Assembly: GCA_027532775.1 (NCBI GenBank)
Contig: JAPZTO010000001.1
Span: forward strand, 62,001 to 126,000
Source of the DNA: Beijerinckiaceae bacterium
GTDB taxonomy: Bacteria > Pseudomonadota > Alphaproteobacteria > Rhizobiales > Beijerinckiaceae
Length of the DNA stretch: 64,000 nt
Direction of reading: 5' to 3'
Shown here: positions 1-64,000 of the stretch, one piece after another
Numbering within the stretch: the stretch's first letter is position 1
Layout: every line of letters starts with the position of its first letter
Notes under the pieces: model-generated
What the model saw: the letters and a program-made list of their open reading frames with translations, nothing else
The model's database searches: none
Told to the model about the DNA's origin: nothing
Translations under genes and position numbers: made by a program

Positions 1-15
1 GGGAGGGGGCGGCCG

Positions 16-600
16 TCACAGCGGACGGATCGCAGGGAAGGCGGGCAGCGGGCCGGGCAAAGCCTTGACGGCGGTGATCCGGGCCTGCGGCAGCATCGGG
101 AAGGTGACGAGCGAGATCTCCCAGAGATCCACCTCGTCGAGCCGGCGGAGGCCGGTTTCGGGGTCGCGGCGCTCGCGCTCGGCGCGGTAGCCGATGGAGA
201 GGCCATCGACGAGGCCGCGCCGCATCAGGCCATGGACCTCGCGGGCGAGCGCCTGGCCGAGATCGAGCCGGCCGGTGACAAGCAGGCCGCGGCCATCCTC
301 GGCGAGGCGCGTCCACCGCCCGATCGGGCGGGCGGGGTCATGCTGCCAGAGCAGGCGGATGCCGCCCGCACCGCGCCGGGTGAGCGACTGCCGGAACGCG
401 CCCGGCATCACCACGTCGCGGCCGAGATCCATCACGCCGAACAGGCTCGCATAGCCTTCGAACAGGCCGGAATCCGGCGGGAGGGAAGCCGGGATATCCG
501 CCCCCTCGGGGGAGAGGGGCCGGGGGCGGATATCCCGCCCGGCCGGCGGAGGGAGGCGCCGGCCGGAAGGGGGAGAAGCGGGTTCGGCGCGGCCTTTCAT
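16..600 (-). CDS. HK97-type prohead protease (GTA g4-like)
   Basis: Probable prohead (scaffold) maturation protease of the peptidase U35 family, which cleaves the scaffold segment of the capsid protein during head assembly. The 194-residue product has the family core after a proline-rich leader of about 44 residues: FEGYASLFG near residue 48, a histidine at 87 in LLWQHDPARPIG, a serine at 135 in GLSIGY and a glutamate at 161 in LWEISLVTFPM, matching the His-Ser-Glu layout of U35. The start overlaps the stop of the preceding small ORF as ATGA, implying translational coupling. It is the last complete gene of the head cluster in this window; the capsid gene would lie beyond the left edge. Seen: motifs and gene order. 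Inferred: gene transfer agent rather than active prophage, from the order TerL-portal-small ORF-protease. Confidence 0.85.
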   Translation of the reverse strand: MKGRAEPASPPSGRRLPPPAGRDIRPRPLSPEGADIPASLPPDSGLFEGYASLFGVMDLGRDVVMPGAFRQSLTRRGAGGIRLLWQHDPARPIGRWTRLAEDGRGLLVTGRLDLGQALAREVHGLMRRGLVDGLSIGYRAERERRDPETGLRRLDEVDLWEISLVTFPMLPQARITAVKALPGPLPAFPAIRPL

Positions 601-782
601 GCGCGCGGCCTTCCGCGCGGGTCACGGCGGGCTGCCGGGTCGATCCGGGTGATGCGGCCCTTGATCTCCGGTGCCGGCGGCGCCTTGTTGCCCGTGGCCT
701 TGCCGGGCGGCGGCTGGAACCGCGCCAGCAGGGCGAAGAAGCGGCGGAACAGGGCGGCGGCGTCAGGCGTCCGGCGGGTCAT
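597..782 (-). CDS. Small hypothetical protein within GTA head cluster
   Basis: A 61-residue basic, proline-rich ORF between the g3.5-like ORF and the protease. The reading frame extends further upstream, but an AGGAG-type sequence lies 6 nt before the ATG at 782, so I take that start; a second ATG at 788 has the GGAG too close. It overlaps the preceding ORF by about 20 nt and the protease start by 4 nt (ATGA). No recognisable domain. The tight overlaps on both sides argue that it is translated; its role, if any, in head assembly is unknown. RcGTA has one small ORF (g3.5) between portal and protease, so this would be a lineage-specific extra. Confidence 0.5.
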   Translation of the reverse strand: MTRRTPDAAALFRRFFALLARFQPPPGKATGNKAPPAPEIKGRITRIDPAARRDPRGRPRA

Positions 783-966
783 TGTCATCTCCGTAGCGGG
801 TATTGAACCGGGCCAGTTCGCGCAGGAACGCATCGAACCGGCGATGGGCGGCGGCGATATCCGCCAGGCTGCGGGCCAGCAGCGCCGAGGCGCCGGCGGC
901 CCAGAGGAAGAGGGCGAGATGGGCGAGATCGCCCCGCTCGAGAAAGGCGGCGAGGACTTCGCTCAT
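763..966 (-). CDS. Small membrane protein, GTA ORFG3.5-like
   Basis: A 67-residue ORF overlapping the portal stop by 4 nt (ATGA). It has one probable membrane or amphipathic segment (residues about 15-35, rich in Leu and Ala) followed by a charged helical tail ending in DDNDPPDA. Size, location between portal and protease, and the helix-rich tail match the small ORF called g3.5 in Rhodobacter capsulatus GTA. No enzymatic motif is visible. Function in the particle is not established. Confidence 0.6.
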   Translation of the reverse strand: MSEVLAAFLERGDLAHLALFLWAAGASALLARSLADIAAAHRRFDAFLRELARFNTRYGDDNDPPDA

Positions 967-2189
967 GCGGGGTTGGAAGAACTTGCGGGGTTGAAAGAAC
1001 TTGCGGGGCCGGAAGAACGTGCGGGGTTGGCCGGGCGCGCCTGCCGGCCATAGCCGAGCGCCTCGCGCTTCTCGTCATCGCTGAGGAAGGGCGCGGCCGA
1101 GACGCGGCGCCAGAGCGCCTCGCGTTCTTCCGCCAGCGCCTCGATGGCATCGAGATCGGGCCGGAAGCGCAACAGCCCGCCTTCCAGCGGCTGCAACCAG
1201 TGCGCGAAGTCCGCCTGCATTCTCTGCACCATGGGCAGCACGGTCAGGCGCAACAGCGCGCGGTTCGCCTCGGCATAGTTCGCGTAGGTATTGTCGCCCG
1301 GCAGGCCGAGCAGCATCGGCGGCACGCCGAAAGCGAGCGCGATTTCCCGCGCCGCGCCGGCCTGCGCCGCATGGAAATCCATGTCGCGCGGGCTGAGCGA
1401 GAGCGGCTTCCAGTCCAGCCCGCCCTCGAGCAGGATCGGCCTTCCCGCATTGCCCGCGCCCTGGAAGGCGGATTCCAGCTCGTCGCGCAGGCGGTCGAAC
1501 TGGGTTTCCGTCATGCTGTCGGACGCGGCATAGACGAGCGCGCCCGAGGGCCGGGCGGAATTGTCGAGCAACGCCTTGTTCCAGCGATGGGCCGCCTCGT
1601 GCATGGCGAGCGCGGTTTCCGCCGCGGCCAGCGGCGCAAAGCCGAGCTGGTCATTCAGCGGGTCGAACAGACGGATATGCAGCAGGTCGCCCGTGCCATC
1701 CGGGCCCGCCGGGAAGCGGATCGCCGTCCCGCCGGCGGCATAATCCCAGGCGACCGGCCAGCCATCCGGGCCGGGCACGAGGCTCAGCCGGTCCGGCCGC
1801 AGCGCATGGAGCGCGAGTGGCCCGGCATGGCCGGGGATTCGGGCAACATAGCCATTGCCCGAGAGCAGGAGATGGCCATAAAGCGCCTCGAACAGGTCGG
1901 TGCCGCTGGCCGCCGGATTGGGCCGTTCCAGCAGCCGGGCCAGCGGATGGTCCGGCGCCTCGCGGCCATCGATCAGCAAGGTCCAGCTGATGCTCGCCGC
2001 CGCCTCGGCCACCAGCCGCACGCAGCGATAGACGATGGCGTTTCGGTGGAAGCCCGCCGCCACGAGGCCCGCGCCCTGCCGCGCCGGCAGGAACCCGCCG
2101 CCGGGGCCATGCAGCGCGACAAGCGGGATGGTGGATTTTCGGCGCGGCGGCGCCGTCCGGCCGAAGCGCCGGGTGAGCCAGGGAAGCAT
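963..2189 (-). CDS. HK97-family phage portal protein (GTA g3-like)
   Basis: Portal protein, the dodecameric ring at the capsid vertex through which DNA is packaged. The frame is open to 2249, where an ATGA overlap with the terminase exists, but the start at 2189 is preceded by GGAG at suitable spacing and gives the typical N terminus MLPWLTRRFG, so I prefer it (408 residues). Family features: an early hydrophobic-GGG-aromatic stretch, AEAAASISW, LLSGNGYVAR, RPSGALVY, and FGVPPMLLGLPGDNTYANYAEA near residue 310. The C terminus is made of an 18-bp tandem repeat giving Ser/Pro/Ala hexapeptides, unusual for portals. Downstream genes overlap by 4 nt. Known family; GTA assignment by context. Confidence 0.88.
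   Translation of the reverse strand: MLPWLTRRFGRTAPPRRKSTIPLVALHGPGGGFLPARQGAGLVAAGFHRNAIVYRCVRLVAEAAASISWTLLIDGREAPDHPLARLLERPNPAASGTDLFEALYGHLLLSGNGYVARIPGHAGPLALHALRPDRLSLVPGPDGWPVAWDYAAGGTAIRFPAGPDGTGDLLHIRLFDPLNDQLGFAPLAAAETALAMHEAAHRWNKALLDNSARPSGALVYAASDSMTETQFDRLRDELESAFQGAGNAGRPILLEGGLDWKPLSLSPRDMDFHAAQAGAAREIALAFGVPPMLLGLPGDNTYANYAEANRALLRLTVLPMVQRMQADFAHWLQPLEGGLLRFRPDLDAIEALAEEREALWRRVSAAPFLSDDEKREALGYGRQARPANPARSSGPASSFNPASSSNPA
967..1030. repeat. 18-bp tandem repeat inside the portal gene
   Basis: Three and a half copies of GCGGGGTTGGAAGAACTT, at the very 3' end of the portal gene, encoding Ser/Pro/Ala/Asn-rich hexapeptides on the minus strand. Variable C-terminal tail of the portal. 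Confidence 0.88.
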
Positions 2190-2245
2190 CGGGGGATCTC
2201 CGGGTGGGGTGGGGAATGTGCAGTCGGCGGTGGGCAGCCGGGCCC

Positions 2246-3622
2246 TCAATCCAGCCGGCGGATGCGCGGTGCGGCGGCCTCGCCCTGCAGGCAGAGATGG
2301 GTGATGGCCCAGACCAGCGCATCGAGCCGGTCGGGCGAGCGGCCTCCGGGAAGTCCATCCGGGCCGAACATCGTCATTTCTTCTTCAAGCGCCGGGAAGG
2401 CGCCGGCATGGCGGACGCGGCCCTGCGCATAGAGCGCGGCGACAGGCTCCGCCCGGGCATGCTTGCCGCGCCGGGCGCGGAGCATGGTGACCGGCACCGC
2501 CGGATCCACCGTTGCCAGCACCGAACGCACCATCTCGCCGCCCTGGTTCACCTCGACCAGCAACGCATCCGCCTCCAGCCGGCGATAGGTCGCGATGGCG
2601 CGGCCGGCCCAGGCTTCGGGCGTGGCGCGTTCGAGCGAGGCGTCTTCCAGCACATAAGCGAGGCCCGAGGCCGCAAGGCCCGCCGCGACAATGCCGCAGC
2701 GCCCGCCCCGCACCCCGCCGGCCGGCGGGTCCACCGCCACGACGATGCGGCGGCAATCCTCCGCCGCCTCGACGCGCCCGGCCTCGATGGCCTCGCGGCG
2801 GAACAGCGCATCGGGCCGTTCCTCCACAAAGTCGCCGTCGAGTTCCTGCCGGCCGAGCGCCGTGCCGGCATAGCGCCCGACAATGCTGGCGAGGAAATGC
2901 GGCGCGAGATGCGCAGCATTGGCCAGGGTCGCCGCGCGGCTGAGCGCGGTGCGCGGATCGGCCGCGAGGCGTTTCAGCAGCCGCGTCGGGCGCGGCGTGG
3001 TGGTGATGACCTGCCGGGGCCAATCGCCGAGGCGGAGGCCGAATTGCAGCATGTCGAAGGTGGCCTCGGCCTGGTTCCATTTGGCGAGTTCATCGCACCA
3101 GGCCGCCTCGAATTGCGGGCCGCGCAGGGATTCCGGGTCCTCCGCCGAGAAGCCCTGCGCCACTGCGCCGTTCGGCCATTCGAGCCGCCGGCGAGAGGCC
3201 AGCCAGAGCGGGCGCTGGCCCGGCGGGTGGATGGCCAGCAGGCCGGACACGCCCTCCACCATCACCTCGCGCAGGTCCTGCAGGGTTTCCGCCACAATGG
3301 CGATCCGCCCCACAGGCCGCCCGGCGAAAGGTGGCAGGCCGAGGGCCAGCCCGCGCACCCATTCGGCGCCGGTGCGGGTTTTCCCGGCGCCGCGCCCGCC
3401 GAGGACCAGCCAGGTCGACCACGGCCCGCCACCCTGCGCCGCTTCGGGCGGCAGCTGGTCGGGCCGGGCGAAAAGCGGCCAGTCGGCGAGGAAGCGTGCC
3501 AGCGCCTCAGGGCCCAGCCCCTCCAGCAGGGTCCGGGCCTGGCCGCTCTCGACGCAATGCATCAAGGCGCTGCGCAAGCTCGGCACGGAAGGCTTCGAGG
3601 GATCGGAAAGCATTTCCGGCAT
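2246..3622 (-). CDS. Terminase large subunit, DNA-packaging ATPase/nuclease (GTA g2-like)
   Basis: Large terminase that pumps DNA into the prohead and cuts it. From the chosen ATG at 3622 (458 residues) the N terminus contains the helical segment typical of GTA terminases, then Walker A GGRGAGKT (residues about 75-82), Walker B within AAWCDELAKW, and a C-terminal RNase H-like nuclease with acidic residues in VVAVDPPAGG and VEVNQGGE. The frame stays open to 3781 with poor start signals. The gene begins inside the small terminase gene: about 116 nt are shared in two frames, and the conserved segment GQARTLLEGLGPEALARF lies in or next to the overlap, so the overlap looks real. First large gene of the head operon. 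Confidence 0.9.
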   Translation of the reverse strand: MPEMLSDPSKPSVPSLRSALMHCVESGQARTLLEGLGPEALARFLADWPLFARPDQLPPEAAQGGGPWSTWLVLGGRGAGKTRTGAEWVRGLALGLPPFAGRPVGRIAIVAETLQDLREVMVEGVSGLLAIHPPGQRPLWLASRRRLEWPNGAVAQGFSAEDPESLRGPQFEAAWCDELAKWNQAEATFDMLQFGLRLGDWPRQVITTTPRPTRLLKRLAADPRTALSRAATLANAAHLAPHFLASIVGRYAGTALGRQELDGDFVEERPDALFRREAIEAGRVEAAEDCRRIVVAVDPPAGGVRGGRCGIVAAGLAASGLAYVLEDASLERATPEAWAGRAIATYRRLEADALLVEVNQGGEMVRSVLATVDPAVPVTMLRARRGKHARAEPVAALYAQGRVRHAGAFPALEEEMTMFGPDGLPGGRSPDRLDALVWAITHLCLQGEAAAPRIRRLD

Positions 3623-3863
3623 GGTCTTCCCTTTCCGGCGCCGCATTTTGCGGGCGCGTTTCGGCCTCGAGCGCGACGAGATCACGCAGGGTGCGGGCAA
3701 TGACGGCGAGGATCTTGGCGTCGCGTTCGAGCAGGGCCGGGTCGCCGGACAGGCTGGAAAGCCGGGCCTCGATTTCCGCAACCTGCTTCTCGGCAGCAGA
3801 CCAGAGCCGGTGGATCAAGGGGCGACGCGCCCGCCGGCGCGGACGGGCAGGGTTGGGGGGCAT
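3507..3863 (-). CDS. Putative small terminase subunit (GTA g1-like)
   Basis: A 118-residue protein starting at 3863 with an ideal GGAGG 5 nt upstream; longer starts would run through the palindromic repeats upstream and are rejected. It has a basic N terminus, then a heptad-like helical region (LWSAAEKQVAEIEARL, IARTLRDLVALEAE, FRAELAQRLDAL), consistent with the coiled-coil small terminases that recognise DNA and feed it to TerL. Position directly upstream of, and overlapping, TerL supports this. Recognised by RcGTA g1-like composition and context rather than a catalytic motif, so moderately confident. Confidence 0.65.
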   Translation of the reverse strand: MPPNPARPRRRARRPLIHRLWSAAEKQVAEIEARLSSLSGDPALLERDAKILAVIARTLRDLVALEAETRPQNAAPEREDHAGNAFRSLEAFRAELAQRLDALRRERPGPDPAGGAGP

Positions 3864-4514
3864 GGGGCCTCCGGGATGAGGGGGATCGGGAGTGGGCAAT
3901 CGGCAAGGCGAGTGCCAGGCAAGGCGAGGGCCGGGAAAGACGATGCCAGCGGTGCGCTTGCCCTCGCCCCGCCCTGCGGGGAGAGGGTGGCGCGAAGCGC
4001 CGGGTGAGGGGTGAACAGGAATGAAGCGAAGCGCCGGGTGAGGGGCAATGCCCGAGATCGGGTGAGGGGTGAGACCAGCCCCCCTCACCCGCCGAAGCTG
4101 CTCATCGTCGGCCTCTCCCCGAGGGGGAGAGGTGGGAGCGCGCTGGATCAGCGCCATCAGCTTCCCCTCACCCGCCGCCGCGTTGCGGCGTCGGCCTCTC
4201 CCCGGTGGGGAGAGGCGGGAGCAGGCTGGATTAGACGCGATGACGCGATACTTGCTGCGACCGCCTCACCCCCTGCTTTGCTTAGATGCCTGAATATGCC
4301 GTGGCGCAATCCGGGAACATAGCCTGTTTATGCCTCGTGGCCGTCACGGCGTCAAGGATTATTTTCTGTTTCTTGGAATAATTTCTTATTTTCCTGAGAT
4401 TCCAAGGTTCTGGCCTTGGACCGGCAGGGCGGGCCATCGATGCAGGCCTGGGCTCAGGTGCCTCGGGGCAAGCCTTCCCGCCGGCGGGAAGGCCCATTCC
4501 GCCCCCATTCCCCG
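3864..4514. other. 650-nt intergenic region upstream of the GTA genes
   Basis: No convincing gene. The part next to the terminase (3953-4229) is a mosaic of palindromic repeats, listed separately. The part further away, about 4300-4412, contains a distinctly AT-rich island (4357-4412, including runs such as ATTATTTTCTG and AATAATTTCTTATTTT) in a GC-rich background. This is where a GTA promoter with GafY/IHF-type sites would be expected, but I could not find a clean IHF or CtrA match, so a regulatory role is inference from position and composition only. Confidence 0.4.
3953..4229. repeat. Mosaic palindromic intergenic repeat, locus 1
   Basis: Contains a hairpin CCTCGCCCC...GGGGAGAGG, two GAAGCGCCGGGTGAGG units, and two copies of the module CCCCTCACCCGCCG - variable stem - CGTCGGCCTCTCCCC - loop - GGGGAGAGG - GGGAGC..GCTGGA (about 4082-4147 and 4168-4229). 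Same modules recur at 8.5, 19.2, 30.4, 34.2, 46.0 and 49.1 kb. They resemble the RIME/REP-type intergenic mosaic elements of rhizobia. Confidence 0.85.
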
Positions 4515-4991
4515 TCAGCGGCGGCGCGGGCGGCGCGGCCAGCGGCCCGGCCAGGCGCGGATGCGCTCGACCAGTTCGGGCAGCGAAAGCTCGTCCTCCC
4601 GCGCATGGACGCGGCCCGCCACGCTGGCGCCGGCCTCGCGCACGCTTTCGGCGCTGCCGCTGACGAGGGGGTGCCAATCCGGCAGGGATTTCCCTTCCGC
4701 CAGAAGGCGATAGGCGCAGCTCGGCGGCATCCAGCCGAAGCTGCCGGCATTGTCCGGTGTCAGGCGCACGCAATCGGGCACCTCGCGGTCCCGGTTGGGG
4801 TAATCCCGGCAGCGGCAGGTGGCCTCGTCGAAGAGGCGGCAGGCGACATCGGTGAAATAATACTGGCCGGTATCCTCATCCTCCATCTTGATGAGGCAGC
4901 AGCGGCCGCAGCCGTCGCAGAGGCTTTCCCACTCGGCCTCATTCATCTCGGCGAGCGTCTTGGATTTCCAGAATGGCAGCGGCGCGGTCAT
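4515..4991 (-). CDS. YcgN/UPF0260-type cysteine-cluster protein
   Basis: A 158-residue cytosolic protein of the YkgJ/YcgN cysteine-cluster family, whose biochemical role is not settled (metal or zinc binding is presumed). Cysteines occur as CDGCGRCC near residue 27, [15 protein letters not shown] near residue 54, then DCVRLTP and SCAYRLL. The family-typical opening [18 protein letters not shown] is present, which fixes the start at 4991 rather than further upstream. The gene stands alone on the minus strand, divergent from the PBP1A gene with 163 nt between starts. Confidence 0.85.
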
Positions 4992-5154
4992 CCGTTCTTG
5001 TGTGCAAGCCGGGCCGGGGCCGTCAAGAGCGCGCCGCATTTTGGGCGCGCCGCATTTTGGACGTGCCGGTGACGCTGTGATATGGGGAGTTCTGAATATT
5101 GACGATACCCTGTTCCCTCCGGGCTTTGCAGCCCGGATGCCTGGCCCCTGACGC

Positions 5155-7344
5155 ATGACCGAGTTCCGCACCCTGTCCACCCGGGAAAAGCTGGCGCGCC
5201 GCCTGCGCGATGCCGATGCCTGGCTGGAAGATGCCCTGCACCGCCTCGGCGAGCGGGTGAAGGAAGGGCTCTGGCGCATCCGCCATGCCTCGGACCGGCT
5301 CGAACCCTCGCCCGGCGGGCGGGTGGCGGTGACGCTGGCCTGCGAGCTTCTGACCTATTGCCTGATCGGCGGCATCTTCATGACGGCGCTGGCAAAACCG
5401 GCTTTCCGGGCCGTGAACGAGGATGACTGGCTGAAGCAGCAGGACCTCGCGGTCACCTTCGTCGACCAGACCGGCGCGGTGATCGGCAAGCGCGGCATCC
5501 TGCACAGCGAGGCGATTGCCATCGAGGACCTGCCCGAGCACCTCGTCAAGGCGGCACTGGCCACCGAGGATCGCCGCTTCTACGAACATTGGGGCATTGA
5601 TCCGCAAGGGCTTTTCCGTGCGGTTGTGGCGAATGCGCGCGCCAATGGCGTGGTGCAGGGCGGCTCGACCATCACCCAGCAGCTGGCCAAGAACCTGTTC
5701 CTGAACAACGAACGCTCGCTTGAGCGGAAGATCAAGGAAGCCTTCCTCGCGCTTTGGCTGGAATCACGCCTGTCGAAACGCGAGATCCTGAAGCTCTATC
5801 TCGACCGGGCCTATCTCGGAAACGGCGTTTTCGGCGTGCAATCCGCTGCCGAGCATTATTTCGGCAAGGATGTCCGTGACTTGACCCTGGCCGAAGCGGC
5901 GATGATTGCCGGGCTGTTCAAGGCGCCGTCGAAATTCTCGCCGAATGTGAACCTGCCGGCGGCGCGTGCCCGGGCGGCCGATGTGCTCTCGAACATGGTC
6001 GAGGCCGGGTTCCTGACGCAGGGGCAGGTTTCCACCGCCTTGCGCAACCCGGCCACGCCGGTGGAGCGGGCCAACCAGAACATTGCCGATTACGCGCTGG
6101 ATTTCGGCTTCGAGGAAATCAAACAACTCGCCGCTGCCGGCAAGCTCGGCAATCACCGGACGCTGATTGTCCGGGCGACGATCGATCCCGGCCTGCAGAA
6201 GCATGTCGAGCGGGCCTCGGAATCGATCCTGCGCCAGCACGGGCCCAATTACCGGGTGAAGCAGGCGGCGCTCGTCATGCTTGACCATAGCGGCGGGCTG
6301 CGCGCCATGGTGGGCGGCCGGGATTACGGGCAGAGCCAGTTCAACCGGGCCGTGCAGGCCATGCGGCAACCGGGTTCCTCGTTCAAGCCGTTCGTCTATG
6401 CGGCAGCTTTGAATGACGGCGTGATCAAGCCGGAGAGCATCGTCGTCGACCGGCCGACCTGCGTGAATATCGGCCGCCCCTGGTGCCCGCAGAATTACGG
6501 TCGCTCCTATGCCGGCTCGATGCCGGCCATCGTGGCGCTGGCCAAGTCGATCAACACCATCCCGATCCAGCTGAACGAGAAGCTTGGCAAGGGCAACCAC
6601 AAGGCCGGGCGCGAGCGCGTCCATGATGTGCTGCGCAAGGTGGGTTTTGCCAACGAGGTGCGTGACATTCCCGGCATGCCGCTCGGCGTCAGCGAAGTGA
6701 CGGTGGTGGATATGGCAACCGGCTTCAACGCCTTCGCGAATGGCGGCAGGCTGGCGAAACCCTATGTCGCGCGAGAGATCGCCACCCCCGCCGGCGAGGT
6801 GATCTACCGCGCCGAGCAGGAACTGGCGAAACGGCCGCAGGTGCTGCCCGCCTATGTCGCGCTGGACATGAACCGCATGCTCCGCCAGGTCGTCACCGCC
6901 GGCACGGGAAGGCGCGCGGCGTTGCCCGGCATTCCCACGGCCGGCAAGACCGGCACGACCGATGAATACCGCAATGCCTGGTTCGTCGGCTATTCGGGCA
7001 ATTTCACTACCGCCGTCTGGTTCGGCAACGATGATTACACCGCCACCAACAACATGACCGGCGGCTCGTTGCCGGCCATGCTGTTCCAGCAGGCCATGGC
7101 CTTCGCCCATCTCGATATCGACGCGCTGAACATTCCCGGCCTCGGCGACGAGGACAAGCCCGTGCGCGATCCCAAGCTGGCGGAACTGGCCGGCGCGCTG
7201 GAAGCGAACCTGCCGCAGGCCGGCCGCCTCTACCGCCTCTCGCCGCGTGGCAAGGCCGTCCTGCGCGAGATCGAGGCGGCCGGCGAGGACAAGCCGGCCG
7301 GGCCGGTCTCCGGCATCGGCGCCAGCCCGGCTCCGCGTTCATAA
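5155..7344 (+). CDS. mrcA: Penicillin-binding protein 1A, bifunctional transglycosylase/transpeptidase
   Basis: Class A penicillin-binding protein that polymerises glycan strands and cross-links peptides at the inner membrane. In the 729-residue product: cytoplasmic N terminus, one membrane anchor at about residues 57-82, GT51 domain with the catalytic glutamate at 138 (EDRRFYEH) and the [12 protein letters not shown] motif, then the transpeptidase domain with S408-S-F-K411 (SxxK), S465-I-N (SxN) and K598-T-G (KTG). Length is normal for the family, somewhat short of E. coli PBP1A. It is followed 17 nt later by the DUF1214 gene, possibly co-transcribed. Confidence 0.93.
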
Positions 7345-7360
7345 GGGCCTGCCCCGGATC

Positions 7361-7939
7361 ATGCGCCTGTTTCTTCTCCTGATCATGGCTCTGGCGGGGC
7401 TGGCCAGCGGCGCCGCCCTGACCTTCCTCGCCGTGGCCGGACCGACAGCCTTTCCGCATGCGCTGACGGGGGGATGGCTATTCCTGCCGCGCCAGGGCGC
7501 GCCGGATATCGACCCCTATACGCGGGCACGGATGTTCTACGAGGGCGAATTGCCGCTTGCCGCCGGCGAGGGTTTCGCCCTCAGGGCCCGGACCGACAGC
7601 GACGGCAACACATTGTCCTCACGGTGTGAATACCGGCTCTGGGCCCCCTTCCCGGCCGCGCGCTACTGGACCGTCACGCTCGTCGACGCCGCCGGGCGGC
7701 TGGTGCCGAACCTCGCCGAGCGGCACGGCTTCACCTCGGCCGAGATCATCCGGCCGGCGGAAGGGCCGTTCACGATCGAGATCGGGCCGGAGCCGCTGCC
7801 GGGCAACTGGCTTCCGACCGGGCGGGAGGAGCAGGACATCCAGATCATCATCCGGCTCTACGAGACGCCCCTCGCCGCGACGGCAACACAGCTTGATCCG
7901 AGGACGATTCCCCGGCTCAGCCGGATCCGGTGCCCGTGA
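7361..7939 (+). CDS. DUF1214 family membrane-anchored/exported protein
   Basis: A 192-residue protein with an N-terminal hydrophobic signal or anchor (about residues 1-28) and a DUF1214 domain recognisable from GGWLFLPRQGAPDIDPYTRA, EYRLWAPFPAARYWTVTL, DAAGRLVPN and IIIRLYETPLA. Function of the family is unknown. Start at 7361, right after the PBP1A stop. Its stop shares bases with the next start (TGATG), so the DUF1254 gene is translationally coupled. In many bacteria DUF1254 and DUF1214 are two domains of one protein; here they are two genes in the reverse order. Confidence 0.8.
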   Translation: MRLFLLLIMALAGLASGAALTFLAVAGPTAFPHALTGGWLFLPRQGAPDIDPYTRARMFYEGELPLAAGEGFALRARTDSDGNTLSSRCEYRLWAPFPAARYWTVTLVDAAGRLVPNLAERHGFTSAEIIRPAEGPFTIEIGPEPLPGNWLPTGREEQDIQIIIRLYETPLAATATQLDPRTIPRLSRIRCP

Positions 7940-8487
7940 TGCCGGTCTCGCTGCTGGCCCTGGTCTTCGTGCTGATGGCGACGCTGGCACATGTCATCAG
8001 CCTGTTCGTCCTGCCCTTCGGCACGAAGGACGATGTGTTCTCACGGCTCGAGCGCGGTGCCGCCACGAACATGATCGCGCTGATCGAAGCGGAGGATCTG
8101 AAGGGCCTGCCCTTTGTCGATCCCGCGGTGGCGATGGCGGTCTGCCATTATGACCTCTCCGCCGGGCCGGTGCGGCTGCGCGTGCCGCTTTCCGAGACCT
8201 TCCTCTCGATCAGCCTCGCCGAGCGGCATCGCGGCATCTACGCTTCCGTCTCCGACCGGGCGGCCACCGGCGGCAGCCTCGACCTCGTGGTGGCGACACA
8301 AGCGCAGCTAGACCGGATCACCCGGCTCGATGACGAGGAGCAGGCGATCGAGGAAATCCGTATTCCCGCCCGCCATGTTACCGGCCTCGCCATCCTGAAG
8401 GTGTTCGTGGACCGGCCCAGCAGCCGCGCCCGGGCGCAGGAGGTGCTGCGCGCCGCCCGTTGCGAAAGCGAGAGGCTGCCGGATTAG
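7939..8487 (+). CDS. DUF1254 family membrane protein
   Basis: A 182-residue partner of the preceding DUF1214 protein. N-terminal membrane segment (about residues 5-25, LLALVFVLMATLAHVISLF), then a compact domain with DPAVAMAVCHYDLSAGPVRL and SLAERHRGIYASVSDR, features of the short DUF1254-type proteins of Rhizobiales. The ATG at 7939 overlaps the upstream stop (TGATG); a GTG at 7930 is a less likely alternative. No function known; the pair likely acts together at the cell envelope. Confidence 0.7.
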   Translation: MPVSLLALVFVLMATLAHVISLFVLPFGTKDDVFSRLERGAATNMIALIEAEDLKGLPFVDPAVAMAVCHYDLSAGPVRLRVPLSETFLSISLAERHRGIYASVSDRAATGGSLDLVVATQAQLDRITRLDDEEQAIEEIRIPARHVTGLAILKVFVDRPSSRARAQEVLRAARCESERLPD

Positions 8488-8516
8488 GGGGCCGGGCGTG
8501 GGTGGTGGGGCGCCTT

Positions 8517-8762
8517 ACCCGCTGTCGTGGTGCTGCCCCCTCACCCGCCGTCGCTGCGCGCCGTCGGCCTCTCCCCGCGGGGGAGAGGCGGGAGGCTCGC
8601 TGGAGCGGCGGATCGAACTTCAGAAGATCATGCGGAAACAGCGGTGCGCTTCCCCTCGCCCCGCTTGCGGGGAGCAGAAGCGAAGGCGATGGGCGGGAGA
8701 ATCCCTCGCCCCGCTTGCGGGGAGAGGATGGTCGAGCGAAGCGAGACCGGTGAGGGGCAGAG
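8517..8762. repeat. Mosaic palindromic intergenic repeat, locus 2
   Basis: Between the convergent DUF1254 and lipoprotein genes. Carries the CCCTCACCCGCCG...CGTCGGCCTCTCCCC-GGGGGAGAGG module, then the second module CTTCCCCTCGCCCCGCTTGCGGGGAGC-AGAAGCGAAGGCGATGG and the third module ATCCCTCGCCCC...GGGGAGAGGATGG...GGTGAGGGGC. Same order as at 30.4 and 34.2 kb. Confidence 0.85.
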
Positions 8763-8780
8763 CCAGGTGAGACCCAGCCC

Positions 8781-9647
8781 TCAGCCCTTGCGGACGAGCG
8801 GCCTCGGCGTGAGGACCGGCGGCATCTCGACCTCGCGCAGGCAATGGCCGGGGATCTGCATCGCGCTCTTGGTGAGGCGGCCGATATCGGCTTCGAAGGC
8901 CATCAGCGTGCGCTCGGAGGGGATGGCCTCGCGTTCCGGCCCCTCGACGAGCAGATGCTCGAGCGAATAGCGGTATTGCGCGGCGCGGTCATAGAAGGAC
9001 CAGTTCACCCGGGCGATGATCAGCGCATTCTCGCAGATGCGCTCCAGCGCCTCGTTGCGCTGCTCCTCTGTCAGATGGCCGACATGGCCGAGGCTGCGCG
9101 CCCGGACATGATCGGCCTGGATGACCTGCGAGGCGACGAGCCGGAAATGCGGCACCAGCGCGTGATCGGCGGCGATCGTATCCTTCACGCGGTTGTAGCG
9201 CGAGACCAGCGAGGAGAAGGCATGGCCGGGATTGCTGATCCGGCGCAGGATCGGCGAATCATTCCGCGCGCCGAATTGGGGCCCGCCCATGATCGTGCGG
9301 TGGAACAGCGTTACATCATGCTCGCGCGGCGGGATGACGCGGTGGAAAGCGAGGTTGCGCTCCTGCCAGGTGCCGCGCGGGGCATCGGTTTCCGGCATCA
9401 GGAAGTTCCAGGCGCGGTTGCGCAGTTCCTTCTCGTCCTCGGTATAGGCGTAGAAGGACGAGGGCTCGCCCCGCATCCGTGCCGAGACCGTGCCGGTGAA
9501 GGGCAACAGCACGTCATTGGTGAAGCCCTGCTGCGGCCGCCCGAAATCGCCCGTGGTCGGCATGCAGGCGAGAAGCGGCAGCGCAAGGATCGCAGCAAGA
9601 CCGGGCGCGCGGACAAGGCGGTAGATCGGGGCGGAAACGGGCTGCAT
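8781..9647 (-). CDS. Conserved lipoprotein of unknown function
   Basis: A 288-residue predicted lipoprotein: the signal segment is followed by a lipobox LLAC near residue 29. The start at 9647 has a strong AGGAGG 5 nt upstream; the longer frame to 9752 is rejected. The body is helical and charged (YTEDEKELRNRAWNF, AFSSLVSRYNRVKDTIAADH, LTEEQRNEALERICENALIIARVNW) without a motif I recognise. It seems to be a family restricted to Alphaproteobacteria, but that is an impression. It faces the DUF1254 gene across repeat locus 2. Confidence 0.6.
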   Translation of the reverse strand: MQPVSAPIYRLVRAPGLAAILALPLLACMPTTGDFGRPQQGFTNDVLLPFTGTVSARMRGEPSSFYAYTEDEKELRNRAWNFLMPETDAPRGTWQERNLAFHRVIPPREHDVTLFHRTIMGGPQFGARNDSPILRRISNPGHAFSSLVSRYNRVKDTIAADHALVPHFRLVASQVIQADHVRARSLGHVGHLTEEQRNEALERICENALIIARVNWSFYDRAAQYRYSLEHLLVEGPEREAIPSERTLMAFEADIGRLTKSAMQIPGHCLREVEMPPVLTPRPLVRKG

Positions 9648-9784
9648 CAGGCCTCCTCGCCAGCAGGCCGCGCCGGGCCGGGCGTGCGGAAGCACGCGCG
9701 GGGGCGGGCCCACCGCGCGCATGCGGTTGGGCTTTCCCTGTCGCGCCGGCAAGCGGGCTCAGGGCGGGAAAGGGTTTACGCAGG

Positions 9785-9982
9785 TTACGCGCGCTTGCGC
9801 CGGCCGGAGCGGGGGCTCTGGCTTTTGGGGGCGTGAGCAGGGGGATCTTCGTGACGTTCGTAGCGAACGCCGGTGAACAGCAGGATGGTCGCGCCGGAGC
9901 CGCCGTTACCCAGCGGTTCACCCGCCGGCAGCGTGCCCGGTTTGGCCCCTTGACGAGGCCGGAAGCGGATCAGTTCGCCCAT
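9785..9982 (-). CDS. Small basic protein preceded by a CtrA-type box
   Basis: A 65-residue basic protein: MGELIRFRPRQGAKPG at the N terminus, a short hydrophobic stretch ATILLFTGVRYERH, and a Lys/Arg/Ser-rich tail. I chose the ATG at 9982, preceded by AAGGAG at 10 nt; the frame is open to 10036. A perfect TTAA-N7-TTAA sequence lies 85-99 nt upstream of this start. No known function. Confidence 0.6.
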   Translation of the reverse strand: MGELIRFRPRQGAKPGTLPAGEPLGNGGSGATILLFTGVRYERHEDPPAHAPKSQSPRSGRRKRA

Positions 9983-10066
9983 GGCCAAAACTCCTTCGGA
10001 AGGGAAGCCGCACGCCGGCAGGCGGCGTCGAATCAACCCTTCCTTGAGGAAATTGCGGGCAATGTC

Positions 10067-10081
10067 TTAAGAGGTGCTTAA
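10067..10081. promoter_or_regulatory. CtrA-type full binding site
   Basis: The sequence TTAA-GAGGTGC-TTAA matches the CtrA consensus TTAA-N7-TTAA exactly. TTAA is rare in this GC-rich window, which makes a chance full match less likely. It lies downstream of the DUF1491 gene and upstream of the 65-residue ORF (start 9982), so it would act on the latter. Binding is inferred, not shown. Confidence 0.6.
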
Positions 10082-10114
10082 GGAGCGTGCCGAAACGGGC
10101 CGCTTCCTCAAGGC

Positions 10115-10468
10115 TCAGCCTTCAGGCTCGATCATGGGATCGAGGAAATGCCGGCCCTGGCGGTCCTCGATCTCGACGATCCAGCAATCGGGATCGAAGC
10201 GGATTTCCTTGTCCAGCCGGGCCTCGACGGCTGGCCGCTCGAGCACGGGTGCGGCATGAAGCCGGGTGAAGACCCGGTCTTCGGGCTTGCCCGCATAGCT
10301 CGACATCGGCGCGGGGCCATACAACGCTGCCGTGCCGTCGAGATGGTCGACCACCACGAAGATTGTGCCGGCCTCGGCACCGCCCCGGCGGCGCAGCGCC
10401 CCGAAGGCGCCCTCGATCGCGGTGCGGCGGAGATAGGCGGAGACGAAGAAGTCGCTCGTCAGCCGCAT
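10115..10468 (-). CDS. DUF1491 family protein
   Basis: A 117-residue protein beginning MRLTSDFFVSAYLRR, the hallmark opening of DUF1491, followed by GAEAGTIFVVVDHLDG, FTRLHAAP and the C-terminal CWIVEIEDRQGRHFLDP. The family is small, cytosolic and uncharacterised, found across Alphaproteobacteria. The start at 10468 sits one base after the stop of the peptidoglycan-binding protein gene, so the two are an operon with translational coupling. Confidence 0.85.
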   Translation of the reverse strand: MRLTSDFFVSAYLRRTAIEGAFGALRRRGGAEAGTIFVVVDHLDGTAALYGPAPMSSYAGKPEDRVFTRLHAAPVLERPAVEARLDKEIRFDPDCWIVEIEDRQGRHFLDPMIEPEG

Positions 10469-10469
10469 G

Positions 10470-11309
10470 TCAGGGATTGGTGATGGCGATGCCGGTGGTC
10501 GAGGCAAGCAGCTTGAGGACCGGGCCCTTCGGCTCGCCACGGGGCGGCAACTTGCGGTCCCCCTCGAATTTCGCCAGCGCGTTGCGGGTCGAGGGGCCCA
10601 TCTGGCCATCCTCGGTCAGCGGGCCATAGCCGGCCTTGTTGAGCGCGCGCTGGACATCGAGCACGGTCCGGCTGGGCTTGTCCTCGGCGGCGGGGCGCTC
10701 GGTCCCGTTGCGCTTGAGCAGGTCGGACAGTTCGTCGCGCATGGCCGCGCGCGAGGCGGATTGCAGGTCTTTCAGCAGGGCTTCGCTCGGGCGGCCATCG
10801 ACCGGAACCCGCTGGGAGAACTGGTAATCGCGGATCGCCTGCGTCGTCGCCGTGCCCGGGCGGCCATGGGCCTCGCCCTTGTAGAAGCCTCGACGGGTCA
10901 GTTCGCGCTGGATATCGGCGAGCAGCGGGTCGGAGGGGGCGGCAGCAGGCGGCGGTTCGGCCGGCTTTGCGGCAACAGGCGCCGCCGGGGCCGGCACAGG
11001 GCGCGCCGTCGGGGTCGCGGGCTGGGAGTGGGCCGGCTGGGAATGGGCTGCCTGCCGGGTGGCCGGTTCCGGCCGGAGCGGCGGCGCGGGGAAGGATTCC
11101 GCCTCGCGGATGGCATTACGGAACAAGGGCGTGGGGTGTTTCTCGTTCTGCATCATCACCGCATTGACGATGATCGTGCCGCCGAAAAGGCAGGCCAGGG
11201 CCGCCACGACACGGCCACCCGTGACAAAGCGACGGCGCGCGCGGCGCGGCCGATCGTCGTCTTCCGGCATCCGGCGTTCCTGGGCCCGGTTCCGTTGCTT
11301 CATGGTCAT
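10470..11309 (-). CDS. Membrane-anchored peptidoglycan-binding domain protein
   Basis: A 279-residue protein with a short basic cytoplasmic N terminus, one membrane anchor (about residues 33-52, VVAALACLFGGTIIVNAV), a Pro/Ala-rich linker, and two peptidoglycan-binding-1 repeats: IQRELTRRGFYKGEAHGRPGTATTQAI near residue 150 and VQRALNKAGYGPLTEDGQMGPSTRNAL near residue 230. A likely periplasmic cell-wall anchor; no hydrolase domain is present. Start 11309 or 11303; AGGGGG precedes both. It sits between the histidine-kinase-like gene and DUF1491 on the same strand, 19 nt after the kinase stop. Confidence 0.8.
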   Translation of the reverse strand: MTMKQRNRAQERRMPEDDDRPRRARRRFVTGGRVVAALACLFGGTIIVNAVMMQNEKHPTPLFRNAIREAESFPAPPLRPEPATRQAAHSQPAHSQPATPTARPVPAPAAPVAAKPAEPPPAAAPSDPLLADIQRELTRRGFYKGEAHGRPGTATTQAIRDYQFSQRVPVDGRPSEALLKDLQSASRAAMRDELSDLLKRNGTERPAAEDKPSRTVLDVQRALNKAGYGPLTEDGQMGPSTRNALAKFEGDRKLPPRGEPKGPVLKLLASTTGIAITNP

Positions 11310-11328
11310 TACCCCCTGTCGATTCCGT

Positions 11329-12969
11329 TCATCCCGCGATACGGATCGGCTCTTCCCCAATGGTCTCGTGGCCGGCCAAAACCGGCAATCGGCCAGCATA
11401 GGCGCCGGCGAAGCGCAAGGTCAGGTCGCGCCCGCCCGCAGCCGAGAACCCGATGCCGCTTTCGCCGGCGAGGGCCTCGCACAGGGCCGCCTCGAACGGA
11501 TCCGCCATCGGGGCCTCATCCGAAGGCGGGGCGTGGCAGGTGACCAGGAGGTCGGCGCCATCCCGCAGCCATTCGAGCCGCGCACCCTCGCGGGCCATGG
11601 CGCGGCGCAGCATGATCTCCACCGCGAAGCGCGCAGCCGGCAGCGGCAACCGCGCGGCGGGCAGCCCCGCCGGGGCCGTGACGGCGAGCAGGCCGCGATC
11701 CTGCGCTTCCCGCAGGTTGAGTGCGCGGATGCCGTCGGAAAGCAGGCGATTCGGCAGGATATCGGCGGGCTCGTCCGGCCCGTCCTGGAGGGCGCGCAGC
11801 CAGCGGCCCATCAGATGCGTGTTGCGATGGGCCTCGCCGATCGCCTTGTGAGCCTCGGCGGCGAAATCCCTGGTGGTGGCAGGATCACGCGGGGCGAGGC
11901 GCGGGTCGGCGAGCATTTCGAGGAAGCCGAGGCCGGCATTGAACGGGGCCACGCTGTCATGCAGCGCGCGCGACAGCAGGGCCGGGTCTCCCTTCCGGGC
12001 GGGAGACGGCTCGGCCGCCACACGCTCCGCCGGCTCATACAGGAAGATCGCAAGCCCCGGCTCGCCAGGCAGCGGCGCAACCGTGCAGGTATAGCGATCA
12101 TAACGCGGCGGCAGCGGAAAGCCCGCGCCGGCAGGGTCACGGCGGAGGCGCAGCACGAGGCCTTCGGTTGTCCGGTCCTCGTGAATCGCCCGGGAAAGGG
12201 CCTGGAGCAGCGGCACGCGATCGGCGATCAGCGTGGCCGCGACAACCGACCGTTCGGGAAAATGCGTTTCGAGCAGATGCCGGCGGAACGGCGCCTCGCC
12301 CTCGGCATCCAGCGCGCCGACCTGATCCACCACGAGGACCTGCCGCGCACCGCCGCGCAGGAGCAAGCCATTCAGGGCTTCAAGACGGCCAAGCCGGCGG
12401 CGGGGATCGGGCTCGATGGCGATGGTTTCAGCCGCCGGCTGCCGGAGGGCCCCCAAAGCGAGCGGCACGGTCATCGCGATGGCCGGAGCCACTGCGGCGA
12501 GATCGAGCGGGCCCTGCAGGAAACAGGCGATTGTCGCTAGCACGGCAATGCCGGCAATGGCGCGCGCCGGTCGCGGGCGATTCCGGAGCGCGAGCCAGTC
12601 GGCCAGCCCGAGGGCAGCGGAAAGCAGCGAAAGCAGTGCGAGGATCGGCAGCCCGACACCGGCAAAGGCGGCGAAGGGCAGAACGAGCAGCCCGCTGAAC
12701 AGGCCGGCCAGCCGCGACACCGGCCGCTCACGCGAGAGCAGCACGAACCCGCAGACCGAAGCGGCGAGGACGCCGCTGAGGCCGATCCATTCCGGCAGGA
12801 CGGCTTCGAGGCCGCGGAAGGGCAAGGTGGCGAGCGAGAGACCCATGGCCAGCGATCCGGCGAGGACCCCGAGGAGGCGCCGCCCGGCCAGAGCCGCAGC
12901 CATGCCCGACCCGCCATGGCTGGCGAGGGCAGAAGCGCCCATCAAGGTCTGGGTCCAGTCGATCGTCAT
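11329..12969 (-). CDS. Membrane histidine-kinase-like protein
   Basis: A 546-residue protein. Residues about 20-180 are hydrophobic and make roughly six to eight membrane helices; a middle region resembles a degenerate PAS-type sensor; then an H-box-like helix ALHDSVAPFNAGLGFLEML with histidine at 337. The C-terminal part occupies the place of an ATPase lobe, but the usual N box and the G-rich boxes are weak (only GESGIGFSAAGG resembles the G2 box). Either a diverged sensor kinase or a phosphotransfer/pseudokinase. A near-perfect CtrA-type box lies about 65 nt upstream of the start. No cognate response regulator is adjacent. Start at 12969 gives MTIDWTQTLMG; the frame is open to 13011. Confidence 0.65.
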   Translation of the reverse strand: MTIDWTQTLMGASALASHGGSGMAAALAGRRLLGVLAGSLAMGLSLATLPFRGLEAVLPEWIGLSGVLAASVCGFVLLSRERPVSRLAGLFSGLLVLPFAAFAGVGLPILALLSLLSAALGLADWLALRNRPRPARAIAGIAVLATIACFLQGPLDLAAVAPAIAMTVPLALGALRQPAAETIAIEPDPRRRLGRLEALNGLLLRGGARQVLVVDQVGALDAEGEAPFRRHLLETHFPERSVVAATLIADRVPLLQALSRAIHEDRTTEGLVLRLRRDPAGAGFPLPPRYDRYTCTVAPLPGEPGLAIFLYEPAERVAAEPSPARKGDPALLSRALHDSVAPFNAGLGFLEMLADPRLAPRDPATTRDFAAEAHKAIGEAHRNTHLMGRWLRALQDGPDEPADILPNRLLSDGIRALNLREAQDRGLLAVTAPAGLPAARLPLPAARFAVEIMLRRAMAREGARLEWLRDGADLLVTCHAPPSDEAPMADPFEAALCEALAGESGIGFSAAGGRDLTLRFAGAYAGRLPVLAGHETIGEEPIRIAG

Positions 12970-13032
12970 CGGCCCGTCACGTCCCGTTCTGTTTGGTCCT
13001 TTTCCCCACATCCGACCATGCGTCGGGCGATC

Positions 13033-13047
13033 TTAAACGGGTGCTAA
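13033..13047. promoter_or_regulatory. Near-perfect CtrA-type site
   Basis: TTAA-ACGGGTG-CTAA has one mismatch to TTAA-N7-TTAA. It lies 64-78 nt upstream of the histidine-kinase-like gene start (12969) on the minus strand, a sensible promoter position. Together with the perfect box at 10067 it suggests that this small cluster belongs to a CtrA regulon. Confidence 0.45.
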
Positions 13048-13262
13048 GATGCAGCGTCCCGGAGCCCCGGTTTCGGCCCCGGAGGTGCCGGGGCTCCGGC
13101 CTTTCCGCGACTATGGTGAACAACCTCTCTCCATCTACGCGCTGCCGGTCGCAAAGGCGTTATGGTTCCGGACAGAAGGCCGGATCGATAAAATTCGACG
13201 AAAATTGCCAACAGAATCGCGACCTCCCTGCTTTATGCCGGAGACAGGATGGGAGAAGCATC

Positions 13263-13625
13263 ATGTTCTGGCGTGCCACCTTGGCGATTGCGGCGCTCTA
13301 CTACGTGACGGTTCCGGCAGAGGACCGCCGGCAGACGGCATCGGAACTGCGCGCGGCAGCCGGGCAGCTGCCTGCCCGCGCCATCGACCTGTGCAGCGAG
13401 AAGCCGCTGCTCTGCACCGAGATTGCCCGGCAGGCCGGCACGGCGCTTGCCCCCGGGGCACTCGTCTCCGCGCCTCCCCTGCCTGCCGCGATGCCTCTGC
13501 CTCCAGCAAACCCGGCCGCCGGCCCCGAGCCGCAGGCGAAGGCCGCACCCGAGCGCCGGATCGTGGAGGGGGTTCCGCTGCCGCCGCGCCGGCCGGTGCC
13601 GCATCCGGCGCGAAAAGGGGCTTGA
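13263..13625 (+). CDS. Small secreted or anchored proline-rich protein
   Basis: A 120-residue ORF with an N-terminal hydrophobic segment (MFWRATLAIAALYYVTVP), a short region with two cysteines (LCSEKPLLC near residue 46), and a Pro/Ala-rich C-terminal half. GGGAGA lies just upstream of the ATG at 13263. Resembles small envelope proteins of Rhizobiales of unknown function. SufE starts 31 nt after its stop. Confidence 0.6.
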   Translation: MFWRATLAIAALYYVTVPAEDRRQTASELRAAAGQLPARAIDLCSEKPLLCTEIARQAGTALAPGALVSAPPLPAAMPLPPANPAAGPEPQAKAAPERRIVEGVPLPPRRPVPHPARKGA

Positions 13626-13656
13626 CCTTCCCGCCGCCACGCGACACGTGACCGGC

Positions 13657-14076
13657 ATGAATATCCCGCCCGCGCTCCAGACCATCCGCGACGATCTCGC
13701 CTTCCTCGACGATTGGGATGATCGCTACCGCTACCTGATCGATCTCGGGAAAACCCTGCCCGCCTTGCCGGCGGAGGCCTATTCCGACGCGTTCAAGGTG
13801 CCGGGCTGCGCGAGCCAGGTCTGGCTGATGATGGACCGTGACGCCGCAACAGGGCGCCTTGCCATCCGGGGCGACAGCGATGCGCTGATCGTGAAGGGGC
13901 TGGTTGCGCTCGTCATCGCGATGTTCTCGAACCGACTGCCGGACGAAATCACGGCGATGGATGCGCAGGCCTTCTTCGCCGCGATCGGGCTTCGCGAGCA
14001 CCTGACCTCGCAGCGCGCCAACGGGCTCGCCTCGATGGTGGCGCGGATCAAGGCCGAAGCCAGCCGCGCCACCTGA
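13657..14076 (+). CDS. sufE: SufE-family cysteine desulfuration protein
   Basis: A 139-residue SufE-like protein, the sulfur acceptor that takes persulfide from a SufS-type cysteine desulfurase for Fe-S cluster assembly. Family features: IRDDLAFLDDWDDRYRYLIDLG at the N terminus, the catalytic cysteine at residue 51 in VPGCASQVW, and GLVALVIAMFSN, then GLREHLTSQRANGL. Normal length. No suf genes adjoin it, so it is a stand-alone copy, common in Rhizobiales. The Shine-Dalgarno sequence is weak. It converges on the DUF6456 gene, 24 nt away. Confidence 0.92.
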   Translation: MNIPPALQTIRDDLAFLDDWDDRYRYLIDLGKTLPALPAEAYSDAFKVPGCASQVWLMMDRDAATGRLAIRGDSDALIVKGLVALVIAMFSNRLPDEITAMDAQAFFAAIGLREHLTSQRANGLASMVARIKAEASRAT

Positions 14077-14100
14077 TCACGAAGGGTCCGCTTCCGAGGG

Positions 14101-14940
14101 TCAGCTTCCGGGAGTGACTGCCTGGATGCGGCCGGCCCTGAGGCCGGTTGCCAGGTTGTCGAGCCCGTAATGCCGGGCCAGAACGCGGAGCGCGAAGGCC
14201 AGGGCGATCTTGCCGGAGCGGACCGGCAAAGCCTGTTCCCGCTCCAGCGTTTCCACGCCTTTGCCGAAACCGCAGATCTCGACGAGGATGCCGGAGAAAT
14301 CCGGCCCCACCGCCCTGAGCGCGCGGTCGACGCGCTGGCGCGCTGCCACCACCCGGTCAGCCTCGGCCAGCCCCTCCCCGCCCGAGCCGTCGACGGCCGG
14401 GCGCGTCCAGTCCATCGTGACGGCGGGGATGGTGCCGGCGAGGCGCAGGTCCGACCGCAGACGGAGCCCGGCCTCGATCTCGGCCGGGCCGACGAGATGC
14501 GCGACATGGCGCTGCCGCCGCAGCATCTGCAGCGGATCCTCCCGCAGGTTGACGGCGACGATCTGCCCGGCAAGGGCCGGTTCCGGCCGGAAGACGATCT
14601 CCCGATGCTGGGCCGCCACCTCGCCGGCCGCCTCGCGCTTCAGCCGCGCGCGCCCTTCCGGCGTGATGACATGGCCCCCGCCGGGAAGGACGCGGATCGC
14701 CCCGGCGGCGAGCAAAGGCGCCAGCAGGCTGGCCGGGAAGCGGCTCGCCAGCGAGACGCGGCGGCGTTCGTCGCGGAAGACAAGCCGGCCGCGCTGGGCC
14801 TCGACGCACATGCCGGGCTCGGCCAGCCGCTCGAGAAGCCGGGCCGTCTCGCGCGGGTCCGGCTCCGGCACAGGCCGGGTCCGGGGTTGCGCGGCGCGGC
14901 CAGGCTTGCTGCGGGCGGGCGGTCCACCAAACCGGGTCAT
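14101..14940 (-). CDS. DUF6456 protein, GafZ-like GTA transcription activator
   Basis: A 279-residue protein. The C-terminal half carries the DUF6456 signature (EADRVVAARQRVDRALRAVG, ILVEICGFGKGVETLE, ALRVLARHYGL). In Caulobacter, GafZ, the partner of GafY, carries this domain and acts with RNA polymerase on the GTA cluster; in Rhodobacter the two are fused as GafA. The N-terminal part (about residues 40-110) looks like a winged-helix module. The start overlaps the upstream DnaA-like gene by 4 nt (ATGA), the gafY-gafZ arrangement. Seen: domain, overlap, a GTA cluster 10 kb away. Inferred: the GTA role. The longer frame to 15216 is a shadow of the upstream gene. Confidence 0.72.
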   Translation of the reverse strand: MTRFGGPPARSKPGRAAQPRTRPVPEPDPRETARLLERLAEPGMCVEAQRGRLVFRDERRRVSLASRFPASLLAPLLAAGAIRVLPGGGHVITPEGRARLKREAAGEVAAQHREIVFRPEPALAGQIVAVNLREDPLQMLRRQRHVAHLVGPAEIEAGLRLRSDLRLAGTIPAVTMDWTRPAVDGSGGEGLAEADRVVAARQRVDRALRAVGPDFSGILVEICGFGKGVETLEREQALPVRSGKIALAFALRVLARHYGLDNLATGLRAGRIQAVTPGS

Positions 14941-15383
14941 GACGCGTCTCCCGTGCCGAAGGTGCGGAACCAGATGTCGATGGCCGCCTCGAGGGCATCG
15001 AGTGCCCGGTCGACCCGGGGAAGTTCGCGCCGCTCCTCGATCCGCAGGCAGGCATGGCGTGCGGAAGTCCGGTCGCGGCCGACCATGGCGCCCGCGCGGG
15101 TCAACGAGCAGCCGAAGACGACATGGGCGAGATAGATCGCCGTGTGCCGGGCCTGCACGATCGCGGCGGCGTTGCGTTCCGGCCGCAGGAGCGCCGCAGC
15201 GGGAACCCCCTTCCACGCCGCGGCCGAGGCGCGGCAGATCTGCTGCTGCATCTGGCGCTGCAGGGCCCGGACACTTCGCCGGGCAGGATCCTCCGCGGCG
15301 GGAACGGACCGGCGACGACTCGGCGGTTCCATAAAGTTAAAGCTTCCGAATATTATAGAAATACTGGATAATTGCTCCATCAT
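14937..15383 (-). CDS. DnaA domain IV-like DNA-binding protein, GafY-like
   Basis: A 148-residue protein whose C-terminal part resembles the helix-turn-helix domain IV of DnaA: ARHTAIYLAHVVFGCSLTRAGAMVGRD then RTSARHACLRIEE. There is no AAA+ domain, so it is not a replication initiator. Small DnaA-domain-IV proteins immediately upstream of a DUF6456 gene are the GafY type. The ATG at 15383 has GGAG 5 nt upstream; an internal ATG at 15332 is the alternative. It overlaps the DUF6456 gene by 4 nt. Function in GTA activation is inferred from architecture and pairing. Confidence 0.72.
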   Translation of the reverse strand: MMEQLSSISIIFGSFNFMEPPSRRRSVPAAEDPARRSVRALQRQMQQQICRASAAAWKGVPAAALLRPERNAAAIVQARHTAIYLAHVVFGCSLTRAGAMVGRDRTSARHACLRIEERRELPRVDRALDALEAAIDIWFRTFGTGDAS

Positions 15384-15595
15384 GCTTGCTCCGCAACCAA
15401 TCTCCCCGCGCGAAGGCTAGGGCCCGGCCGGGGCGAAGCTCAATGCCGAAGCGGGCCCGGCATCCGGCCCGAAAAAAAGAATTCCCCGCTTTCGTCCACC
15501 TTGTGGACAGTGCCCGTCGGGGCGCCGGGCAAGCTGCAACGCGCATGGAAGCAACCGGCAAGCAACCCGCCTTCGGCCAGGCTATGAACGGGCAC

Positions 15596-15618
15596 AAAAA
15601 AAGCGCCCCGCAGGGCGC
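15596..15618 (-). terminator. Intrinsic terminator of mucR
   Basis: On the minus strand, a GCGCCC-TGCG-GGGCGC hairpin (15618-15603) is followed directly by a run of seven T. It lies 55 nt downstream of the MucR stop codon. Confidence 0.8.
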
Positions 15619-15672
15619 CCTTTCCGGTTTGTAGAGACTCTCCAGAGGAGGCGCGGAAATCCGCGCGAAGTC

Positions 15673-16095
15673 TCAGCGCGCGCGGCGACGCTGCTGGCCG
15701 AGGCCCATTTCCTTCGCCAGCCGCGACCGGGCGGCCGCATAGTTCGGCGCCACCATCGGATAGTCGGCCGGGAGGCCCCACTTCTCGCGATACTGCTCGG
15801 GCGACATGTTGTACTGCGTGCGAAGGTGGCGCTTCAGCGACTTGAACTTCTTCCCGTCTTCCAGGCAGATGATGTAGTCGTTGTTCACCGACTTCTTGAC
15901 AGAAACCGCAGGCTTCAGCGGCTCGGCGGCAGCTTCGATGATCGGCGTGCCCACCCGCGTCAGCGCAGTGTAGACCTCGTTGATCAGGCTCGGAAGATCC
16001 GAAGCGGGAACGGAATTGTTGCTGACATAGGCAGACACGATCTCCGCCGCCAATTCGATCAGATCACCCTGTTCGATTGCATTCGCCATGAGCAT
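15673..16095 (-). CDS. mucR: MucR/Ros family zinc-finger transcriptional regulator
   Basis: A 140-residue regulator of the Ros/MucR family, which in rhizobia and Brucella controls exopolysaccharide, motility, cell cycle and virulence genes by binding AT-rich DNA. The zinc-binding region reads [22 protein letters not shown], with CLEDGK replacing the CxxC of classical fingers as in many MucR proteins, followed by [28 protein letters not shown], the family hallmark. Start at 16095 (AAGGA upstream) or 16089. The upstream region is AT-rich, as expected for autoregulation, and a terminator follows the gene. Confidence 0.93.
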
Positions 16096-16420
16096 ATTTC
16101 CTTCTCTTATGGCCGGGCAGAGCATACCACCCTATTCCTTGTTTTTCTTCAGGCCAACGGTTGAAAAGGATGATACCTTGGTCGTAGGTCAAGATATCTT
16201 GCGAAAACTCGATTCGAGATTTTCAACCGTCCGTTTTTCTTTCAGCAATATTTTCGGATAGTTGCAAGCGGTTTGTGACAAATATCACATAATTTTCACG
16301 CGTGCACCATGGTTTTCCCAGTGAAAGTGCGGCCGGTTCGCAGTTCACATTGTCGTTTGTACACTTGCTGTCTCAAGTTGCGTGGCCCATTTTGCGCTGA
16401 TGCAAGCATGGAGTGGTGCG
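16096..16420. other. AT-rich divergent regulatory region mucR/msrB
   Basis: About 325 nt without a gene. Markedly AT-rich from about 16125 to 16310 (for example ATATTTTCGG and AAATATCACATAATTTTC), containing one perfect CRP-type palindrome. Likely holds the promoters of both mucR and msrB and MucR autoregulatory sites. Confidence 0.5.
16274..16289. promoter_or_regulatory. CRP/FNR-family palindrome
   Basis: TGTGA-CAAATA-TCACA, a perfect TGTGA-N6-TCACA palindrome. It lies 132 nt upstream of msrB and 179 nt upstream of mucR in the AT-rich divergent region. Exact match to the CRP consensus; which regulator binds is unknown. Confidence 0.55.
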
Positions 16421-16831
16421 ATGAAAGCAATTCAGAAGGTGATCAAGTCCGAAGCGGAGTGGCGCGCCCTGCTGACACCCGAGCAATACCGCGTCCTGCG
16501 CGAGCATGGCACCGAATGCGCGTTCACCGGACCGTTCCTCGAAGAAAAGCGCACCGGAACCTTCCATTGTGCCGGGTGCGACACTGCCCTGTTCCGGACC
16601 GACAGCAAGTTTGAATCCGGAACCGGCTGGCCGAGTTTCTTCGAACCGGTCGAGGAAGGCGTGGTCAGCTATCACGAGGACCGCTCCTACGGGATGCGGC
16701 GGATCGAGATCCGCTGCGGCGCCTGCGATGGCCATCTCGGCCATGTGTTTCCGGATGGCCCGAAGCCGACCGGGCGACGCTATTGCACCAACGGCGCCGC
16801 CTTTACCTTCCGTGCCGATCCGGGCGAGTAA
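16421..16831 (+). CDS. msrB: Peptide-methionine (R)-S-oxide reductase
   Basis: MsrB reduces the R-sulfoxide of methionine in oxidised proteins, in the cytosol, with thioredoxin. The 136-residue protein has the structural zinc ligands C50, C53, C99 and C102, the motif [18 protein letters not shown], the catalytic cysteine at 122 in RRYCTN and a candidate resolving cysteine at 33. The start at 16421 is preceded by GGAG at 7 nt; the ATG at 16382 would add an unusual leader. Normal full-length MsrB domain, not fused to MsrA. Confidence 0.95.
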
Positions 16832-16907
16832 GGCCCCTCACCGCCCGCCCCCGTATCGCCCTGCGCGGGAATCCGGCTAGATACGGCGGATTGATGAGGA
16901 TTCGCCG

Positions 16908-19019
16908 ATGTCTCGCCTGCCGCCTTTCGCCCATCTGACCCGCCAGCCGCCGATAGCCGCCCGCAAGCCGGTGAAGCGGGTGGTGCATGGCGTCACGCTG
17001 GTGGACGAGTATGCCTGGCTCCGCGCCCGGAACTGGCAGGCGGTGATCGAGGACCCCAAGCGCGTTCCGCCGGCGATCGGCACCTATCTGCGCCGCGAGA
17101 ATGCCTTCGCGCGCGAGGCCTTCAGGCCGCTGGCGGGGTTGCAGAAGGAACTGATGGCGGAAATGCGCGGCCGGATGCGCGAGGATGAGGCCGAGCCGCC
17201 GATGAAGGACGGCGAATGGCTCTATTACGAACGCTTCCGCAAGCGCCAGCAATATCCGGTCTTCTGCCGGCGCAAGATCGGGTCCCGCCGCGAGCAGATC
17301 CTGCTCGACGGGCCGAAGGAAGCGCGGGATGTCGATTACTTCGATATCGGCGCGACGCAGCCCTCGCCCGACCACGGCCTGATGGTCTGGGCAGCGGATA
17401 CGACGGGCTCGGAAAGCTATATCCTCCGCGTGCGGGACCTCGCCACCGGCAAGGACCGCGACCGCATCTCGCGGACCAATGGCGAGGTGGTCTGGGGTCG
17501 GGACGGCCGATTCTTCTACTATATCGAGCTGGATTCCTCGCAGCGGCCCTATCGCGTGATGCGGCATCGCCTTGGCGAGAAGCAGCGCGACGATGTCGAG
17601 ATCTACCGCGAGGCGGATACGGGCTGGTTCGTCGGGCTCGATGTCACGCAGGATGACCGCTACGGCTTCATCTCGATCCATGACCACGAGACCAGCGAAG
17701 TGCTGCTGCTCGATCTCGACGATGCCGCCGAGGTGCCGGTGCCGGTCTTCCCGCGCGTGCAGGGCGTGGAATACGAGATCGACCACCATGCCGGCGAACT
17801 GATCATCCGGACCAACCATGGTGGCGCGTCGGATTTCCGGATCGTCGCGCTGCCGGTCGGCGAGACCGATCTCGAACGGGCGCGTGTTCTGGTGCCGGAA
17901 ATACCGGGGCGGATGCTGCTCTCGGTGCATGTGCTGAAGGACTGGCTCATCTGGTCGAGCCTCGGCGAGGAGGGGCCGCGCATCCATATCCGCCACTGGG
18001 AGAGCGGCGCGGAACGCGTGCTGGCGCCGCGGGCCCCGATCGGCGATATCGCCGCGACGGTTGGCCTCGAATATGACAGCCACATCCTGCGGCTGGCCTA
18101 TTCCTCGCCGGTCGACCCGGAAGTGACGCTCGATCTCGACCTCGCCACCGGAGCGGAGACGGTGCTGAAGGTACAGGATGTGCCCTCGGGCCATGACCCC
18201 TCCCTCTATGTGACCGAGCGGGTCTTTGCCCCGGCGCCGGACGGGGAAACCGTGCCGGTGACGATCCTGCGGCGCAAGGATACGCCTGTCGATGGCACGG
18301 CCCCGGCCCTGCTCTACGGCTACGGCGCCTATGGCTATGCGATGGACGCCGATTTCGAGACCGAGCGGCTGAGCCTCGTCGATCGGGGGTTCGTCCATGC
18401 CATCGCCCATATCCGCGGGGGCACCGAGAAGGGCTTCCGCTGGTACCGCGAGGGCAAGCGCGAGAAGAAGATCAACAGCTTCACCGATTTCATCGCCGTG
18501 GCGGATTTCCTCGTCGCGGAAGGCTATGCCGCGCCGAAGCGGATCGTCGCGCAGGGGGTCTCGGCGGGCGGAATGCTGATGGGCGGCGTGGCCAATCTCG
18601 CGGGCGAAAAATTCGCCGGGATCATCGCCGATGTGCCCTTCGTCGACAGCCTCAACACGATCCTCGATCCGAGCCTGCCGCTCACCCCGCCGGAATGGGT
18701 GGAATGGGGCAACCCGATCACCGACGAGGCCGCCTTCCACGCGATGCGGGCCTATTCGCCTTATGACAACATCGCCGCGAAGGATTATCCGCCGATGCTG
18801 GTGATCGGCGGGCTGACCGATCCGCGCGTGACCTATTGGGAGCCCGCGAAATTCGTCGCCCGGCTGCGCGCGACCATGACGGGCGGCGGCCCCGTGCTGC
18901 TCTACACCCAGATGGGCGCGGGGCATGGCGGCTCGTCCGGCCGGTTCGAGCAGCTCGATGATATCGCGCGGGTTTTTGCGTTTGCGCTCGAGGTGACGGG
19001 GCTCGGGGCGGCGGGGTAA
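16908..19019 (+). CDS. ptrB: Oligopeptidase B (S9 prolyl oligopeptidase family)
   Basis: Cytosolic serine peptidase that cleaves small peptides after basic residues. The 703-residue protein has the N-terminal beta-propeller beginning HGVTLVDEYAWLR and the C-terminal alpha/beta hydrolase with the nucleophile S552 in GVSAGGM, D638 in GGLTDPRV and H673 in GAGHGGSSGR. FVHAIAHIRGGTEKGFRWY and NPITDEAAFHAMRAYSPYDN are typical of oligopeptidase B rather than prolyl oligopeptidase. Length is normal. Monocistronic, followed by a tandem repeat and a mosaic repeat. Confidence 0.93.
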   Translation: MSRLPPFAHLTRQPPIAARKPVKRVVHGVTLVDEYAWLRARNWQAVIEDPKRVPPAIGTYLRRENAFAREAFRPLAGLQKELMAEMRGRMREDEAEPPMKDGEWLYYERFRKRQQYPVFCRRKIGSRREQILLDGPKEARDVDYFDIGATQPSPDHGLMVWAADTTGSESYILRVRDLATGKDRDRISRTNGEVVWGRDGRFFYYIELDSSQRPYRVMRHRLGEKQRDDVEIYREADTGWFVGLDVTQDDRYGFISIHDHETSEVLLLDLDDAAEVPVPVFPRVQGVEYEIDHHAGELIIRTNHGGASDFRIVALPVGETDLERARVLVPEIPGRMLLSVHVLKDWLIWSSLGEEGPRIHIRHWESGAERVLAPRAPIGDIAATVGLEYDSHILRLAYSSPVDPEVTLDLDLATGAETVLKVQDVPSGHDPSLYVTERVFAPAPDGETVPVTILRRKDTPVDGTAPALLYGYGAYGYAMDADFETERLSLVDRGFVHAIAHIRGGTEKGFRWYREGKREKKINSFTDFIAVADFLVAEGYAAPKRIVAQGVSAGGMLMGGVANLAGEKFAGIIADVPFVDSLNTILDPSLPLTPPEWVEWGNPITDEAAFHAMRAYSPYDNIAAKDYPPMLVIGGLTDPRVTYWEPAKFVARLRATMTGGGPVLLYTQMGAGHGGSSGRFEQLDDIARVFAFALEVTGLGAAG

Positions 19020-19071
19020 TCCCGATACCGCAGGACTCTCATGCCCACCCTTGGGGCGGGCATCCACGAGT

Positions 19072-19131
19072 TCGGCATGGCCAAGATCGGCATGGCCAAG
19101 ATCGGCATGACCAAGGTCGGCATGACCAAGA
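19072..19131. repeat. 15-bp tandem repeat, four units
   Basis: Four head-to-tail copies of TCGGCATGGCCAAGA; the last two units have ATGACC in place of ATGGCC and unit three ends in G. Non-coding, 53 nt after the oligopeptidase B stop. A comparable 15-bp tandem repeat lies at 26142. Confidence 0.9.
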
Positions 19132-19208
19132 CAAGTCATGGATGGCCGGGCCAAACCCGGCCATGCCGTCAAGAGCTGCGGAAACGGCTTTGCGCTGTCT
19201 GCCGATTC

Positions 19209-19278
19209 AGCCCCCTCACCTGCCGACGCTGACGCGTCGTCGGCCTCTCCCCGAGGGGGAGAGGCGGGAGGTGGGCTG
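19209..19278. repeat. Mosaic palindromic intergenic repeat, locus 3
   Basis: One copy of the CCCCTCACCTGCCG - variable stem GACGC/GCGTC - GTCGGCCTCTCCCC - GAGG - GGGAGAGG module ending in GGGCTGGA, between two convergent genes. Confidence 0.85.
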
Positions 19279-19363
19279 GAGTGACGGGCGTGCTTGAGCC
19301 GAGCGCAGCGAAGCCGGGTAAGGCGCAAAGGAAAACCCGGCGAAAAGCCGGGTGAGGTGCAGC

Positions 19364-20389
19364 TCAGCCCGCGAGCTGGTCCAGATGACGGCGCAGATCC
19401 TGCAGCGTGGGATAGCGGGTCTCGCCTTCGGGCCCCGCCGCCACGACCGAGCCATCCGAATACATGGTGAAGCGCGTGCCGCCGGAATCGTAGGCGCCGA
19501 CGACTTCGAGCGTTTCCAGCGGCGCCAGCGGAGGCCGGCCTTCGTCCAGCGCGGCCAGATCGGCATCGGCAATGAGGCCGGGAACCGTTGCGACTTCCGG
19601 TTCGGCGGGCGGCGGCGCCATCGGCGCCGGCTCGGGTTCCGGGGTGGAGGCCCGGCCGAGCTGGGCGCGGATCTCCTGCTCGATCGAGAGGACAGGCGGT
19701 TCGGGAATGGCCTGCAGCATCAGGTCGGGCGGCGCGGGAATCGGCGCCAGTTCCGGCAGGACCGGTGGCGCCGGTGGCGGCTCCGGTTCGGCGACGGGCT
19801 CGGCGACGGGCTCGGCCGGCAGCAACTCGGCCAACGGAATATCGACGGGCAATGGCATGTCGACCGGCTGAGCTTGGGGCAAAGGCGCGACGGCCCCGTC
19901 TTCCGGTGTTGCGGCCTCCGCGCCGAGATCCAGTGTCTCCGGAAGGGCAACCGGCGGCAGTTCGAATGCCGGTTCCGGATCGGCAGGGATGTCGTTCGAG
20001 GCCGGCGGAAGCGGTTCAAGCGCCGGCTCGGGCGCAGACGGGGCGGCGAAGGCGGCGCCGGCAGCGGCCCCGGCAGCCAGCATGCCGGCGGCGATGGCCG
20101 GTTCGCGCCCGCTATGCAGCGGGGGCTCGATCGCGGGCTCCGGCATGCGGGGCCGTTCATCCAACGTCGCCGCAAGGGCATGCGGTGTCGCGACCCGGCG
20201 CAGGGCCGCCAGAAGCGCGCGGGTGGAGAAGCCGATCGCCATCGTCACCATGCCGGCGACCAGCGCGATGGTTCCCGCCTGGAAATGCACAAGGCCGAGA
20301 TCGGTGGGAATGAGATTGAGGGCGCTGACGAGGCCCACGACACCGCCGAGGACAAGAAGGGCAGCGACAAGAAAGATCGCAAAAATCAT
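19364..20389 (-). CDS. Membrane protein with Pro/Glu/Ala-rich linker, unknown function
   Basis: A 341-residue protein with two N-terminal membrane helices (about residues 2-25 and 38-60), a long low-complexity region of Pro, Ala and Glu (about residues 75-275), and a compact C-terminal domain of about 60 residues: GTRFTMYSDGSVVAAGPEGE then RYPTLQDLRRHLDQLAG. The tail looks like a folded, conserved element in the cytosol or periplasm connected by a flexible arm. I do not recognise the family; a SPOR-like or DivIVA-like role cannot be supported. Divergent from sodB. Confidence 0.65.
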   Translation of the reverse strand: MIFAIFLVAALLVLGGVVGLVSALNLIPTDLGLVHFQAGTIALVAGMVTMAIGFSTRALLAALRRVATPHALAATLDERPRMPEPAIEPPLHSGREPAIAAGMLAAGAAAGAAFAAPSAPEPALEPLPPASNDIPADPEPAFELPPVALPETLDLGAEAATPEDGAVAPLPQAQPVDMPLPVDIPLAELLPAEPVAEPVAEPEPPPAPPVLPELAPIPAPPDLMLQAIPEPPVLSIEQEIRAQLGRASTPEPEPAPMAPPPAEPEVATVPGLIADADLAALDEGRPPLAPLETLEVVGAYDSGGTRFTMYSDGSVVAAGPEGETRYPTLQDLRRHLDQLAG

Positions 20390-20644
20390 CGGCTCGCCTT
20401 TTTTGTCGGCCAGAATTCCATCAAGAACGACAGGTCAAGGTAAACATTCCGCAAAGACAGCGCAAACAGCATGGGTGCGGCCCCCGCGACACGGCAAATC
20501 CGGGCTGGAAGCCCGCCCGAAATCCCGGCCGGCCGGAACATTGGGCAACAGCCGATTGCCCTTCGGCCCGGACCGACTTACATGGAGGCAGCGCGGCCGT
20601 TCGCGGCCGGCTTGACCGGATTCAGATGTTCGAGGAAACCTCCC

Positions 20645-21244
20645 ATGTCCTTCACGCTTCCCGACCTCCCCTACGCCTATGACGCGCTGCAGCCGTACAT
20701 GTCGAAGGAGACGCTGGAATACCATCACGACAAGCATCACCTGGCTTACGTGAACAACGGCAACAACCTGCTGAAGGGCTCGGAATTCGAGGGCAAGAGC
20801 CTCGAGGAGATCGTGAAGGGCTCGTTCGGCAAGAATGCCGGCCTCTTCAACAATGCCGGCCAGCATTACAACCACATCCATTTCTGGAACTGGATGAAGC
20901 CGAATGGCGGCGGGTCGATCCCCGGTTCGCTGGAAAAGAAGATCATCGAGGATCTCGGCTCGGTCGAGAAGATGAAGGAAGATTTCATCCAGGCCGGCAT
21001 CACGCAATTCGGCTCGGGCTGGAACTGGCTGGCCGTCAAGGACGGCAAGATCGTCGTCATGAAGACCGCGAATGGCGAAAGCCCGCTGGTGCAGGGCGCC
21101 TCGCCGATTCTCGGCTGCGACGTGTGGGAGCATTCCTACTATATCGATTACCGCAACCGCCGGCCGGATTACCTCAAAGCCTTTGTCGAGCATCTCGTGA
21201 ACTGGGAATACGTGGCCGAGATGTACGCCAAGGCGACGGCCTGA
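20645..21244 (+). CDS. sodB: Superoxide dismutase, Fe-type
   Basis: Cytosolic superoxide dismutase, 199 residues. Metal ligands by alignment with E. coli SodB are H27 (EYHHDKHH), H77 (AGQHYNH), D159 and H163 (GCDVWEHSYY). Glutamine 73 in AGQHYNH, supplied from the N-terminal half, is the Fe-type arrangement; alphaproteobacterial enzymes can be cambialistic, so metal use is not certain. Start at 20645 is the family start. An intrinsic terminator follows 27 nt after the stop. Confidence 0.95.
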   Translation: MSFTLPDLPYAYDALQPYMSKETLEYHHDKHHLAYVNNGNNLLKGSEFEGKSLEEIVKGSFGKNAGLFNNAGQHYNHIHFWNWMKPNGGGSIPGSLEKKIIEDLGSVEKMKEDFIQAGITQFGSGWNWLAVKDGKIVVMKTANGESPLVQGASPILGCDVWEHSYYIDYRNRRPDYLKAFVEHLVNWEYVAEMYAKATA

Positions 21245-21265
21245 GCGCCGGGTTCACCCTGACAA

Positions 21266-21298
21266 AAAAGCGGGGGGCTTTGGCCCCCCGTTTTGTTT
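21266..21298. terminator. Bidirectional intrinsic terminator
   Basis: Perfect hairpin CGGGGGGC-TTTG-GCCCCCCG (21271-21290) with A-rich sequence on the left and TTTTGTTT on the right, between the convergent sodB and DM9-protein genes, so it can end transcription from both sides. Confidence 0.85.
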
Positions 21299-21314
21299 CG
21301 TGCAGCGCGACGGG

Positions 21315-21806
21315 CTATTGCGGATAGAGCGCCTCGAAGCCATCGACCACGATTTCGCGCCCGCCCCAGCCGATATTGCACCGACCGGCAACGACCTTGC
21401 CGGGATGAACGCCGCCCCGATAGGGCGCGCGGCAGATGCGATAGCGATCCGTGCCGCTGCCGCCACCGATATAAGAACGATCGAGATCGCCGAACGGGCG
21501 GCGCCACACACCATAGCCTCGCAGGACCTGATAGCGGTCGACCACGATTTCCGTGCCGCCCCAGCCGAAATTGCATCGGCCCGCCAGCAGCTTGCCGGTA
21601 TGCCAACCGCCACGGTACTGGCCGCGGCAGAGATGCAGGACGCGCCCGTCACCATTGTCGCCGCCGACCAGCGCCCCGGCAGGCAATGCCTGACCAGACT
21701 GCCGGTTGACCCATTCGACCGGAGAGCGCTGCTGCTGGGCCATTGCCGGAGCCAACATCGCCGCAAGAGCGAACATCACCGTCCCGAGACGCACAGCCAC
21801 CCGCAA
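21315..21806 (-). CDS. Secreted DM9/DUF3421-repeat protein
   Basis: A 163-residue protein with a cleavable signal peptide (about residues 1-23, ending AMAQ) and two tandem DM9-type repeats of about 50 residues: the first contains CRGQYRGGWHTGKLLAGRC then NFGWGGTEIVV, the second CRAPYRGGVHPGKVVAGRC then NIGWGGREIVV. DUF3421/DM9 domains are best known from insects and molluscs, where several bind mannose; bacterial members are exported and uncharacterised. The paired cysteines in each repeat could form disulfides in the periplasm. A carbohydrate-binding role is inference. Confidence 0.75.
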   Translation of the reverse strand: MRVAVRLGTVMFALAAMLAPAMAQQQRSPVEWVNRQSGQALPAGALVGGDNGDGRVLHLCRGQYRGGWHTGKLLAGRCNFGWGGTEIVVDRYQVLRGYGVWRRPFGDLDRSYIGGGSGTDRYRICRAPYRGGVHPGKVVAGRCNIGWGGREIVVDGFEALYPQ

Positions 21807-21845
21807 CCTCCCGAATTACTCTGCCAAACCGATGAGAAAGGCGCC

Positions 21846-22067
21846 TCAATCGTGGCCGTGCGCGTCCTCGTTGATGGTGATGGTGCGCATCTGCGAGAAA
21901 TCGACTGTAACCGGCGCCTTCGCCTTCATCATCTGGACCTGATAGGTCTTGATGACGTGTTCGAGGCGGCGATAGACTTCCTGATAGGTCGCATCTTCCT
22001 TCGGCAGGTTCAGCGGCTTCAGACAATAGTCGATGATTTCCTTGGGCCGGTCGAAAATCTGGCTCAT
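21846..22067 (-). CDS. Small conserved hypothetical protein
   Basis: A 73-residue cytosolic protein beginning MSQIFDRPKEIIDYCLKPL, with DATYQEVYRRLEHVIKTYQ and a C terminus TITINEDAHGHD. GGAG stands 7 nt before the ATG at 22067. No motif of known function; helical first half and one beta-like strand. It lies 39 nt downstream of the DM9 gene start on the same strand. Confidence 0.6.
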   Translation of the reverse strand: MSQIFDRPKEIIDYCLKPLNLPKEDATYQEVYRRLEHVIKTYQVQMMKAKAPVTVDFSQMRTITINEDAHGHD

Positions 22068-22194
22068 GATGCGTCTCCTCACCGCGTGCCGAACGATTCC
22101 GGCGATGGTTTCCCATAACAGTCCGGCGGGGCGGGCCGCAATCCTCCCGTTGGCGAAGAGAGAAGGGCCGACACGGCCTGACGGAAGTTCGTTT

Positions 22195-22551
22195 TCATTT
22201 CGCCTGGAATACGAACCAGGCGCCGGCGCAGATCAGCGCGAAGCCGATCCCGTGGTTCAGCGTCAGCTTCTCGCCGAGAAAGAACACGGAAAATCCGGCG
22301 AAGACGATGAGCGTGATCACCTCCTGGATCGTCTTCAGCTCGGCGGCCGAATAGACCGCATGCCCCATCCGGTTGGCCGGAACGGCGAGGCAATACTCGA
22401 TGAAGGCGATGCCCCAGCTGGCGAGGATCACGACAGGCAGGGCTGTCGTCTTGAATTTCAGATGGCCATACCAGGCGAGCGTCATGAAGACATTCGAGGC
22501 CAGCAGCAGCAGGATCGGCCAGAGATAGGCGGGATTGATTGTGGCAGGCAT
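22195..22551 (-). CDS. DMT-superfamily protein, DUF486
   Basis: A 118-residue membrane protein with four predicted helices and the DUF486 features NVFMTLAWYGHLK, ASWGIAFIEYCLAVPANRMGH and LKTIQEVITLIVFAGFSVFFLGE. This family is a single-repeat relative of the EamA/DMT transporters and probably works as a dimer; the substrate is unknown. Length is normal. Start 22551 keeps a complete first helix. Confidence 0.9.
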   Translation of the reverse strand: MPATINPAYLWPILLLLASNVFMTLAWYGHLKFKTTALPVVILASWGIAFIEYCLAVPANRMGHAVYSAAELKTIQEVITLIVFAGFSVFFLGEKLTLNHGIGFALICAGAWFVFQAK

Positions 22552-22606
22552 GGGCGTTCTCGGCTGACGGAATCACCGGCCAGCGTGCCGCGTTTGCTCC
22601 GCCTTG

Positions 22607-23473
22607 TCATGAGGGCGCGGGGGTGTAGCGAGGCCCCTGCCCTTCCATCCGCGCAAGCTGCATCCCGGCGGCGGCGCAGATCTCGCTGAAGCGATCCGAG
22701 CGGAAAAAGGCGAGTTCGGTCAGGCGGCTGTCGGTTGCCGGGTCGAGGGCGCGCAGGGCGTCATCCACCTCGCCGGGATGGCACATGACAAGATGGGCCG
22801 GGCCGGGCGCGACGAGATAGCTCGCGAAATCGGCGCCGTAATCCGCCGCCGGGTCAAAGCCGGAATACCCGGCAAAGCCCCGGTTGAAGCGGAAGCCCGC
22901 CTCGGCCATGCGGCGGCCGAACGGCCCGGCAAGGAGGGCGAGCAGCCGCGCTTTGCGGGCAAAGCGGCCGCGCGCGCGGATCGCGGCGGGGCTGTCGCCG
23001 GGATCGCGGATCCACGGCTCGCGTCCGGGATAGCGCCGCGCCAGCACCGCCAGCAGCGCGCGGCGGATGCCGGGCAGCGCATGGACATGCTGGTGGCCAT
23101 CGATGAAATCCGGGCGCATGCCCATGGCCTGCTCGAAGGCATCGAGCTGGGCCTCGATCTCGCGCATGATCTGGTCCAGCGGCAGCCGGCCGGCCACAGC
23201 CCGGGCCAGCAGGGCGGGCAGTTTCGGCTGGGCGCGGTTGGCAGTCCAGCCCTCGCCCTCCGTCAGGGATTCGCCGCAGGTCAAGGAAAGATGGACGCCG
23301 AGATCGGCCGTGCCGGCAAGGGCGCGAAGATCGCGCGCGGCATCCGGCCAGGAGGGGCGGTTGGTCATGGCGCCGGTGGCGGTGATGCGCCCGCCCTCCA
23401 TCAGCGCGAGGATGCCCCGGCTGACGGCGGGCGTCATCGCATAATCATCGGCGCAGAGAACCAGCGGCACCAT
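22607..23473 (-). CDS. ChbG/YdjC-type carbohydrate deacetylase (HpnK-like)
   Basis: A 288-residue metal-dependent deacetylase of the ChbG/YdjC fold. Motifs: VLCADDYAM with the metal-binding aspartates at residues 9-10, GVHLSLT with a histidine near 79, and FIDGHQHVHALPGIR with the metal-binding histidines. In Alphaproteobacteria members (HpnK) sit near hopanoid genes; here the neighbour is a divergent GT2 glycosyltransferase, so a role in trimming N-acetyl sugars of a cell-surface glycolipid is plausible but unproven. Start at 23473 chosen for the spacing to GGAAG and the N-terminal strand. Confidence 0.82.
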   Translation of the reverse strand: MVPLVLCADDYAMTPAVSRGILALMEGGRITATGAMTNRPSWPDAARDLRALAGTADLGVHLSLTCGESLTEGEGWTANRAQPKLPALLARAVAGRLPLDQIMREIEAQLDAFEQAMGMRPDFIDGHQHVHALPGIRRALLAVLARRYPGREPWIRDPGDSPAAIRARGRFARKARLLALLAGPFGRRMAEAGFRFNRGFAGYSGFDPAADYGADFASYLVAPGPAHLVMCHPGEVDDALRALDPATDSRLTELAFFRSDRFSEICAAAGMQLARMEGQGPRYTPAPS

Positions 23474-23588
23474 CAAGCTTCCATTCATGCGGGCCATGCG
23501 AGTAACAGGGGAATGCCGGCCGGCAACAGGGGCTTACCCTGCCTTCGCGCCGGCGGAAAGCCGCCCTGTCGTCAAACCGAGTCCGAAG

Positions 23589-24608
23589 ATGCCGCATCGC
23601 TTCCAGCCCGAATTGTCGGTCGTGGTTCCTGTATTCAACGAGGGCGAGAATATCGAGGCACTGGTCGGCGCGCTGGTGCCGGTGCTGGAAGGGTGCGTCG
23701 CGAGTTTCGAGATCATTTTCGTCGATGACGGCTCGCAGGATGACACGCTGGCGCGGATCCGCCATGCCGCCACCACGGACAGCCGCCTGCGGGCGGTTTC
23801 GTTCAGCCGGAATTTCGGCAAGGAAATCGCGCTCGCCGCCGGGCTCGACCATGCCCATGGCCGGGCGGTTGTGATGATCGATGCCGATCTCCAGCATCCG
23901 CCCGAAACCATCGCGACTTTCGTGGCAAAATGGCGCGAGGGCTATGACATGGTCTATGGCCAGCGGGTCGACCGATCGACCGACGGCCCGATCCGGCGCT
24001 GGATGACGGAAAAATTCTACACGCTCTTCGCGCGGTTCGGCGAGACACCGCTGCCGCCGGGTGCGGGCGATTACCGCCTGATGGACCGCAAGGTGGTGGA
24101 GGCGCTGCGGCGCCTCGGCGAGCGGGCGCGGTTCTCGAAAGGCCTCTATGCCTGGGTCGGGTTCAGATCCATCGGCGTGCCCTTCGAGGTGCAGGAGCGC
24201 CTGCACGGCACGTCGAAATGGGGCTATCGCCAGCTCACGCGTTTCGCCTTTGACGGGCTGTCGTCGTTCTCCACGCTGCCGCTCAAGCTCGCCACCTATA
24301 TCGGGCTCGGTATCTCGATCTTCGCCTTCACCTACGCGATCACCATGCTCATCCGCACCCTGTTCCTCGGAGTGGATGTGCCCGGCTTCCCCAGCCTGAT
24401 CGTCTCGGTCATGTTCTTTTCCGGCATTCAACTCGTGTTTCTCGGCGTGATCGGCGAATATGTCGGCCGAATCTTCGCCGAGGTGAAACGGCGCCCGCTC
24501 TACATCGTGGCGGAGGAGGTCGGAGGGCGGCATGGATCGAGGGAAGCCGGGACCGCGCGGATGCAGGCACCGGGCAGCGCGCCCGATACGGTGCCGCCTG
24601 CCGGCTGA
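23589..24608 (+). CDS. Family 2 glycosyltransferase, polyprenyl-phosphate type (GtrB/ArnC-like)
   Basis: A 339-residue membrane glycosyltransferase that probably transfers a sugar from a nucleotide donor to undecaprenyl phosphate. N-terminal GT2 domain: LSVVVPVFNEGENI, FVDDGSQDDT, VMIDADLQHPPE (DxD), KGLYAWVGF; C-terminal pair of membrane helices (about residues 232-256 and 268-292). This architecture is shared by GtrB, ArnC and DPM1-like enzymes; the sugar cannot be told. Divergent from the ChbG-type deacetylase and followed 21 nt later by murJ. Confidence 0.88.
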   Translation: MPHRFQPELSVVVPVFNEGENIEALVGALVPVLEGCVASFEIIFVDDGSQDDTLARIRHAATTDSRLRAVSFSRNFGKEIALAAGLDHAHGRAVVMIDADLQHPPETIATFVAKWREGYDMVYGQRVDRSTDGPIRRWMTEKFYTLFARFGETPLPPGAGDYRLMDRKVVEALRRLGERARFSKGLYAWVGFRSIGVPFEVQERLHGTSKWGYRQLTRFAFDGLSSFSTLPLKLATYIGLGISIFAFTYAITMLIRTLFLGVDVPGFPSLIVSVMFFSGIQLVFLGVIGEYVGRIFAEVKRRPLYIVAEEVGGRHGSREAGTARMQAPGSAPDTVPPAG

Positions 24609-24629
24609 GCCGTCGGGAGCGCGGCATCG

Positions 24630-26135
24630 ATGATCCGCGCTTTCCTCTCCGTCGGGGCCTGGACCCTGCTCTCGCGGCTGACCGGGTTCCTGCGCGATAT
24701 CCTGCTGGCGCGGGTGCTCGGCGCGGGCCTGATGATGGATGCCTTTGCCGTCGCCTTCCGGCTGCCGAACCATTTCCGGGCGATCTTCGCGGAAGGTGCC
24801 TTCTCCACCGCCTTCATCCCCGCCTATACCCGCATCCGCAGCCAGTCCGGCGAGGCCGCCGCTGCCCTGTTCCAGGGGCGGATCCTCAGCCTGGTGCTGG
24901 TGACGCAGCTTCTGCTGCTCGCGCTGGTCCTCGCCTTCACGCCCGGCTTCGTGGGCCTGCTGGCACCGGGTTTCGCGGCCCGGCCGGGCGCAATGGCTCT
25001 GGCGACCGAGCTGACGCGGATCACCTTTCCCTATCTCGCGCTGATCACGCTCGTCGTGCTCTGGACCGGCGTGCTGAATGCCGAGAAGCGCTTCGTCGCC
25101 GGGGCGGCGGCGCCGGTCCTGCTCAACCTCGCGATGATCTCGACCCTGCTGGCCGGCGCCGCCTTCGCCACGCTCGCCCATGCCGCCGCCTGGGGCGTTT
25201 TGCTCGCCGGCTTCCTCGAAGCATTGCTGCTCGGCATCGCTGCCTGGCGGGCCGGGCTGATCGCACCGCCGGCGAGGCCAAGGCTCGACGCGGATGTGCG
25301 CGGCTTCTTCCGCGCCTTCGGCCCGGCGGTGATCGGCGCGGCGGGCGTGCAGATCGCGATGTTCGCGGATACGATCCTCGTCACCTTCCTGCCGCAGGGC
25401 GGGGCTTCGGCGCTTTATTACGCCGACCGGCTCTACCAGCTGCCCATCGGGGTGATCGGCATCGCCGCCGGCACCGTGCTTCTGCCGGAGATGAGCCGCC
25501 TGATTGCGGAAGGGCGGACCGACGAGGCCCATGCCCAGCAGAACCGCGCGCTGGTGCTGAGCTGGGTGCTGGCCGCGCCGTTCTTCGCGGGGTTCCTCGC
25601 AATCCCCGAGGTGATCGTGGCAGCCCTGTTCGAGCGCGGCGCCTTCGATGCCCGCGCCAGCGCGGCCACGGCAGCGGTGCTTGCGGCCTATGCGATCGGG
25701 CTGCCGGCGATTGTCGGCATCCGCTCGATGGTGGCGAGTTTCCATGCGCGCGGCGATACGAAGACGCCGCTCTACGCCTCACTGACGGCGATCGGCCTCA
25801 ACCTCGTCATCAAGCTCGTGGTCTGGAACCGGCTCGGCGCAGCCGGGCTGGCGCTGGCGACGGCGATCGGGGCGATCGTCAATTTCGGCATCCTGTTCGT
25901 GCTGGCGAAGCGGCAGGGCAAGGCCGCACCGGACCGGAGAGTGGCCAAGGCGGCAGTAGCGCTCTCGGTCTGCGCCGTGCTGCTGGCGGGGATGCTGGTC
26001 GCAGCGGACAGGGCCTATGCCAGCTTCACGCCGCTGGCACGGCTGCCGGTGATCGCCGTGATCGGGGCGATCTTCTATGCGAGCGCGGTGACGCTCGCCT
26101 TCATCATCGCAAAGCTGCCGCTCCGGCTCCGGTAG
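24630..26135 (+). CDS. murJ: Lipid II flippase MurJ
   Basis: A 501-residue MVF/MOP-family protein with about 14 membrane helices that flips the peptidoglycan precursor lipid II across the inner membrane. Typical opening WTLLSRLTGFLRDILLAR followed by MMDAFAVAFRLPNHFRAIFAEGAFSTAFIP, carrying the conserved arginines of the cavity; MFADTILVTFLP and YYADRLYQLPIGVIGIA are further hallmarks. Normal length. The gene follows the glycosyltransferase closely and may share its promoter. A 15-bp tandem repeat lies just after its stop. Confidence 0.95.
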   Translation: MIRAFLSVGAWTLLSRLTGFLRDILLARVLGAGLMMDAFAVAFRLPNHFRAIFAEGAFSTAFIPAYTRIRSQSGEAAAALFQGRILSLVLVTQLLLLALVLAFTPGFVGLLAPGFAARPGAMALATELTRITFPYLALITLVVLWTGVLNAEKRFVAGAAAPVLLNLAMISTLLAGAAFATLAHAAAWGVLLAGFLEALLLGIAAWRAGLIAPPARPRLDADVRGFFRAFGPAVIGAAGVQIAMFADTILVTFLPQGGASALYYADRLYQLPIGVIGIAAGTVLLPEMSRLIAEGRTDEAHAQQNRALVLSWVLAAPFFAGFLAIPEVIVAALFERGAFDARASAATAAVLAAYAIGLPAIVGIRSMVASFHARGDTKTPLYASLTAIGLNLVIKLVVWNRLGAAGLALATAIGAIVNFGILFVLAKRQGKAAPDRRVAKAAVALSVCAVLLAGMLVAADRAYASFTPLARLPVIAVIGAIFYASAVTLAFIIAKLPLRLR

Positions 26136-26141
26136 AGCCGA

Positions 26142-26186
26142 TCAACGCAAGACCACTCAACGCAAGACCACTCAGCGCAAGACGAC
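26142..26186. repeat. 15-bp tandem repeat, three units
   Basis: Three head-to-tail copies of TCAACGCAAGACCAC; the third is TCAGCGCAAGACGAC and includes the stop codon of the small secreted protein gene on the minus strand. It lies between the convergent murJ stop and that gene. Confidence 0.88.
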
Positions 26187-26477
26187 TCGGGTGCAGGTGG
26201 CGAAGCCCGGCTGGAGCGGGAAATGCCGCGCCTTGCCGGCCAGCCAATGCTCGCAATCCGCCGTCGAGCGGAAGCAGCCCTGGAAGCTCTTGCGATCCAC
26301 CATGCCGTGGCGAAGGGCACGCCCGCCGAGATAGTTCCCGGCAATGGCCGCCCGGTCCGGACCGGCGCCGCGCGTGCCGGAACAGGCTGTGCCGACCGAG
26401 GGCGGAGACCAGGCCGCAGCCGGCAAGGCGAGGCCGGCGAAAGCCAGCGCGAGAGCAATGGAACGAAATGTCTTCAT
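26172..26477 (-). CDS. Small secreted cysteine-containing protein
   Basis: A 101-residue protein with a clear signal peptide (MKTFRSIALALAFAGLALPAAA) and a mature part with several cysteines: TACSGTRG, SFQGCFRSTADCEHW and GFATCTRVVL. The short segment KSFQGCFRSTADCEHWLAG resembles small periplasmic proteins of Rhizobiales of unknown function. Start at 26477, or 26486 with three further residues. Its stop codon lies in a 15-bp tandem repeat that encodes or abuts the extreme C terminus. Confidence 0.65.
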   Translation of the reverse strand: MKTFRSIALALAFAGLALPAAAWSPPSVGTACSGTRGAGPDRAAIAGNYLGGRALRHGMVDRKSFQGCFRSTADCEHWLAGKARHFPLQPGFATCTRVVLR

Positions 26478-26629
26478 GTCATCCATCCTGTTCGATTGCC
26501 GGCACGATAGCCGAACATGGCCCGATCCGGGCCGGATTGCTGCTCCCTCCTGCCGGATTCTCGAAACAGGGTGAAGAGGCCCGACGCCGGAAACTTGCAG
26601 TCCGCCCCTTCCTCCCCCATCTTTATGGG

Positions 26630-27064
26630 ATGCTGTTGCGCATTCGCCCCCTGATGCTGGTTCTGCTCGTGCTGGCGCTTGCGCTGCCGATGCGGCTGCA
26701 CGGGCTGATGATTGCCGGGCCTGTTCATGCGGCATCCAGCCTGCACGCGCCGGTCGCAGTGCCCTGCCATGACGCCGAGGGCCATGCGCCCGGGAGCCCC
26801 CTCCCGGCCGCGTACGGGCCGCATCACCACGCGCCGGCTGACCCTTCTCCGGACGGCGATACGCCGGACAGCCCGGCCCCGGCCGGCAAGCCGGCTCATG
26901 CCAGCCTGCATTGCGCGACCGCCGGCATGGTGGTTCCCGTGCGGGCAGTCGATGTGCCGGCGCCGCACAGCCTCGCCATCGAGGCTCTCCGGCCGGCGGA
27001 AATGCCGCCGGGCGAGGGGCTGGCGCCGCCCCGGCAGGAACGTCCTCCCCGCGCCCTCGCCTGA
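26630..27064 (+). CDS. Small exported His/Cys protein, DUF2946-like
   Basis: A 144-residue protein with an N-terminal hydrophobic segment (LMLVLLVLALALPM), then a His- and Pro-rich region with VPCHDAEGHAP, YGPHHHAPAD and ASLHCATAGM. The arrangement of single cysteines and histidine clusters after one membrane segment is reminiscent of the DUF2946 proteins found beside copper-handling genes. The next gene, 48 nt later, is a His-rich DUF305 protein, which supports metal binding. Family assignment is tentative. Confidence 0.6.
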   Translation: MLLRIRPLMLVLLVLALALPMRLHGLMIAGPVHAASSLHAPVAVPCHDAEGHAPGSPLPAAYGPHHHAPADPSPDGDTPDSPAPAGKPAHASLHCATAGMVVPVRAVDVPAPHSLAIEALRPAEMPPGEGLAPPRQERPPRALA

Positions 27065-27112
27065 TCCCGCCGCCACCGCGCGGCTGCATTCCCTATTGAT
27101 CAGGAGACAATC

Positions 27113-27574
27113 ATGAAAACGACGCTTCTTGCCGGCTGCGTGCTGGCCCTCTTCACCCTGTCCGCTTCCGCCCAGCCGCATGGCGGCCATCACGGCAACC
27201 ATGGCCAGCCGGGCCAGATGCGAAACCAGATGCCCGGTGGCCATCACGGCCAGATGCACGGGCAACATGGCCAGATGCATGGCCAGCACGGCCAGCACGG
27301 GCAACCGGCTGCGAACGAGCCGGCCTCGACCAAGGCCTTCCGCGAAGCCAATGACCGGATGCACAAGGACATGGATATCCGCTTCTCCGGCGATGCGGAT
27401 ATCGACTTCATCAAGGGGATGATCCCGCATCACCAGGGCGCCATCGACATGGCGCGCGTGGTGCTGGCCCATGGCAAGGACCCGGAGACGCGCAAGCTCG
27501 CCGAGGAGATCATCGCTGCGCAGGAGAAGGAAATTGCCTTCATGCGCGACTGGCTGAAGAAGAAGGGGCAGTAA
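27113..27574 (+). CDS. DUF305 protein, probable copper-binding periplasmic protein
   Basis: A 153-residue exported protein. Signal peptide to about residue 20 (SASAQ), then a His/Met/Gln/Gly repeat region ([10 protein letters not shown] units, residues 22-65) and a ferritin-like DUF305 helical domain with [20 protein letters not shown] and [19 protein letters not shown]305 proteins are commonly found with copper tolerance genes, and the Met/His repeats fit Cu binding. AGGAG precedes the ATG by 6 nt. Likely in one transcript with the preceding small exported protein. A perfect 10-bp hairpin follows the stop. Confidence 0.87.
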
Positions 27575-27766
27575 ACCCGGCGCCTCAACGAGAAAGGCCG
27601 CGACCCGTGAAGGTCGCGGCCAATCGTCAAAGGGTCTCGAACCTTTGGCGGCACCGGGAATTCGATGGGGGGCATGAGACCCGAAGCCACGGATCCCGAT
27701 TTAGCAGGCCCGCTTTAAGGAGCCGTAAGGTGCCGCGCGGGGCCGTGGTTCAGTTTGGCACAATCC
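27575..27766. other. Convergent intergenic region, hairpin only
   Basis: 192 nt between the DUF305 gene and the convergent EamA transporter gene. Apart from the hairpin at 27596 I see no gene; I looked for a tRNA or tmRNA end around 27630-27700 and could not fold one. Confidence 0.5.
27596..27621. terminator. Hairpin after the DUF305 gene
   Basis: Perfect 10-bp stem GGCCGCGACC - CGTGAA - GGTCGCGGCC, 21 nt after the DUF305 stop. No T-run on the plus strand; read on the minus strand it is followed by TTTCTC. A possible terminator or stability hairpin for either convergent transcript. Confidence 0.5.
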
Positions 27767-28678
27767 TCAGGGCGGGTTCGCGAGGCTGCGCATCCGCTCG
27801 CGATAGCGCACCCGCTCGCGGTGGACGGTGTAGACGCCGCTGGCGACGATAAGCATCGAGCCGGCAGCGATCCATTCATCCGGCAGCGTGCCGAAGACGA
27901 GATAGCCGAGCAGGGTGGCCCAGATCAGCTGGATATAGGCAAAGGGCGCAAGGAATGATGCCGTCGCGCGCTCGTAGGCGAAGACCAGCATCGAATGGCC
28001 GACCACGGAAATCAGGCCGATCAGCACCATGAACAGCCATTCCCGGGGCGTCGGATTTGTCCAGTAGAACGGGATGATCAGGCAGGCCCCGGCCAGCATG
28101 GTCAGGCTGGTCCAGACCAAAGTGGTCTCGGCCCGGTCCCGCGAGGAGACCGACCTTGTGACGACGGCCGCCATCGACCACGCGATCGCCGCGCCGATGG
28201 GCAGCAAAGCCGCCATCTGGAAGGCGCTGGTGCCGGGCCGGATGATCAGCAGCATCCCCGCAAAGCCGACCAGCGTAGCGCCCCAGCGGCGCAGGCCCAC
28301 CTGCTCTTTCAGGATGATCACCGAGAAGACGGTGATCAGCACCGGCCAGATGAAATTGATGGCGCTCGTATCCGCCAACGGCAGGTAGGACAGGCCGCTG
28401 ACGAAAAGCAGCGAGGAAACCAGGATGGCCAGGCCCCGGAAGACCTGCGTCTTCGGATGCGCGCTGCGAAAAGCCTCCGGCCCGCGCCGCCACCAGACAT
28501 AGGGAACCGTGATCGCGACCACGATGACGCACCGGACGAAGAGGATCTGCGCCGGCGGCACGGTGGTGACGGCCAGCTTGGCAATCGTGTCGCCCACGGC
28601 GAAGAGAACCGTCGTGATGACCAGCAGAGCGAGCGCGAGGGGCTTGCTCTGCTGCGGCGGTTCATAGGGGTCGGCCAT
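27767..28678 (-). CDS. EamA/DMT-family transporter
   Basis: A 303-residue inner-membrane protein with ten predicted helices in two EamA repeats. First repeat contains FAVGDTIAKLAV and ALADTSAINFIWPVLI-like sequence, second GAAIAWSMAAVVTR and LAPFAYIQLIWATLLGYLVFGTLPDEW, the usual signature. Probably an efflux carrier for a metabolite or amino acid; substrate unknown. It follows the class IV aminotransferase gene on the same strand, 10 nt away, suggesting a shared operon and an amino-acid-related substrate. Confidence 0.88.
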   Translation of the reverse strand: MADPYEPPQQSKPLALALLVITTVLFAVGDTIAKLAVTTVPPAQILFVRCVIVVAITVPYVWWRRGPEAFRSAHPKTQVFRGLAILVSSLLFVSGLSYLPLADTSAINFIWPVLITVFSVIILKEQVGLRRWGATLVGFAGMLLIIRPGTSAFQMAALLPIGAAIAWSMAAVVTRSVSSRDRAETTLVWTSLTMLAGACLIIPFYWTNPTPREWLFMVLIGLISVVGHSMLVFAYERATASFLAPFAYIQLIWATLLGYLVFGTLPDEWIAAGSMLIVASGVYTVHRERVRYRERMRSLANPP

Positions 28679-28688
28679 CTTTCAGGCC

Positions 28689-29543
28689 TCAGCCGCCATG
28701 CGCGTGGGCCCAATAGGCCTCGCGGGCCTTGGCGAAGAAGGGGCCGGGCTGGAGATCGCGGCTGTCGATCCGGGTGATGGGCAGCACCTTGCCGTAATTG
28801 CCGGACTGGAAGATCTCGTCCGCCGCCTCGAAATCGGCATAGGTCAGCGATTTCTCGATCACCGTCACGCCGCGATCCTTCAGAAGCTGGATCACGCGCT
28901 GGCGGGTGATGCCGTTGAGGAAGGAGGAATTCGCCTCCGGCGTGTAGACCACGCCGTCCTTGGCCATGAAGACATTCGCGGTGGTGAGTTCGGCGACATT
29001 GCCGAGAAAATCACGTACCAGCGCGTTGTCGAAGCCGCGCGATTTCGCCTCGCGCAGGGCGCGGGCATTGTTCGGATAGAGGCAGCCGGCCTTCGAATCC
29101 GTCGGCATGCATTCGATGGTCGGGCGGCGGAAGGGCGAAAGCGTGATCGACCCGCCCTTCGGCTCCGGCATCGGCGCCGCGAAGAGGCAGAGCAGGAAGC
29201 GCGAATCGTCGGGATCCGGCAGGATGGCGGAGCCCTTGTCGCCCTCGCCCCAGATCATCGGCTTGACGTAGAGCGCGGTGCCCGGCGCGAATTTCTTCAC
29301 GCCTTCGCGGGCGAGGCCGATGATGGTGTCCGGATCCACCGGCGCGTTGAGGCCGATGCCGGCGGCCGAACGGATCACCCGTTTCGCGTGCAGCTCGATA
29401 TCGGGCATTCGCCCCTCGAAGACGCGGCCACCATCGAAGACCGAGGAGGCCAGCCAGAAGCCGTGGCTGCGCGGGCCGAGGATGGGCGGGTTGCCCTCGT
29501 GCCAGTCGCCGTTGAAATAGGTCCAGGTTTCCGACCAGGCCAT
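28689..29543 (-). CDS. Branched-chain amino acid aminotransferase family (class IV)
   Basis: A 284-residue fold-type IV PLP enzyme, probably transferring amino groups between branched-chain amino acids and 2-oxoglutarate. Seen: GPRSHGFWLASSVFDGGRVFEG at the N terminus, the PLP lysine in DSKAGCLYPNNARAL, GNVAELTTANVFM and FLNGITRQRVIQLL, which bind the cofactor phosphate. D-amino acid transaminase and aminodeoxychorismate lyase share the fold, so ilvE is likely but not certain. First gene of a two-gene operon with an EamA transporter; divergent from the haloacid dehalogenase. Confidence 0.82.
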   Translation of the reverse strand: MAWSETWTYFNGDWHEGNPPILGPRSHGFWLASSVFDGGRVFEGRMPDIELHAKRVIRSAAGIGLNAPVDPDTIIGLAREGVKKFAPGTALYVKPMIWGEGDKGSAILPDPDDSRFLLCLFAAPMPEPKGGSITLSPFRRPTIECMPTDSKAGCLYPNNARALREAKSRGFDNALVRDFLGNVAELTTANVFMAKDGVVYTPEANSSFLNGITRQRVIQLLKDRGVTVIEKSLTYADFEAADEIFQSGNYGKVLPITRIDSRDLQPGPFFAKAREAYWAHAHGG

Positions 29544-29683
29544 GCTGCACTCCGGAAGAGAGGAATTGGATTCAGGCCCGTATTCGATAGTCTCCCCCCG
29601 GACCGGTCAATCCGCGCAGGGTGGCTTGGCAGAATTTTTTTCTCCTGCTGTCCAAGCGCGAAACAAAAGATCATCAGGAAACG

Positions 29684-30355
29684 ATGTCCCGCATTTTCAT
29701 GTTCGATGCCTATGGAACGCTGTTCGATGTCCACAGCGCAGTGGCCAAAGCCGGGCAGGCGCTCGGCCCCAAGGCCGAACCCGTCAGCCAGATGTGGCGG
29801 ACAAAGCAGCTCGAATACACCTGGACGCTCAGCCTGATGGGCAAGGCCGGGGGCGATGCTGCGGATTTCGCCGCCCTCACCGCTGCCGCGCTCGATTTCG
29901 CGCTGGCCCGGCATGGCATCGCCGATCCGGCCCTGGGCGAGAGCCTGCTGGCGGCCTATCAGCGGCTTGATGCCTACCCGGATGTGATCCCGCTGATCAA
30001 GGCGCTGAAATCCGCCGGGCATAGCGCCTTCATCTTCACCAACGGCACCCGCGGGATGATCGACGCGGCGGTGGCCGCCGCGGGAATCGGCCCGTGGCTC
30101 GCGGGGATCGTGACGGTGGAGCCTGTCGGCTGCTTCAAGCCGCATCCCGATGTTTACGCCCATGCCGCGCGCGAAGCCGGCGCCGGTGCGCCGGGCGAGA
30201 TTACCTTCGCCTCGTCGAACCGTTGGGATGTGGCCGGCGCCAGCGCCTGCGGCTGGCGCGCCTTCTGGATCAACCGGACCAGCCAGCCGGAGGAATATCC
30301 CGGCTTCCCGCCGGTCGCGGTGCGGCCGGGGCTTGCCGGGCTGGAGGCGGTGTAG
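29684..30355 (+). CDS. (S)-2-haloacid dehalogenase, HAD type II
   Basis: A 223-residue HAD-superfamily enzyme that hydrolyses 2-haloalkanoic acids. Nucleophile D8 in MFDAYGTLFDV, the L-2-haloacid dehalogenase arginine in MWRTKQLEYTW, IFTNGTRGM, the lysine in FKPHPDVY and SSNRWDVAGASACGW, which is the subfamily-specific motif. AGGAA lies before the ATG at 29684. Natural substrate may not be halogenated. Stand-alone gene; the region after it carries mosaic repeat locus 4. Confidence 0.9.
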   Translation: MSRIFMFDAYGTLFDVHSAVAKAGQALGPKAEPVSQMWRTKQLEYTWTLSLMGKAGGDAADFAALTAAALDFALARHGIADPALGESLLAAYQRLDAYPDVIPLIKALKSAGHSAFIFTNGTRGMIDAAVAAAGIGPWLAGIVTVEPVGCFKPHPDVYAHAAREAGAGAPGEITFASSNRWDVAGASACGWRAFWINRTSQPEEYPGFPPVAVRPGLAGLEAV

Positions 30356-30358
30356 GCT

Positions 30359-30597
30359 CGCCCCTTACCCGCCGATGAAGCCCCCTCACCCGCCGATGCC
30401 TTGCATCGTCGGCCTCTCCCCGTGGGGGAGAGGCGGGAGCGCGCTGGAAGGGCGGCTTCAAAGGAAAAGACGCAATGGTGGAGCGCTTCCCCTCGCCCCG
30501 CTTGCGGGGAGCAACAGCGAAGGCGATGGCAGGAGTATCCCTCTCCCCCTTGGGGAGAGGGTGGCCGAGGGCGCAGCCTGAGGCCGGGTGAGGGGCC
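30359..30597. repeat. Mosaic palindromic intergenic repeat, locus 4
   Basis: Between the convergent dehalogenase and M20 peptidase genes. All three modules are present: CCCCTCACCCGCCG - ATGC/GCAT stem - CGTCGGCCTCTCCCC/GGGGGAGAGG - GCGCGCTGGA; then CTTCCCCTCGCCCC/GGGGAGC - AACAGCGAAGGCGATGG; then CCCTCTCCCC/GGGGAGAGGGTGG ending GGTGAGGGGC. Confidence 0.88.
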
Positions 30598-30607
30598 GAG
30601 GCCCCCT

Positions 30608-32002
30608 TTACGCCCCCAACGCCGCGATGATCCGCGCCCAGCTGCGCTGGCCCTTGTGGAAGCTCGAGAGGTCGTATTTCTCGTTCGGCGAATGGATGCG
30701 GTCATCATCCAGCCCGAAGCCGATCAGCAGCGCATCGAGGCCAAGCACGCGCTTGAAATCGCCGACGATGGGGATCGAGCCGCCCGCGCCGAGCACCACC
30801 GGCTCCTTGCCCCATTCGGCGCGGAGCGCATCGGTGGCCTTTTTCAGCTCCGGGCTTTCCTCGCGCACCTGGGTGGCGCGGCTGCCCTTGTAGCCGATGA
30901 ACTCCACCGAGCAATCCGGCGGAACCTGGCTCGCCACATAGGCCCGGAAATTCTTCTGGATCGCCTCCGGATTCTGGTCATGGACGAGGCGGAAGGAGAT
31001 CTTTGCCCGCGCCTCGCTGGCGATGACCGTCTTCGTGCCCTCGCCGGTATAGCCGCCCCAGATGCCGTTGACATCGCAGGTCGGACGGGACTGCATCTTC
31101 TCGATCAGGGTGCGGTCCTTCTCGCCGGACGCGTATTTCAGGCCGATCTGGCCGAGAAACTCGCTCTCGGTCAGGCCGAGCGCTTCCCATTGCGCGAGGC
31201 GGTTGGCGCCGGTGTCATGCACGCCGGCATAGAAATCCGGCACCAGAATGCGGCCCTCGGCATCATGCATCGAGGCGATGATGCGCGAGAGGATATGGAT
31301 CGGGTTCTGCGCCGTGCCGCCGAAATGGCCGGAATGGAGGTCACGGTCCGCCGCCTTGATGATGATCTCCTCATAGAGCATCCCGCGGAGCGAGGAGGTG
31401 ATCTGCGGCGTGTTGCGGTCCCATTGGCCGGTATCGCAGACAATGCAGATATCGGCCTTGAACTCGTCCTTGTTGGCGGCGAGGAAGGGCGGCAGGTTGA
31501 CAGAGCCGCTTTCCTCCTCGCCCTCGATCATCACCGAAAGCGAGATGGGCAGGTCGCCCGTTTCGGCAATGATGGCGCGGCAGGCTTCAAGGAAGGTCAT
31601 GACCTGGCCCTTGTCGTCGCAGGCACCACGCCCGGTAATCACCTTGCGGCCGGGCTCGATCTCCTTGACCTTCGGGGCGAAGGGCGGATCCTCCCAGAGC
31701 TCGATCGGATCGACCGGCTGGACATCGTAATGGCCGTAGAACAGCACATGCGGCTTGCCGGGCCGGCGGCGATGGCCGACCACCACCGGATGGCCGGGCG
31801 TCGGCCGGGCGGAGGCCTCGAAGCCGAGGGTTTGCAGGTCCTTCACGAGATGATCGGCGCAGGCGCGGGTTTGTGCGTCATAGGCCGAATCGGCGCCGAC
31901 GGATTCGAAGCGCAGCAGCGTGAACAGGCGCTCGAGGCTGGTGTCGAGGTCGCGGTCCAGCCGCGCCAGGATGGCATCGAGCGGAAGGGCATGGGCATTC
32001 AT
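30608..32002 (-). CDS. M20-family metallopeptidase (dipeptidase-like)
   Basis: A 464-residue cytosolic M20 peptidase. Metal-site motifs: LFYGHYDVQPVDP (His and Asp), GRGACDDKGQVM (bridging Asp), EGEEESGS (catalytic Glu pair), CDTGQWD and the C-terminal HSPNEKYDL histidine. The lid domain starts near residue 205. Sequence resembles the CNDP-like M20A dipeptidases; cytosolic peptide breakdown is likely, the substrate unknown. Start at 32002 (MNAHALPLDAILARLDRDLD) is used; the longer frame to 32119 overlaps the LysE gene and has no good initiation site. Confidence 0.9.
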   Translation of the reverse strand: MNAHALPLDAILARLDRDLDTSLERLFTLLRFESVGADSAYDAQTRACADHLVKDLQTLGFEASARPTPGHPVVVGHRRRPGKPHVLFYGHYDVQPVDPIELWEDPPFAPKVKEIEPGRKVITGRGACDDKGQVMTFLEACRAIIAETGDLPISLSVMIEGEEESGSVNLPPFLAANKDEFKADICIVCDTGQWDRNTPQITSSLRGMLYEEIIIKAADRDLHSGHFGGTAQNPIHILSRIIASMHDAEGRILVPDFYAGVHDTGANRLAQWEALGLTESEFLGQIGLKYASGEKDRTLIEKMQSRPTCDVNGIWGGYTGEGTKTVIASEARAKISFRLVHDQNPEAIQKNFRAYVASQVPPDCSVEFIGYKGSRATQVREESPELKKATDALRAEWGKEPVVLGAGGSIPIVGDFKRVLGLDALLIGFGLDDDRIHSPNEKYDLSSFHKGQRSWARIIAALGA

Positions 32003-32081
32003 GTCGGGTCTCGTTCTTGTCGGGTGTTTCGGGCGGGGCGTTCCCGCCGGAAATCGGGCCGCGCCTCCGGGGCGCGGCGGT

Positions 32082-32696
32082 TCAACGCGAGAATAGCCAG
32101 AGGGCCAGCTTCCCTGCAATCGAAACCATGACCAATGCGATCAATGCATCGAGGATGCGCCAGGCGACAGGATTGCGGAAGACCGGCGTCAGCACGCGCG
32201 CGCCATAGGCGAGGCTGAAGAACCAGGCGAAGGAGGCCGTCATCGCCCCGATCGCATAGGCGAGGCGCGGCAGGCCGGCATAGGGCGCGGCGAGTGCGCC
32301 GACCAGAACCACCGTGTCGAGATAGACATGCGGGTTGAGGAAGGTGAGCGCGAGGCAGGTCCGGATGGCTGCGCCAAGCGGCACGGGCCCGCTTTCGCCC
32401 AGCTCCATCGCCTTGGGCGCCATGGCGCGGCGGGCCGCCTGCCAGCCATACCAGAGCAGGAAGCCGATGCCGAACAGGGTCACGCCGACCAGCAACGCCG
32501 GGACGAGCTGGATCAGCGCGCCGAGCCCGGCCACGCCGAGCGCGATCAGCGCTGCATCCGACAGCGAACAGATCAGCGCCAGCGGAAAAACATGCTCGCG
32601 CCGGATGCCCTGCCGCAGGATGAAGGCGTTCTGCGCGCCGATCGCGATGATCAGCCCGCCGCCGATGAGGAAGCCGGAGATGAAGGGAGACAGCAT
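32082..32696 (-). CDS. LysE/ArgO-type amino acid exporter
   Basis: A 204-residue membrane protein with six predicted helices. The opening ISGFLIGGGLIIAIGAQNAFILRQGI is the LysE/ArgO signature, followed by SLSDAALIALGVAGLG and FLNPHVYLDTVVLVG. Exporters of this type protect against excess lysine or arginine, for instance from dipeptides, which fits its position directly upstream of the M20 peptidase gene on the same strand (79 nt between them). No LysG-type regulator is adjacent. Confidence 0.93.
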   Translation of the reverse strand: MLSPFISGFLIGGGLIIAIGAQNAFILRQGIRREHVFPLALICSLSDAALIALGVAGLGALIQLVPALLVGVTLFGIGFLLWYGWQAARRAMAPKAMELGESGPVPLGAAIRTCLALTFLNPHVYLDTVVLVGALAAPYAGLPRLAYAIGAMTASFAWFFSLAYGARVLTPVFRNPVAWRILDALIALVMVSIAGKLALWLFSR

Positions 32697-32834
32697 GGGC
32701 GCGGGTTACACGGGCGGCAGCGAAAAGGCCAGTGTCGCCTGTGGAAGCCGGTTTATCCCGGGGGGATCGGCCGAGAGCGGCTTGACTTGCCCTGCCCGCT
32801 GCCAAATCCTGCCGGCTTCCGGGGGGAGAGAGAC

Positions 32835-33236
32835 ATGCGCAGCTGGGTTGTGGTTCCGTTGGTGTTCTGGCTCGCCGGCGCCGGCGCAGCGATGGCGGAC
32901 GAGCCGAAAAAGCTCTCGCTCAACGCGGTCGGCGACCAGGATATCCAGGTCACGAACGGCATCAGCCTCGCCCGGGACTGCGTGGCCCGCTCGGGGCCGC
33001 GGGTCGGCATCATCGAGGCGCCGAAGCACGGCAAGCTGACGGAGCGGCCGGTGGACATGTTCCCTACCTACAAGGCGGACAATCCGCGTTTCCCCTGCAA
33101 CGAGCGCCGGATCAAGGGCGTGGGCGCCTATTACAAGGCCAAGCCCGGCTTCCGCGGGAATGACCGGTTCCGTTTCGCGCTCGTCTATTATGACGGCACG
33201 GCCGAGTTCTATTCCGTCGACATCAAGGTCTGGTAG
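32835..33236 (+). CDS. Secreted protein, first of three tandem paralogues
   Basis: A 133-residue exported protein (signal peptide to about residue 21, AMADEP). The mature part has the pattern shared with the next two genes: a DC or NC early cysteine (ARDCVARSG), a hydrophobic strand then P-x-x-G-K/R (IIEAPKHGKL), a second cysteine before R-x-I (FPCNERRIKG), a Y-x-A-x-P-G element (YYKAKPGFRGNDRFRFALVY) and a closing DG...V-I-V-W. The two cysteines probably pair. Looks like a small beta-sandwich in the periplasm. Function unknown. GGGGAGAGAG precedes the ATG. First gene of a three-gene operon. Confidence 0.75.
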   Translation: MRSWVVVPLVFWLAGAGAAMADEPKKLSLNAVGDQDIQVTNGISLARDCVARSGPRVGIIEAPKHGKLTERPVDMFPTYKADNPRFPCNERRIKGVGAYYKAKPGFRGNDRFRFALVYYDGTAEFYSVDIKVW

Positions 33237-33243
33237 GCCGGCC

Positions 33244-33681
33244 ATGGCGAACCCGGCAGCCGAGATCCTCTCGACCCTGCTGCTCTCGCTGGGCTCGGCA
33301 GCGGGCCTTGTCGAGAACAACACGCTTTCGCTCCATGCCGTGGCCGGGCAGGAAATCCGGCTGCAAAATGTCTGGCATCTCAACGACAATTGCACGCAGA
33401 CCGCGCCGATCCGCATGGTCGTGACCAGCCCGGCCGGCAAGGGCACAGTGGAAGCGGTGCCGGTCGAGGATTTCATGGACGGGGATGACAGCGACCTGAT
33501 GCGGAAATGCGGCACCCGCCGCGTCGCATCCCTCGACATCCGCTATGCCACACGGCCCGGCGGCACCGGCGAGGACCGGTTCGGCTTTGCTGTGGTCTTC
33601 CAGGACGGGACGGTCTGGAACTACAAGGTCACCGTCCGGATCGCGCGGCCCGCCCCGCAGGCGCCGGAGGACGACAGATGA
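33244..33681 (+). CDS. Secreted protein, second of three tandem paralogues
   Basis: A 145-residue protein, 7 nt after the first paralogue. The N terminus (ILSTLLLSLGSAAGL) is a weaker hydrophobic segment that may serve as a signal peptide. It keeps the shared layout: NDNCTQTAPIRMVVTSPAGKG, a second cysteine in MRKCGTRRVASLDIRYATRPGGTG, then EDRFGFAVVFQDGTVWNYKVTV. Identity with its neighbours is low but the spacing of cysteines, the PxG turn and the RF-FAVV-DG strand agree. Unknown function. Confidence 0.72.
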   Translation: MANPAAEILSTLLLSLGSAAGLVENNTLSLHAVAGQEIRLQNVWHLNDNCTQTAPIRMVVTSPAGKGTVEAVPVEDFMDGDDSDLMRKCGTRRVASLDIRYATRPGGTGEDRFGFAVVFQDGTVWNYKVTVRIARPAPQAPEDDR

Positions 33682-34100
33682 GGCTGGCCCATGCGCTGGC
33701 GCTGCTCCCGCTTCTGGCCGTTCCGGGCATGGCCGCGGAGCCGGAGAAGATTGTCCGCTCGGTGCTGCCCGGCGAGACCGTGCGGGTCTATATCGCCTAT
33801 CATGTCGAGCGGGATTGCACCCGGAGCGGCGAGATCCGGCTCGCGATGATCGAGCCGCCGGCGCAGGGACGCCTGTTCCTCAAGGAGACGACGACCAGGG
33901 GCGGGTTCAGCTATAACAATCCGCGCTACGCTTGCAATCAACGGGAGATTCCCGCCGTCGAGGTCGTCTACGAGGCCTCCGGCAAGGCCGATGGCCTCCA
34001 GCGCGCACGCTACGGCCTTGTCTTCGGCGATGGCCAGATGCGGCTGATCGATGCGGAAATCACCGTCTGGGCCCCGCCGGCCGAGCCGAAGGCAGAGTGA
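33678..34100 (+). CDS. Secreted protein, third of three tandem paralogues
   Basis: A 140-residue exported protein (signal peptide to about residue 21, GMAAEP). Same layout: ERDCTRSGEIRLAMIEPPAQG, second cysteine in YACNQREIPAVEVVYEASG, then RARYGLVFGDGQMRLIDAEITVW. The start overlaps the previous stop by 4 nt (ATGA), so the last two are translationally coupled. Followed by mosaic repeat locus 5. No known function; co-expression of three diverged copies suggests a hetero-complex or variants binding different ligands. Confidence 0.72.
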   Translation: MRLAHALALLPLLAVPGMAAEPEKIVRSVLPGETVRVYIAYHVERDCTRSGEIRLAMIEPPAQGRLFLKETTTRGGFSYNNPRYACNQREIPAVEVVYEASGKADGLQRARYGLVFGDGQMRLIDAEITVWAPPAEPKAE

Positions 34101-34119
34101 GGCTGCGGACTACGGCCCA

Positions 34120-34350
34120 CTCACCCGCTCGCTGACGCTCGCGACCTCTCCCCCGGGGGGAGAGGTGGGAGCGGGCTGGAGGACCGTGCCGTCGTTTACC
34201 AGATCACGCGAATGTAGTGGTGCGCCTCCCCTCGCCCCGCTTGCGGGGAGCAATAGCGAAGGCGATGGGCGCATGAATCCCTCTCCCCAGCGGGGATAGG
34301 GTGGCGCGAAGCGCCGGGTGAGGGGCGACTCCGATGAGGGGCAGAGCCGG
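34120..34350. repeat. Mosaic palindromic intergenic repeat, locus 5
   Basis: Between the convergent third paralogue and the HerA-like gene. Modules: CACTCACCCGCTCG - GACGCTCGCGACCTCTCCCC/GGGGGGAGAGG - GCGGGCTGGA; CTCCCCTCGCCCC/GGGGAGC - AATAGCGAAGGCGATGG; CCCTCTCCCC...GGGTGG-CGCGAAGCGCCGGGTGAGGGGC. Confidence 0.88.
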
Positions 34351-34361
34351 TCGAGGAGCTC

Positions 34362-35897
<1,536 letters not shown>

Positions 35898-36075
35898 GGC
35901 GCGTTCTCCGAGAGAGGATCGTTAACCCTCATCGCTATAACCGGAACTCGCGCCCGGCGGAAAGGCCCCGGAGACGCAATTCCTGTCCGGATTGTCATCT
36001 CCGGTCCATCCGGCGGTTCGGCTCGTGCCGGCAGGTTCCTCCGGGGTGAGGGAAACACGGAGGAGAGACACCGGA

Positions 36076-36921
36076 ATGATGCCGAACACCGTCAATGCCA
36101 CCCTTCTCGTCAGCTTTCTCGCCGCCATCCCCGGCATGGCCGTGGCCGAAACGCGGGGCGTCTATCTCCGCGCCGATGGCGCCCGGATCGAGGCCCGCGT
36201 GCTCGACGCGCCCGGCTGCGCGCCGCTGGCCATCATCTCCCATGGGTTCGGTGGCAATTCGAAGGGCAACCCGCAACTGGCCGAGGCGCTGAACCGCGCA
36301 GGCTATCGCGTGGTCGTGCCGAACCATGCCGAATCCGGACCTCCGGCCCTGCTGAAGATCATGGCCAGCGGCAGGCCCCGGGAAAACCTCGTCAACCAGG
36401 CCGCGAACCCGACGATCCTGCGCCTGCGCGAGGCTGATGTGAGCGCGATCCTCGCCACCGAAACGCGGCGCTGCGCCGTGCCCTTCAAGGTACTGGCGGG
36501 CCATTCCATGGGCGGCCGGACGGTGTTGCTGGAAGCGGGCGCAGGCAACCGGATCGGCATGAAAGGCGCGGACCGGTTCGATGCCTATATCGCCGTCTCG
36601 CCGGCAGGCGAGAACACGCGGTTGTTTCCCAAGGGCGCGATGGCCGGCATCCGCAAGCCTGTCCTGATGATCACCGGCACGCAGGATGAGGGCGAGGCGG
36701 GCGGCTACGAGGAACGGCTGAGCGCCTTCGAGGGGCTGCCGCCCGGCGCCAAGCGGCTCGCCGTGATCACCGGTGCCACCCATATCGGCCTTGGCGGGCG
36801 GCGGAGCCCGGCGACCGGAAAGATCGTCGCGGACATTTCGGTGGAATACCTCGCCATGCTCCGCAGCGGCCGGAACACGCCGGCAACGCCGCGGCCGGAT
36901 ATCCTCTTCGCCGACAAGTGA
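36076..36921 (+). CDS. Exported alpha/beta hydrolase, unknown substrate
   Basis: A 281-residue protein with a signal peptide (ends about AVAET, residue 25) and an alpha/beta-hydrolase fold: oxyanion motif IISHGFGGNSKGN, nucleophile serine in LAGHSMGG (near residue 150), an acid in ITGTQDEGE and the histidine in TGATHIGLGG. It resembles dienelactone hydrolase-like or lipase-like exported esterases. Substrate is unknown. AGGAG lies about 12 nt before the ATG at 36076. Divergent from the HerA-like gene; the closest downstream gene starts 115 nt later. Confidence 0.8.
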   Translation: MMPNTVNATLLVSFLAAIPGMAVAETRGVYLRADGARIEARVLDAPGCAPLAIISHGFGGNSKGNPQLAEALNRAGYRVVVPNHAESGPPALLKIMASGRPRENLVNQAANPTILRLREADVSAILATETRRCAVPFKVLAGHSMGGRTVLLEAGAGNRIGMKGADRFDAYIAVSPAGENTRLFPKGAMAGIRKPVLMITGTQDEGEAGGYEERLSAFEGLPPGAKRLAVITGATHIGLGGRRSPATGKIVADISVEYLAMLRSGRNTPATPRPDILFADK

Positions 36922-37036
36922 GAGGACCGTCAGCGGAATGGTTCATGGCTAAACCAATTCCGCTTGCCAGCCGGCCGGCTCTGTCGTAATCCCGCGGGAG
37001 CAAATCCGGCACGGGCCGGTGACAGGGAGAGAGACC

Positions 37037-37423
37037 ATGGACGAGCTCATCAACCGCGTGGCCACCAATGTCGGGCTGGAACCGGCGATGGCACAGCAGG
37101 CTGTCGGCATGATCCTGAGCTTCCTGCAGAAGAACGGCCCCGCCGAGGAAATCGGCCAGATGATGGCCGCCATGCCGGGCGCCGCCGAGCTGGCTGCCGC
37201 CAATTCCGGCGAAAGCGGTGGCCTGATGGGCGGGCTGATGAACATGATGGGCCAGGGCGGCGGCGTGATGGCGCTCGGCCAGCAGCTCATGAGCGCCGGC
37301 ATCGGCATGGGCCAGATCACGGCGCTTTCGAAGGAAGTCTTCGCCTATGGCCAGGAAAAGGCCGGCGAGGACACGATGGGCGCGATTGTCGGCGCGATCC
37401 CGGGCCTGAGCCAGTTCGTCTGA
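37037..37423 (+). CDS. DUF2267/DUF2780-like small protein with a duplicated 3' end
   Basis: A 128-residue protein: helical N-terminal domain MDELINRVATNVGLEPAMAQQ then VGMILSFLQKNGPAEEI, a Gly/Met-rich middle, and a conserved C terminus EDTMGAIVGAIPGLSQFV. Similar proteins are annotated as DUF2267 or DUF2780; their role is unknown. The last 46 nt of the gene plus the downstream hairpin are repeated 153 nt later, and the frame between the two stops is fully open: reading through the TGA would add 50 residues ending again in GAIVGAIPGLSQFV. This looks like a remnant of a tandem gene duplication. Confidence 0.7.
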   Translation: MDELINRVATNVGLEPAMAQQAVGMILSFLQKNGPAEEIGQMMAAMPGAAELAAANSGESGGLMGGLMNMMGQGGGVMALGQQLMSAGIGMGQITALSKEVFAYGQEKAGEDTMGAIVGAIPGLSQFV

Positions 37424-37599
37424 CGTTATTGGGCGCACCGGCGCCCATCGACGTTTTATGGCGCGGCTTGCCTCCGGCAACCGCTTGCTTGGCTTATGAC
37501 GCGGCTTGCCTCCGGCAACCGCTATGGGGTGGGCGCCATTGTCGGCGCGATCCCGGGCCTCAGCCAGTTCGTCTGACGTTATTGGGCGCACCGGCGCCC
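37378..37599. repeat. Duplicated 69-bp gene end plus 24-bp internal repeat
   Basis: Copy one (37378-37446) and copy two (37531-37599) are 69 bp with two mismatches, 153 bp apart, each holding the last codons, the TGA stop and the hairpin GGGCGC-ACCG-GCGCCC. Between them, CGCGGCTTGCCTCCGGCAAC plus CGCT occurs twice (37462-37485 and 37500-37523). Confidence 0.9.
37431..37446 (+). terminator. Hairpin after the DUF2267-like gene
   Basis: GGGCGC-ACCG-GCGCCC stem-loop 8 nt after the stop, repeated at 37584-37599. No T-run directly after the stem, so terminator function is only possible. Confidence 0.4.
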
Positions 37600-37616
37600 C
37601 TTCGCCAGAGCGCCCT

Positions 37617-38147
37617 TCAATGCCAGCGGATCGAATAACTGACATTATAGGTGGCGCAGTCGGTGGCTTCGTTGGTGAGCGCGCGCCAGAAGGCCGTGTA
37701 GGGTTCGCGGCAGTCGCGGCGATAGCCTCCCGTTGCACGGACGGTGGGCCAGAACAGGTAGTAGCCTGTTCTGGCTGCCGTGAACCGGGTGGCGCCGTTC
37801 TGCGTGGCCGACAGGGACAGTGCCGGATCGTCGGCATCTGCCGTCAGCACATCCATGAGGTTACGACCGAACCGGCTGGTCACGATGATATGCCCGGAAC
37901 GGATCGTCGCAGAATATTCGATACGCAGGGACTCGCCCGCCGTCAGATAGACCGGCCGGACCATGGGCAGACGCAAGGGGCTGACCATGGCTGCCGTTCC
38001 GAATTCATGACCGATGACTTTTCCCTTGGTCATACCCGGTGCCAGCGACAGCACGAAGAAAAGCAGCAGCAGCGCCGGAACCGACAATCCCAGCGATCGC
38101 CCGGCTGTACTGTTCCGTGTCAGAGCTTCCCGATCGAGGTAATACAT
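37617..38147 (-). CDS. Membrane-anchored or exported hypothetical protein
   Basis: A 176-residue protein with an N-terminal cytoplasmic stretch of about 20 residues, one membrane segment (LGLSVPALLLLFFVLSLAP) and an extracytoplasmic domain. The domain contains VYLTAGESLRIEYSATIRSG and NGATRFTAARTGYYLFWPTV, reminiscent of the beta-sandwich PPC-type domains, and a pair of late cysteines (RRDCREP, ATDCATY). No function assigned. The region upstream is AT-rich and holds a 20-bp palindrome 18 nt before the start. It converges on the DUF2267-like gene. Confidence 0.6.
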   Translation of the reverse strand: MYYLDREALTRNSTAGRSLGLSVPALLLLFFVLSLAPGMTKGKVIGHEFGTAAMVSPLRLPMVRPVYLTAGESLRIEYSATIRSGHIIVTSRFGRNLMDVLTADADDPALSLSATQNGATRFTAARTGYYLFWPTVRATGGYRRDCREPYTAFWRALTNEATDCATYNVSYSIRWH

Positions 38148-38164
38148 CGCGTTGATCGCTCAAG

Positions 38165-38184
38165 TTAGACATGCATTTGTCTAA
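38165..38184. promoter_or_regulatory. Perfect-arm palindrome upstream of the hypothetical gene
   Basis: TTAGACA-TGCATT-TGTCTAA, 7-bp perfect arms, with outer CAAG and CTTG extending the symmetry. It lies 18-37 nt upstream of the gene starting at 38147 (minus strand) in an AT-rich stretch, where an operator overlapping the promoter would sit. The regulator is unknown. Confidence 0.5.
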
Positions 38185-38263
38185 ACTTGTATTCGATATA
38201 ACTTGCAACAACACCAATGTATTGCCAAAAAATGAATGAACGCCTGTTAACCCTGTCCAGCTG

Positions 38264-39277
38264 TCAGGCGCGCTCGATGGCGCGGCGGATCGCCGCCCGG
38301 ACATCGGCATTGGCCACGAAGACATCGTGGCGGATCAGCCCCGAGGCGAAATCGGTCGCGTCGATGACCCGGACGCCCGTATCAGCCAAAGCCGCGCGCG
38401 GCAGCGCGCCGACGCGGTCATTCCCGGCGAGGCGGCGCGAGAGATCGAGCGCGCGGTCATTCGTGGCGGTGATGATGGTCATCCGCTCGCGCCACGGGCC
38501 CAGCCGCTGCAAGGCCGCCTTGAACACATCGACATCGACATCCGGCGCCGCGAGAACGAGGGCGCCGACACGGTCAAGCCCCTTGTCGCCGAAGCGGTCA
38601 CGGTAGATTCGCAACGCTTCCAGCGTGACGAGCGTGCCCATGGAATGCGCGACCAGATGCAGCCGGGCGCCGAACTCGTCCTGCAGCAGGGCGGCGAGGA
38701 TCTCGGCCATCGGATCCCGCGCAAGCAGGGCCGATTCCCGGTCATAGCCGTAATCGAGCAGGCCGCCGCGCGAGGGCCATGAGAACAGGGCCGTGTTGCC
38801 GCGGAAGTTGATGCCCTGCGAGAGCTGGGCGATATCGCGGCCGGCCGTTTCGAAAGTCTGGTTGTAGCCATGGACGAACAGCAGCGTGTCGCGGCCCCGG
38901 AGCGCCTCGGCGAAACCGGCGGCGGCAGCGCCGCCCTGCGGCTCGACGCGGCGGACGGCAAATTCGCTGCTGACCAGCGCATTGAGCTGGCCGAGCACGG
39001 AGCCATCGGGCGCCGAGAGGCTGGCGCGGGCATAGGTGAGGCCGGCGCGGGTGGCATCGAAGAACGGCGATTTCTCGCCGCCTTTCACCAACCGGCGGGT
39101 GGTGACGACATGAAGCACCGGATCGGCCGAGAGGGTTTCCGCGCCGGCGCGGGCCTCCATCGGCGTGCCACGCCCGAAGCAGCCCGCCAGCGGCAGGCCC
39201 AGCAGGCCGGCCAGCACGACGCGCCGGCGCGAGGGGCCGGACCGGGTGGGGCTGGACGGGAGGGCGGGCGGGCGCAT
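38264..39277 (-). CDS. Lipoprotein alpha/beta hydrolase, DUF900 family
   Basis: A 337-residue predicted lipoprotein: Arg-rich start, hydrophobic VVLAGLLGLPLAGC with the lipobox cysteine near residue 33. The DUF900 hydrolase core has LLFVHGYNQTFETAGRDIAQL, ALFSWPSRGGLLDYGYDRESA, the nucleophile in LHLVAHSMGT and a late histidine in GLIRHDVF. DUF900 proteins are esterase/lipase-like; substrates are unknown. The start at 39277 has AGGGA 7 nt upstream. An unrelated frame upstream is rejected. Likely located at a membrane facing the periplasm. Confidence 0.85.
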   Translation of the reverse strand: MRPPALPSSPTRSGPSRRRVVLAGLLGLPLAGCFGRGTPMEARAGAETLSADPVLHVVTTRRLVKGGEKSPFFDATRAGLTYARASLSAPDGSVLGQLNALVSSEFAVRRVEPQGGAAAAGFAEALRGRDTLLFVHGYNQTFETAGRDIAQLSQGINFRGNTALFSWPSRGGLLDYGYDRESALLARDPMAEILAALLQDEFGARLHLVAHSMGTLVTLEALRIYRDRFGDKGLDRVGALVLAAPDVDVDVFKAALQRLGPWRERMTIITATNDRALDLSRRLAGNDRVGALPRAALADTGVRVIDATDFASGLIRHDVFVANADVRAAIRRAIERA

Positions 39278-39536
39278 CTTGGGTTCCCTGTGCTTTCGTG
39301 CAGGAGCGGGGCCGCTCCTGCCGGTTGTACTCCGGCCAGGCCTCGTGCAGACTGTGCCGGACGATGCTCTCGGCATCAAGCCTATGATTTTAAATTACTT
39401 TTCGAAGGGTCGCCATCAGCAGGCCCGATGAAGAACTAGGAGGGCAAAGGTTGAGAATTGGTAAATGCGTCCCGCGGTTATTCCCCCATTGCCGCTGGTG
39501 CCGGCAAAATCCGGCCAAAACAAGGAGAGGCCTGTG

Positions 39537-40160
39537 ATGGGCAGGAAAGCGCGGCATGCGCTGGTCACCGGGTTCGGACCGTTTCCGGGCGTACGGCACA
39601 ATCCCAGCGGCATGATCGCCTTGGCCATTGGTGGATCGGGCGGCTGGAAACGGCTCGGCTGGCGCGTCGAAGGCCTCGCCTTCCCGACCGATTACCGCCA
39701 TGTCGAGGCGCGGATCGCCGCGCTGGCGGAACATCCGCCCGCTTTCGTGATCATGCTCGGCGTGGCGGCACGGTCGCAGCGGCTTCGGGTGGAGAAAATC
39801 GCGCGGAACCGGGTTTCGGCCACGGCGCGGGATGCGGCCGGACGGAAGGTCAACCGCCGGGTGCTGGAGCCGGGCGCGGAGACGATCCGCCCCGGCCGTC
39901 ATGCCGGAGCCGCCCTCGTGCGGGATCTCCGCCGGGCAGGCGTCCCGGCCCGGACATCGCTCGATGCCGGGCGCTATGTCTGCAATGCCGCCTATTGGTG
40001 GATGCTCGGCGCGATGCCGCGGGAGACGCGCGTGGTCTTCGTGCATATCCCCCTGCCCGGCCGGGCGGGATGGCGGCGGATCGAAAAGCGGCCCACCCTG
40101 ACGGCGATGATCCGCGCGATCACGGCTCTGGTCCGGGCCGAGATCGGCCGCGCCCGTTAG
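39537..40160 (+). CDS. Pyroglutamyl-peptidase I-like cysteine peptidase (C15)
   Basis: A 207-residue member of peptidase family C15, which removes N-terminal pyroglutamate from peptides. The catalytic triad is visible as E86 (LRVEKIARN), C149 (GRYVCNAAYW) and H170 (FVHIPLPG); the opening VTGFGPFPGVRHNPSG matches the family. Some regions are divergent, and the enzyme may act on related substrates. AAGGAG precedes the start; a GTG one codon earlier is possible. Its stop overlaps the stop of the convergent asparaginase gene by three bases (TTAG). Confidence 0.82.
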   Translation: MGRKARHALVTGFGPFPGVRHNPSGMIALAIGGSGGWKRLGWRVEGLAFPTDYRHVEARIAALAEHPPAFVIMLGVAARSQRLRVEKIARNRVSATARDAAGRKVNRRVLEPGAETIRPGRHAGAALVRDLRRAGVPARTSLDAGRYVCNAAYWWMLGAMPRETRVVFVHIPLPGRAGWRRIEKRPTLTAMIRAITALVRAEIGRAR

Positions 40161-41167
40161 CTGACGAGCACAGGCGCGGGCCGCATCCGGCCGACCTCGA
40201 TGCCGTTCCAGTTCTTCATCACAGGGTCGGTCCGGGGCAGCACGATCCGCGCCTCCGCCTCGGAGAGGGGCAGGAACCGGCGCAGCAAGGCGGCCATCAC
40301 GGTCTCGGCCGCGCGGCCGGCGCCGTCATCGATCTTGAGGGCGATGCCGTAGCCGAGTTCGGGAATCGCGGCGCAATAGACGCCTTCCGCCCCGGTCTTC
40401 ATGAAGACGCGGGCGCCGAGCGCGGTCATCACCACCGTGTCGAAACGGTCCGTCCCGGCGACCATGAAGGGCTCCTTCGCCACCGCCGCGCGCAGGCGGG
40501 CGGCCGCGCGGGCGCGCTCGGGGCCGAGGCCATGGCCGGTGCCGAACCGCGCGAAGCCGCGGGCAAGGTTGCGCAGCGGAATCGCATAGGTGGGGATGGA
40601 GCAGCCATCGACGCCGCGCGCCGTGTTGCGGAGATTGTAGCCGGTCATGCTGCCCAAAGCGCCACTTACCGCCTGCATGACCGGGTGATCGGGCTGGATA
40701 TAGCCTTTCGGATCCTTGCCCTCGGCCACGGCAACGCAGAGGAAGCCGGCATGCTTGCCGGAGCAGTTGTTGTGCAAGGCGGAGGGCTGCCCGCCGGAGG
40801 CCGCCAGAGCGCGGGCGGCTTTCTCGCCCATCGGCCAATGGGCGCCGCATTCGAGGCAGGTCGCCTCGAGCCCGGCCTTGGCGATGGCGGAAGCCGAGGT
40901 CTCGGCATGGGCTGGCTCGCCGGAATGGGAAGCGCAAGCCAGAGCCAGTTCGGCGTCGCTCAGGCCGAACCGGTCGGCGGCGCCGGTCTCGATCAGCGGC
41001 AAGGCCTGCAGGCCCTTCACGGCGGAGCGGGGAAAGACCGGCCGGTCGATATCGCCCAACGCCATGACCACCGCGCCATCGGCATCCAGCACCGCCAGCG
41101 CGCCGCGATGCACCGATTCGGGGATTCCGCCGCGCGTGACCTCAACAAGGACCGGATCGTTCATCAT
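40157..41167 (-). CDS. Rhizobium etli-type (class 3, ReAV-like) L-asparaginase
   Basis: A 336-residue asparaginase of the rhizobial class, unrelated to E. coli-type asparaginases. Residues reported for R. etli ReAV are all present at the same numbers: S48 and K51 (RSAVKGL), S80 (ASHSGE), C135 and K138 (NNCSGKHAGF), D187 and C189 (GVDGCSIP). The cysteines and lysine form the unusual zinc site beside the Ser-Lys tandems. The enzyme hydrolyses L-asparagine to aspartate and ammonia. Stand-alone gene divergent from the sugar kinase. Assignment is strong. Confidence 0.92.
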   Translation of the reverse strand: MMNDPVLVEVTRGGIPESVHRGALAVLDADGAVVMALGDIDRPVFPRSAVKGLQALPLIETGAADRFGLSDAELALACASHSGEPAHAETSASAIAKAGLEATCLECGAHWPMGEKAARALAASGGQPSALHNNCSGKHAGFLCVAVAEGKDPKGYIQPDHPVMQAVSGALGSMTGYNLRNTARGVDGCSIPTYAIPLRNLARGFARFGTGHGLGPERARAAARLRAAVAKEPFMVAGTDRFDTVVMTALGARVFMKTGAEGVYCAAIPELGYGIALKIDDGAGRAAETVMAALLRRFLPLSEAEARIVLPRTDPVMKNWNGIEVGRMRPAPVLVS

Positions 41168-41362
41168 CGTCTTCTCCCGGGATTGGCGGGTTCGGGCCGG
41201 TCATTCTTGCTGCCGGGCCCTTTCATCGCGTTTCCAATACGCATAAAAGCCCTTCTGGCATAAAAGTCTTCGCGTCGTCTTTCCACCCGGTCTGGCGGCT
41301 GTTCACGGTTATCCTGCCTCGATTCTTCTGCTCCCGATCTCTCCCGCACCGGTTGTCCCGCC

Positions 41363-42307
41363 ATGTCCGCGTCTTCCCTGCCTGCGCCTGCCTTCCCCGC
41401 CATTCTCGCCATGGGCGAGCCGATGATCGAGTTCAACCAGGTGAAGGGGGGCGATGGCCGCAATTTCCTGCAGGGGTTCGGCGGCGACACCTCGAATTTC
41501 GCCATTGCCGCCGCCCGGCAGGGCGCCTCGGTGGGCTATGTCAGCGCGCTCGGCCGCGATGCCAATGCTGCGATGTTGCGCGCACTCTGGGACGCGGAAG
41601 GGGTGGATCACAGCCTCGTCCGCGAGCATCCTTCCGCACCGACGGGAATGTATTTCGTCACGCATGGGCCGAACGGGCACGAGTTTTCCTTCGCCCGCGC
41701 CGGCTCCGCCGCCTCGCTCTACGGCCCGGAGGACGTGCCGGTCGAGGCGATTGCCCGGGCGAAGGCGCTGCATCTCTCCGGCATCTCGCTGGCCATCTCG
41801 AACAGCGCCTGCGATGCCGCCTACACCGCCATCCACGCCGCAAGGGCGGCGGGCTGCCTCGTCTCGTTCGACACCAATCTCCGCCTGAAGCTCTGGTCGA
41901 AGGACCGGGCCCGCGCGATCATGACCGATGTGATCGGGCTCAGCGATCTCGTCCTGCCGAGCTATGACGACATTGTCGCGATTACCGGGCTGACCGACCC
42001 GGATGCCCTGGCCGATTGGTGCCTTGCCCGCGGGGCGAAGCTGGTTGCGCTGAAGCTGGGCGCCGAGGGCGCGCTGGTGGCGGATTCGAAGGGCCGCAGC
42101 CGGGTACCGCCGCATCGCTGCACGCCGATCGACGCGACCGGCGCCGGCGATTGCTTCGGCGGGGCCTTCGTCGCGCGGCTGGTGGCGGGGGATTCGCCGG
42201 ACGTGGCGGCGCGCTATGCCGGCGTCGCCGCGGCGCTCTCGACCGAAGGCTATGGCGCCGTCGCGCCGATCCCGCATGCCGCCACGGTGCGGCAGGCCAT
42301 GGGCTGA
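41363..42307 (+). CDS. PfkB-family sugar kinase, probable 2-keto-3-deoxygluconate kinase
   Basis: A 314-residue ribokinase-fold enzyme. Seen: early AMGEPMIEFNQV, the substrate loop QGFGGDTSNFAIAAARQG, FDTNLRLKLW, typical of KDG kinases, and the C-terminal PfkB signature DATGAGDCFGGAFVARL with the catalytic Asp. Phosphorylation of 2-keto-3-deoxygluconate in uronate breakdown is the best guess; no kdg operon is adjacent. The stop abuts that of the convergent DUF1176 gene (TGATCA). Confidence 0.82.
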   Translation: MSASSLPAPAFPAILAMGEPMIEFNQVKGGDGRNFLQGFGGDTSNFAIAAARQGASVGYVSALGRDANAAMLRALWDAEGVDHSLVREHPSAPTGMYFVTHGPNGHEFSFARAGSAASLYGPEDVPVEAIARAKALHLSGISLAISNSACDAAYTAIHAARAAGCLVSFDTNLRLKLWSKDRARAIMTDVIGLSDLVLPSYDDIVAITGLTDPDALADWCLARGAKLVALKLGAEGALVADSKGRSRVPPHRCTPIDATGAGDCFGGAFVARLVAGDSPDVAARYAGVAAALSTEGYGAVAPIPHAATVRQAMG

Positions 42308-43429
42308 TCAGCGCCGGTAGACGAGCGGGAAATCCGAGGGCTTCATCGGCTGCCCGCCGCACTGGGTCTTCTCGCGGTATTCCAGCAGCACGAAGGTCCC
42401 GTCTTCGGCCAGCTGGTGCCGCTCATACATGCCGCAGGCGCTGTTCCCCTCGACATAGGTGGCGGTGACGATCCGCGCCCGCATGTCCCATTTCACATCC
42501 AGCAATTCGGCGAGATTGCCCTGGCGCTGCTTTCCGTTCGGGATCGGCGGCTTGAGGATCGTGTATTGCTTGCCCGGATCGGGCGTGTAGACCAGCACGA
42601 AGATCTTGGACGGGATATCGCCCGCATATTCGTTGCAGGTGATCTCCCAGATCGCGGATTCCTCGCTGAGCGAATAGCCGATGATCGGCAGGCGGGTGAG
42701 CCCCTGATGGCAGCCGATCGACTTGATGGCCTCGTTGCGCAGCCGCGCCGGGACGCCGCCCTGCCGGACCGTGTATTTCTCGAACATGGCGGGCGGCGTA
42801 ACGGGCGGGGCCCGGTTGGCCGGCGCCGGCGCAACGGCAGCCGTGGCGGGCGCCGGGGCCGGGGCGGTTGCCTGGGCTTTCGGCGCCGGGGCGGATGAAC
42901 CGGAGGAGGCCGGTGCCGCCGGCGTGTTGCAGCCGGCATTGCCCTTGACCTCGGCGATGAAGGGCGGAAGCTTCGGACGGATAACCGTCATCGTGCCGCC
43001 AATCACATCGACCACCTCGCCGGGAGAATCCTCCAGCTTGAGGTCCATGATCAGGAAGCTCTCTTCCTTGTCCATCTTGTAAAGGGCGGAGGGAAAGGTC
43101 TTGTAGCCGAATTCCTTCGCCCCGCCGACCGCGATGCGCCGGAAGGAGAGCACCGTGTCGCCGATCTTGATGCGGGCATTTTCCCGGACATGGTTCCGCC
43201 CGAGCGTCTCGATGAACAGATGGGCGTAACGATCCTTGTCGGGATCGCGATCATCCTGCCACAGCACGAAGGTGCAGCCCTTCGAGCGGTCGATCTCGGC
43301 GCGGTCGAACAGCTTCAGATCGACCTTTGCCGGCGCTGCCGGGGCTTGCGCGAGGGCAGCGCCCGCCGCGAGGCCTGCGGCGCAAGCCAGAAGTGGCAGG
43401 CGGAGGGCCCGTCTTGTCGTCCAACCCAT
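42308..43429 (-). CDS. Secreted DUF1176-family protein
   Basis: A 373-residue exported protein with a signal peptide (to about residue 27, ALAQAP). The N-terminal half is a domain of about 130 residues (ending IAEVKGNAGC), then an Ala/Pro-rich linker, then a C-terminal DUF1176-like domain with IKSIGCHQGLTRLPIIGYSL, AIWEITCNEYAG and EYREKTQCGGQP, which contain paired cysteines. The function of DUF1176 is unknown; members are periplasmic. GGGAGCAGG precedes the start at 43429. It is downstream of the fused MFS/spermidine synthase gene on the same strand, 86 nt away. Confidence 0.78.
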   Translation of the reverse strand: MGWTTRRALRLPLLACAAGLAAGAALAQAPAAPAKVDLKLFDRAEIDRSKGCTFVLWQDDRDPDKDRYAHLFIETLGRNHVRENARIKIGDTVLSFRRIAVGGAKEFGYKTFPSALYKMDKEESFLIMDLKLEDSPGEVVDVIGGTMTVIRPKLPPFIAEVKGNAGCNTPAAPASSGSSAPAPKAQATAPAPAPATAAVAPAPANRAPPVTPPAMFEKYTVRQGGVPARLRNEAIKSIGCHQGLTRLPIIGYSLSEESAIWEITCNEYAGDIPSKIFVLVYTPDPGKQYTILKPPIPNGKQRQGNLAELLDVKWDMRARIVTATYVEGNSACGMYERHQLAEDGTFVLLEYREKTQCGGQPMKPSDFPLVYRR

Positions 43430-43515
43430 GGCCTGCTCCCCTGCCCGATTGTCGGCACGATAGCGGGCGGGTCCTTGAGGGGCAACGCATCCAGACCCTT
43501 CCGGCCCGGAGAATT

Positions 43516-45789
43516 TCATTGCCCGCGATAGTGCCTCATCAAGGCGCCGACGATGTTCGAGAAGTCATCGGTCCACACCGCCACCCCGCGATCGCGGATC
43601 GGGCGCCAGCCTTCCAGTGCCTCGAACGGCTTCAGCGGAGCAGCGGATTTCGCCATGACCACGACCATCGAGGGGATGCGGGCCTCCAGAGTCGGGCGGC
43701 CCTCGCCCGGATCGGCCTTGTAGAGCGCGACAGCGCCGGCATCCCGCGCCAGGGCCGCGACCACGCTTTCGAGTTCGAGATGGCGGTTCGAAATATGGAG
43801 CGTCAGCACGCCATCCTCGGCAAGGCGGTCGAGATAGAGCGCCAGGGCCTCGCGCGTCAGCAGATGGGTGGGGATGGAATCGGAGGAGAAGGCATCGATC
43901 AGCAGGCTGTCGAACGCGGCCTTCGGTTCGTGCGCCAGTGTCAGGCGGGCATCACCCAGCACGATGCGGGCAGCAGGCGTGCATTCGGACAGGAACCGGA
44001 ACTGCGCCGGGTCCTTCGCGATGCGGACAACCGAGGCGTCGATCTCGAAGAAGGTCCAGCGATCTGTCTCCACGCCGTTGCAGGCATGCGCGCCTGCGCC
44101 GAGGCCGACAACACCGACGCGGCGCCCTTCCGGCCGGGGCGGGACGGCGCGGAGGCCTTCGGCAATCGGCGCTTCGGGATGGTAATAGGTGAGCGGCTTC
44201 GGCCGCCCGGTATAGGGAGTGCCATCGGCATTGCGGATGCGCATCGCGCCATGCACGGTCGTGCCATGCGAGAGGATGCGGAGCTGGCCGTTCTCGCGCA
44301 GCTCGAGCTTGTGGACGCCGAAAAACGAGCGCTCGTGCTCGCGCTGGTTGACGACCTGCTGCATCACATTGAGCGCGATGAAGAGGATGGGCAGCATGGC
44401 CGCGACAATGGCTGGCCGGCGATAGACAAGGAGGCAGAGAAAGGCCGACGCAACGAACAGGGCCGGAAGCGCTTCGCCCAGTTCCGGGCCCGATTGGCTT
44501 GCAACGAGGAACAGGGCACCCAGATAGAGGGCGCCAAGCACCAGCACCGGCACGACCTGCCGGATCATGGCTGCGCGGCCGATCTTCCCGAGGGCCGGCA
44601 AGGCGAGGACAGCCGCGATCACCAGCAGCGGATATTCAATCACGCGGTCGAAAATGACCGGGGCGATCAACCCGCAGAACAACCCGCCGAGCACGCCGCC
44701 AAAGCTCATCCAGAGATAGAAGGTCGTGAGATGGCGGGCCGCCGGGCGGGCCGCATAGAGCCGGGCATGGCAGACAAGGGTGGCCGCGAAGAAGAACGCG
44801 ACTTGCACCGCGAAGACCATCAGGAACATCCGCGCGCCGAAATAGGAGAACAGCACAAGCCCGGCCGCGAGAATCGGAAGCATCCGCTCCACGGCTGCCA
44901 TCGGCACCAGAGGCCGGTCGCGGAAGATCAGCACGAAAGTGAGCAGGAACAGGGCCAGCGGGATCACCCACATGAAGGGCGCGGCGGCGACATCGGTCGA
45001 GAGATGCGCGGTGACGGCCACCAGCAGGCCGGAAGGGATGAAGGACAGGGTGATCCAGCCGAGGATGGTGCGGAAGCCCGGACGATCGGCCGCTGTATCC
45101 TCGGCCTTTGTCACGCTTTGGGGGGCGGTGGCACCCAGCCGAAGCACGGCGAGGCCGATCAACCCGGCCAGCAGCACGAAGCCGACGGACCAGCCCATGG
45201 TCTGCGATCGCAGGTTGAGCATTGGCTCGATGGCAACGGGATAAAGCAGCAAGGCAGCGAAGGAGCCGAGATTGGACGCGCCGTAGAGGAAATACGGGTC
45301 ATTTGCATGCGGGTGGCCGGTCCGGGCGAACCAGGCCTGCAGCAGCGGGCCATTCCCGGCAATGGCGAAGAAGGGCAACCCCACCGAGGCGAGGAACAGG
45401 CCGATCAGCCACAGGGCCTGGCCCTCGCTGGGCGGCGCGCCGAGCTGGTCCGAGATGGCGATCGGCAAGGCGAGGAGCGTGATCGCCATCAGGCCGAGAT
45501 GCACGAAGGCCGCTATGCGCGGCGACAGGCGGGTGGTGAGCAGATGGGCATAGAGATAGCCCGCCAGCAGCAAGGCCTGAAAGAAGACCATCGCCACCGA
45601 CCAGACCGAGGGCGAGCCGCCGAGAAGCGGCAGCACCATCTTGGTGAACATCGGCTGGATGGCGAAAAGCAGGAAGGCCGAGGTGAAAATGGCGAGGGTG
45701 AAAACACCGAGCGTCACGGCGGCGCGCGCGGGCCCGCTGCCCGGGCGCATTGCCACGCGGTTGCCCGTGATCATCGCCTCGTCCGCCAT
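43516..45789 (-). CDS. Fused membrane (MFS-like)/spermidine synthase-like protein
   Basis: A 757-residue protein. The N-terminal half (about residues 20-480) has around 13 membrane helices; the C-terminal part has the spermidine-synthase/methyltransferase Rossmann fold with VVGLGAGAHACNG (near residue 565), FFEIDASVVRIA and LIDAFSSDSIPTHLLT. Polyamine-synthase catalytic residues are only partly recognisable, so the reaction is unclear; such fusions are frequent in Alphaproteobacteria, and are described as fused MFS/spermidine synthase. Whether it makes or moves a polyamine is unknown. The 838-residue frame on the opposite strand is a shadow. Confidence 0.85.
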   Translation of the reverse strand: MADEAMITGNRVAMRPGSGPARAAVTLGVFTLAIFTSAFLLFAIQPMFTKMVLPLLGGSPSVWSVAMVFFQALLLAGYLYAHLLTTRLSPRIAAFVHLGLMAITLLALPIAISDQLGAPPSEGQALWLIGLFLASVGLPFFAIAGNGPLLQAWFARTGHPHANDPYFLYGASNLGSFAALLLYPVAIEPMLNLRSQTMGWSVGFVLLAGLIGLAVLRLGATAPQSVTKAEDTAADRPGFRTILGWITLSFIPSGLLVAVTAHLSTDVAAAPFMWVIPLALFLLTFVLIFRDRPLVPMAAVERMLPILAAGLVLFSYFGARMFLMVFAVQVAFFFAATLVCHARLYAARPAARHLTTFYLWMSFGGVLGGLFCGLIAPVIFDRVIEYPLLVIAAVLALPALGKIGRAAMIRQVVPVLVLGALYLGALFLVASQSGPELGEALPALFVASAFLCLLVYRRPAIVAAMLPILFIALNVMQQVVNQREHERSFFGVHKLELRENGQLRILSHGTTVHGAMRIRNADGTPYTGRPKPLTYYHPEAPIAEGLRAVPPRPEGRRVGVVGLGAGAHACNGVETDRWTFFEIDASVVRIAKDPAQFRFLSECTPAARIVLGDARLTLAHEPKAAFDSLLIDAFSSDSIPTHLLTREALALYLDRLAEDGVLTLHISNRHLELESVVAALARDAGAVALYKADPGEGRPTLEARIPSMVVVMAKSAAPLKPFEALEGWRPIRDRGVAVWTDDFSNIVGALMRHYRGQ

Positions 45790-46215
45790 GCCCTGCCCCT
45801 TCGGTTTTCCGATTTGGCCGGGAGATTAGGGGCAAGGTCCTAAGGCGGATTGAAGCAGCAGCCGGAGATTTCGGCGTTGGCTAACGGGAGGTTGAGGGGG
45901 CAGAGGAGAAGGCCCCTCACCCGCCGGCGCTTCGCCAAAAGCGAAGGCGATGGGCGCTCACCCCTCACCCGCCGATGCTGCGCCAAAAGCGAAGGCGATG
46001 GGCGCTCACCCCTCACCCGCCTGCGCTTCGCGCCGTCGACCTCTCCCCGGCAGGGAGAGGTGGGAGCTGGCTGGAGCGGCGAGAACTCAGAAAAACAACG
46101 ACGGCCGTGCGCATCCCCTCGCCCCGCTTGTGGGGAGAGGGTGGTCGAGGGCGAAGCCCGAGACCAGGTGAGGGACAGGGCAAGGTGAGCCGGGCGAATG
46201 CGACGGCCCGATACC
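45790..46215. other. Intergenic region with repeats only
   Basis: About 425 nt between the fused MFS gene start and the EF-P stop. Apart from mosaic repeat locus 6 I see no gene. Confidence 0.6.
45908..46182. repeat. Mosaic palindromic intergenic repeat, locus 6
   Basis: Contains two near-identical 54-nt units (CCCCTCACCCGCCG...GCCAAAAGCGAAGGCGATGGGCGCTCA; about 45914 and 45960) followed by the complete module with CGTCGACCTCTCCCC/GGGAGAGG and GGCTGGA, then CCCCTCGCCCC/GGGGAGAGGGTGG...GGTGAGGG. Shows how modules are gained by tandem duplication. Confidence 0.88.
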
Positions 46216-46785
46216 TCAATCCTTGGCGCGTTCGACGTAGGAGCCGTCTTCCGTGTTGATCACCACGCGCGTGCCGGCCGTGACATGCGGCGGGATGGCG
46301 GTGCGGATGCCGTTCGAGAGGATGGCCGGCTTGTAGGAGGAGGAGGCCGTCTGCCCCTTCGTCACCGGCTCGGTCTCGACGATCTCGAGCACCACGCGCT
46401 GCGGCAGGATGACGGTAACCGCGACGCCGTTATAGAGGCCGAGGCGGACCACCATGCTCTCCTGGAGATAGGCGGCCTGATCGCCGATCACATCCTTCGG
46501 GACGATGACCTGCTCGAAATTCTCCTGGTCCATGAAGGTGAAACCATCATCATCACCATAGAGATAGGTGTAGTCCTTGTCCTCGACGAAGGCCTTCTCG
46601 ACCTGTTCGGTGGTGCGGTAGCGGACCTGCGTCTTCACGCCGTCCGAGAGGCGGCGGCAATCGATCTGCGTCGTCGGCGTGCCCTTGCCGGGGAAGAAGC
46701 TCTCGGCGGAAATGACCGAATAGAGCCCGTGCTCGAGCTCGATGATGTTGCCCTTGCGGATGGAAGAGGCGATGACCTTGACCAC
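46216..46785 (-). CDS. efp: Translation elongation factor P
   Basis: EF-P relieves ribosome stalling at polyproline stretches. The product is 189 residues from a GTG start at 46785, preceded by GAGGG at 6 nt, giving the conserved [16 protein letters not shown] terminus. The modification site is K34 in FFPGKGTPT, at the E. coli EF-P position; the C-terminal OB domain carries the EF-P signature with [16 protein letters not shown] and [18 protein letters not shown]. The lysine and the neighbouring epmA and epmB genes imply beta-lysylation. The longer frame upstream is rejected. Confidence 0.95.
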
Positions 46786-46970
46786 GTTTGCCCTCGGTTT
46801 CTTGACGCGCTGCCCGCGCAGGTTCAGGGAGAGGCACAGGCAGACCAGCGCGCGTTTGACGCCGGGCCGGACCTGTTCCAAATGAATTTCGTGGCGCTGC
46901 ATAGCCAATTCGCATCGAAAGGCCAAGCCACCGGCCTCATGAAAATCCGGCAAGGGCCCCGTCCTCCCGC

Positions 46971-48017
46971 ATGACTTCACCCGCTCACCCGTTCTGGCGC
47001 CCTCAACACCATGCCCGGAGGCGCGACCGCCTCGTCCGGCGCGCGCGGCTGAAAGCGGCCATCCGGGCGCATTTCGACGCGCGGGATTTCCTCGAGGTCG
47101 AGACCGGGATCGTGCAGGTCTCGCCCGGCAACGAGACGCATCTGCACGCATTCGAGGCGCATTGGCTGGCGCCGGGCGACGTGCCGCAGCAGGGCTACCT
47201 GCATACCTCGCCGGAATTCGCGATGAAGAAGCTGCTCGCCGCCGGCGAGCGGCGGATCTACCAGTTCGCACCGGTTTTCCGGGCGCGCGAGGCCTCGCGG
47301 CTCCATGCGCCGGAATTCACGATGCTTGAATGGTATCGCAGCGGCGAGGTTTATACGGCGCTCATGGCGGATTGCGCCGATCTGCTGCGCCTCGCAGCCG
47401 AGATCGGCGGGCAGGACAGGTTTCAGTACCGGGGCCGGACCTGCGATCCGCGGATCGGGCCGGAACGGCTGAGTGTGAGCGCGGCATTCCAGCGGTATGC
47501 CGGGATCGATCTCGACGCCCATCTCGCGGATCGCGACGGGTTGGCCCGGGCCGCCGAGGCCACCGGGCTGCGGATCGCGCCCGATGATGGCTGGAGCGAT
47601 GTTTTCAGCCGGGTGATCAGCGAGCGGATCGAGCCGCAGCTTGGCCTAGGCCGGGCGACGATCCTCGATCGCTACCCGGTTTCGGAAGCGGCCCTCGCCC
47701 GCCCCTGCCCGGATGATCCACGGTTTTCGGAGCGGTTCGAGCTTTATGCCTGCGGTGTCGAACTGGCCAATGCCTTCGGCGAACTGACCGACGCCACCGA
47801 ACAGCGCCGCCGCTTCGAGGCCGATATGGCGGAGAAGGAGCGCGTCTATGGCGAAAGCTACCCGCTCGACGAGGATTTCCTCGACGCCCTCGACCATATG
47901 CCCCCCGCATCGGGCATCGCGCTGGGCTTCGACCGGCTGGCCATGCTGGCCACCGGTGCTGAGGATGTGACCGAGGTGATCTTCACGCCCTGGCCCTTCC
48001 CGGAGGCGCAGGCATGA
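46971..48017 (+). CDS. epmA: EF-P--(R)-beta-lysine ligase EpmA (GenX/PoxA)
   Basis: Class II lysyl-tRNA synthetase paralogue that attaches (R)-beta-lysine to the conserved lysine of EF-P. The 348-residue protein lacks the anticodon-binding domain and consists of the catalytic core: motif 2 in [43 protein letters not shown], and motif 3 [14 protein letters not shown] near the C terminus. Size is close to E. coli EpmA. Divergent from efp with 185 nt between starts; overlaps epmB by 4 nt (ATGA). Confidence 0.94.
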
Positions 48018-49054
48018 GCGCCCGCTCGCTGACGCGCCTCGATGAGCTGGCAGCAGCGGGGCTGATCCCCAACGCTGCCGTGCCGGCTCTGGAACCGGTG
48101 GCGCAGCGTTATGCCGTGGCCGTCACGCCGGATATGGCGCGGCTGATCGAAAGCCCTGATGATCCGATCGGCCGGCAATTCCTGCCCCGGCCGGAAGAAG
48201 CGGTGATGCTGGCGGAGGAAAATGCGGATCCTATCGGCGATCACGCGCATTCCCCGGTCAGGGGCCTCGTCCACCGCTATCCTGACCGGGTGCTGATCAA
48301 GATCACGCATAGCTGCCCGGTCTATTGCCGGTTCTGCTTCCGCCGCGAGATGGTCGGCCCGGCGGGGGACGGCAACCTCACCGTGGCCGAGCTGGATGCC
48401 ATCACGGCCTATCTCGCCGGCCAAACCGGCGTGCGCGAGGTGATCGTCACCGGCGGCGACCCGCTGATGCTCTCGGCCCGACGGATCCGGGCTTTGGGCG
48501 AGAGCCTTGCGTCGCTGACGCATATCCGGATGGTGCGCTGGCACAGCCGGGTGCCGGTGGTTGCGCCGGGGCGGATCACGCCGGACCTCGCAACCGCCCT
48601 CGCCTTTCCGGGCAAGGCGAATTACGTCGCCGTCCATGCCAACCACGCGCGGGAATTCACAACAGAGGCCGCCGCCGCTCTGGCGCGGCTCCATGAAGCG
48701 GGAATCGTGCTGCTCGGGCAGAGCGTGCTGCTCAGGGGCGTCAATGCCAGCGAAGAAGCCCTGCTGGAGTTGTTCGGAACCATGCTCGGCCATCGGATCG
48801 TGCCGCTCTACCTCCACCATCCGGATCTCGCGCCGGGAACGTCGCATTTCCGGATGAGCCTCGCCGAGGGGCAGAAGCTGTACGGGCGGCTGCGCGGCCG
48901 GATTTCCGGGCCCGGGCTGCCAGCCTATGTGCTCGACCTGCCGGGCGGGCATGGCAAGGTCGAGATCGGCCCGGATGCATTGATCGGGCGGGAGGGCGGC
49001 GTTGCGCTGGTCCGGGATTCGCGCGGGCAGGTCCATCGCTATCCGGAGGGGTGA
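48014..49054 (+). CDS. epmB: EF-P beta-lysylation protein EpmB (lysine 2,3-aminomutase-like)
   Basis: Radical SAM, PLP-dependent lysine 2,3-aminomutase that makes (R)-beta-lysine for EpmA. The 346-residue protein has the radical SAM cluster C101-x3-C105-x2-C108 (CPVYCRFC), GGDPLMLS, and LHHPDLAPGTSHFR with conserved residues of the KamA family near the C terminus. Size matches EpmB rather than the longer clostridial KamA. Translationally coupled to epmA. Together with efp this completes the modification pathway; EpmC is not seen here. Confidence 0.94.
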   Translation: MSARSLTRLDELAAAGLIPNAAVPALEPVAQRYAVAVTPDMARLIESPDDPIGRQFLPRPEEAVMLAEENADPIGDHAHSPVRGLVHRYPDRVLIKITHSCPVYCRFCFRREMVGPAGDGNLTVAELDAITAYLAGQTGVREVIVTGGDPLMLSARRIRALGESLASLTHIRMVRWHSRVPVVAPGRITPDLATALAFPGKANYVAVHANHAREFTTEAAAALARLHEAGIVLLGQSVLLRGVNASEEALLELFGTMLGHRIVPLYLHHPDLAPGTSHFRMSLAEGQKLYGRLRGRISGPGLPAYVLDLPGGHGKVEIGPDALIGREGGVALVRDSRGQVHRYPEG

Positions 49055-49190
49055 GGCCCCCTCACCCGCCGACGCTCCGCGCCGTCGACCTCTCCCCGGC
49101 GGGCAGAGGTGGGAGGCTGGCTGGAGGGGCGTGGCGAAATTCAGGGATCCGGTTGCAGGGCGTGGTCCGCCTTCCCTCGCCTCGCCTCAC
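49055..49190. repeat. Mosaic palindromic intergenic repeat, locus 7
   Basis: Between the convergent epmB and HlyD-family genes. One module CCCCTCACCCGCCG - GACGC/GCGCC - GTCGACCTCTCCCC - GGCGGG - CAGAGG - GGCTGGCTGGA, then a decayed second module around CTTCCCTCGCC. Confidence 0.82.
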
Positions 49191-50521
49191 TCCTCGCGGA
49201 AGGCGCGGTGAAAGGCATCCGTCAGCGGCTTGGCGAAATAGGACAGGGCCGTGCGCTCGCCGGTTTCCACAAAGGCCTCGACCGGCATGCCCGGCGTGAG
49301 CACGAGCGGGCCGAGCCGGGCCTGGCTGCCGGGTTCAAGTTCTGCCCGCGCGACGAAATAGGTCATCCCGGTCTGCGGCTCGCGCGTGGCATCGGCGGCA
49401 ACGCGGGTGATCCGGCCCGGCAATTCGGGCGTCGTGCGCTGGTTGAAGGCCGAGAGGCGCAGCATGACGCGCTGCCCGAGGCGGATCTGGTCGATATCGA
49501 TCGGGCTCAGGCGCAGCTCGACAGCCAGCTTCTCGTTATCCGGCACGATGGCGAGCACGGTCTGGCCCGGGGCGATGACCCCGCCGATCGTATGGATGGC
49601 GAGTTCATGGACGAAGCCGGATTGCGGCGCGCGGATCTCGATCCGCGCCAGCACATCCTCGGCGGCGGCACGGCGCTCGACCAGCTGGGCGATGGCGCCC
49701 TCGACCTCGCGCAGTTCCTTCACGGCCTCGGTGCGCATCCGGTTGTCGAGCGAGAGGAGCTGGAGGTTGATCTCGGCGATCTGGCCGCGCGCCTTGGCCA
49801 TGGCGGCCATCAGCGAGCCAGCCTCGCCCTGCAGGCGCGCCGCCTCGCGCTGGAGCGCGGAGACCCGGTTGATCGGGATGAGGTTCTTCTCGAAGAGTTC
49901 GAGCACACCCTTGAGCTCGACGGCGATGAGGCGCGCCTCTTCCTTCTTGCCGGCGAGCTGGGCCTCGAGCCCCTCGATCTCGCGCTGGTACTGCCCGGCG
50001 CGTTCGCGCAGCTGGTCCGCCTGTCGGTCGCGCAGGGCGCGGTTTTCCGTCAGCAGGCGCTGCTCGCCCTCGGCCACAGCCGGCGCTTCAGGCGCCATGT
50101 CGCGGAAGCCGGCCGGCAGGATCAGGTCAGCGCGGTCATCGCGTTCGGCTTCCAGCCGGGCGCGGCGGCCGGTCTGCTGGACCAGTTGCGAGACGATCTG
50201 GGCGAGATTGGTCCGCGGGATCGTGTCATCGAGCCGGACGAGGATGTCTCCCGCCGCCACACGCTGGCCGTTGGTGACCGGGATGGCGCCGACAATACCG
50301 CCGGCGAGATGCTGGATCTTCTTGACCTCGCCCTCGACGACCACCATCGCCGGCGCGAGGACTGCACCCGAAAGCTGTGCCATGACGAGCCAGAGAACGA
50401 AGCCGCAGAAGCCGAGCCCGACCGTTGCCGCACCGATCCCGATATGCCGGGCCATGGCCGGGCGGGGCGGCAGCGCCTGCTGGGCCTGCTCGCGCGGGGA
50501 GAGCGGCGGGGCGGCGCTCAT
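49187..50521 (-). CDS. HlyD-family type I secretion periplasmic adaptor
   Basis: A 444-residue membrane fusion protein of the PrtE/HlyD type. One N-terminal membrane helix (about residues 28-48), the lipoyl half AMVVVEGEVKKIQHLAGGIVG, a long coiled-coil region (about residues 95-290), IRAPQSGFVHELAIHTIGGVI, and the C-terminal beta-barrel ending YFAKPLTDAFHRAFREE, the adaptor signature. It bridges the inner-membrane ABC exporter to an outer-membrane TolC-like channel, which is not encoded here. The start overlaps the ABC transporter stop by 4 nt (ATGA). Confidence 0.93.
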   Translation of the reverse strand: MSAAPPLSPREQAQQALPPRPAMARHIGIGAATVGLGFCGFVLWLVMAQLSGAVLAPAMVVVEGEVKKIQHLAGGIVGAIPVTNGQRVAAGDILVRLDDTIPRTNLAQIVSQLVQQTGRRARLEAERDDRADLILPAGFRDMAPEAPAVAEGEQRLLTENRALRDRQADQLRERAGQYQREIEGLEAQLAGKKEEARLIAVELKGVLELFEKNLIPINRVSALQREAARLQGEAGSLMAAMAKARGQIAEINLQLLSLDNRMRTEAVKELREVEGAIAQLVERRAAAEDVLARIEIRAPQSGFVHELAIHTIGGVIAPGQTVLAIVPDNEKLAVELRLSPIDIDQIRLGQRVMLRLSAFNQRTTPELPGRITRVAADATREPQTGMTYFVARAELEPGSQARLGPLVLTPGMPVEAFVETGERTALSYFAKPLTDAFHRAFREE

Positions 50522-52371
50522 CCTTCGGAATTCCCGCCGGTAGAGGTTTTCGGGCCGGGCCGGGGCGCGTCCGTCCGGGCGACGCCGCCCATGCGGCCGG
50601 TCAGCCTCATGCCGGTCCGGAAGGGGGCGGCGGGCGCATCCGGCGCGGCAACCGGGCGGATCGCAGCGGGCGCAGCCTGCGACCGGTTCATGATCTGCGA
50701 CAGGATCGCATCCCGCGGACCGACGGCCTTCACTTCGCCATCGACCACGACGGCCACGAGATTGACGGCTTCGAGAACACCCGGGCGATGCGAGACGATG
50801 ACGGCGATGCCGCCCCGCGCCCGGATGAGGCCGATGGCCTTGGTCAAGGCCTTCTCGCCTTCCTCGTCGAGATGGGCATTCGGCTCGTCCAGCACGACAA
50901 GGAACGGCTCGCCATAGAGGGCGCGCGCAAGGCCGATGCGCTGGCGCTGGCCGACGGACAGGGTGTGGCCGCCCTCCCCCAGCATCGTCGAATAGCCTTC
51001 CGGCAGGCGGAGGATCAGGGTGTGGACATCGGCTGCTTCCGCTGCGGCGACGATGGCGGCATGGTCGGCATCCGGGTCGAGCCGGGCAATGTTCTCGGCC
51101 ACCGTGCCTTCGAAAAGCTCGACATCCTGCGGCAGGTAGCCGATCAGCCGCGACCGGGCCGCATCCGACCATTGCTCCAGCGGCGCGCCGTCGATGCGGA
51201 CGGCACCGGCCAGCAGCGGCCACGCCCCCACCATCGCGCGGGCCAAGGTGGATTTGCCGGCGCCGCTCGGCCCCATCACCGCGAGGCCATCACCCGCCTT
51301 CAGGCTGAAGCTGGCCGGACGGAGGATCGGCTGGCGCTGGCCGGGCGCGGCCACGACGATGCCCTCGATATCCAGCGTCTGCCGCCGCTCCGGCAGGGCG
51401 ATCCGCTCCGGCTCGGCCGGCAGGAGGGAGAGGAGTTCCTCGAGGCGCCGGCGGGCCTGACGCGCCGCGACAAAGCCGCGCCAATGGCCGATGGCCGCTT
51501 CGACCGGTGCCAGCGCCCGCCCGGCCAGGATGGAGGCCGCGATGATTGCGCCCGGGCTCATCTGGTTGCCGAGGACGAGATAGGCGCCGAGGCCGAGGAT
51601 CGCGGATTGCAGGATGGTGCGGCAGATCCGGGACAGGGCGCCGAGCGTCGAGACCGTGTCGGAGAGGCGCTCGGACGCGGCGAAGAGACGGGTCGAGGCG
51701 GCGAAGAACCGCGCGGCGGCGCGATGGGCAAACCCCATGGCGGTGAGCATCTCGACATTGCGACGGGCCGATTCCGCCGCATGGGCACGGCGGGCCGCAG
51801 CCTGCGTGGCCTCCTGCGTGGGGCCGGCAAGGCGATGCTCGGTCAGCAGCGCGATCGCCACCAGCACGAGCATGCCGGCGGTGGCCATCACGCCGAGCCA
51901 GGGGTGGAGCAGGTAGATGACCAGCAGGTAGAGCGGCATCCAGGGCAGGTCGAAAAAGGCCATCGGCCCGGGGCCCGACATGAAGTTGCGCACCCCTTCC
52001 ATATCGCGGACGGGCTGGGTGGCCTCGACCGCGCTCCGCCCGGTCAGGGGGAGGCGCAGCAAGAGGTCATGGACAGGCTGGAGGAGATCACGTTCGAGGG
52101 CGCTTCCCACGCGCGACATCACCTTGGCGCGGACGATCTCCAGCAGGCCCTGCAATGCGAAGAGGCCGAGTGCGAGGAGCGAGATGGCCACCAGAGTCGG
52201 CACAGAGCGGCTGGCCAGCACACGGTCATAGACCTGCAGCATGTAGAGCGACCCGGTCAGGGCCAGCACATTCACCACGGCGGAAAACAGCCCGACCGAG
52301 GCCAGCGGCCCGCGCAGCCGGGCGAGGCTGTCGGTCAGGGGGGAAGCCGGCTTGCGACCGCGTGGCGCCAT
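50518..52371 (-). CDS. Type I secretion ABC transporter, PrtD-like permease/ATPase
   Basis: A 617-residue half-transporter. Six membrane helices up to about residue 310 are followed by an ATPase domain: Walker A GPSGAGKST with K373, signature LSVGQRQRIGLARAL, Walker B FLVVLDEPNAHLDEEG and an H-loop in IVSHRPGV. No C39 peptidase domain, so it belongs to the PrtD/HlyB-like group that exports RTX-type proteins with C-terminal signals. The HlyD adaptor is the next gene, coupled. A candidate RTX-like substrate starts at 63812. Confidence 0.94.
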   Translation of the reverse strand: MAPRGRKPASPLTDSLARLRGPLASVGLFSAVVNVLALTGSLYMLQVYDRVLASRSVPTLVAISLLALGLFALQGLLEIVRAKVMSRVGSALERDLLQPVHDLLLRLPLTGRSAVEATQPVRDMEGVRNFMSGPGPMAFFDLPWMPLYLLVIYLLHPWLGVMATAGMLVLVAIALLTEHRLAGPTQEATQAAARRAHAAESARRNVEMLTAMGFAHRAAARFFAASTRLFAASERLSDTVSTLGALSRICRTILQSAILGLGAYLVLGNQMSPGAIIAASILAGRALAPVEAAIGHWRGFVAARQARRRLEELLSLLPAEPERIALPERRQTLDIEGIVVAAPGQRQPILRPASFSLKAGDGLAVMGPSGAGKSTLARAMVGAWPLLAGAVRIDGAPLEQWSDAARSRLIGYLPQDVELFEGTVAENIARLDPDADHAAIVAAAEAADVHTLILRLPEGYSTMLGEGGHTLSVGQRQRIGLARALYGEPFLVVLDEPNAHLDEEGEKALTKAIGLIRARGGIAVIVSHRPGVLEAVNLVAVVVDGEVKAVGPRDAILSQIMNRSQAAPAAIRPVAAPDAPAAPFRTGMRLTGRMGGVARTDAPRPGPKTSTGGNSEG

Positions 52372-52516
52372 GGTGGATCCTTATCCCGGGGCATCATCCG
52401 GAAAGGGGAGCAGAAGCCCCCCGGAAACGCATTTTACCTCGGCAATCGCTAAGATTCCGTCGAATCCGGTGGATGCTGGCCAATCATGGCCACGACGTCC
52501 AGCGCAAATGCCGCCC

Positions 52517-53467
52517 TCAATGGTTCCGGCCGCCACCGGCGAGGAAATCCGCATAGGCGATCCGCAGCCCCTCGCGAAGCGGCGTGCGGGCCTGCCAGCC
52601 CAGAGCCTTGATGCGCGAGACATCGAGCAGCTTGCGCGGCGTGCCATCCGGCCGGGACGTATCGAAGACCAGTTCGCCCGTGAAGCCGACGACGCCGGCA
52701 ATCTCGCGCGCGAGATCGGCGATCGTCAGGTCCTGGCCGGTGCCGACATTCATGAAATCCTCGGAGGAATGCCGTTCCAGCGCGAAAAGGGCAGCCTCGG
52801 CGAAATCATCGACATAGAGGAACTCTCGGCGCGGCGTGCCGGTGCCCCAGATCGCGACCTGGGGGGCGTTGGCGGCCTTGGCCTCGTGGAAACGGCGCAG
52901 AAGGGCAGCGATCACGTGGCTGTTCTCCGGGTGGTAATTGTCGCCCTTGCCATAGAGATTGGTCGGCATCAGCGAGATGTAGTCGGCGCCGCATTGCCGG
53001 CGATAGGCCTGGGTCAGCTTCATCCCGGCGATCTTGGCGATCGCATACCACTCGTTCGTGGGTTCGAGCGTGCCCGTCAGCAGCGCGGTTTCCGGAATCG
53101 GCTGCGGCGCCTCGCGCGGGTAGATGCAGGACGAACCGAGATAGAGCAGTTTCTGCACGCCGTTGCGCCAGGCGGCATCGATCACGTTGGCCGCGATCAT
53201 CATGTTCCGGTAGAGGAAATCCCGCGGGAAGCTGTTATTGGCATGGATGCCGCCCACCTTCGCTGCCGCGAGGATGATGACCTCGGGCCGATTGGCCGCG
53301 AGCCAGGCTTCCACCTCGGCCTGGCGCTCGAGATCCAGCCCTTCGCGGTCTGCGGTCAGCGGCTCGATGCCCCGCTCGCGGAGCGCGCGGACAATCGCGC
53401 TGCCGACCATGCCGCGATGGCCGGCCACGAAGATCCGGCGATCCTTCAGATCAAAACTGGCACTCAT
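52517..53467 (-). CDS. fcl: GDP-L-fucose synthase
   Basis: A 316-residue short-chain epimerase/reductase that converts GDP-4-keto-6-deoxymannose to GDP-L-fucose for surface polysaccharide. NADP site [24 protein letters not shown]-type motif ([13 protein letters not shown]), [13 protein letters not shown], active-site tyrosine-lysine in [11 protein letters not shown], and [23 protein letters not shown], hallmarks of Fcl/WcaG. GDP-mannose 4,6-dehydratase (gmd), which supplies its substrate, is not in the window. Divergent from the epimerase at 53628. Confidence 0.93.
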
Positions 53468-53627
53468 CCTGTCTCGGGCCGAACGGCTGGGCCCCGCAAT
53501 CGGGCAAAGTTCGACCCTTCTCCTCGGCTCCAGCGTAAAACACCAAAAGCGGCGGAATTGCCACCCCCCTTGCAGCGGGGAGCGGCAAACCCGGCTTGCT
53601 GCCGGCCGGGGGCTTGGCTAGAGACGG

Positions 53628-54647
53628 GTGATGAATGCCGGCAACGCCTCTTCCCCCTCCCCGCGCCGCCGTGTGCTGGTGACCGGCGTGGCCGGGTTCA
53701 TCGGCATGCACCAGACAAGGACCCTGCTCGATGCCGGATGCCAGGTGCTGGGCGTGGACAATCTCAACGCCTATTACGACCCCGCCATCAAGGAAGCCCG
53801 GCTGGAGACCCTGAAGGGGCGGAACGGCTTTTCCTTCGAGCGCATGGGCATCGAGGATGTGGCCGGCATCCGCAGGCTATTCGAGGAATTCCGGCCCGAT
53901 TCGGTGGTGCATCTCGCCGCGCAGGCCGGCGTGCGGCATTCACTCGACGCCCCGTTCGACTATACCCGCGCGAATATCGACGGGTTCCTTTCGCTGCTGG
54001 AAGCGGCGCGGCATGTGCCCGTCCGGCATTTCCTCTATGCCTCCTCCAGTTCGGTCTATGGCGCGAATACCAAGGTGCCGTTCAGCGAGGAGGATCCCGT
54101 TCTCCACCCGATCTCGCTGTATGCCGCCACCAAGCGCGCGAATGAACTGATGGCCGAGACCTATGCCCATCTCTTCGGCATTCCGCTGACAGGACTACGC
54201 TTCTTCACCGTCTATGGCCCCTGGGGCCGACCGGACATGGCGCTTTGGAAATTCACCGAAGCGATCCTCGCGGGGCGGCCGATCGATGTCTATGACGAAG
54301 CCAGCATGCAGCGGGATTTCACCTATATCGACGATATTGTTACGCCGATCCGGCTGTTGCTCGACAAACCGCCGGAGCGGGAGGGCGGGGCCAGCCCGCA
54401 CCGGATCCTGAATATCGGCAACCACCGGCCGGAGCGGCTGGCGGATTTCATCGCCGCCATCGAACAGGCCTGCGGCCGGAAGGCGATCCGCCGGGCCCTG
54501 CCGCGCCAGCCGGGCGACGTCACGGCCACCTATGCCGATGTCAGCCGCCTCCAGGCACTGACCGGGTTCGAGCCGGACACACCGATTGGCGCCGGCATCG
54601 CCCGCTTCGTCGAATGGTATCGACACTCGCCCTTCGCGCCCCGCTGA
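53628..54647 (+). CDS. NAD-dependent nucleotide-sugar epimerase, UDP-glucuronate 4-epimerase-like
   Basis: A 339-residue extended SDR enzyme. NAD site VTGVAGFIGMH, VDNLNAYYDPAIKEARL, ASSSSVYGANTKVPFSE, active-site YAATKRANE and RFFTVYGPWGRPDMALWKF, which is the pattern of UDP-glucuronate/galacturonate 4-epimerases. The product would be a sugar nucleotide for capsular or lipopolysaccharide synthesis. Start 53628 or 53631 (two ATG in a row). Last gene before the polyketide synthase on the same strand, 300 nt upstream. Confidence 0.86.
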   Translation: MMNAGNASSPSPRRRVLVTGVAGFIGMHQTRTLLDAGCQVLGVDNLNAYYDPAIKEARLETLKGRNGFSFERMGIEDVAGIRRLFEEFRPDSVVHLAAQAGVRHSLDAPFDYTRANIDGFLSLLEAARHVPVRHFLYASSSSVYGANTKVPFSEEDPVLHPISLYAATKRANELMAETYAHLFGIPLTGLRFFTVYGPWGRPDMALWKFTEAILAGRPIDVYDEASMQRDFTYIDDIVTPIRLLLDKPPEREGGASPHRILNIGNHRPERLADFIAAIEQACGRKAIRRALPRQPGDVTATYADVSRLQALTGFEPDTPIGAGIARFVEWYRHSPFAPR

Positions 54648-54947
54648 ACTGTGCGATAACGCACAACGCGTCCTCCCTGCGACTTACGTGTTCTTTCGCG
54701 GTCGCCCCGCAACTCTTCCCCCTGGGGAATGCGGCCGACGCCGTCGAAACCGCGGGCTGGCATGGATTTGTTCAGGAACGGGCTGGCACATATTCCGCCA
54801 GCGAGCCGCGCCACCCACAAGCGGCGCCCGTATTTGCATAAGCGATGGTTGACAAATGCACTGCGATTCCGAATTGGCTGTATTGAATCTTTATAATCGT
54901 CACCGACCGGAAGTTTCCGGGCGGTTGGCCATGAGTGAAGTTGGTTG
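54648..54947. other. Leader region of the polyketide synthase operon
   Basis: About 300 nt without a gene. Just after the epimerase stop is TGTGCG-ATAA-CGCACA (54650-54665), a palindrome that could be a terminator hairpin or an operator. Toward the synthase the sequence becomes AT-rich and contains TTGACA at 54849 and TATAAT at 54892, but they are 37 nt apart and cannot be a single promoter. Confidence 0.45.
54892..54897 (+). promoter_or_regulatory. Candidate -10 element of the polyketide synthase promoter
   Basis: An exact TATAAT about 50 nt before the synthase start in AT-rich sequence. No good -35 at 16-18 nt, so an activator-dependent promoter is possible. Low confidence. Confidence 0.3.
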
Positions 54948-57900
54948 ATGACGTCACAGCGCAAATCCTCCCACTCCGCAATCATCGGCGCTGCCTGCCG
55001 CTTGCCCGGCGCGTCGTCGGTTGCCGAGTTCTGGTCGCTGCTGGTCGAGGGCCGCAATTCCGTGCGGCGCCAGCCCGACCATCGCTGGAGCGTCGAACGG
55101 TTCCTTCGCCCCGGCAATCCCGAGCCCGGATTCGCCTATACCTTTGCCGGCGGCTATCTCGATGATCCGCTGGGTTTCGACCCGGCGCCATTCGGCGTTT
55201 CGCCGCGCGAGGCGCAGCAGATGGACCCGCAGCAGCGCCTGCTGCTCGAAGTGGTCTGGGAAGCGCTCGAGGATGCCGGCATTCCCGCATCGAGCGTCGC
55301 GGGGACGCAGGTCGGCGTCTATGTCGGCGCGTCGATGGTGGATTACCAGGGCACGGCCTCGCTCGATCCGGCGGTGATGGAAAGCCACTTCATGACCGGC
55401 AATTCGCTGGCCGTGCTGTCGAACCGCATCTCCTACATCTATGATTTCAAGGGGCCGAGCTTCACGCTGGATTCGGCCTGCTCGTCCTCGTTCGTCGCGC
55501 TGAAGCAGGCGACCGACGCGCTCGAGGAAGGCAAGATCGACCTCGCCGTCGTCGCAGGCGTCAACATGCTGCTCTCGCCGGTGCCCTTCATCGGGTTCAG
55601 CCAGGCGCGCATGCTTTCGCCGACAGGCCTTTCCCGCCCCTTCTCCGCCAAGGCCGATGGCTATGTCCGGTCCGAGGGCGCGGTCGTCCTCGTGCTGCGC
55701 CGCGAGAAGGATGCGACGGCCAAGGGCGAGCGGATCCGCGGGTTCGTGGTCGGCGCCTCCGTCAATTCGGATGGCCGGACGACCGGCATCTCGCTGCCCT
55801 CGATCGAGGGCCAGCGCGACCTGATCGACCGCTTCTACGCCGATATCGGCGTTTCGCCGGACAAACTCGCCTTTGTCGAGGCGCATGGCACCGGGACCAA
55901 GGTGGGCGATCCGATCGAGGCGAATGCGATCGGCCAGTCGCTCGGGCAGAAGCGCAAGGCGCCGCTGCCGGTCGGGTCCGTCAAGTCGAATATCGGCCAT
56001 CTCGAGGCGGCGTCCGGGCTGGCCGGGCTGCTGAAATCGATCCTCGCGCTGGAACACCGCCTGCTGCCGCCTTCGCTCTTCCTCGAACAAACCAACGAGA
56101 TGATCGATTTCGAGGCGCTCAATCTCGTGCCGAATGCGGCTGCACGGCCGCTTTCACTGGAAAACGGCGCCGATTACGCCGCGATCTGCAATTACGGGTT
56201 TGGTGGCACCAACGCGCATGTGCTGGTCAAGGCCGCGCCGCCCGCCATCGCGGCAACCGGCGCGAGCCGGGCCACCCATCTCATGCTGACGGCCGCCGAT
56301 CGCGAGAGCCTCGCCCGGCAGGCGGAACGTGTTGCCGGGGCCCTTGAAGCCGGGCTCGATGCCAGGCTCGCGGCCGCGACGCTTGCCCATGGGCGGGACG
56401 CGCTGAAGACGCGGCTGGTCGTGCCGCTGGTCGAAGGCCAGGATGCAGCCGGCGCCTTGCGCCAGTTTGCCGAGGGCCAGGCGGATTCAGCCGGCCATGC
56501 CTCGGGTCAGGCGGCCTCCGCGGATGCGCCTGTCGTCTTCGTCTTCTCCGGCAATGGCAGCCAATATGCCGAGATGGGCCATGCCGCCTATTCCGGCAAT
56601 GCCCGGTTCCGTGCCGAGATCGCCGCGATTGACGCCCTGTTCCAGCCGCTTTCGGGCTGGTCGCTGACCGAAAAGCTGACCAACCCCATCCCGGCGGCGG
56701 AACTCGAGCAGACATCGATCGCCCAGCCGCTCATCTATGCGATCCAGTCCGCGCTGGCAGGCTGCCTCGGCGAAGCCGGCATCCGCCCGGCGGCCGTGCT
56801 CGGCCATTCGGTCGGCGAGGTTGCTGCGGCGGAAGCCAGCGGCGCACTCACCCGCGCCGAAGCGGTGCGGCTCATCTATCTGCGCTCGAAGCACCAGGAG
56901 AAGGTGCGCGGCCTCGGCCGGATGATGGTCGTGGCGGCGGAAGCGGCGCAGGTCGAGCGCCTGCTGCAGGCTTTCGGCGCCGAGGCGATCGAGATCGCCG
57001 CGTACAATAGCGGCACCTCCACCACGGTTTCCGGCCCGGCAGACCTGCTGAAGAGCTTCGCCAAGCATTGCCGTGCCGCCCGCGTGGCCACGGTGGCGCT
57101 GGATATCGATTATCCGTTCCATTCCTCGGTGCTGGAATCGATCGGCCCGGCCATGGTGGCCGATCTCGCCGGGCTGGCCCCGCGCGCAACCGAAATTCCC
57201 TTCTGCTCGACCGTCACCGGCGAGGTAAAGGCCGGCGAAACGCTCGACGCCGAGTATTGGTGGCAGAATATCCGCCGGCCCGTCCGCTTCATGCAGGCCC
57301 TGCTGGCCGCTGCACCGCACGATGGCCGGATCTATCTGGAGATCGGCCCCCGCGCCATCCTGACGGGTCCGATCGCGGAAACCCTGCGGGATGCCGGCCG
57401 AGCCGGCGAGACGTTGGCCAGCCTGTCGCAGAAGGACAAGCTCGACCCCGTCGCGCTCGTGATCGCCCGGCTGGTCGCCCATGGCGCGCACATCGACCGG
57501 GAGGCCCTGTTCGGCCCACGCCCGACGCGCATGGCGGAACTGCCCGGCTACGCATTCCAGCGGCAGGATTATCAGCTGCCGGGCACGTCGGAGCATGTGA
57601 ATGCCTTCGGCAAGCTCAGCTATTCGGATGCCCGGCATCCGCTGCTCGGCGCCCGCATGGCCGATGGCTCGCCGGAATGGCGCGCGCTGCTCGACCCGGC
57701 GATCCTGCCCTATCTCGATGATCACCGCGTCGATGGCGGGGTGATCGTCCCTGCGGCCGGGCTGATCGAGATGGCACTGGCGGCGGGGCGTGACCTGTTC
57801 GGCGAGCGCCCGCTGCAGATGGCCGAGTTCGACGTGCTCCGCGCCCTCGCGATCGCGCAGGACGAGATCCGCGAGGTCTCGACCCGTTATGCCGAGGCCG

Positions 57901-60900
57901 CAAACACGATCGAGGTCTGGAGCCGCAAGCGCTTCTCGGCACAGGAATGGGTGCTCCATGCCCGCGGTCGCATCGAGCCGCTCTCCACGCCGGTCGTGGC
58001 GCCACTGCCCGGCCCGGACCACGGCGAAGGCTATTTCCGGGACACGCCGGCCGAGGTCTATGCCGAGGCGACGCTGGCGGGACTCGATTACGGCCCGATG
58101 TTCCGGCTTGTCACCGCCTCCGAGCGGGACGACATCACCACCCATGCGCGGCTTCGCGTGCCCGACGAGGCCGGCCTCGGCGCCTTCATGGACCGGCATG
58201 TGTTAAACCCGGTCTCGCTGGATGCCTCGTTCCACGGCCTGTTCATCGCGCGGCCGCAGAAGGAGGGCGAGAAGAAGGCCCATCTTCCCGTCCGCTTCCG
58301 GGGGATCAAGGTCTGGCGCCATGGCGTGCCGATCCGCCAGTCCATCACCCGGCTCACCAACGAGACCGACCGGTTCAAGACCGTGGCGATCACGCTGATG
58401 GACGAGGCCGGCGAGGTTGTCGCCTTCGTCGAGGCAGCGGTGCTGCGCGCGCTCTATCTCGGCCAGGCGACGACTGCCGACCGCACCTTCCGGATCGAGG
58501 CGCTGCCGATCACCCTGCCCGCCGGTGCCTTGGCCCGTCTCGCCAAGGCCGACATGGCCTCGAACGACAATACCGATGACCGCGAGGTGCCGCCGGCCTG
58601 GCTCATCGCCCGGGCCTTCGCGGTCTCGCTTGCCCACCGCATCGCGATCGGGCTTGCGCCGGATGGCAAGCTCGATCCGGCCGGCCTCGCCGCCGGCGGC
58701 CATGTTGCCGAGGATGCGCTGCCGCTGCTCGAAGCCGCCCGCGTGATCCTCGAAGGCTTCGGGCTCGTGCAGGGCGGCGTACTGGTAGCGGAGAACCCGC
58801 TGCCGCCGGCCGAAGAGGTCCTGACCACGCTGGTTACGAATTTCGCCGATGCCAATCTCGAGATCCGCCTCGCGGCGCAGGCTTTGGCCCATGCCGAACG
58901 CCTGATCCGGCAGGGTGGCCGGCTTGCCGTGCCGCCCTCCGCGCGGGACCAGATCGAGACGTCCGGCCTGCTGGTCCATCCGGCGCTGGTTGCCCTCCGT
59001 GATGCGCTTGAGGCGATGGCCGGACAGGCTGGCCGGAAGCTGCGCGTGCTCGCGGTTGAACCGTGGAGCGCGGGCCTTCTGACGGCGGTAACGCCGCTGG
59101 TCCGGGCCGGCGTGATCGAAGTGACGCTCGTCGCCCAGAACCGCAAGGCAATCGACAATGCCCGCCTGATGGGCAAGGTCGATCCGGAGATCGAGTTCCT
59201 CAATCTCGAGGATGCGCTGCACCTGGCCTCGCCGGTCGGGTTTGACGTGCTGGCCGGCGTGGCCTCGGCCCCGCTGGGCGGCGAGGACGGCATTCCCGCT
59301 TCGCTGCGCGGCGTTTTGCGGCCGGATGCGACGGTGCTGGTGGCGCAGCCCGGTGCCGATGCGACGCTGGATTTCCTGCTCGGCCTCTGGGCCGGCTGGT
59401 TCGCGCCCGCCGGCAAGGGTGAGGCAGGCCTGCCGCGCACACCCTCGCCGGAGCGGACGCGCGAGGCGCTGGAGCGTTTCGGCGCGGTCACTCTGGCTAC
59501 GCGCCCGACAAGCGACGGGCTGGGCGGGCTGATTACCGGCCAGGTGCCGGCCTTGGCACGCGAAGCGTCCGCTACGGCCTATGCCGTGGTGGTTGCCGGG
59601 CTGACGGCCTTCGACAAGGCCCTTGCCCGCGGTGCCGATCTGATGCTCGCGGCGGATGGAACACTGGGAGAGCGCCTCGCACAACTGGCGCAGGAGAAGC
59701 GCCTCCCGCCGCATCTCGTCTATCCGGTCAGCCTTGACGGGGCCGATGCGGTGGAACGGGTGGCGACGCATCTCGAGGCGCTCAAGCGGATCGCCGAGGC
59801 GCTGGAGCCGCTCGATACGGGCATTCGCGTCACGATCTGCACGCAGGGCGCGCATGATGATGATGCCGTTCCCGCCGCGACGGCCAGCAGCCTCTGGGGC
59901 TTCCTGCGCGTCGCGATCAACGAATTCCCGACGGTCGACCTGCGGCTGGCCGATTTCGATCCGGCCCTGCCGGATGCCGGCGCGCCGATGGAGGCCCTGC
60001 TCGGCCTTTCCGGCGGCGAACTCGAGGTTGTGGTACGCGCGGACGGGCTCAAGGCCCTCCGGATGCGGCGGAACCTTTTCCCGCCGGCGCGCCTTGCTGA
60101 GAACGAGCGCAGCGTCCTGAAATTCGAGCAGGCCGGCCGCCTCGACAGCTTCACCTGGCTGCGCGAGACGCGGCAGGCGCCCGGCGCCGGCGAGATCGAG
60201 ATCGAGGTTGCGGCCGTCGGCCTCAACTTCCGCGACATTCTCGTCGGCCTCGGCATTCTCGACGATGACCTGCTCGGCGCCGGTCTCACGGCGGCCGCAC
60301 TCGGCTTCGAATGCTCCGGCATCGTGACCCGCATCGGCGCGGGTGTTGCCGATCTCCGCGTCGGCGACGCCGTGATGGGCTTTGCGGCGAATACCTTCGC
60401 CTCGCATCTCGTCTCGCCGGCCTGGCATTTCTTCAAGGTACCGGAAGGCGTGAGCCTCGAAGCGGCGGCGACCATCCCCGTCGCCTTCGCGACCGCTTGG
60501 TTCGCGCTCGTCAAGCGGGCGCAGATCGCCGCCGGGGATGATGTGCTCATCCATGGCGGGGCAGGCGGCGTCGGGCTGGCGGCGATCCAGTTCGCGAAGC
60601 AGGCCGGCAGCCGCGTGCTTGCGACAGCCAGTAGCGAGGAGCGCCGGGCCATCGCCCGCGCGATGGGGGCGGACCTTACCTTCGATTCCCGGCAGGAACG
60701 GTTCGCGGAAGTCATCCGCAACACGCTCGGCGGCGTCGACGTGGTTCTCAACTCGCTGGCCGGCCCGGCCATGGTCGCCAGCTTCCGGCTGGTCAAGCCA
60801 TTCGGCCGTTTCGTGGAGCTCGGCAAGCGCGATTACCTCGACAATACCCAGCTCGGCCTGCGCCCCTTCGTGCGGAATATCGCCTATTACGGGGTCGATC

Positions 60901-62342
60901 TCGACGAATTGCTGGCGCATGACCGGCCGCTGGTCGAGGCGATGATGAAGACGATCTCGGCGCAGTTCGCTTCCGGCGCGCTGAAGCCCCTGCCCTACCG
61001 GGTCTTCGAGGGCGAGGATGTCGGCACGGCCTTCCGGCTCATGCAGGCCTCCGAGCATGTCGGCAAGATCGTCGTCCGGCCCTCGAAACTGGCGAGCCGC
61101 TCGATCACCGGCCTTGCCTTCCGCGCCAAACCCGGCGCCTATCTCGTCGTCGGCGGAACCAGCGGCCTCGGCTTCGCCACCGCCCGCTGGCTGGCTGGCA
61201 AGGGGGCCGGCACGCTGGTGCTGGCCTCGCGGCGCGGCCGCGTCGAGGAGGGCCTCGAAAGCGAGGTCGAAGCGCTTCGCGCCCGCGGCGTGACGGTGGA
61301 CATCGTCGCGCTTGATGTCTCGGATCGAGAGGCGGTGGATGCCCTTGTCGAGCAGATCACCGAGCGCCACGGGCCACTCCGCGGCGTGATTCATGCCGCC
61401 GTCCTGCTGGATGACGGGATGATCAGCGGCCTGACTCCGGAACGCCTCAGGGCCGGGCTCAAGGTGAAGATCGACGGCGCGAGTCATCTCGACGCCGCAA
61501 CCGCCGGCCAGCCACTCGATTTCTTCGTGGTCTATTCCTCGGCGACGACGGTGATCGGCAGCCCCGGCCAGGGCGCCTATGTGGCCGCGAATGCGTGGCT
61601 CGAGGGCTTTGCCCGCGAGCGGCGCAAGCAGGGCAAGCCGGCTCTGGCCATCGGCTGGGGCGCGATTTCCGATGTCGGCATCATCGCGCGCGACAAGCAG
61701 CTTGGCCGCCGCCTGCGACGCACCACCGGCGTGGTCGGCATCTCCTCCGCCGAGAGCCTCGCGCATCTCGGACGGCTGCTGGTGCTCGGCAACGAGGTCG
61801 GGCCGATGCAATTCTACACGAATATCTCGCCCGGTGCGGCGGCGGAAAAGCTCCGGCTGATCAACAGCCCGGCCTTTGCCGGCCTCGGCCTCGCCCGGCG
61901 CGAGGAGGATGGCGAGCAGGAAGGCGATCTCGTCACCGCAATCGAAGGCAAGAGCCGCAGCGAGGCGATCACGATCATTGTCGGCGCGCTCAAGCGCGAG
62001 ATCTCGCATATCCTGCGGATGCCGGAAGAGCAGATCGATGTCAGCCGGCCGCTCGGCGAGCTTGGCCTCGATTCGCTGATGGCGCTGGAACTCCAGCTCT
62101 CGATCGAGCGGCTCTGCGGCACCGATGTGCCGCTGGTCGGCGCGGGTGATCGTCGCCTCGGTGATATCGCAGCGATGATCCATACCAGCCTCGGCGGTGG
62201 CGGGGGTGACGAGGAGGCCGTGGATCCGGGCGCGAATATCGCGCTGGCCATGTCGGGCCTGCATGGCGGCAACATTACCAGCGAGGAAGCGGAAGCCCTT
62301 TCGCAGAAACTGAAAATGGCGGGAGGCCGGCGCGGGCCATGA
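54948..62342 (+). CDS. Highly reducing single-module type I polyketide synthase
   Basis: A 2464-residue multidomain enzyme making a reduced polyketide on its carrier domain. Order: ketosynthase (about 6-430; C178 in DSACSSS, EAHGTGT, SNIGHLEA), acyltransferase (about 523-805; S621 in GHSVGE; YPFHSS, which points to malonyl-CoA), dehydratase (about 885-1165; H near 926 in DHRVDGG, then LDASFHG), a degenerate methyltransferase (about 1210-1560; no SAM motif), ketoreductase structural part (about 1560-1690), enoylreductase (about 1730-2040; HGGAGGVG), ketoreductase (about 2060-2235; GGTSGLG, LDD motif, active tyrosine near 2210) and acyl carrier domain (S2376 in LGLDSLMAL). No thioesterase. A TTG codon precedes the ATG at 54948. 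Overlaps the next gene by 4 nt. Product unknown; likely iterative. Confidence 0.93.
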   Translation: MTSQRKSSHSAIIGAACRLPGASSVAEFWSLLVEGRNSVRRQPDHRWSVERFLRPGNPEPGFAYTFAGGYLDDPLGFDPAPFGVSPREAQQMDPQQRLLLEVVWEALEDAGIPASSVAGTQVGVYVGASMVDYQGTASLDPAVMESHFMTGNSLAVLSNRISYIYDFKGPSFTLDSACSSSFVALKQATDALEEGKIDLAVVAGVNMLLSPVPFIGFSQARMLSPTGLSRPFSAKADGYVRSEGAVVLVLRREKDATAKGERIRGFVVGASVNSDGRTTGISLPSIEGQRDLIDRFYADIGVSPDKLAFVEAHGTGTKVGDPIEANAIGQSLGQKRKAPLPVGSVKSNIGHLEAASGLAGLLKSILALEHRLLPPSLFLEQTNEMIDFEALNLVPNAAARPLSLENGADYAAICNYGFGGTNAHVLVKAAPPAIAATGASRATHLMLTAADRESLARQAERVAGALEAGLDARLAAATLAHGRDALKTRLVVPLVEGQDAAGALRQFAEGQADSAGHASGQAASADAPVVFVFSGNGSQYAEMGHAAYSGNARFRAEIAAIDALFQPLSGWSLTEKLTNPIPAAELEQTSIAQPLIYAIQSALAGCLGEAGIRPAAVLGHSVGEVAAAEASGALTRAEAVRLIYLRSKHQEKVRGLGRMMVVAAEAAQVERLLQAFGAEAIEIAAYNSGTSTTVSGPADLLKSFAKHCRAARVATVALDIDYPFHSSVLESIGPAMVADLAGLAPRATEIPFCSTVTGEVKAGETLDAEYWWQNIRRPVRFMQALLAAAPHDGRIYLEIGPRAILTGPIAETLRDAGRAGETLASLSQKDKLDPVALVIARLVAHGAHIDREALFGPRPTRMAELPGYAFQRQDYQLPGTSEHVNAFGKLSYSDARHPLLGARMADGSPEWRALLDPAILPYLDDHRVDGGVIVPAAGLIEMALAAGRDLFGERPLQMAEFDVLRALAIAQDEIREVSTRYAEAANTIEVWSRKRFSAQEWVLHARGRIEPLSTPVVAPLPGPDHGEGYFRDTPAEVYAEATLAGLDYGPMFRLVTASERDDITTHARLRVPDEAGLGAFMDRHVLNPVSLDASFHGLFIARPQKEGEKKAHLPVRFRGIKVWRHGVPIRQSITRLTNETDRFKTVAITLMDEAGEVVAFVEAAVLRALYLGQATTADRTFRIEALPITLPAGALARLAKADMASNDNTDDREVPPAWLIARAFAVSLAHRIAIGLAPDGKLDPAGLAAGGHVAEDALPLLEAARVILEGFGLVQGGVLVAENPLPPAEEVLTTLVTNFADANLEIRLAAQALAHAERLIRQGGRLAVPPSARDQIETSGLLVHPALVALRDALEAMAGQAGRKLRVLAVEPWSAGLLTAVTPLVRAGVIEVTLVAQNRKAIDNARLMGKVDPEIEFLNLEDALHLASPVGFDVLAGVASAPLGGEDGIPASLRGVLRPDATVLVAQPGADATLDFLLGLWAGWFAPAGKGEAGLPRTPSPERTREALERFGAVTLATRPTSDGLGGLITGQVPALAREASATAYAVVVAGLTAFDKALARGADLMLAADGTLGERLAQLAQEKRLPPHLVYPVSLDGADAVERVATHLEALKRIAEALEPLDTGIRVTICTQGAHDDDAVPAATASSLWGFLRVAINEFPTVDLRLADFDPALPDAGAPMEALLGLSGGELEVVVRADGLKALRMRRNLFPPARLAENERSVLKFEQAGRLDSFTWLRETRQAPGAGEIEIEVAAVGLNFRDILVGLGILDDDLLGAGLTAAALGFECSGIVTRIGAGVADLRVGDAVMGFAANTFASHLVSPAWHFFKVPEGVSLEAAATIPVAFATAWFALVKRAQIAAGDDVLIHGGAGGVGLAAIQFAKQAGSRVLATASSEERRAIARAMGADLTFDSRQERFAEVIRNTLGGVDVVLNSLAGPAMVASFRLVKPFGRFVELGKRDYLDNTQLGLRPFVRNIAYYGVDLDELLAHDRPLVEAMMKTISAQFASGALKPLPYRVFEGEDVGTAFRLMQASEHVGKIVVRPSKLASRSITGLAFRAKPGAYLVVGGTSGLGFATARWLAGKGAGTLVLASRRGRVEEGLESEVEALRARGVTVDIVALDVSDREAVDALVEQITERHGPLRGVIHAAVLLDDGMISGLTPERLRAGLKVKIDGASHLDAATAGQPLDFFVVYSSATTVIGSPGQGAYVAANAWLEGFARERRKQGKPALAIGWGAISDVGIIARDKQLGRRLRRTTGVVGISSAESLAHLGRLLVLGNEVGPMQFYTNISPGAAAEKLRLINSPAFAGLGLARREEDGEQEGDLVTAIEGKSRSEAITIIVGALKREISHILRMPEEQIDVSRPLGELGLDSLMALELQLSIERLCGTDVPLVGAGDRRLGDIAAMIHTSLGGGGGDEEAVDPGANIALAMSGLHGGNITSEEAEALSQKLKMAGGRRGP

Positions 62343-63688
62343 GCGGAGCGGCTGGAAAAGACGTCAACGCGCTCTTGTCGATGATGCGCAAGGCGCCCTC
62401 TGCCACGACGGCCCGTCCGGACCTGCCGGAGCGCAATTACGACACGCGCTTCGACTCGCTGCCGCAATACCAGCAGATCACCTTCCAGCGCGAATTCGCC
62501 AAATTCGCGCGGCTGGAAGTGCCCTATTACCGGCAGCATGACGTGCGCGCCGGCGCCGAGACCATCCTCGAGGGCCGCAAGCTCACCAATTTCGCCTCCT
62601 ACGACTATCTCGGCCTCAACGGCCATCCCGAGATTGTCGCGGCATCGGAAGAGGCGACGCGCGAATTCGGCACCTCGGTTTCCGCCAGCCGGATCAGCGC
62701 GGGCGAGCGGTCGATCCATCGCCATCTCGAGCGCCTTCTCGCCGAGAATTATGGCACCGAGGATTCCGTGGTGTTCAATTCCGGCCATGCCGGCGGCGTC
62801 TCGACGATTGCCAGCCTGATGGGCCCGAAGGACATCATCTTCCACGACGTACTCAGCCATAACTGCATCGTCGTCGGCGCGCAGCTTTCCGGCGCGACGC
62901 GGCGGAACTTCGCCCATAACGATCTCGATGCGCTGGAGGCCTTGCTGGAAAGCGAGCGGCATCGTTTCGAGCGGGCGATGATCATCACCGAGGGCTTGTT
63001 CTCGATGGATGGCGACGGGCCGGATCTTGCCCGCCTTGTCGCCCTCAAGAAGAAATTCGGCTGCTGGCTGATGATGGACGATGCCCATGCGCTCGGCGTG
63101 CTGGGCGCACGCGGCCGGGGCATTTTCGAGCATCAGAATGTCGATCCGGCCGGGGTGGATCTCTGGTTCGGCACGCTGTCGAAGACGCTGGTCGGCTGCG
63201 GCGGCTATGTCGCCGGCAATGCGATCGTCATCGACCTGCTGAAATGCCACGCACCCGGCTTCGTCTATTCTGTCGGCATGCCGGCCTCGAATGCCGCCGC
63301 CTCGGCCAAGGCACTGGAGATCATGAACCGCGAACCGGAGCGGGTGGCGAAGCTGCAGGCCAACAGCCAGCTCTTCCTGCGCCTCGCCAAGGCCAGGGGC
63401 CTCGATACTGGCGATGCCTGGGGCTATGCCGTGATTCCGGTGGTCGTGGGCGAGACGGCGCGGACGCTGGTCCTGTCAGAACAGCTGAAGCGCAAGGGCT
63501 ACAATGCCTTCCCGATCCTGCCGCCCGGCGTGCCGGAAAAGTCCTCGCGGCTGCGCTTCTTCATCAACGCCACCCATAGCGAGGCGCAGATTGGCGGGGT
63601 GGTCGAGGCCGTGGCCACCACTTTGGACGAGATCCGCGATGTCTCGGTGAAGGCCATCCTGTCGGGGCAGGTTTCGGTTCCCGGCTGA
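62339..63688 (+). CDS. PLP-dependent alpha-oxoamine synthase (polyketide off-loading)
   Basis: A 449-residue class II aminotransferase-fold enzyme of the 8-amino-7-oxononanoate/serine palmitoyltransferase/KBL family. Seen: FASYDYLGLNGHPEI, SVSASRISAGERSIHRHLE, FNSGHAGGVSTI, MDDAHALGVLGARGRG, and the PLP lysine K282 in GTLSKTLVGCGGYVAG. It has an N-terminal extension of about 80 residues absent from BioF, perhaps a docking segment for the synthase. The ATGA overlap with the polyketide synthase implies a joint function: decarboxylative condensation of an amino acid with the ACP-bound acyl chain, giving a 2-amino-3-ketone. The amino acid cannot be told. CAI-1 synthase and Fum8-type enzymes are relatives. 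Confidence 0.88.
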   Translation: MSGAAGKDVNALLSMMRKAPSATTARPDLPERNYDTRFDSLPQYQQITFQREFAKFARLEVPYYRQHDVRAGAETILEGRKLTNFASYDYLGLNGHPEIVAASEEATREFGTSVSASRISAGERSIHRHLERLLAENYGTEDSVVFNSGHAGGVSTIASLMGPKDIIFHDVLSHNCIVVGAQLSGATRRNFAHNDLDALEALLESERHRFERAMIITEGLFSMDGDGPDLARLVALKKKFGCWLMMDDAHALGVLGARGRGIFEHQNVDPAGVDLWFGTLSKTLVGCGGYVAGNAIVIDLLKCHAPGFVYSVGMPASNAAASAKALEIMNREPERVAKLQANSQLFLRLAKARGLDTGDAWGYAVIPVVVGETARTLVLSEQLKRKGYNAFPILPPGVPEKSSRLRFFINATHSEAQIGGVVEAVATTLDEIRDVSVKAILSGQVSVPG

Positions 63689-63811
63689 GGCCGCCTCCCC
63701 CTCCGTCGGGCATTGTTAACGCGGCCATCCAGCATTCGAGATACAATGCTGCCGATTTGTTTAAGCCTGACGTGATAGGAATCCGCACCTGTCTGTTCGA
63801 GGATTGCGTCG

Positions 63812-64000
63812 ATGTGTTGGGTTTGCGGTCAGCGTGAAAGCAGCGGCTTCGTTTCGGATGTGCCGGTCTCCGAGGCCGGCAGCGGAGTTTATACTGCTGA
63901 TTCAAGCCTGCCCGTCTACTCGATCGCGCAGATCTCCAACCAGTTGCTCAACGGCTACTGGCAGGACCAGGGCGGCTCGGCCTTCCGCTGGGCGCCCGGC
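63812..64000 (+). CDS. Partial ORF, N terminus of an RTX/serralysin-type exoprotein
   Basis: The first 63 codons of an ORF that runs off the right edge, beginning MCWVCGQRESSGFVSDVPVS. It has no Sec signal peptide. The segment VYSIAQISNQLLNGYWQDQG resembles the N termini of alphaproteobacterial M10 (serralysin-like) metalloproteases and other RTX proteins, where the QISNQL.xGYW motif precedes the catalytic domain. Such proteins leave the cell by type I secretion; an ABC/HlyD pair lies 12 kb upstream. Only the N terminus is visible, so neither the zinc site nor the RTX repeats can be checked. Confidence 0.5.
   Translation, partial: MCWVCGQRESSGFVSDVPVSEAGSGVYTADSSLPVYSIAQISNQLLNGYWQDQGGSAFRWAPG

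Follow-up and report, generated by a model that had tools for sequence, protein, structure and literature searches.

What do a reducing polyketide synthase (PKS) and an alpha-oxoamine synthase (AOS), coupled at the end of a stretch of DNA from a Beijerinckiaceae bacterium, make together, and what is the product for? The stretch (64,000 nt; contig JAPZTO010000001.1, positions 62,001–126,000) is called the window below. The answer draws on observations made here: the genes themselves, the integrity of their catalytic residues, where the enzymes fall among their families, the make-up of the locus and co-occurrence across genomes. Judged from sequence, the two enzymes are very likely the makers of a sphingolipid base; the preferred reading, with a probability of roughly 0.55, is that this sphingoid base has a very long chain and serves an exported capsule as its membrane anchor or primer. 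Systems of this kind are already known, the pair being related to rkp-1 of Sinorhizobium meliloti and to SgaAB of Pseudomonas fluorescens.

Table 1. Features of the locus (window positions unless contig positions are indicated)
Feature	Position	Strand	Remark
ORF labelled fcl (GDP-L-fucose synthase) by the earlier note	52517..53467	-	ORF call
NAD-dependent nucleotide-sugar epimerase	53628..54647	+	PF01370
RkpA/SgaA-type reducing type I PKS, probably iterative	54948..62342	+	2464 aa, without thioesterase
PKS domain order			KS-AT-DH-(pseudo-MT region)-ER-KR-ACP
RkpG/SgaB-type AOS, SPT-like, PLP-dependent	62339..63688	+	449 aa
Start of M10/RTX/DUF4214 protein	63812..64000	+	runs on past the window, contig 125812-127911
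GDP_Man_Dehyd (GMD-like) gene, downstream	contig 132170-133255		

The two synthases

The PKS frame has alternative starts at 54945 (TTG) and 54948 (ATG). Pfam matched KS (8.4e-81), AT (2.7e-64), KR (3.5e-60) and ACP (1.5e-8), also ER, and DH by two models; thioesterase and methyltransferase were absent from the 17 families with E ≤ 0.01. Catalytic residues were present (KS C178, H313, H351; AT S621, H725; DH H926, D1092; KR S2198, Y2211, N2215; ACP S2376), every one checked being unchanged in all 60 homologous frames of the alignment. The domains and residues confirm the complete single-module reducing PKS without thioesterase described in the earlier note; of the order KS-AT-DH-(MT)-ER-KR-ACP given there, all stands except the methyltransferase. 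An active enzyme of that kind was rejected in view of the missing Pfam match and of the glycine-rich SAM motif, which is not intact in the window PKS or in 13 relatives inspected. A chance ORF is excluded because the 2,464-aa frame is open and has nearly full-length homologues; the RkpA-type PKS of S. meliloti is 36.8% identical over window residues 12–2453.

The 4-nt overlap of PKS and AOS reported earlier was found again as an ATGA junction (PKS stop 62342, AOS start 62339), and so was the PLP lysine, that of GTLSKT, which is invariant across five aligned proteins (window and four others). The extra N-terminal segment noted before also exists, but its suggested role as a docking element was rejected, the length of the first ca. 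45 residues varying widely among the same five proteins.

The best PDB matches of the AOS were serine palmitoyltransferases (SPT; 1.7e-62). In the tree (FastTree, single build, midpoint-rooted, omitting two short fragments and one sequence that duplicates the window AOS) it was placed with the RkpG-position protein of S. meliloti and SgaB-type proteins in a group of 105 of 140 sequences (support 0.87); six canonical SPTs formed the neighbouring group (0.994), and BioF and ALAS lay outside. NCBIfam scores were below the cut-offs (in brackets): BioF TIGR00858, 356.4 bits (426.45); KBL (glycine C-acetyltransferase) NF005394, 268.3 (460); 5-aminolevulinate synthase TIGR01821, 204.2 (338.55); bacterial SPT NF047599, NF047600 and NF047603, 256.8, 283.7 and 181.4 (500, 640 and 670). 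An AOS of primary metabolism (BioF, KBL, ALAS) was rejected on these scores, for BioF and ALAS also on the tree, which has no labelled KBL; the tight grouping with a primary-metabolism enzyme that the earlier note named as refuting its proposal did not appear. Two other genes of the genome do pass the TIGR01821 cut-off.

The capsule locus and the predicted pathway

The window stops mid-locus. Within a further 24 kb lie KpsM-, KpsT- and PCP-like capsule export genes, an RkpJ-like Capsule_synth protein (41% identity; PF05159, 2.2e-71), an RkpU-like export protein (35%; PF02563, 2.1e-16) and an RkpH-like reductase; the last three are encoded on the opposite strand, ca. 20 kb from the pair (22 kb for the reductase), past export and sugar genes. 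Of 20 ORFs scanned downstream, those that could be recognised are genes for capsule, export and sugars. Because the window breaks off within a capsule locus, a capsule lipid is a likelier role than a free fumonisin-like metabolite. The alpha-oxoamine chemistry proposed in the earlier note is supported by homology (AOS clade on the SPT side, SgaAB relative), while the free fumonisin-like metabolite has become less likely.

The epimerase, which reached no NCBIfam cut-off in the 25 families listed, probably supplies a sugar precursor for the polysaccharide; the M10/RTX/DUF4214 protein, first after the AOS, is not thought part of the lipid pathway. PF00884 gave no match in the window genome, which therefore lacks the RkpI/LtaS-like step that the relatives have. 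A HerA-like gene sits between the RkpH-like and RkpJ-like genes; it was considered as the missing head-group enzyme and rejected, its PDB matches being HerA-type ATPases and 16 of the 23 genomes having it (among 61 related genomes) being without an AOS match. A promoter scan gave one promoter-like site, on the other strand (1.0 expected), and terminator-like sites numbered 2 (5.5 expected).

The RkpH-like protein of the locus, an SDR, shares 39% identity with RkpH over an alignment of 261 residues (E 2.8e-48), and its top PDB match is the 3-ketodihydrosphingosine reductase (KDSR) TSC10 (1.3e-26; next 4.4e-22). A search with the TSC10 region gave it 94.7 bits and the runner-up 54.4 (30 SDR loci of its own genome among 41 matches); RkpH-type SDRs gave 65–76 bits, and SgaC-position Pseudomonas SDRs (L042, L049) 22–27, under several unrelated SDRs. 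An ENRTKP-type stretch is common to the locus SDR and TSC10 and lacking in the Pseudomonas plasmid SDR; TSC10 was absent from the top PDB matches shown for RkpH, for that plasmid SDR and for a 10-SDR profile. By similarity the locus appears to hold a KDSR-type reductase, so that the amino ketone is predicted to be reduced to an amino alcohol.

The pair would then be the lipid-building core of a capsule locus of the rkp-1/wcb/sga type. The PKS would act iteratively on malonyl units, so that a very long, saturated acyl chain grows on the ACP of the PKS itself; the AOS would join this chain with an amino acid, of which L-serine is the likeliest, to 3-ketosphinganine with loss of CO2, and no thioesterase would be needed because this condensation itself frees the chain from the ACP. 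Reduction by the KDSR-like enzyme would give sphinganine, which, with or without a head group, would anchor the capsule in the membrane or prime it, an RkpJ/KpsS-like enzyme and glycosyltransferases building from there; KpsM, KpsT, PCP and Poly_export proteins would move the capsule to the surface. Serine, chain length and the sphinganine product are carried over from characterised relatives, and the use of the base as capsule anchor we infer from context only.

Recurrence and alternative readings

The pair recurs, as the earlier proposal required: the PKS was also present at 68 of 85 AOS loci examined, the named ones being the best 80 of at least 587, chosen by similarity to a Pseudomonas AOS and thus not random; the stretches covered up to 10 kb per side (14 kb for five plasmid records), many ending at contig ends. 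Twenty related loci (AOS identity 45 to 98%) had PCP at 9, KpsM at 9, POL at 6 and KPS at 4, each 0 of 10 in controls, and PF00884 within the stretch at 1; an SDR-profile match in one control stretch was dropped since its frame exceeded 600 aa, a rule used on all sets.

Among 299 genomes of the phylum, PF05159 (Capsule_synth) was found in 14 of the 15 with the AOS type (one match, in G423, partial, 1.3e-17) vs 54 of 284 others. The 15 scored above 600 bits and the next 457, 13 genomes at 300–460 bits being counted as without; at most five AOS candidates were scored per genome, and the AOS and PF05159 samples were taken as identical (same size, same listed handles). These genomes are not independent, one genus supplying 5 of the 15; counted by genus, the figures are 10 of 10 vs 43 of 170. 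For 61 near relatives they are 12 of 22 with AOS vs 6 of 39 without (p 0.002), and for the window's own genus 9 of 12 vs 1 of 5 (p 0.06; two matches weak).

Ten of the 22 AOS relatives have no PF05159 (G001, G006, G016, G018, G019, G023, G025, G032, G033, G050; G001 has two AOS copies), and 48 of the 85 loci (named loci the best 80 of at least 587) show none of KPS, POL, PCP and KPSM, partly because stretches are short. Both counts would fit a sphingoid base that stays free, in the membrane or secreted, as in P. fluorescens MYb115, with the capsule genes belonging to a different pathway; a role in anchoring capsule need not follow, because free sphinganines were detected there as SgaAB products, beside probable phosphoglycerol-sphinganines (PMC12134224, in the sections available). 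This is unlikely in view of the genome-level association of PF05159, of the Capsule_synth genes that the sga-type Pseudomonas loci L049 and L042 themselves carry, and of the KPS deficiency of rkp-1 mutants stated in a review. Less probable again is that the AOS-family protein hands the chain made by the PKS to a sugar or to glycerol phosphate, in which case the anchor would be an acyl-glycerophospholipid and no amino lipid would arise. Older work reportedly read RkpG as such an acyltransferase. In favour of this reading, the KPS anchor of S. meliloti is reportedly a phospholipid, to go by the title of a 2005 paper of Fraysse; a genome paper assigns rkpA to making a lipophilic molecule and rkpGHIJ to modifying and transporting it. 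The intact PLP lysine and surrounding motif and the SPT-side placement speak against it; its relative SgaB takes L-serine, with little use of alanine or glycine (PMC12134224, available sections), and the KDSR-like reductase would be left without a role.

A fumonisin-like amino ketone or alcohol acting as diffusible secondary metabolite, the frame favoured by the earlier note, is very improbable: no P450 or other fumonisin-like tailoring family was found among the 20 downstream ORFs. In its favour, the logic of PKS plus AOS is that of fungal Fum1/Fum8, and a comparison of the reductase with FUM13 is made in the sections seen of PMC12134224. Hardly to be expected is the same sphingoid chemistry with alanine or glycine to a 1-deoxy base; the window AOS is just 47% identical to the Pseudomonas plasmid AOS and may differ in specificity, against which stands the virtually exclusive use of serine by SgaB (same source). 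Counting against the preferred capsule-anchor reading are the absence of PF00884 from the genome and the phospholipid reported for S. meliloti.

Comparison with known systems

The earlier statement that no system of this type is characterised in Hyphomicrobiales did not hold: rkp-1 of S. meliloti is such a pair, needed for K-antigen capsule export according to the accessible parts of PMC3557214 and PMC4881576, the latter giving rkp-1 as involved in KPS export. In these parts its product is named only 'specific lipid carrier' or 'lipophilic molecule'. In rkp-1 (rkpA, rkpG, rkpH, rkpI, rkpJ, with rkpU upstream; names assigned from gene order, the record L038 itself bearing none) the PKS precedes the AOS as in the window, the overlap is likewise 4 nt (13869–13872), and RkpH, RkpJ and RkpU have counterparts in the window locus at 39, 41 and 35% identity. 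Unlike in rkp-1, the H, J and U genes of the window locus are on the opposite strand, ca. 20 kb off; the ORF at the rkpI position matches PF00884 (3.7e-25), whereas the window genome has no such protein.

SgaAB of P. fluorescens, a PKS and an AOS, makes C24–C28 sphinganines, SgaB being an SPT nearly exclusive for L-serine; the same work already predicts sphingolipids in many bacteria, and its main text, as far as available, has zero mention of capsules, polysaccharides or rkp (PMC12134224). SgaAB(C) of MYb115 are an adjacent single-module PKS and SPT-active AOS with an SDR further on (gene order deduced from locus-tag spacing, RS19805 to RS19775 being six tags, as in L042), and the window's locus has a like arrangement. 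The window AOS falls in the SgaB clade with L049, L050 and L042 (standing in for MYb115), beside a single-module PKS. In P. putida (L049) the published sgaA primer matches 22 of 22 at the PKS start, the AOS is in the window's clade, and the PKS is 37.9% identical in its best stretch (window residues 6–1178); the sga-type Pseudomonas loci have PF00884, GNAT and PhyH genes. In wcb of Burkholderia, wcbT is the AOS partner of the PKS wcbR; this locus was likened to the window's by its published description alone. It is described as orthologous to rkp, with type I PKS and capsule biosynthesis and export genes, in the available part of PMC3908369, whose authors set the swf-type sponge PKS apart from rkp/wcb; the swf-type PKS, with differing partner genes, was discarded as a relative.

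It is conceivable, at slightly less than even odds, that rkp-1, wcb and sga form a single system. In it, the PKS, the AOS and the reductase would give very-long-chain sphinganine; an RkpI-type PF00884 phosphoglycerol transferase would convert this to phosphoglycerol-sphinganine, which with its one chain resembles lyso-phosphatidylglycerol and on which KpsS/KpsC-like enzymes would begin the capsule, the window being a variant without the PF00884 step. The S. meliloti anchor is said to be phosphoglycerol with a hydroxy-C28 acid; the calculated masses, 594.43 Da for this structure and 595.46 Da for C28 phosphoglycerol-sphinganine, are one mass unit apart. If the proposal is true, the KPS 'phospholipid' would be the latter compound, capsules of the rkp-1/wcb/sga type would be anchored by a sphingolipid, and the rkp-1 product would be known. 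The data suggest, as lipid anchor of such capsules, a sphingolipid made by a PKS/AOS pair inside the capsule gene cluster; joining rkp and sga yields a concrete, testable anchor structure for a capsule family relevant to nodulation. A literature search, with most subscription journals outside its reach, found no paper linking rkp/wcb with sga chemistry.

In fungi, the chain of the highly reducing PKS Fum1 is released by the oxoamine synthase Fum8. The window pair would share this release logic in a different kingdom, and Fum1/Fum8 are not known to have a capsule link. The canonical bacterial SPT is like the window AOS in fold family, and the clades adjoin; its chain comes from general fatty acid synthesis, whereas that of the window AOS would come from a dedicated PKS.

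Gene pair, synthase placement and chain hand-over

The gene pair is real, intact and correctly described by the earlier note: the reducing polyketide synthase (PKS) and α-oxoamine synthase (AOS) genes were found at its coordinates with the ATGA overlap. Of its domain list, KS, AT, DH, ER, KR and ACP without thioesterase were confirmed by Pfam, whereas the bracketed methyltransferase gave no Pfam match and its region looks like a relic. Eleven catalytic residues checked were identical in 60/60 aligned PKS frames from other AOS loci. The AT carries the motifs YPFH and GHSVG, which by rule mark malonyl units; malonyl extension is suggested here too. Among five ketoacyl-synthase matches in the genome, only the window PKS (2467 aa) is type I-sized; the other four have 403–476 aa.

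The AOS scored under the cut-offs for BioF, KBL, ALAS and three serine palmitoyltransferase (SPT) models; its best solved relatives are SPTs. The genome holds three AOS-family matches, none reaching the BioF cut-off; the other two (loci L046, L047) are 5-aminolevulinate synthases. In a 140-protein AOS tree the window AOS belonged to a 105-member group (support 0.87) that also took in every one of the 80 named relatives, 19 related-genome proteins and all five proteins from the plasmid collection, the S. meliloti one among them; five further proteins joined next (0.998), then six canonical SPTs and two unlabelled proteins (0.994), labelled BioF and ALAS proteins lying outside. Neither doubt raised earlier was borne out: the AOS scores below the BioF and KBL cut-offs and lies apart from labelled BioF in the tree, and its homologues do occur with the PKS, which was found in 68/85 AOS loci (tblastn; best 80 of 587 relatives plus five plasmid records).

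PKS and AOS form a single chain in two loci (L040, 2532 aa; L111, 2652 aa). In two others (L106:7802-11275, L120:3863-7402) Pfam gave an AMP-binding (fatty-acyl-AMP-ligase-like) domain, ACP and AOS in one chain; frames of 1152–1204 aa in L105, L108, L113, L117 and L122 were grouped with this type. These AMP-binding fusions carry AOS of the window clade and come from planctomycete and Desulfobulbaceae genomes; judged by domains, they would supply acyl chains without a PKS. Both fusion kinds tie this AOS type repeatedly to a carrier protein, which fits an AOS taking the chain directly off the ACP, without thioesterase. In Caballeronia insecticola (plasmid p2), a gene for an LpxC-family deacetylase (L041:12997-13923) lies between those for PKS and AOS.

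Locus beyond the window and capsule genes

Features of the locus (window or contig positions)
Feature	Position	Strand	Remark
PKS	window 54948–62342	+	ATG start; in-frame TTG at 54945
AOS	window 62339–63688	+	start overlaps PKS end as ATGA
M10/RTX/DUF4214 protein	contig 125812–127911		directly after AOS
Wzz/KpsE-like PCP, first	contig 128073–129275		Pfam match under curated cut-off
KpsM-like permease	contig 129272–130105		
PCP, second	contig from 130110		
ABC ATPase	contig 131351–132097		
GDP-mannose-dehydratase-type gene	contig 132170–133255		
Epimerase	contig 133278–134246		
Capsule_synth	contig 144051–145457	−	41% identical to RkpJ
HerA/DUF87-like ATPase	contig 145480–147180 (L007:14480-16180)	−	between RkpJ-like and RkpH-like genes
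SDR	contig 147259–148080	−	39% identical to RkpH
Poly_export	contig 148085–149281	−	35% identical to RkpU

The window stops at contig position 126000 and the locus carries on, with methyltransferase and glycosyltransferase genes between epimerase and Capsule_synth. PKS, AOS and the Capsule_synth, SDR and Poly_export relatives together match five of six rkp products within ~33 kb. A HerA/DUF87-like homologue (44% identical) lies ~1 kb past the AOS in genome G050; the gene occurs in 23/61 related genomes, 16 of them without AOS match, so its link to the locus may be chance. Window 49187–52371 (−) holds ORFs, translation read by eye, for a putative type I secretion membrane-fusion protein and ABC exporter, of which the M10/RTX/DUF4214 protein could be a substrate.

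Capsule_synth (PF05159; KPS), Poly_export (POL), PCP, KpsM-like (KPSM) or PF00884 (LTA) genes were found by tblastn in 56 of the same 85 loci; profiles gave LTA 32, SDR 30, KPS 21, PCP 21, KPSM 20, POL 19, and any of KPS, POL, PCP, KPSM in 37/85. Twenty related-genome AOS loci (≤20 kb per side, some shortened by contig ends) gave PCP 9, KPSM 9, SDR 7, POL 6, KPS 4, LTA 1, against 0/10 for each at control loci around other AOS-family genes of the same genome set; the ABC ATPase model was unspecific (13/20 vs 6/10). In 299 genomes of the phylum, PF05159 was present in 14/15 AOS carriers (match >600 bits) vs 54/284 others (p 4e-9), by genus 10/10 vs 43/170; in at least 8 of these 14 genomes a single contig carried AOS and PF05159 no more than 20 kb apart. 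Among 61 near relatives (AOS match at 1e-60) the link is weaker, in the same direction (12/22 vs 6/39, p 0.002); of the ten AOS-match relatives without PF05159, three (G025, G032, G033) reach ≤47% identity only, and some genomes are fragmented. A same-genus genome holds a second, more divergent AOS copy (G001:C9:15312-16601, L030; 60% identical; one TAG inside the match).

Reductase and proposed pathway

The top solved-chain match of the window-locus SDR was the 3-ketodihydrosphingosine (KDS) reductase TSC10 (1.3e-26; next 4.4e-22), with which it has the stretch ENRTKP in common. With the TSC10 region as query it ranked first (94.7 bits vs 54.4 for the next) among 30 own-genome SDR loci covered of 41 matches; RkpH, a Shinella SDR and two related-genome SDRs gave 65–76 bits, above all other own-genome SDRs tested. 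Pointing the other way, TSC10 was absent from the best 60 of 249 PDB matches of RkpH and from those listed for the Pseudomonas plasmid SDR (top 8) and a 10-sequence SDR profile (top 23). SDRs at the SgaC place likewise gave only 27 bits (L042, without ENRTKP) and 22 bits (L049) with TSC10 as query.

By homology to characterised enzymes, the PKS would grow the chain iteratively, the AOS would condense it with serine and the SDR would reduce the product; gene context suggests that the base may then serve as anchor, followed by export. No PF00884 protein was found in the window genome, so a head group, if any, would come from another enzyme, or sugar would be placed directly on the base.

Comparison with rkp-1 and sga

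Two CHARACTERISED relatives of the window pair are S. meliloti rkp-1 (L038) and SgaAB of P. fluorescens MYb115. A weak point of the proposed pathway is that the S. meliloti capsular polysaccharide (KPS) anchor is reportedly a phospholipid, said to be phosphoglycerol with hydroxy-octacosanoic acid; calculated masses are 595.458 for phosphoglycerol-C28 sphinganine vs 594.426 for hydroxy-C28 acyl glycerophosphate (gap 1.03). L038 holds a large PKS (6364–13872), the AOS (from 13869), then in a row SDR, an ORF without entry in the incomplete gene table and a capsule protein, with a polysaccharide export protein upstream; the names rkpA, G, H, I, J and U were assigned from gene order, and the ORF in the rkpI place is a PF00884, LTA synthase-like protein. 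In print, rkp-1 is described as serving KPS export by way of a specific lipid carrier (PMC4881576); a lipophilic molecule is said to depend on rkpA for its biosynthesis and on rkpGHIJ for its modification and transport (PMC3557214).

The P. putida PKS start in L049 matches the published sgaA primer exactly (22/22), so L049 was taken as an sga locus; it also carries Capsule_synth (PF05159-like) frames, PhyH-, GNAT- and PF00884-like genes and an SDR, arranged as in the annotation of Pseudomonas plasmid pL21564-1: PKS, AOS; then, in the opposite direction, PhyH, Capsule_synth, GNAT, PF00884, SDR (seventh gene; probably also in MYb115, judged by locus tag), further capsule genes and Kdo genes. From family knowledge, we take the PF00884 protein of sga loci to have phosphoglycerol transferase-like activity. 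According to PMC12134224, C24, C26 and C28 sphinganines of MYb115 need SgaAB, SgaB is an SPT with near-exclusive serine use, +154 Da products are most likely phosphoglycerol sphingolipids, the SDR SgaC is proposed as KDS reductase and 6,101 homologous clusters were counted; rkp, capsul- and polysaccharide do not appear in its main text. The phosphoglycerol-transferase-like gene would account for the +154 Da products.

The earlier note knew of no characterised system of this type in Hyphomicrobiales; the rkp-1/sga type is already known and the window pair is not a first. Its value lies in revealing a chemistry that rkp-1 and sga, studied apart so far, probably share, and in opening the identity of the rkp-1 lipid to experimental test.
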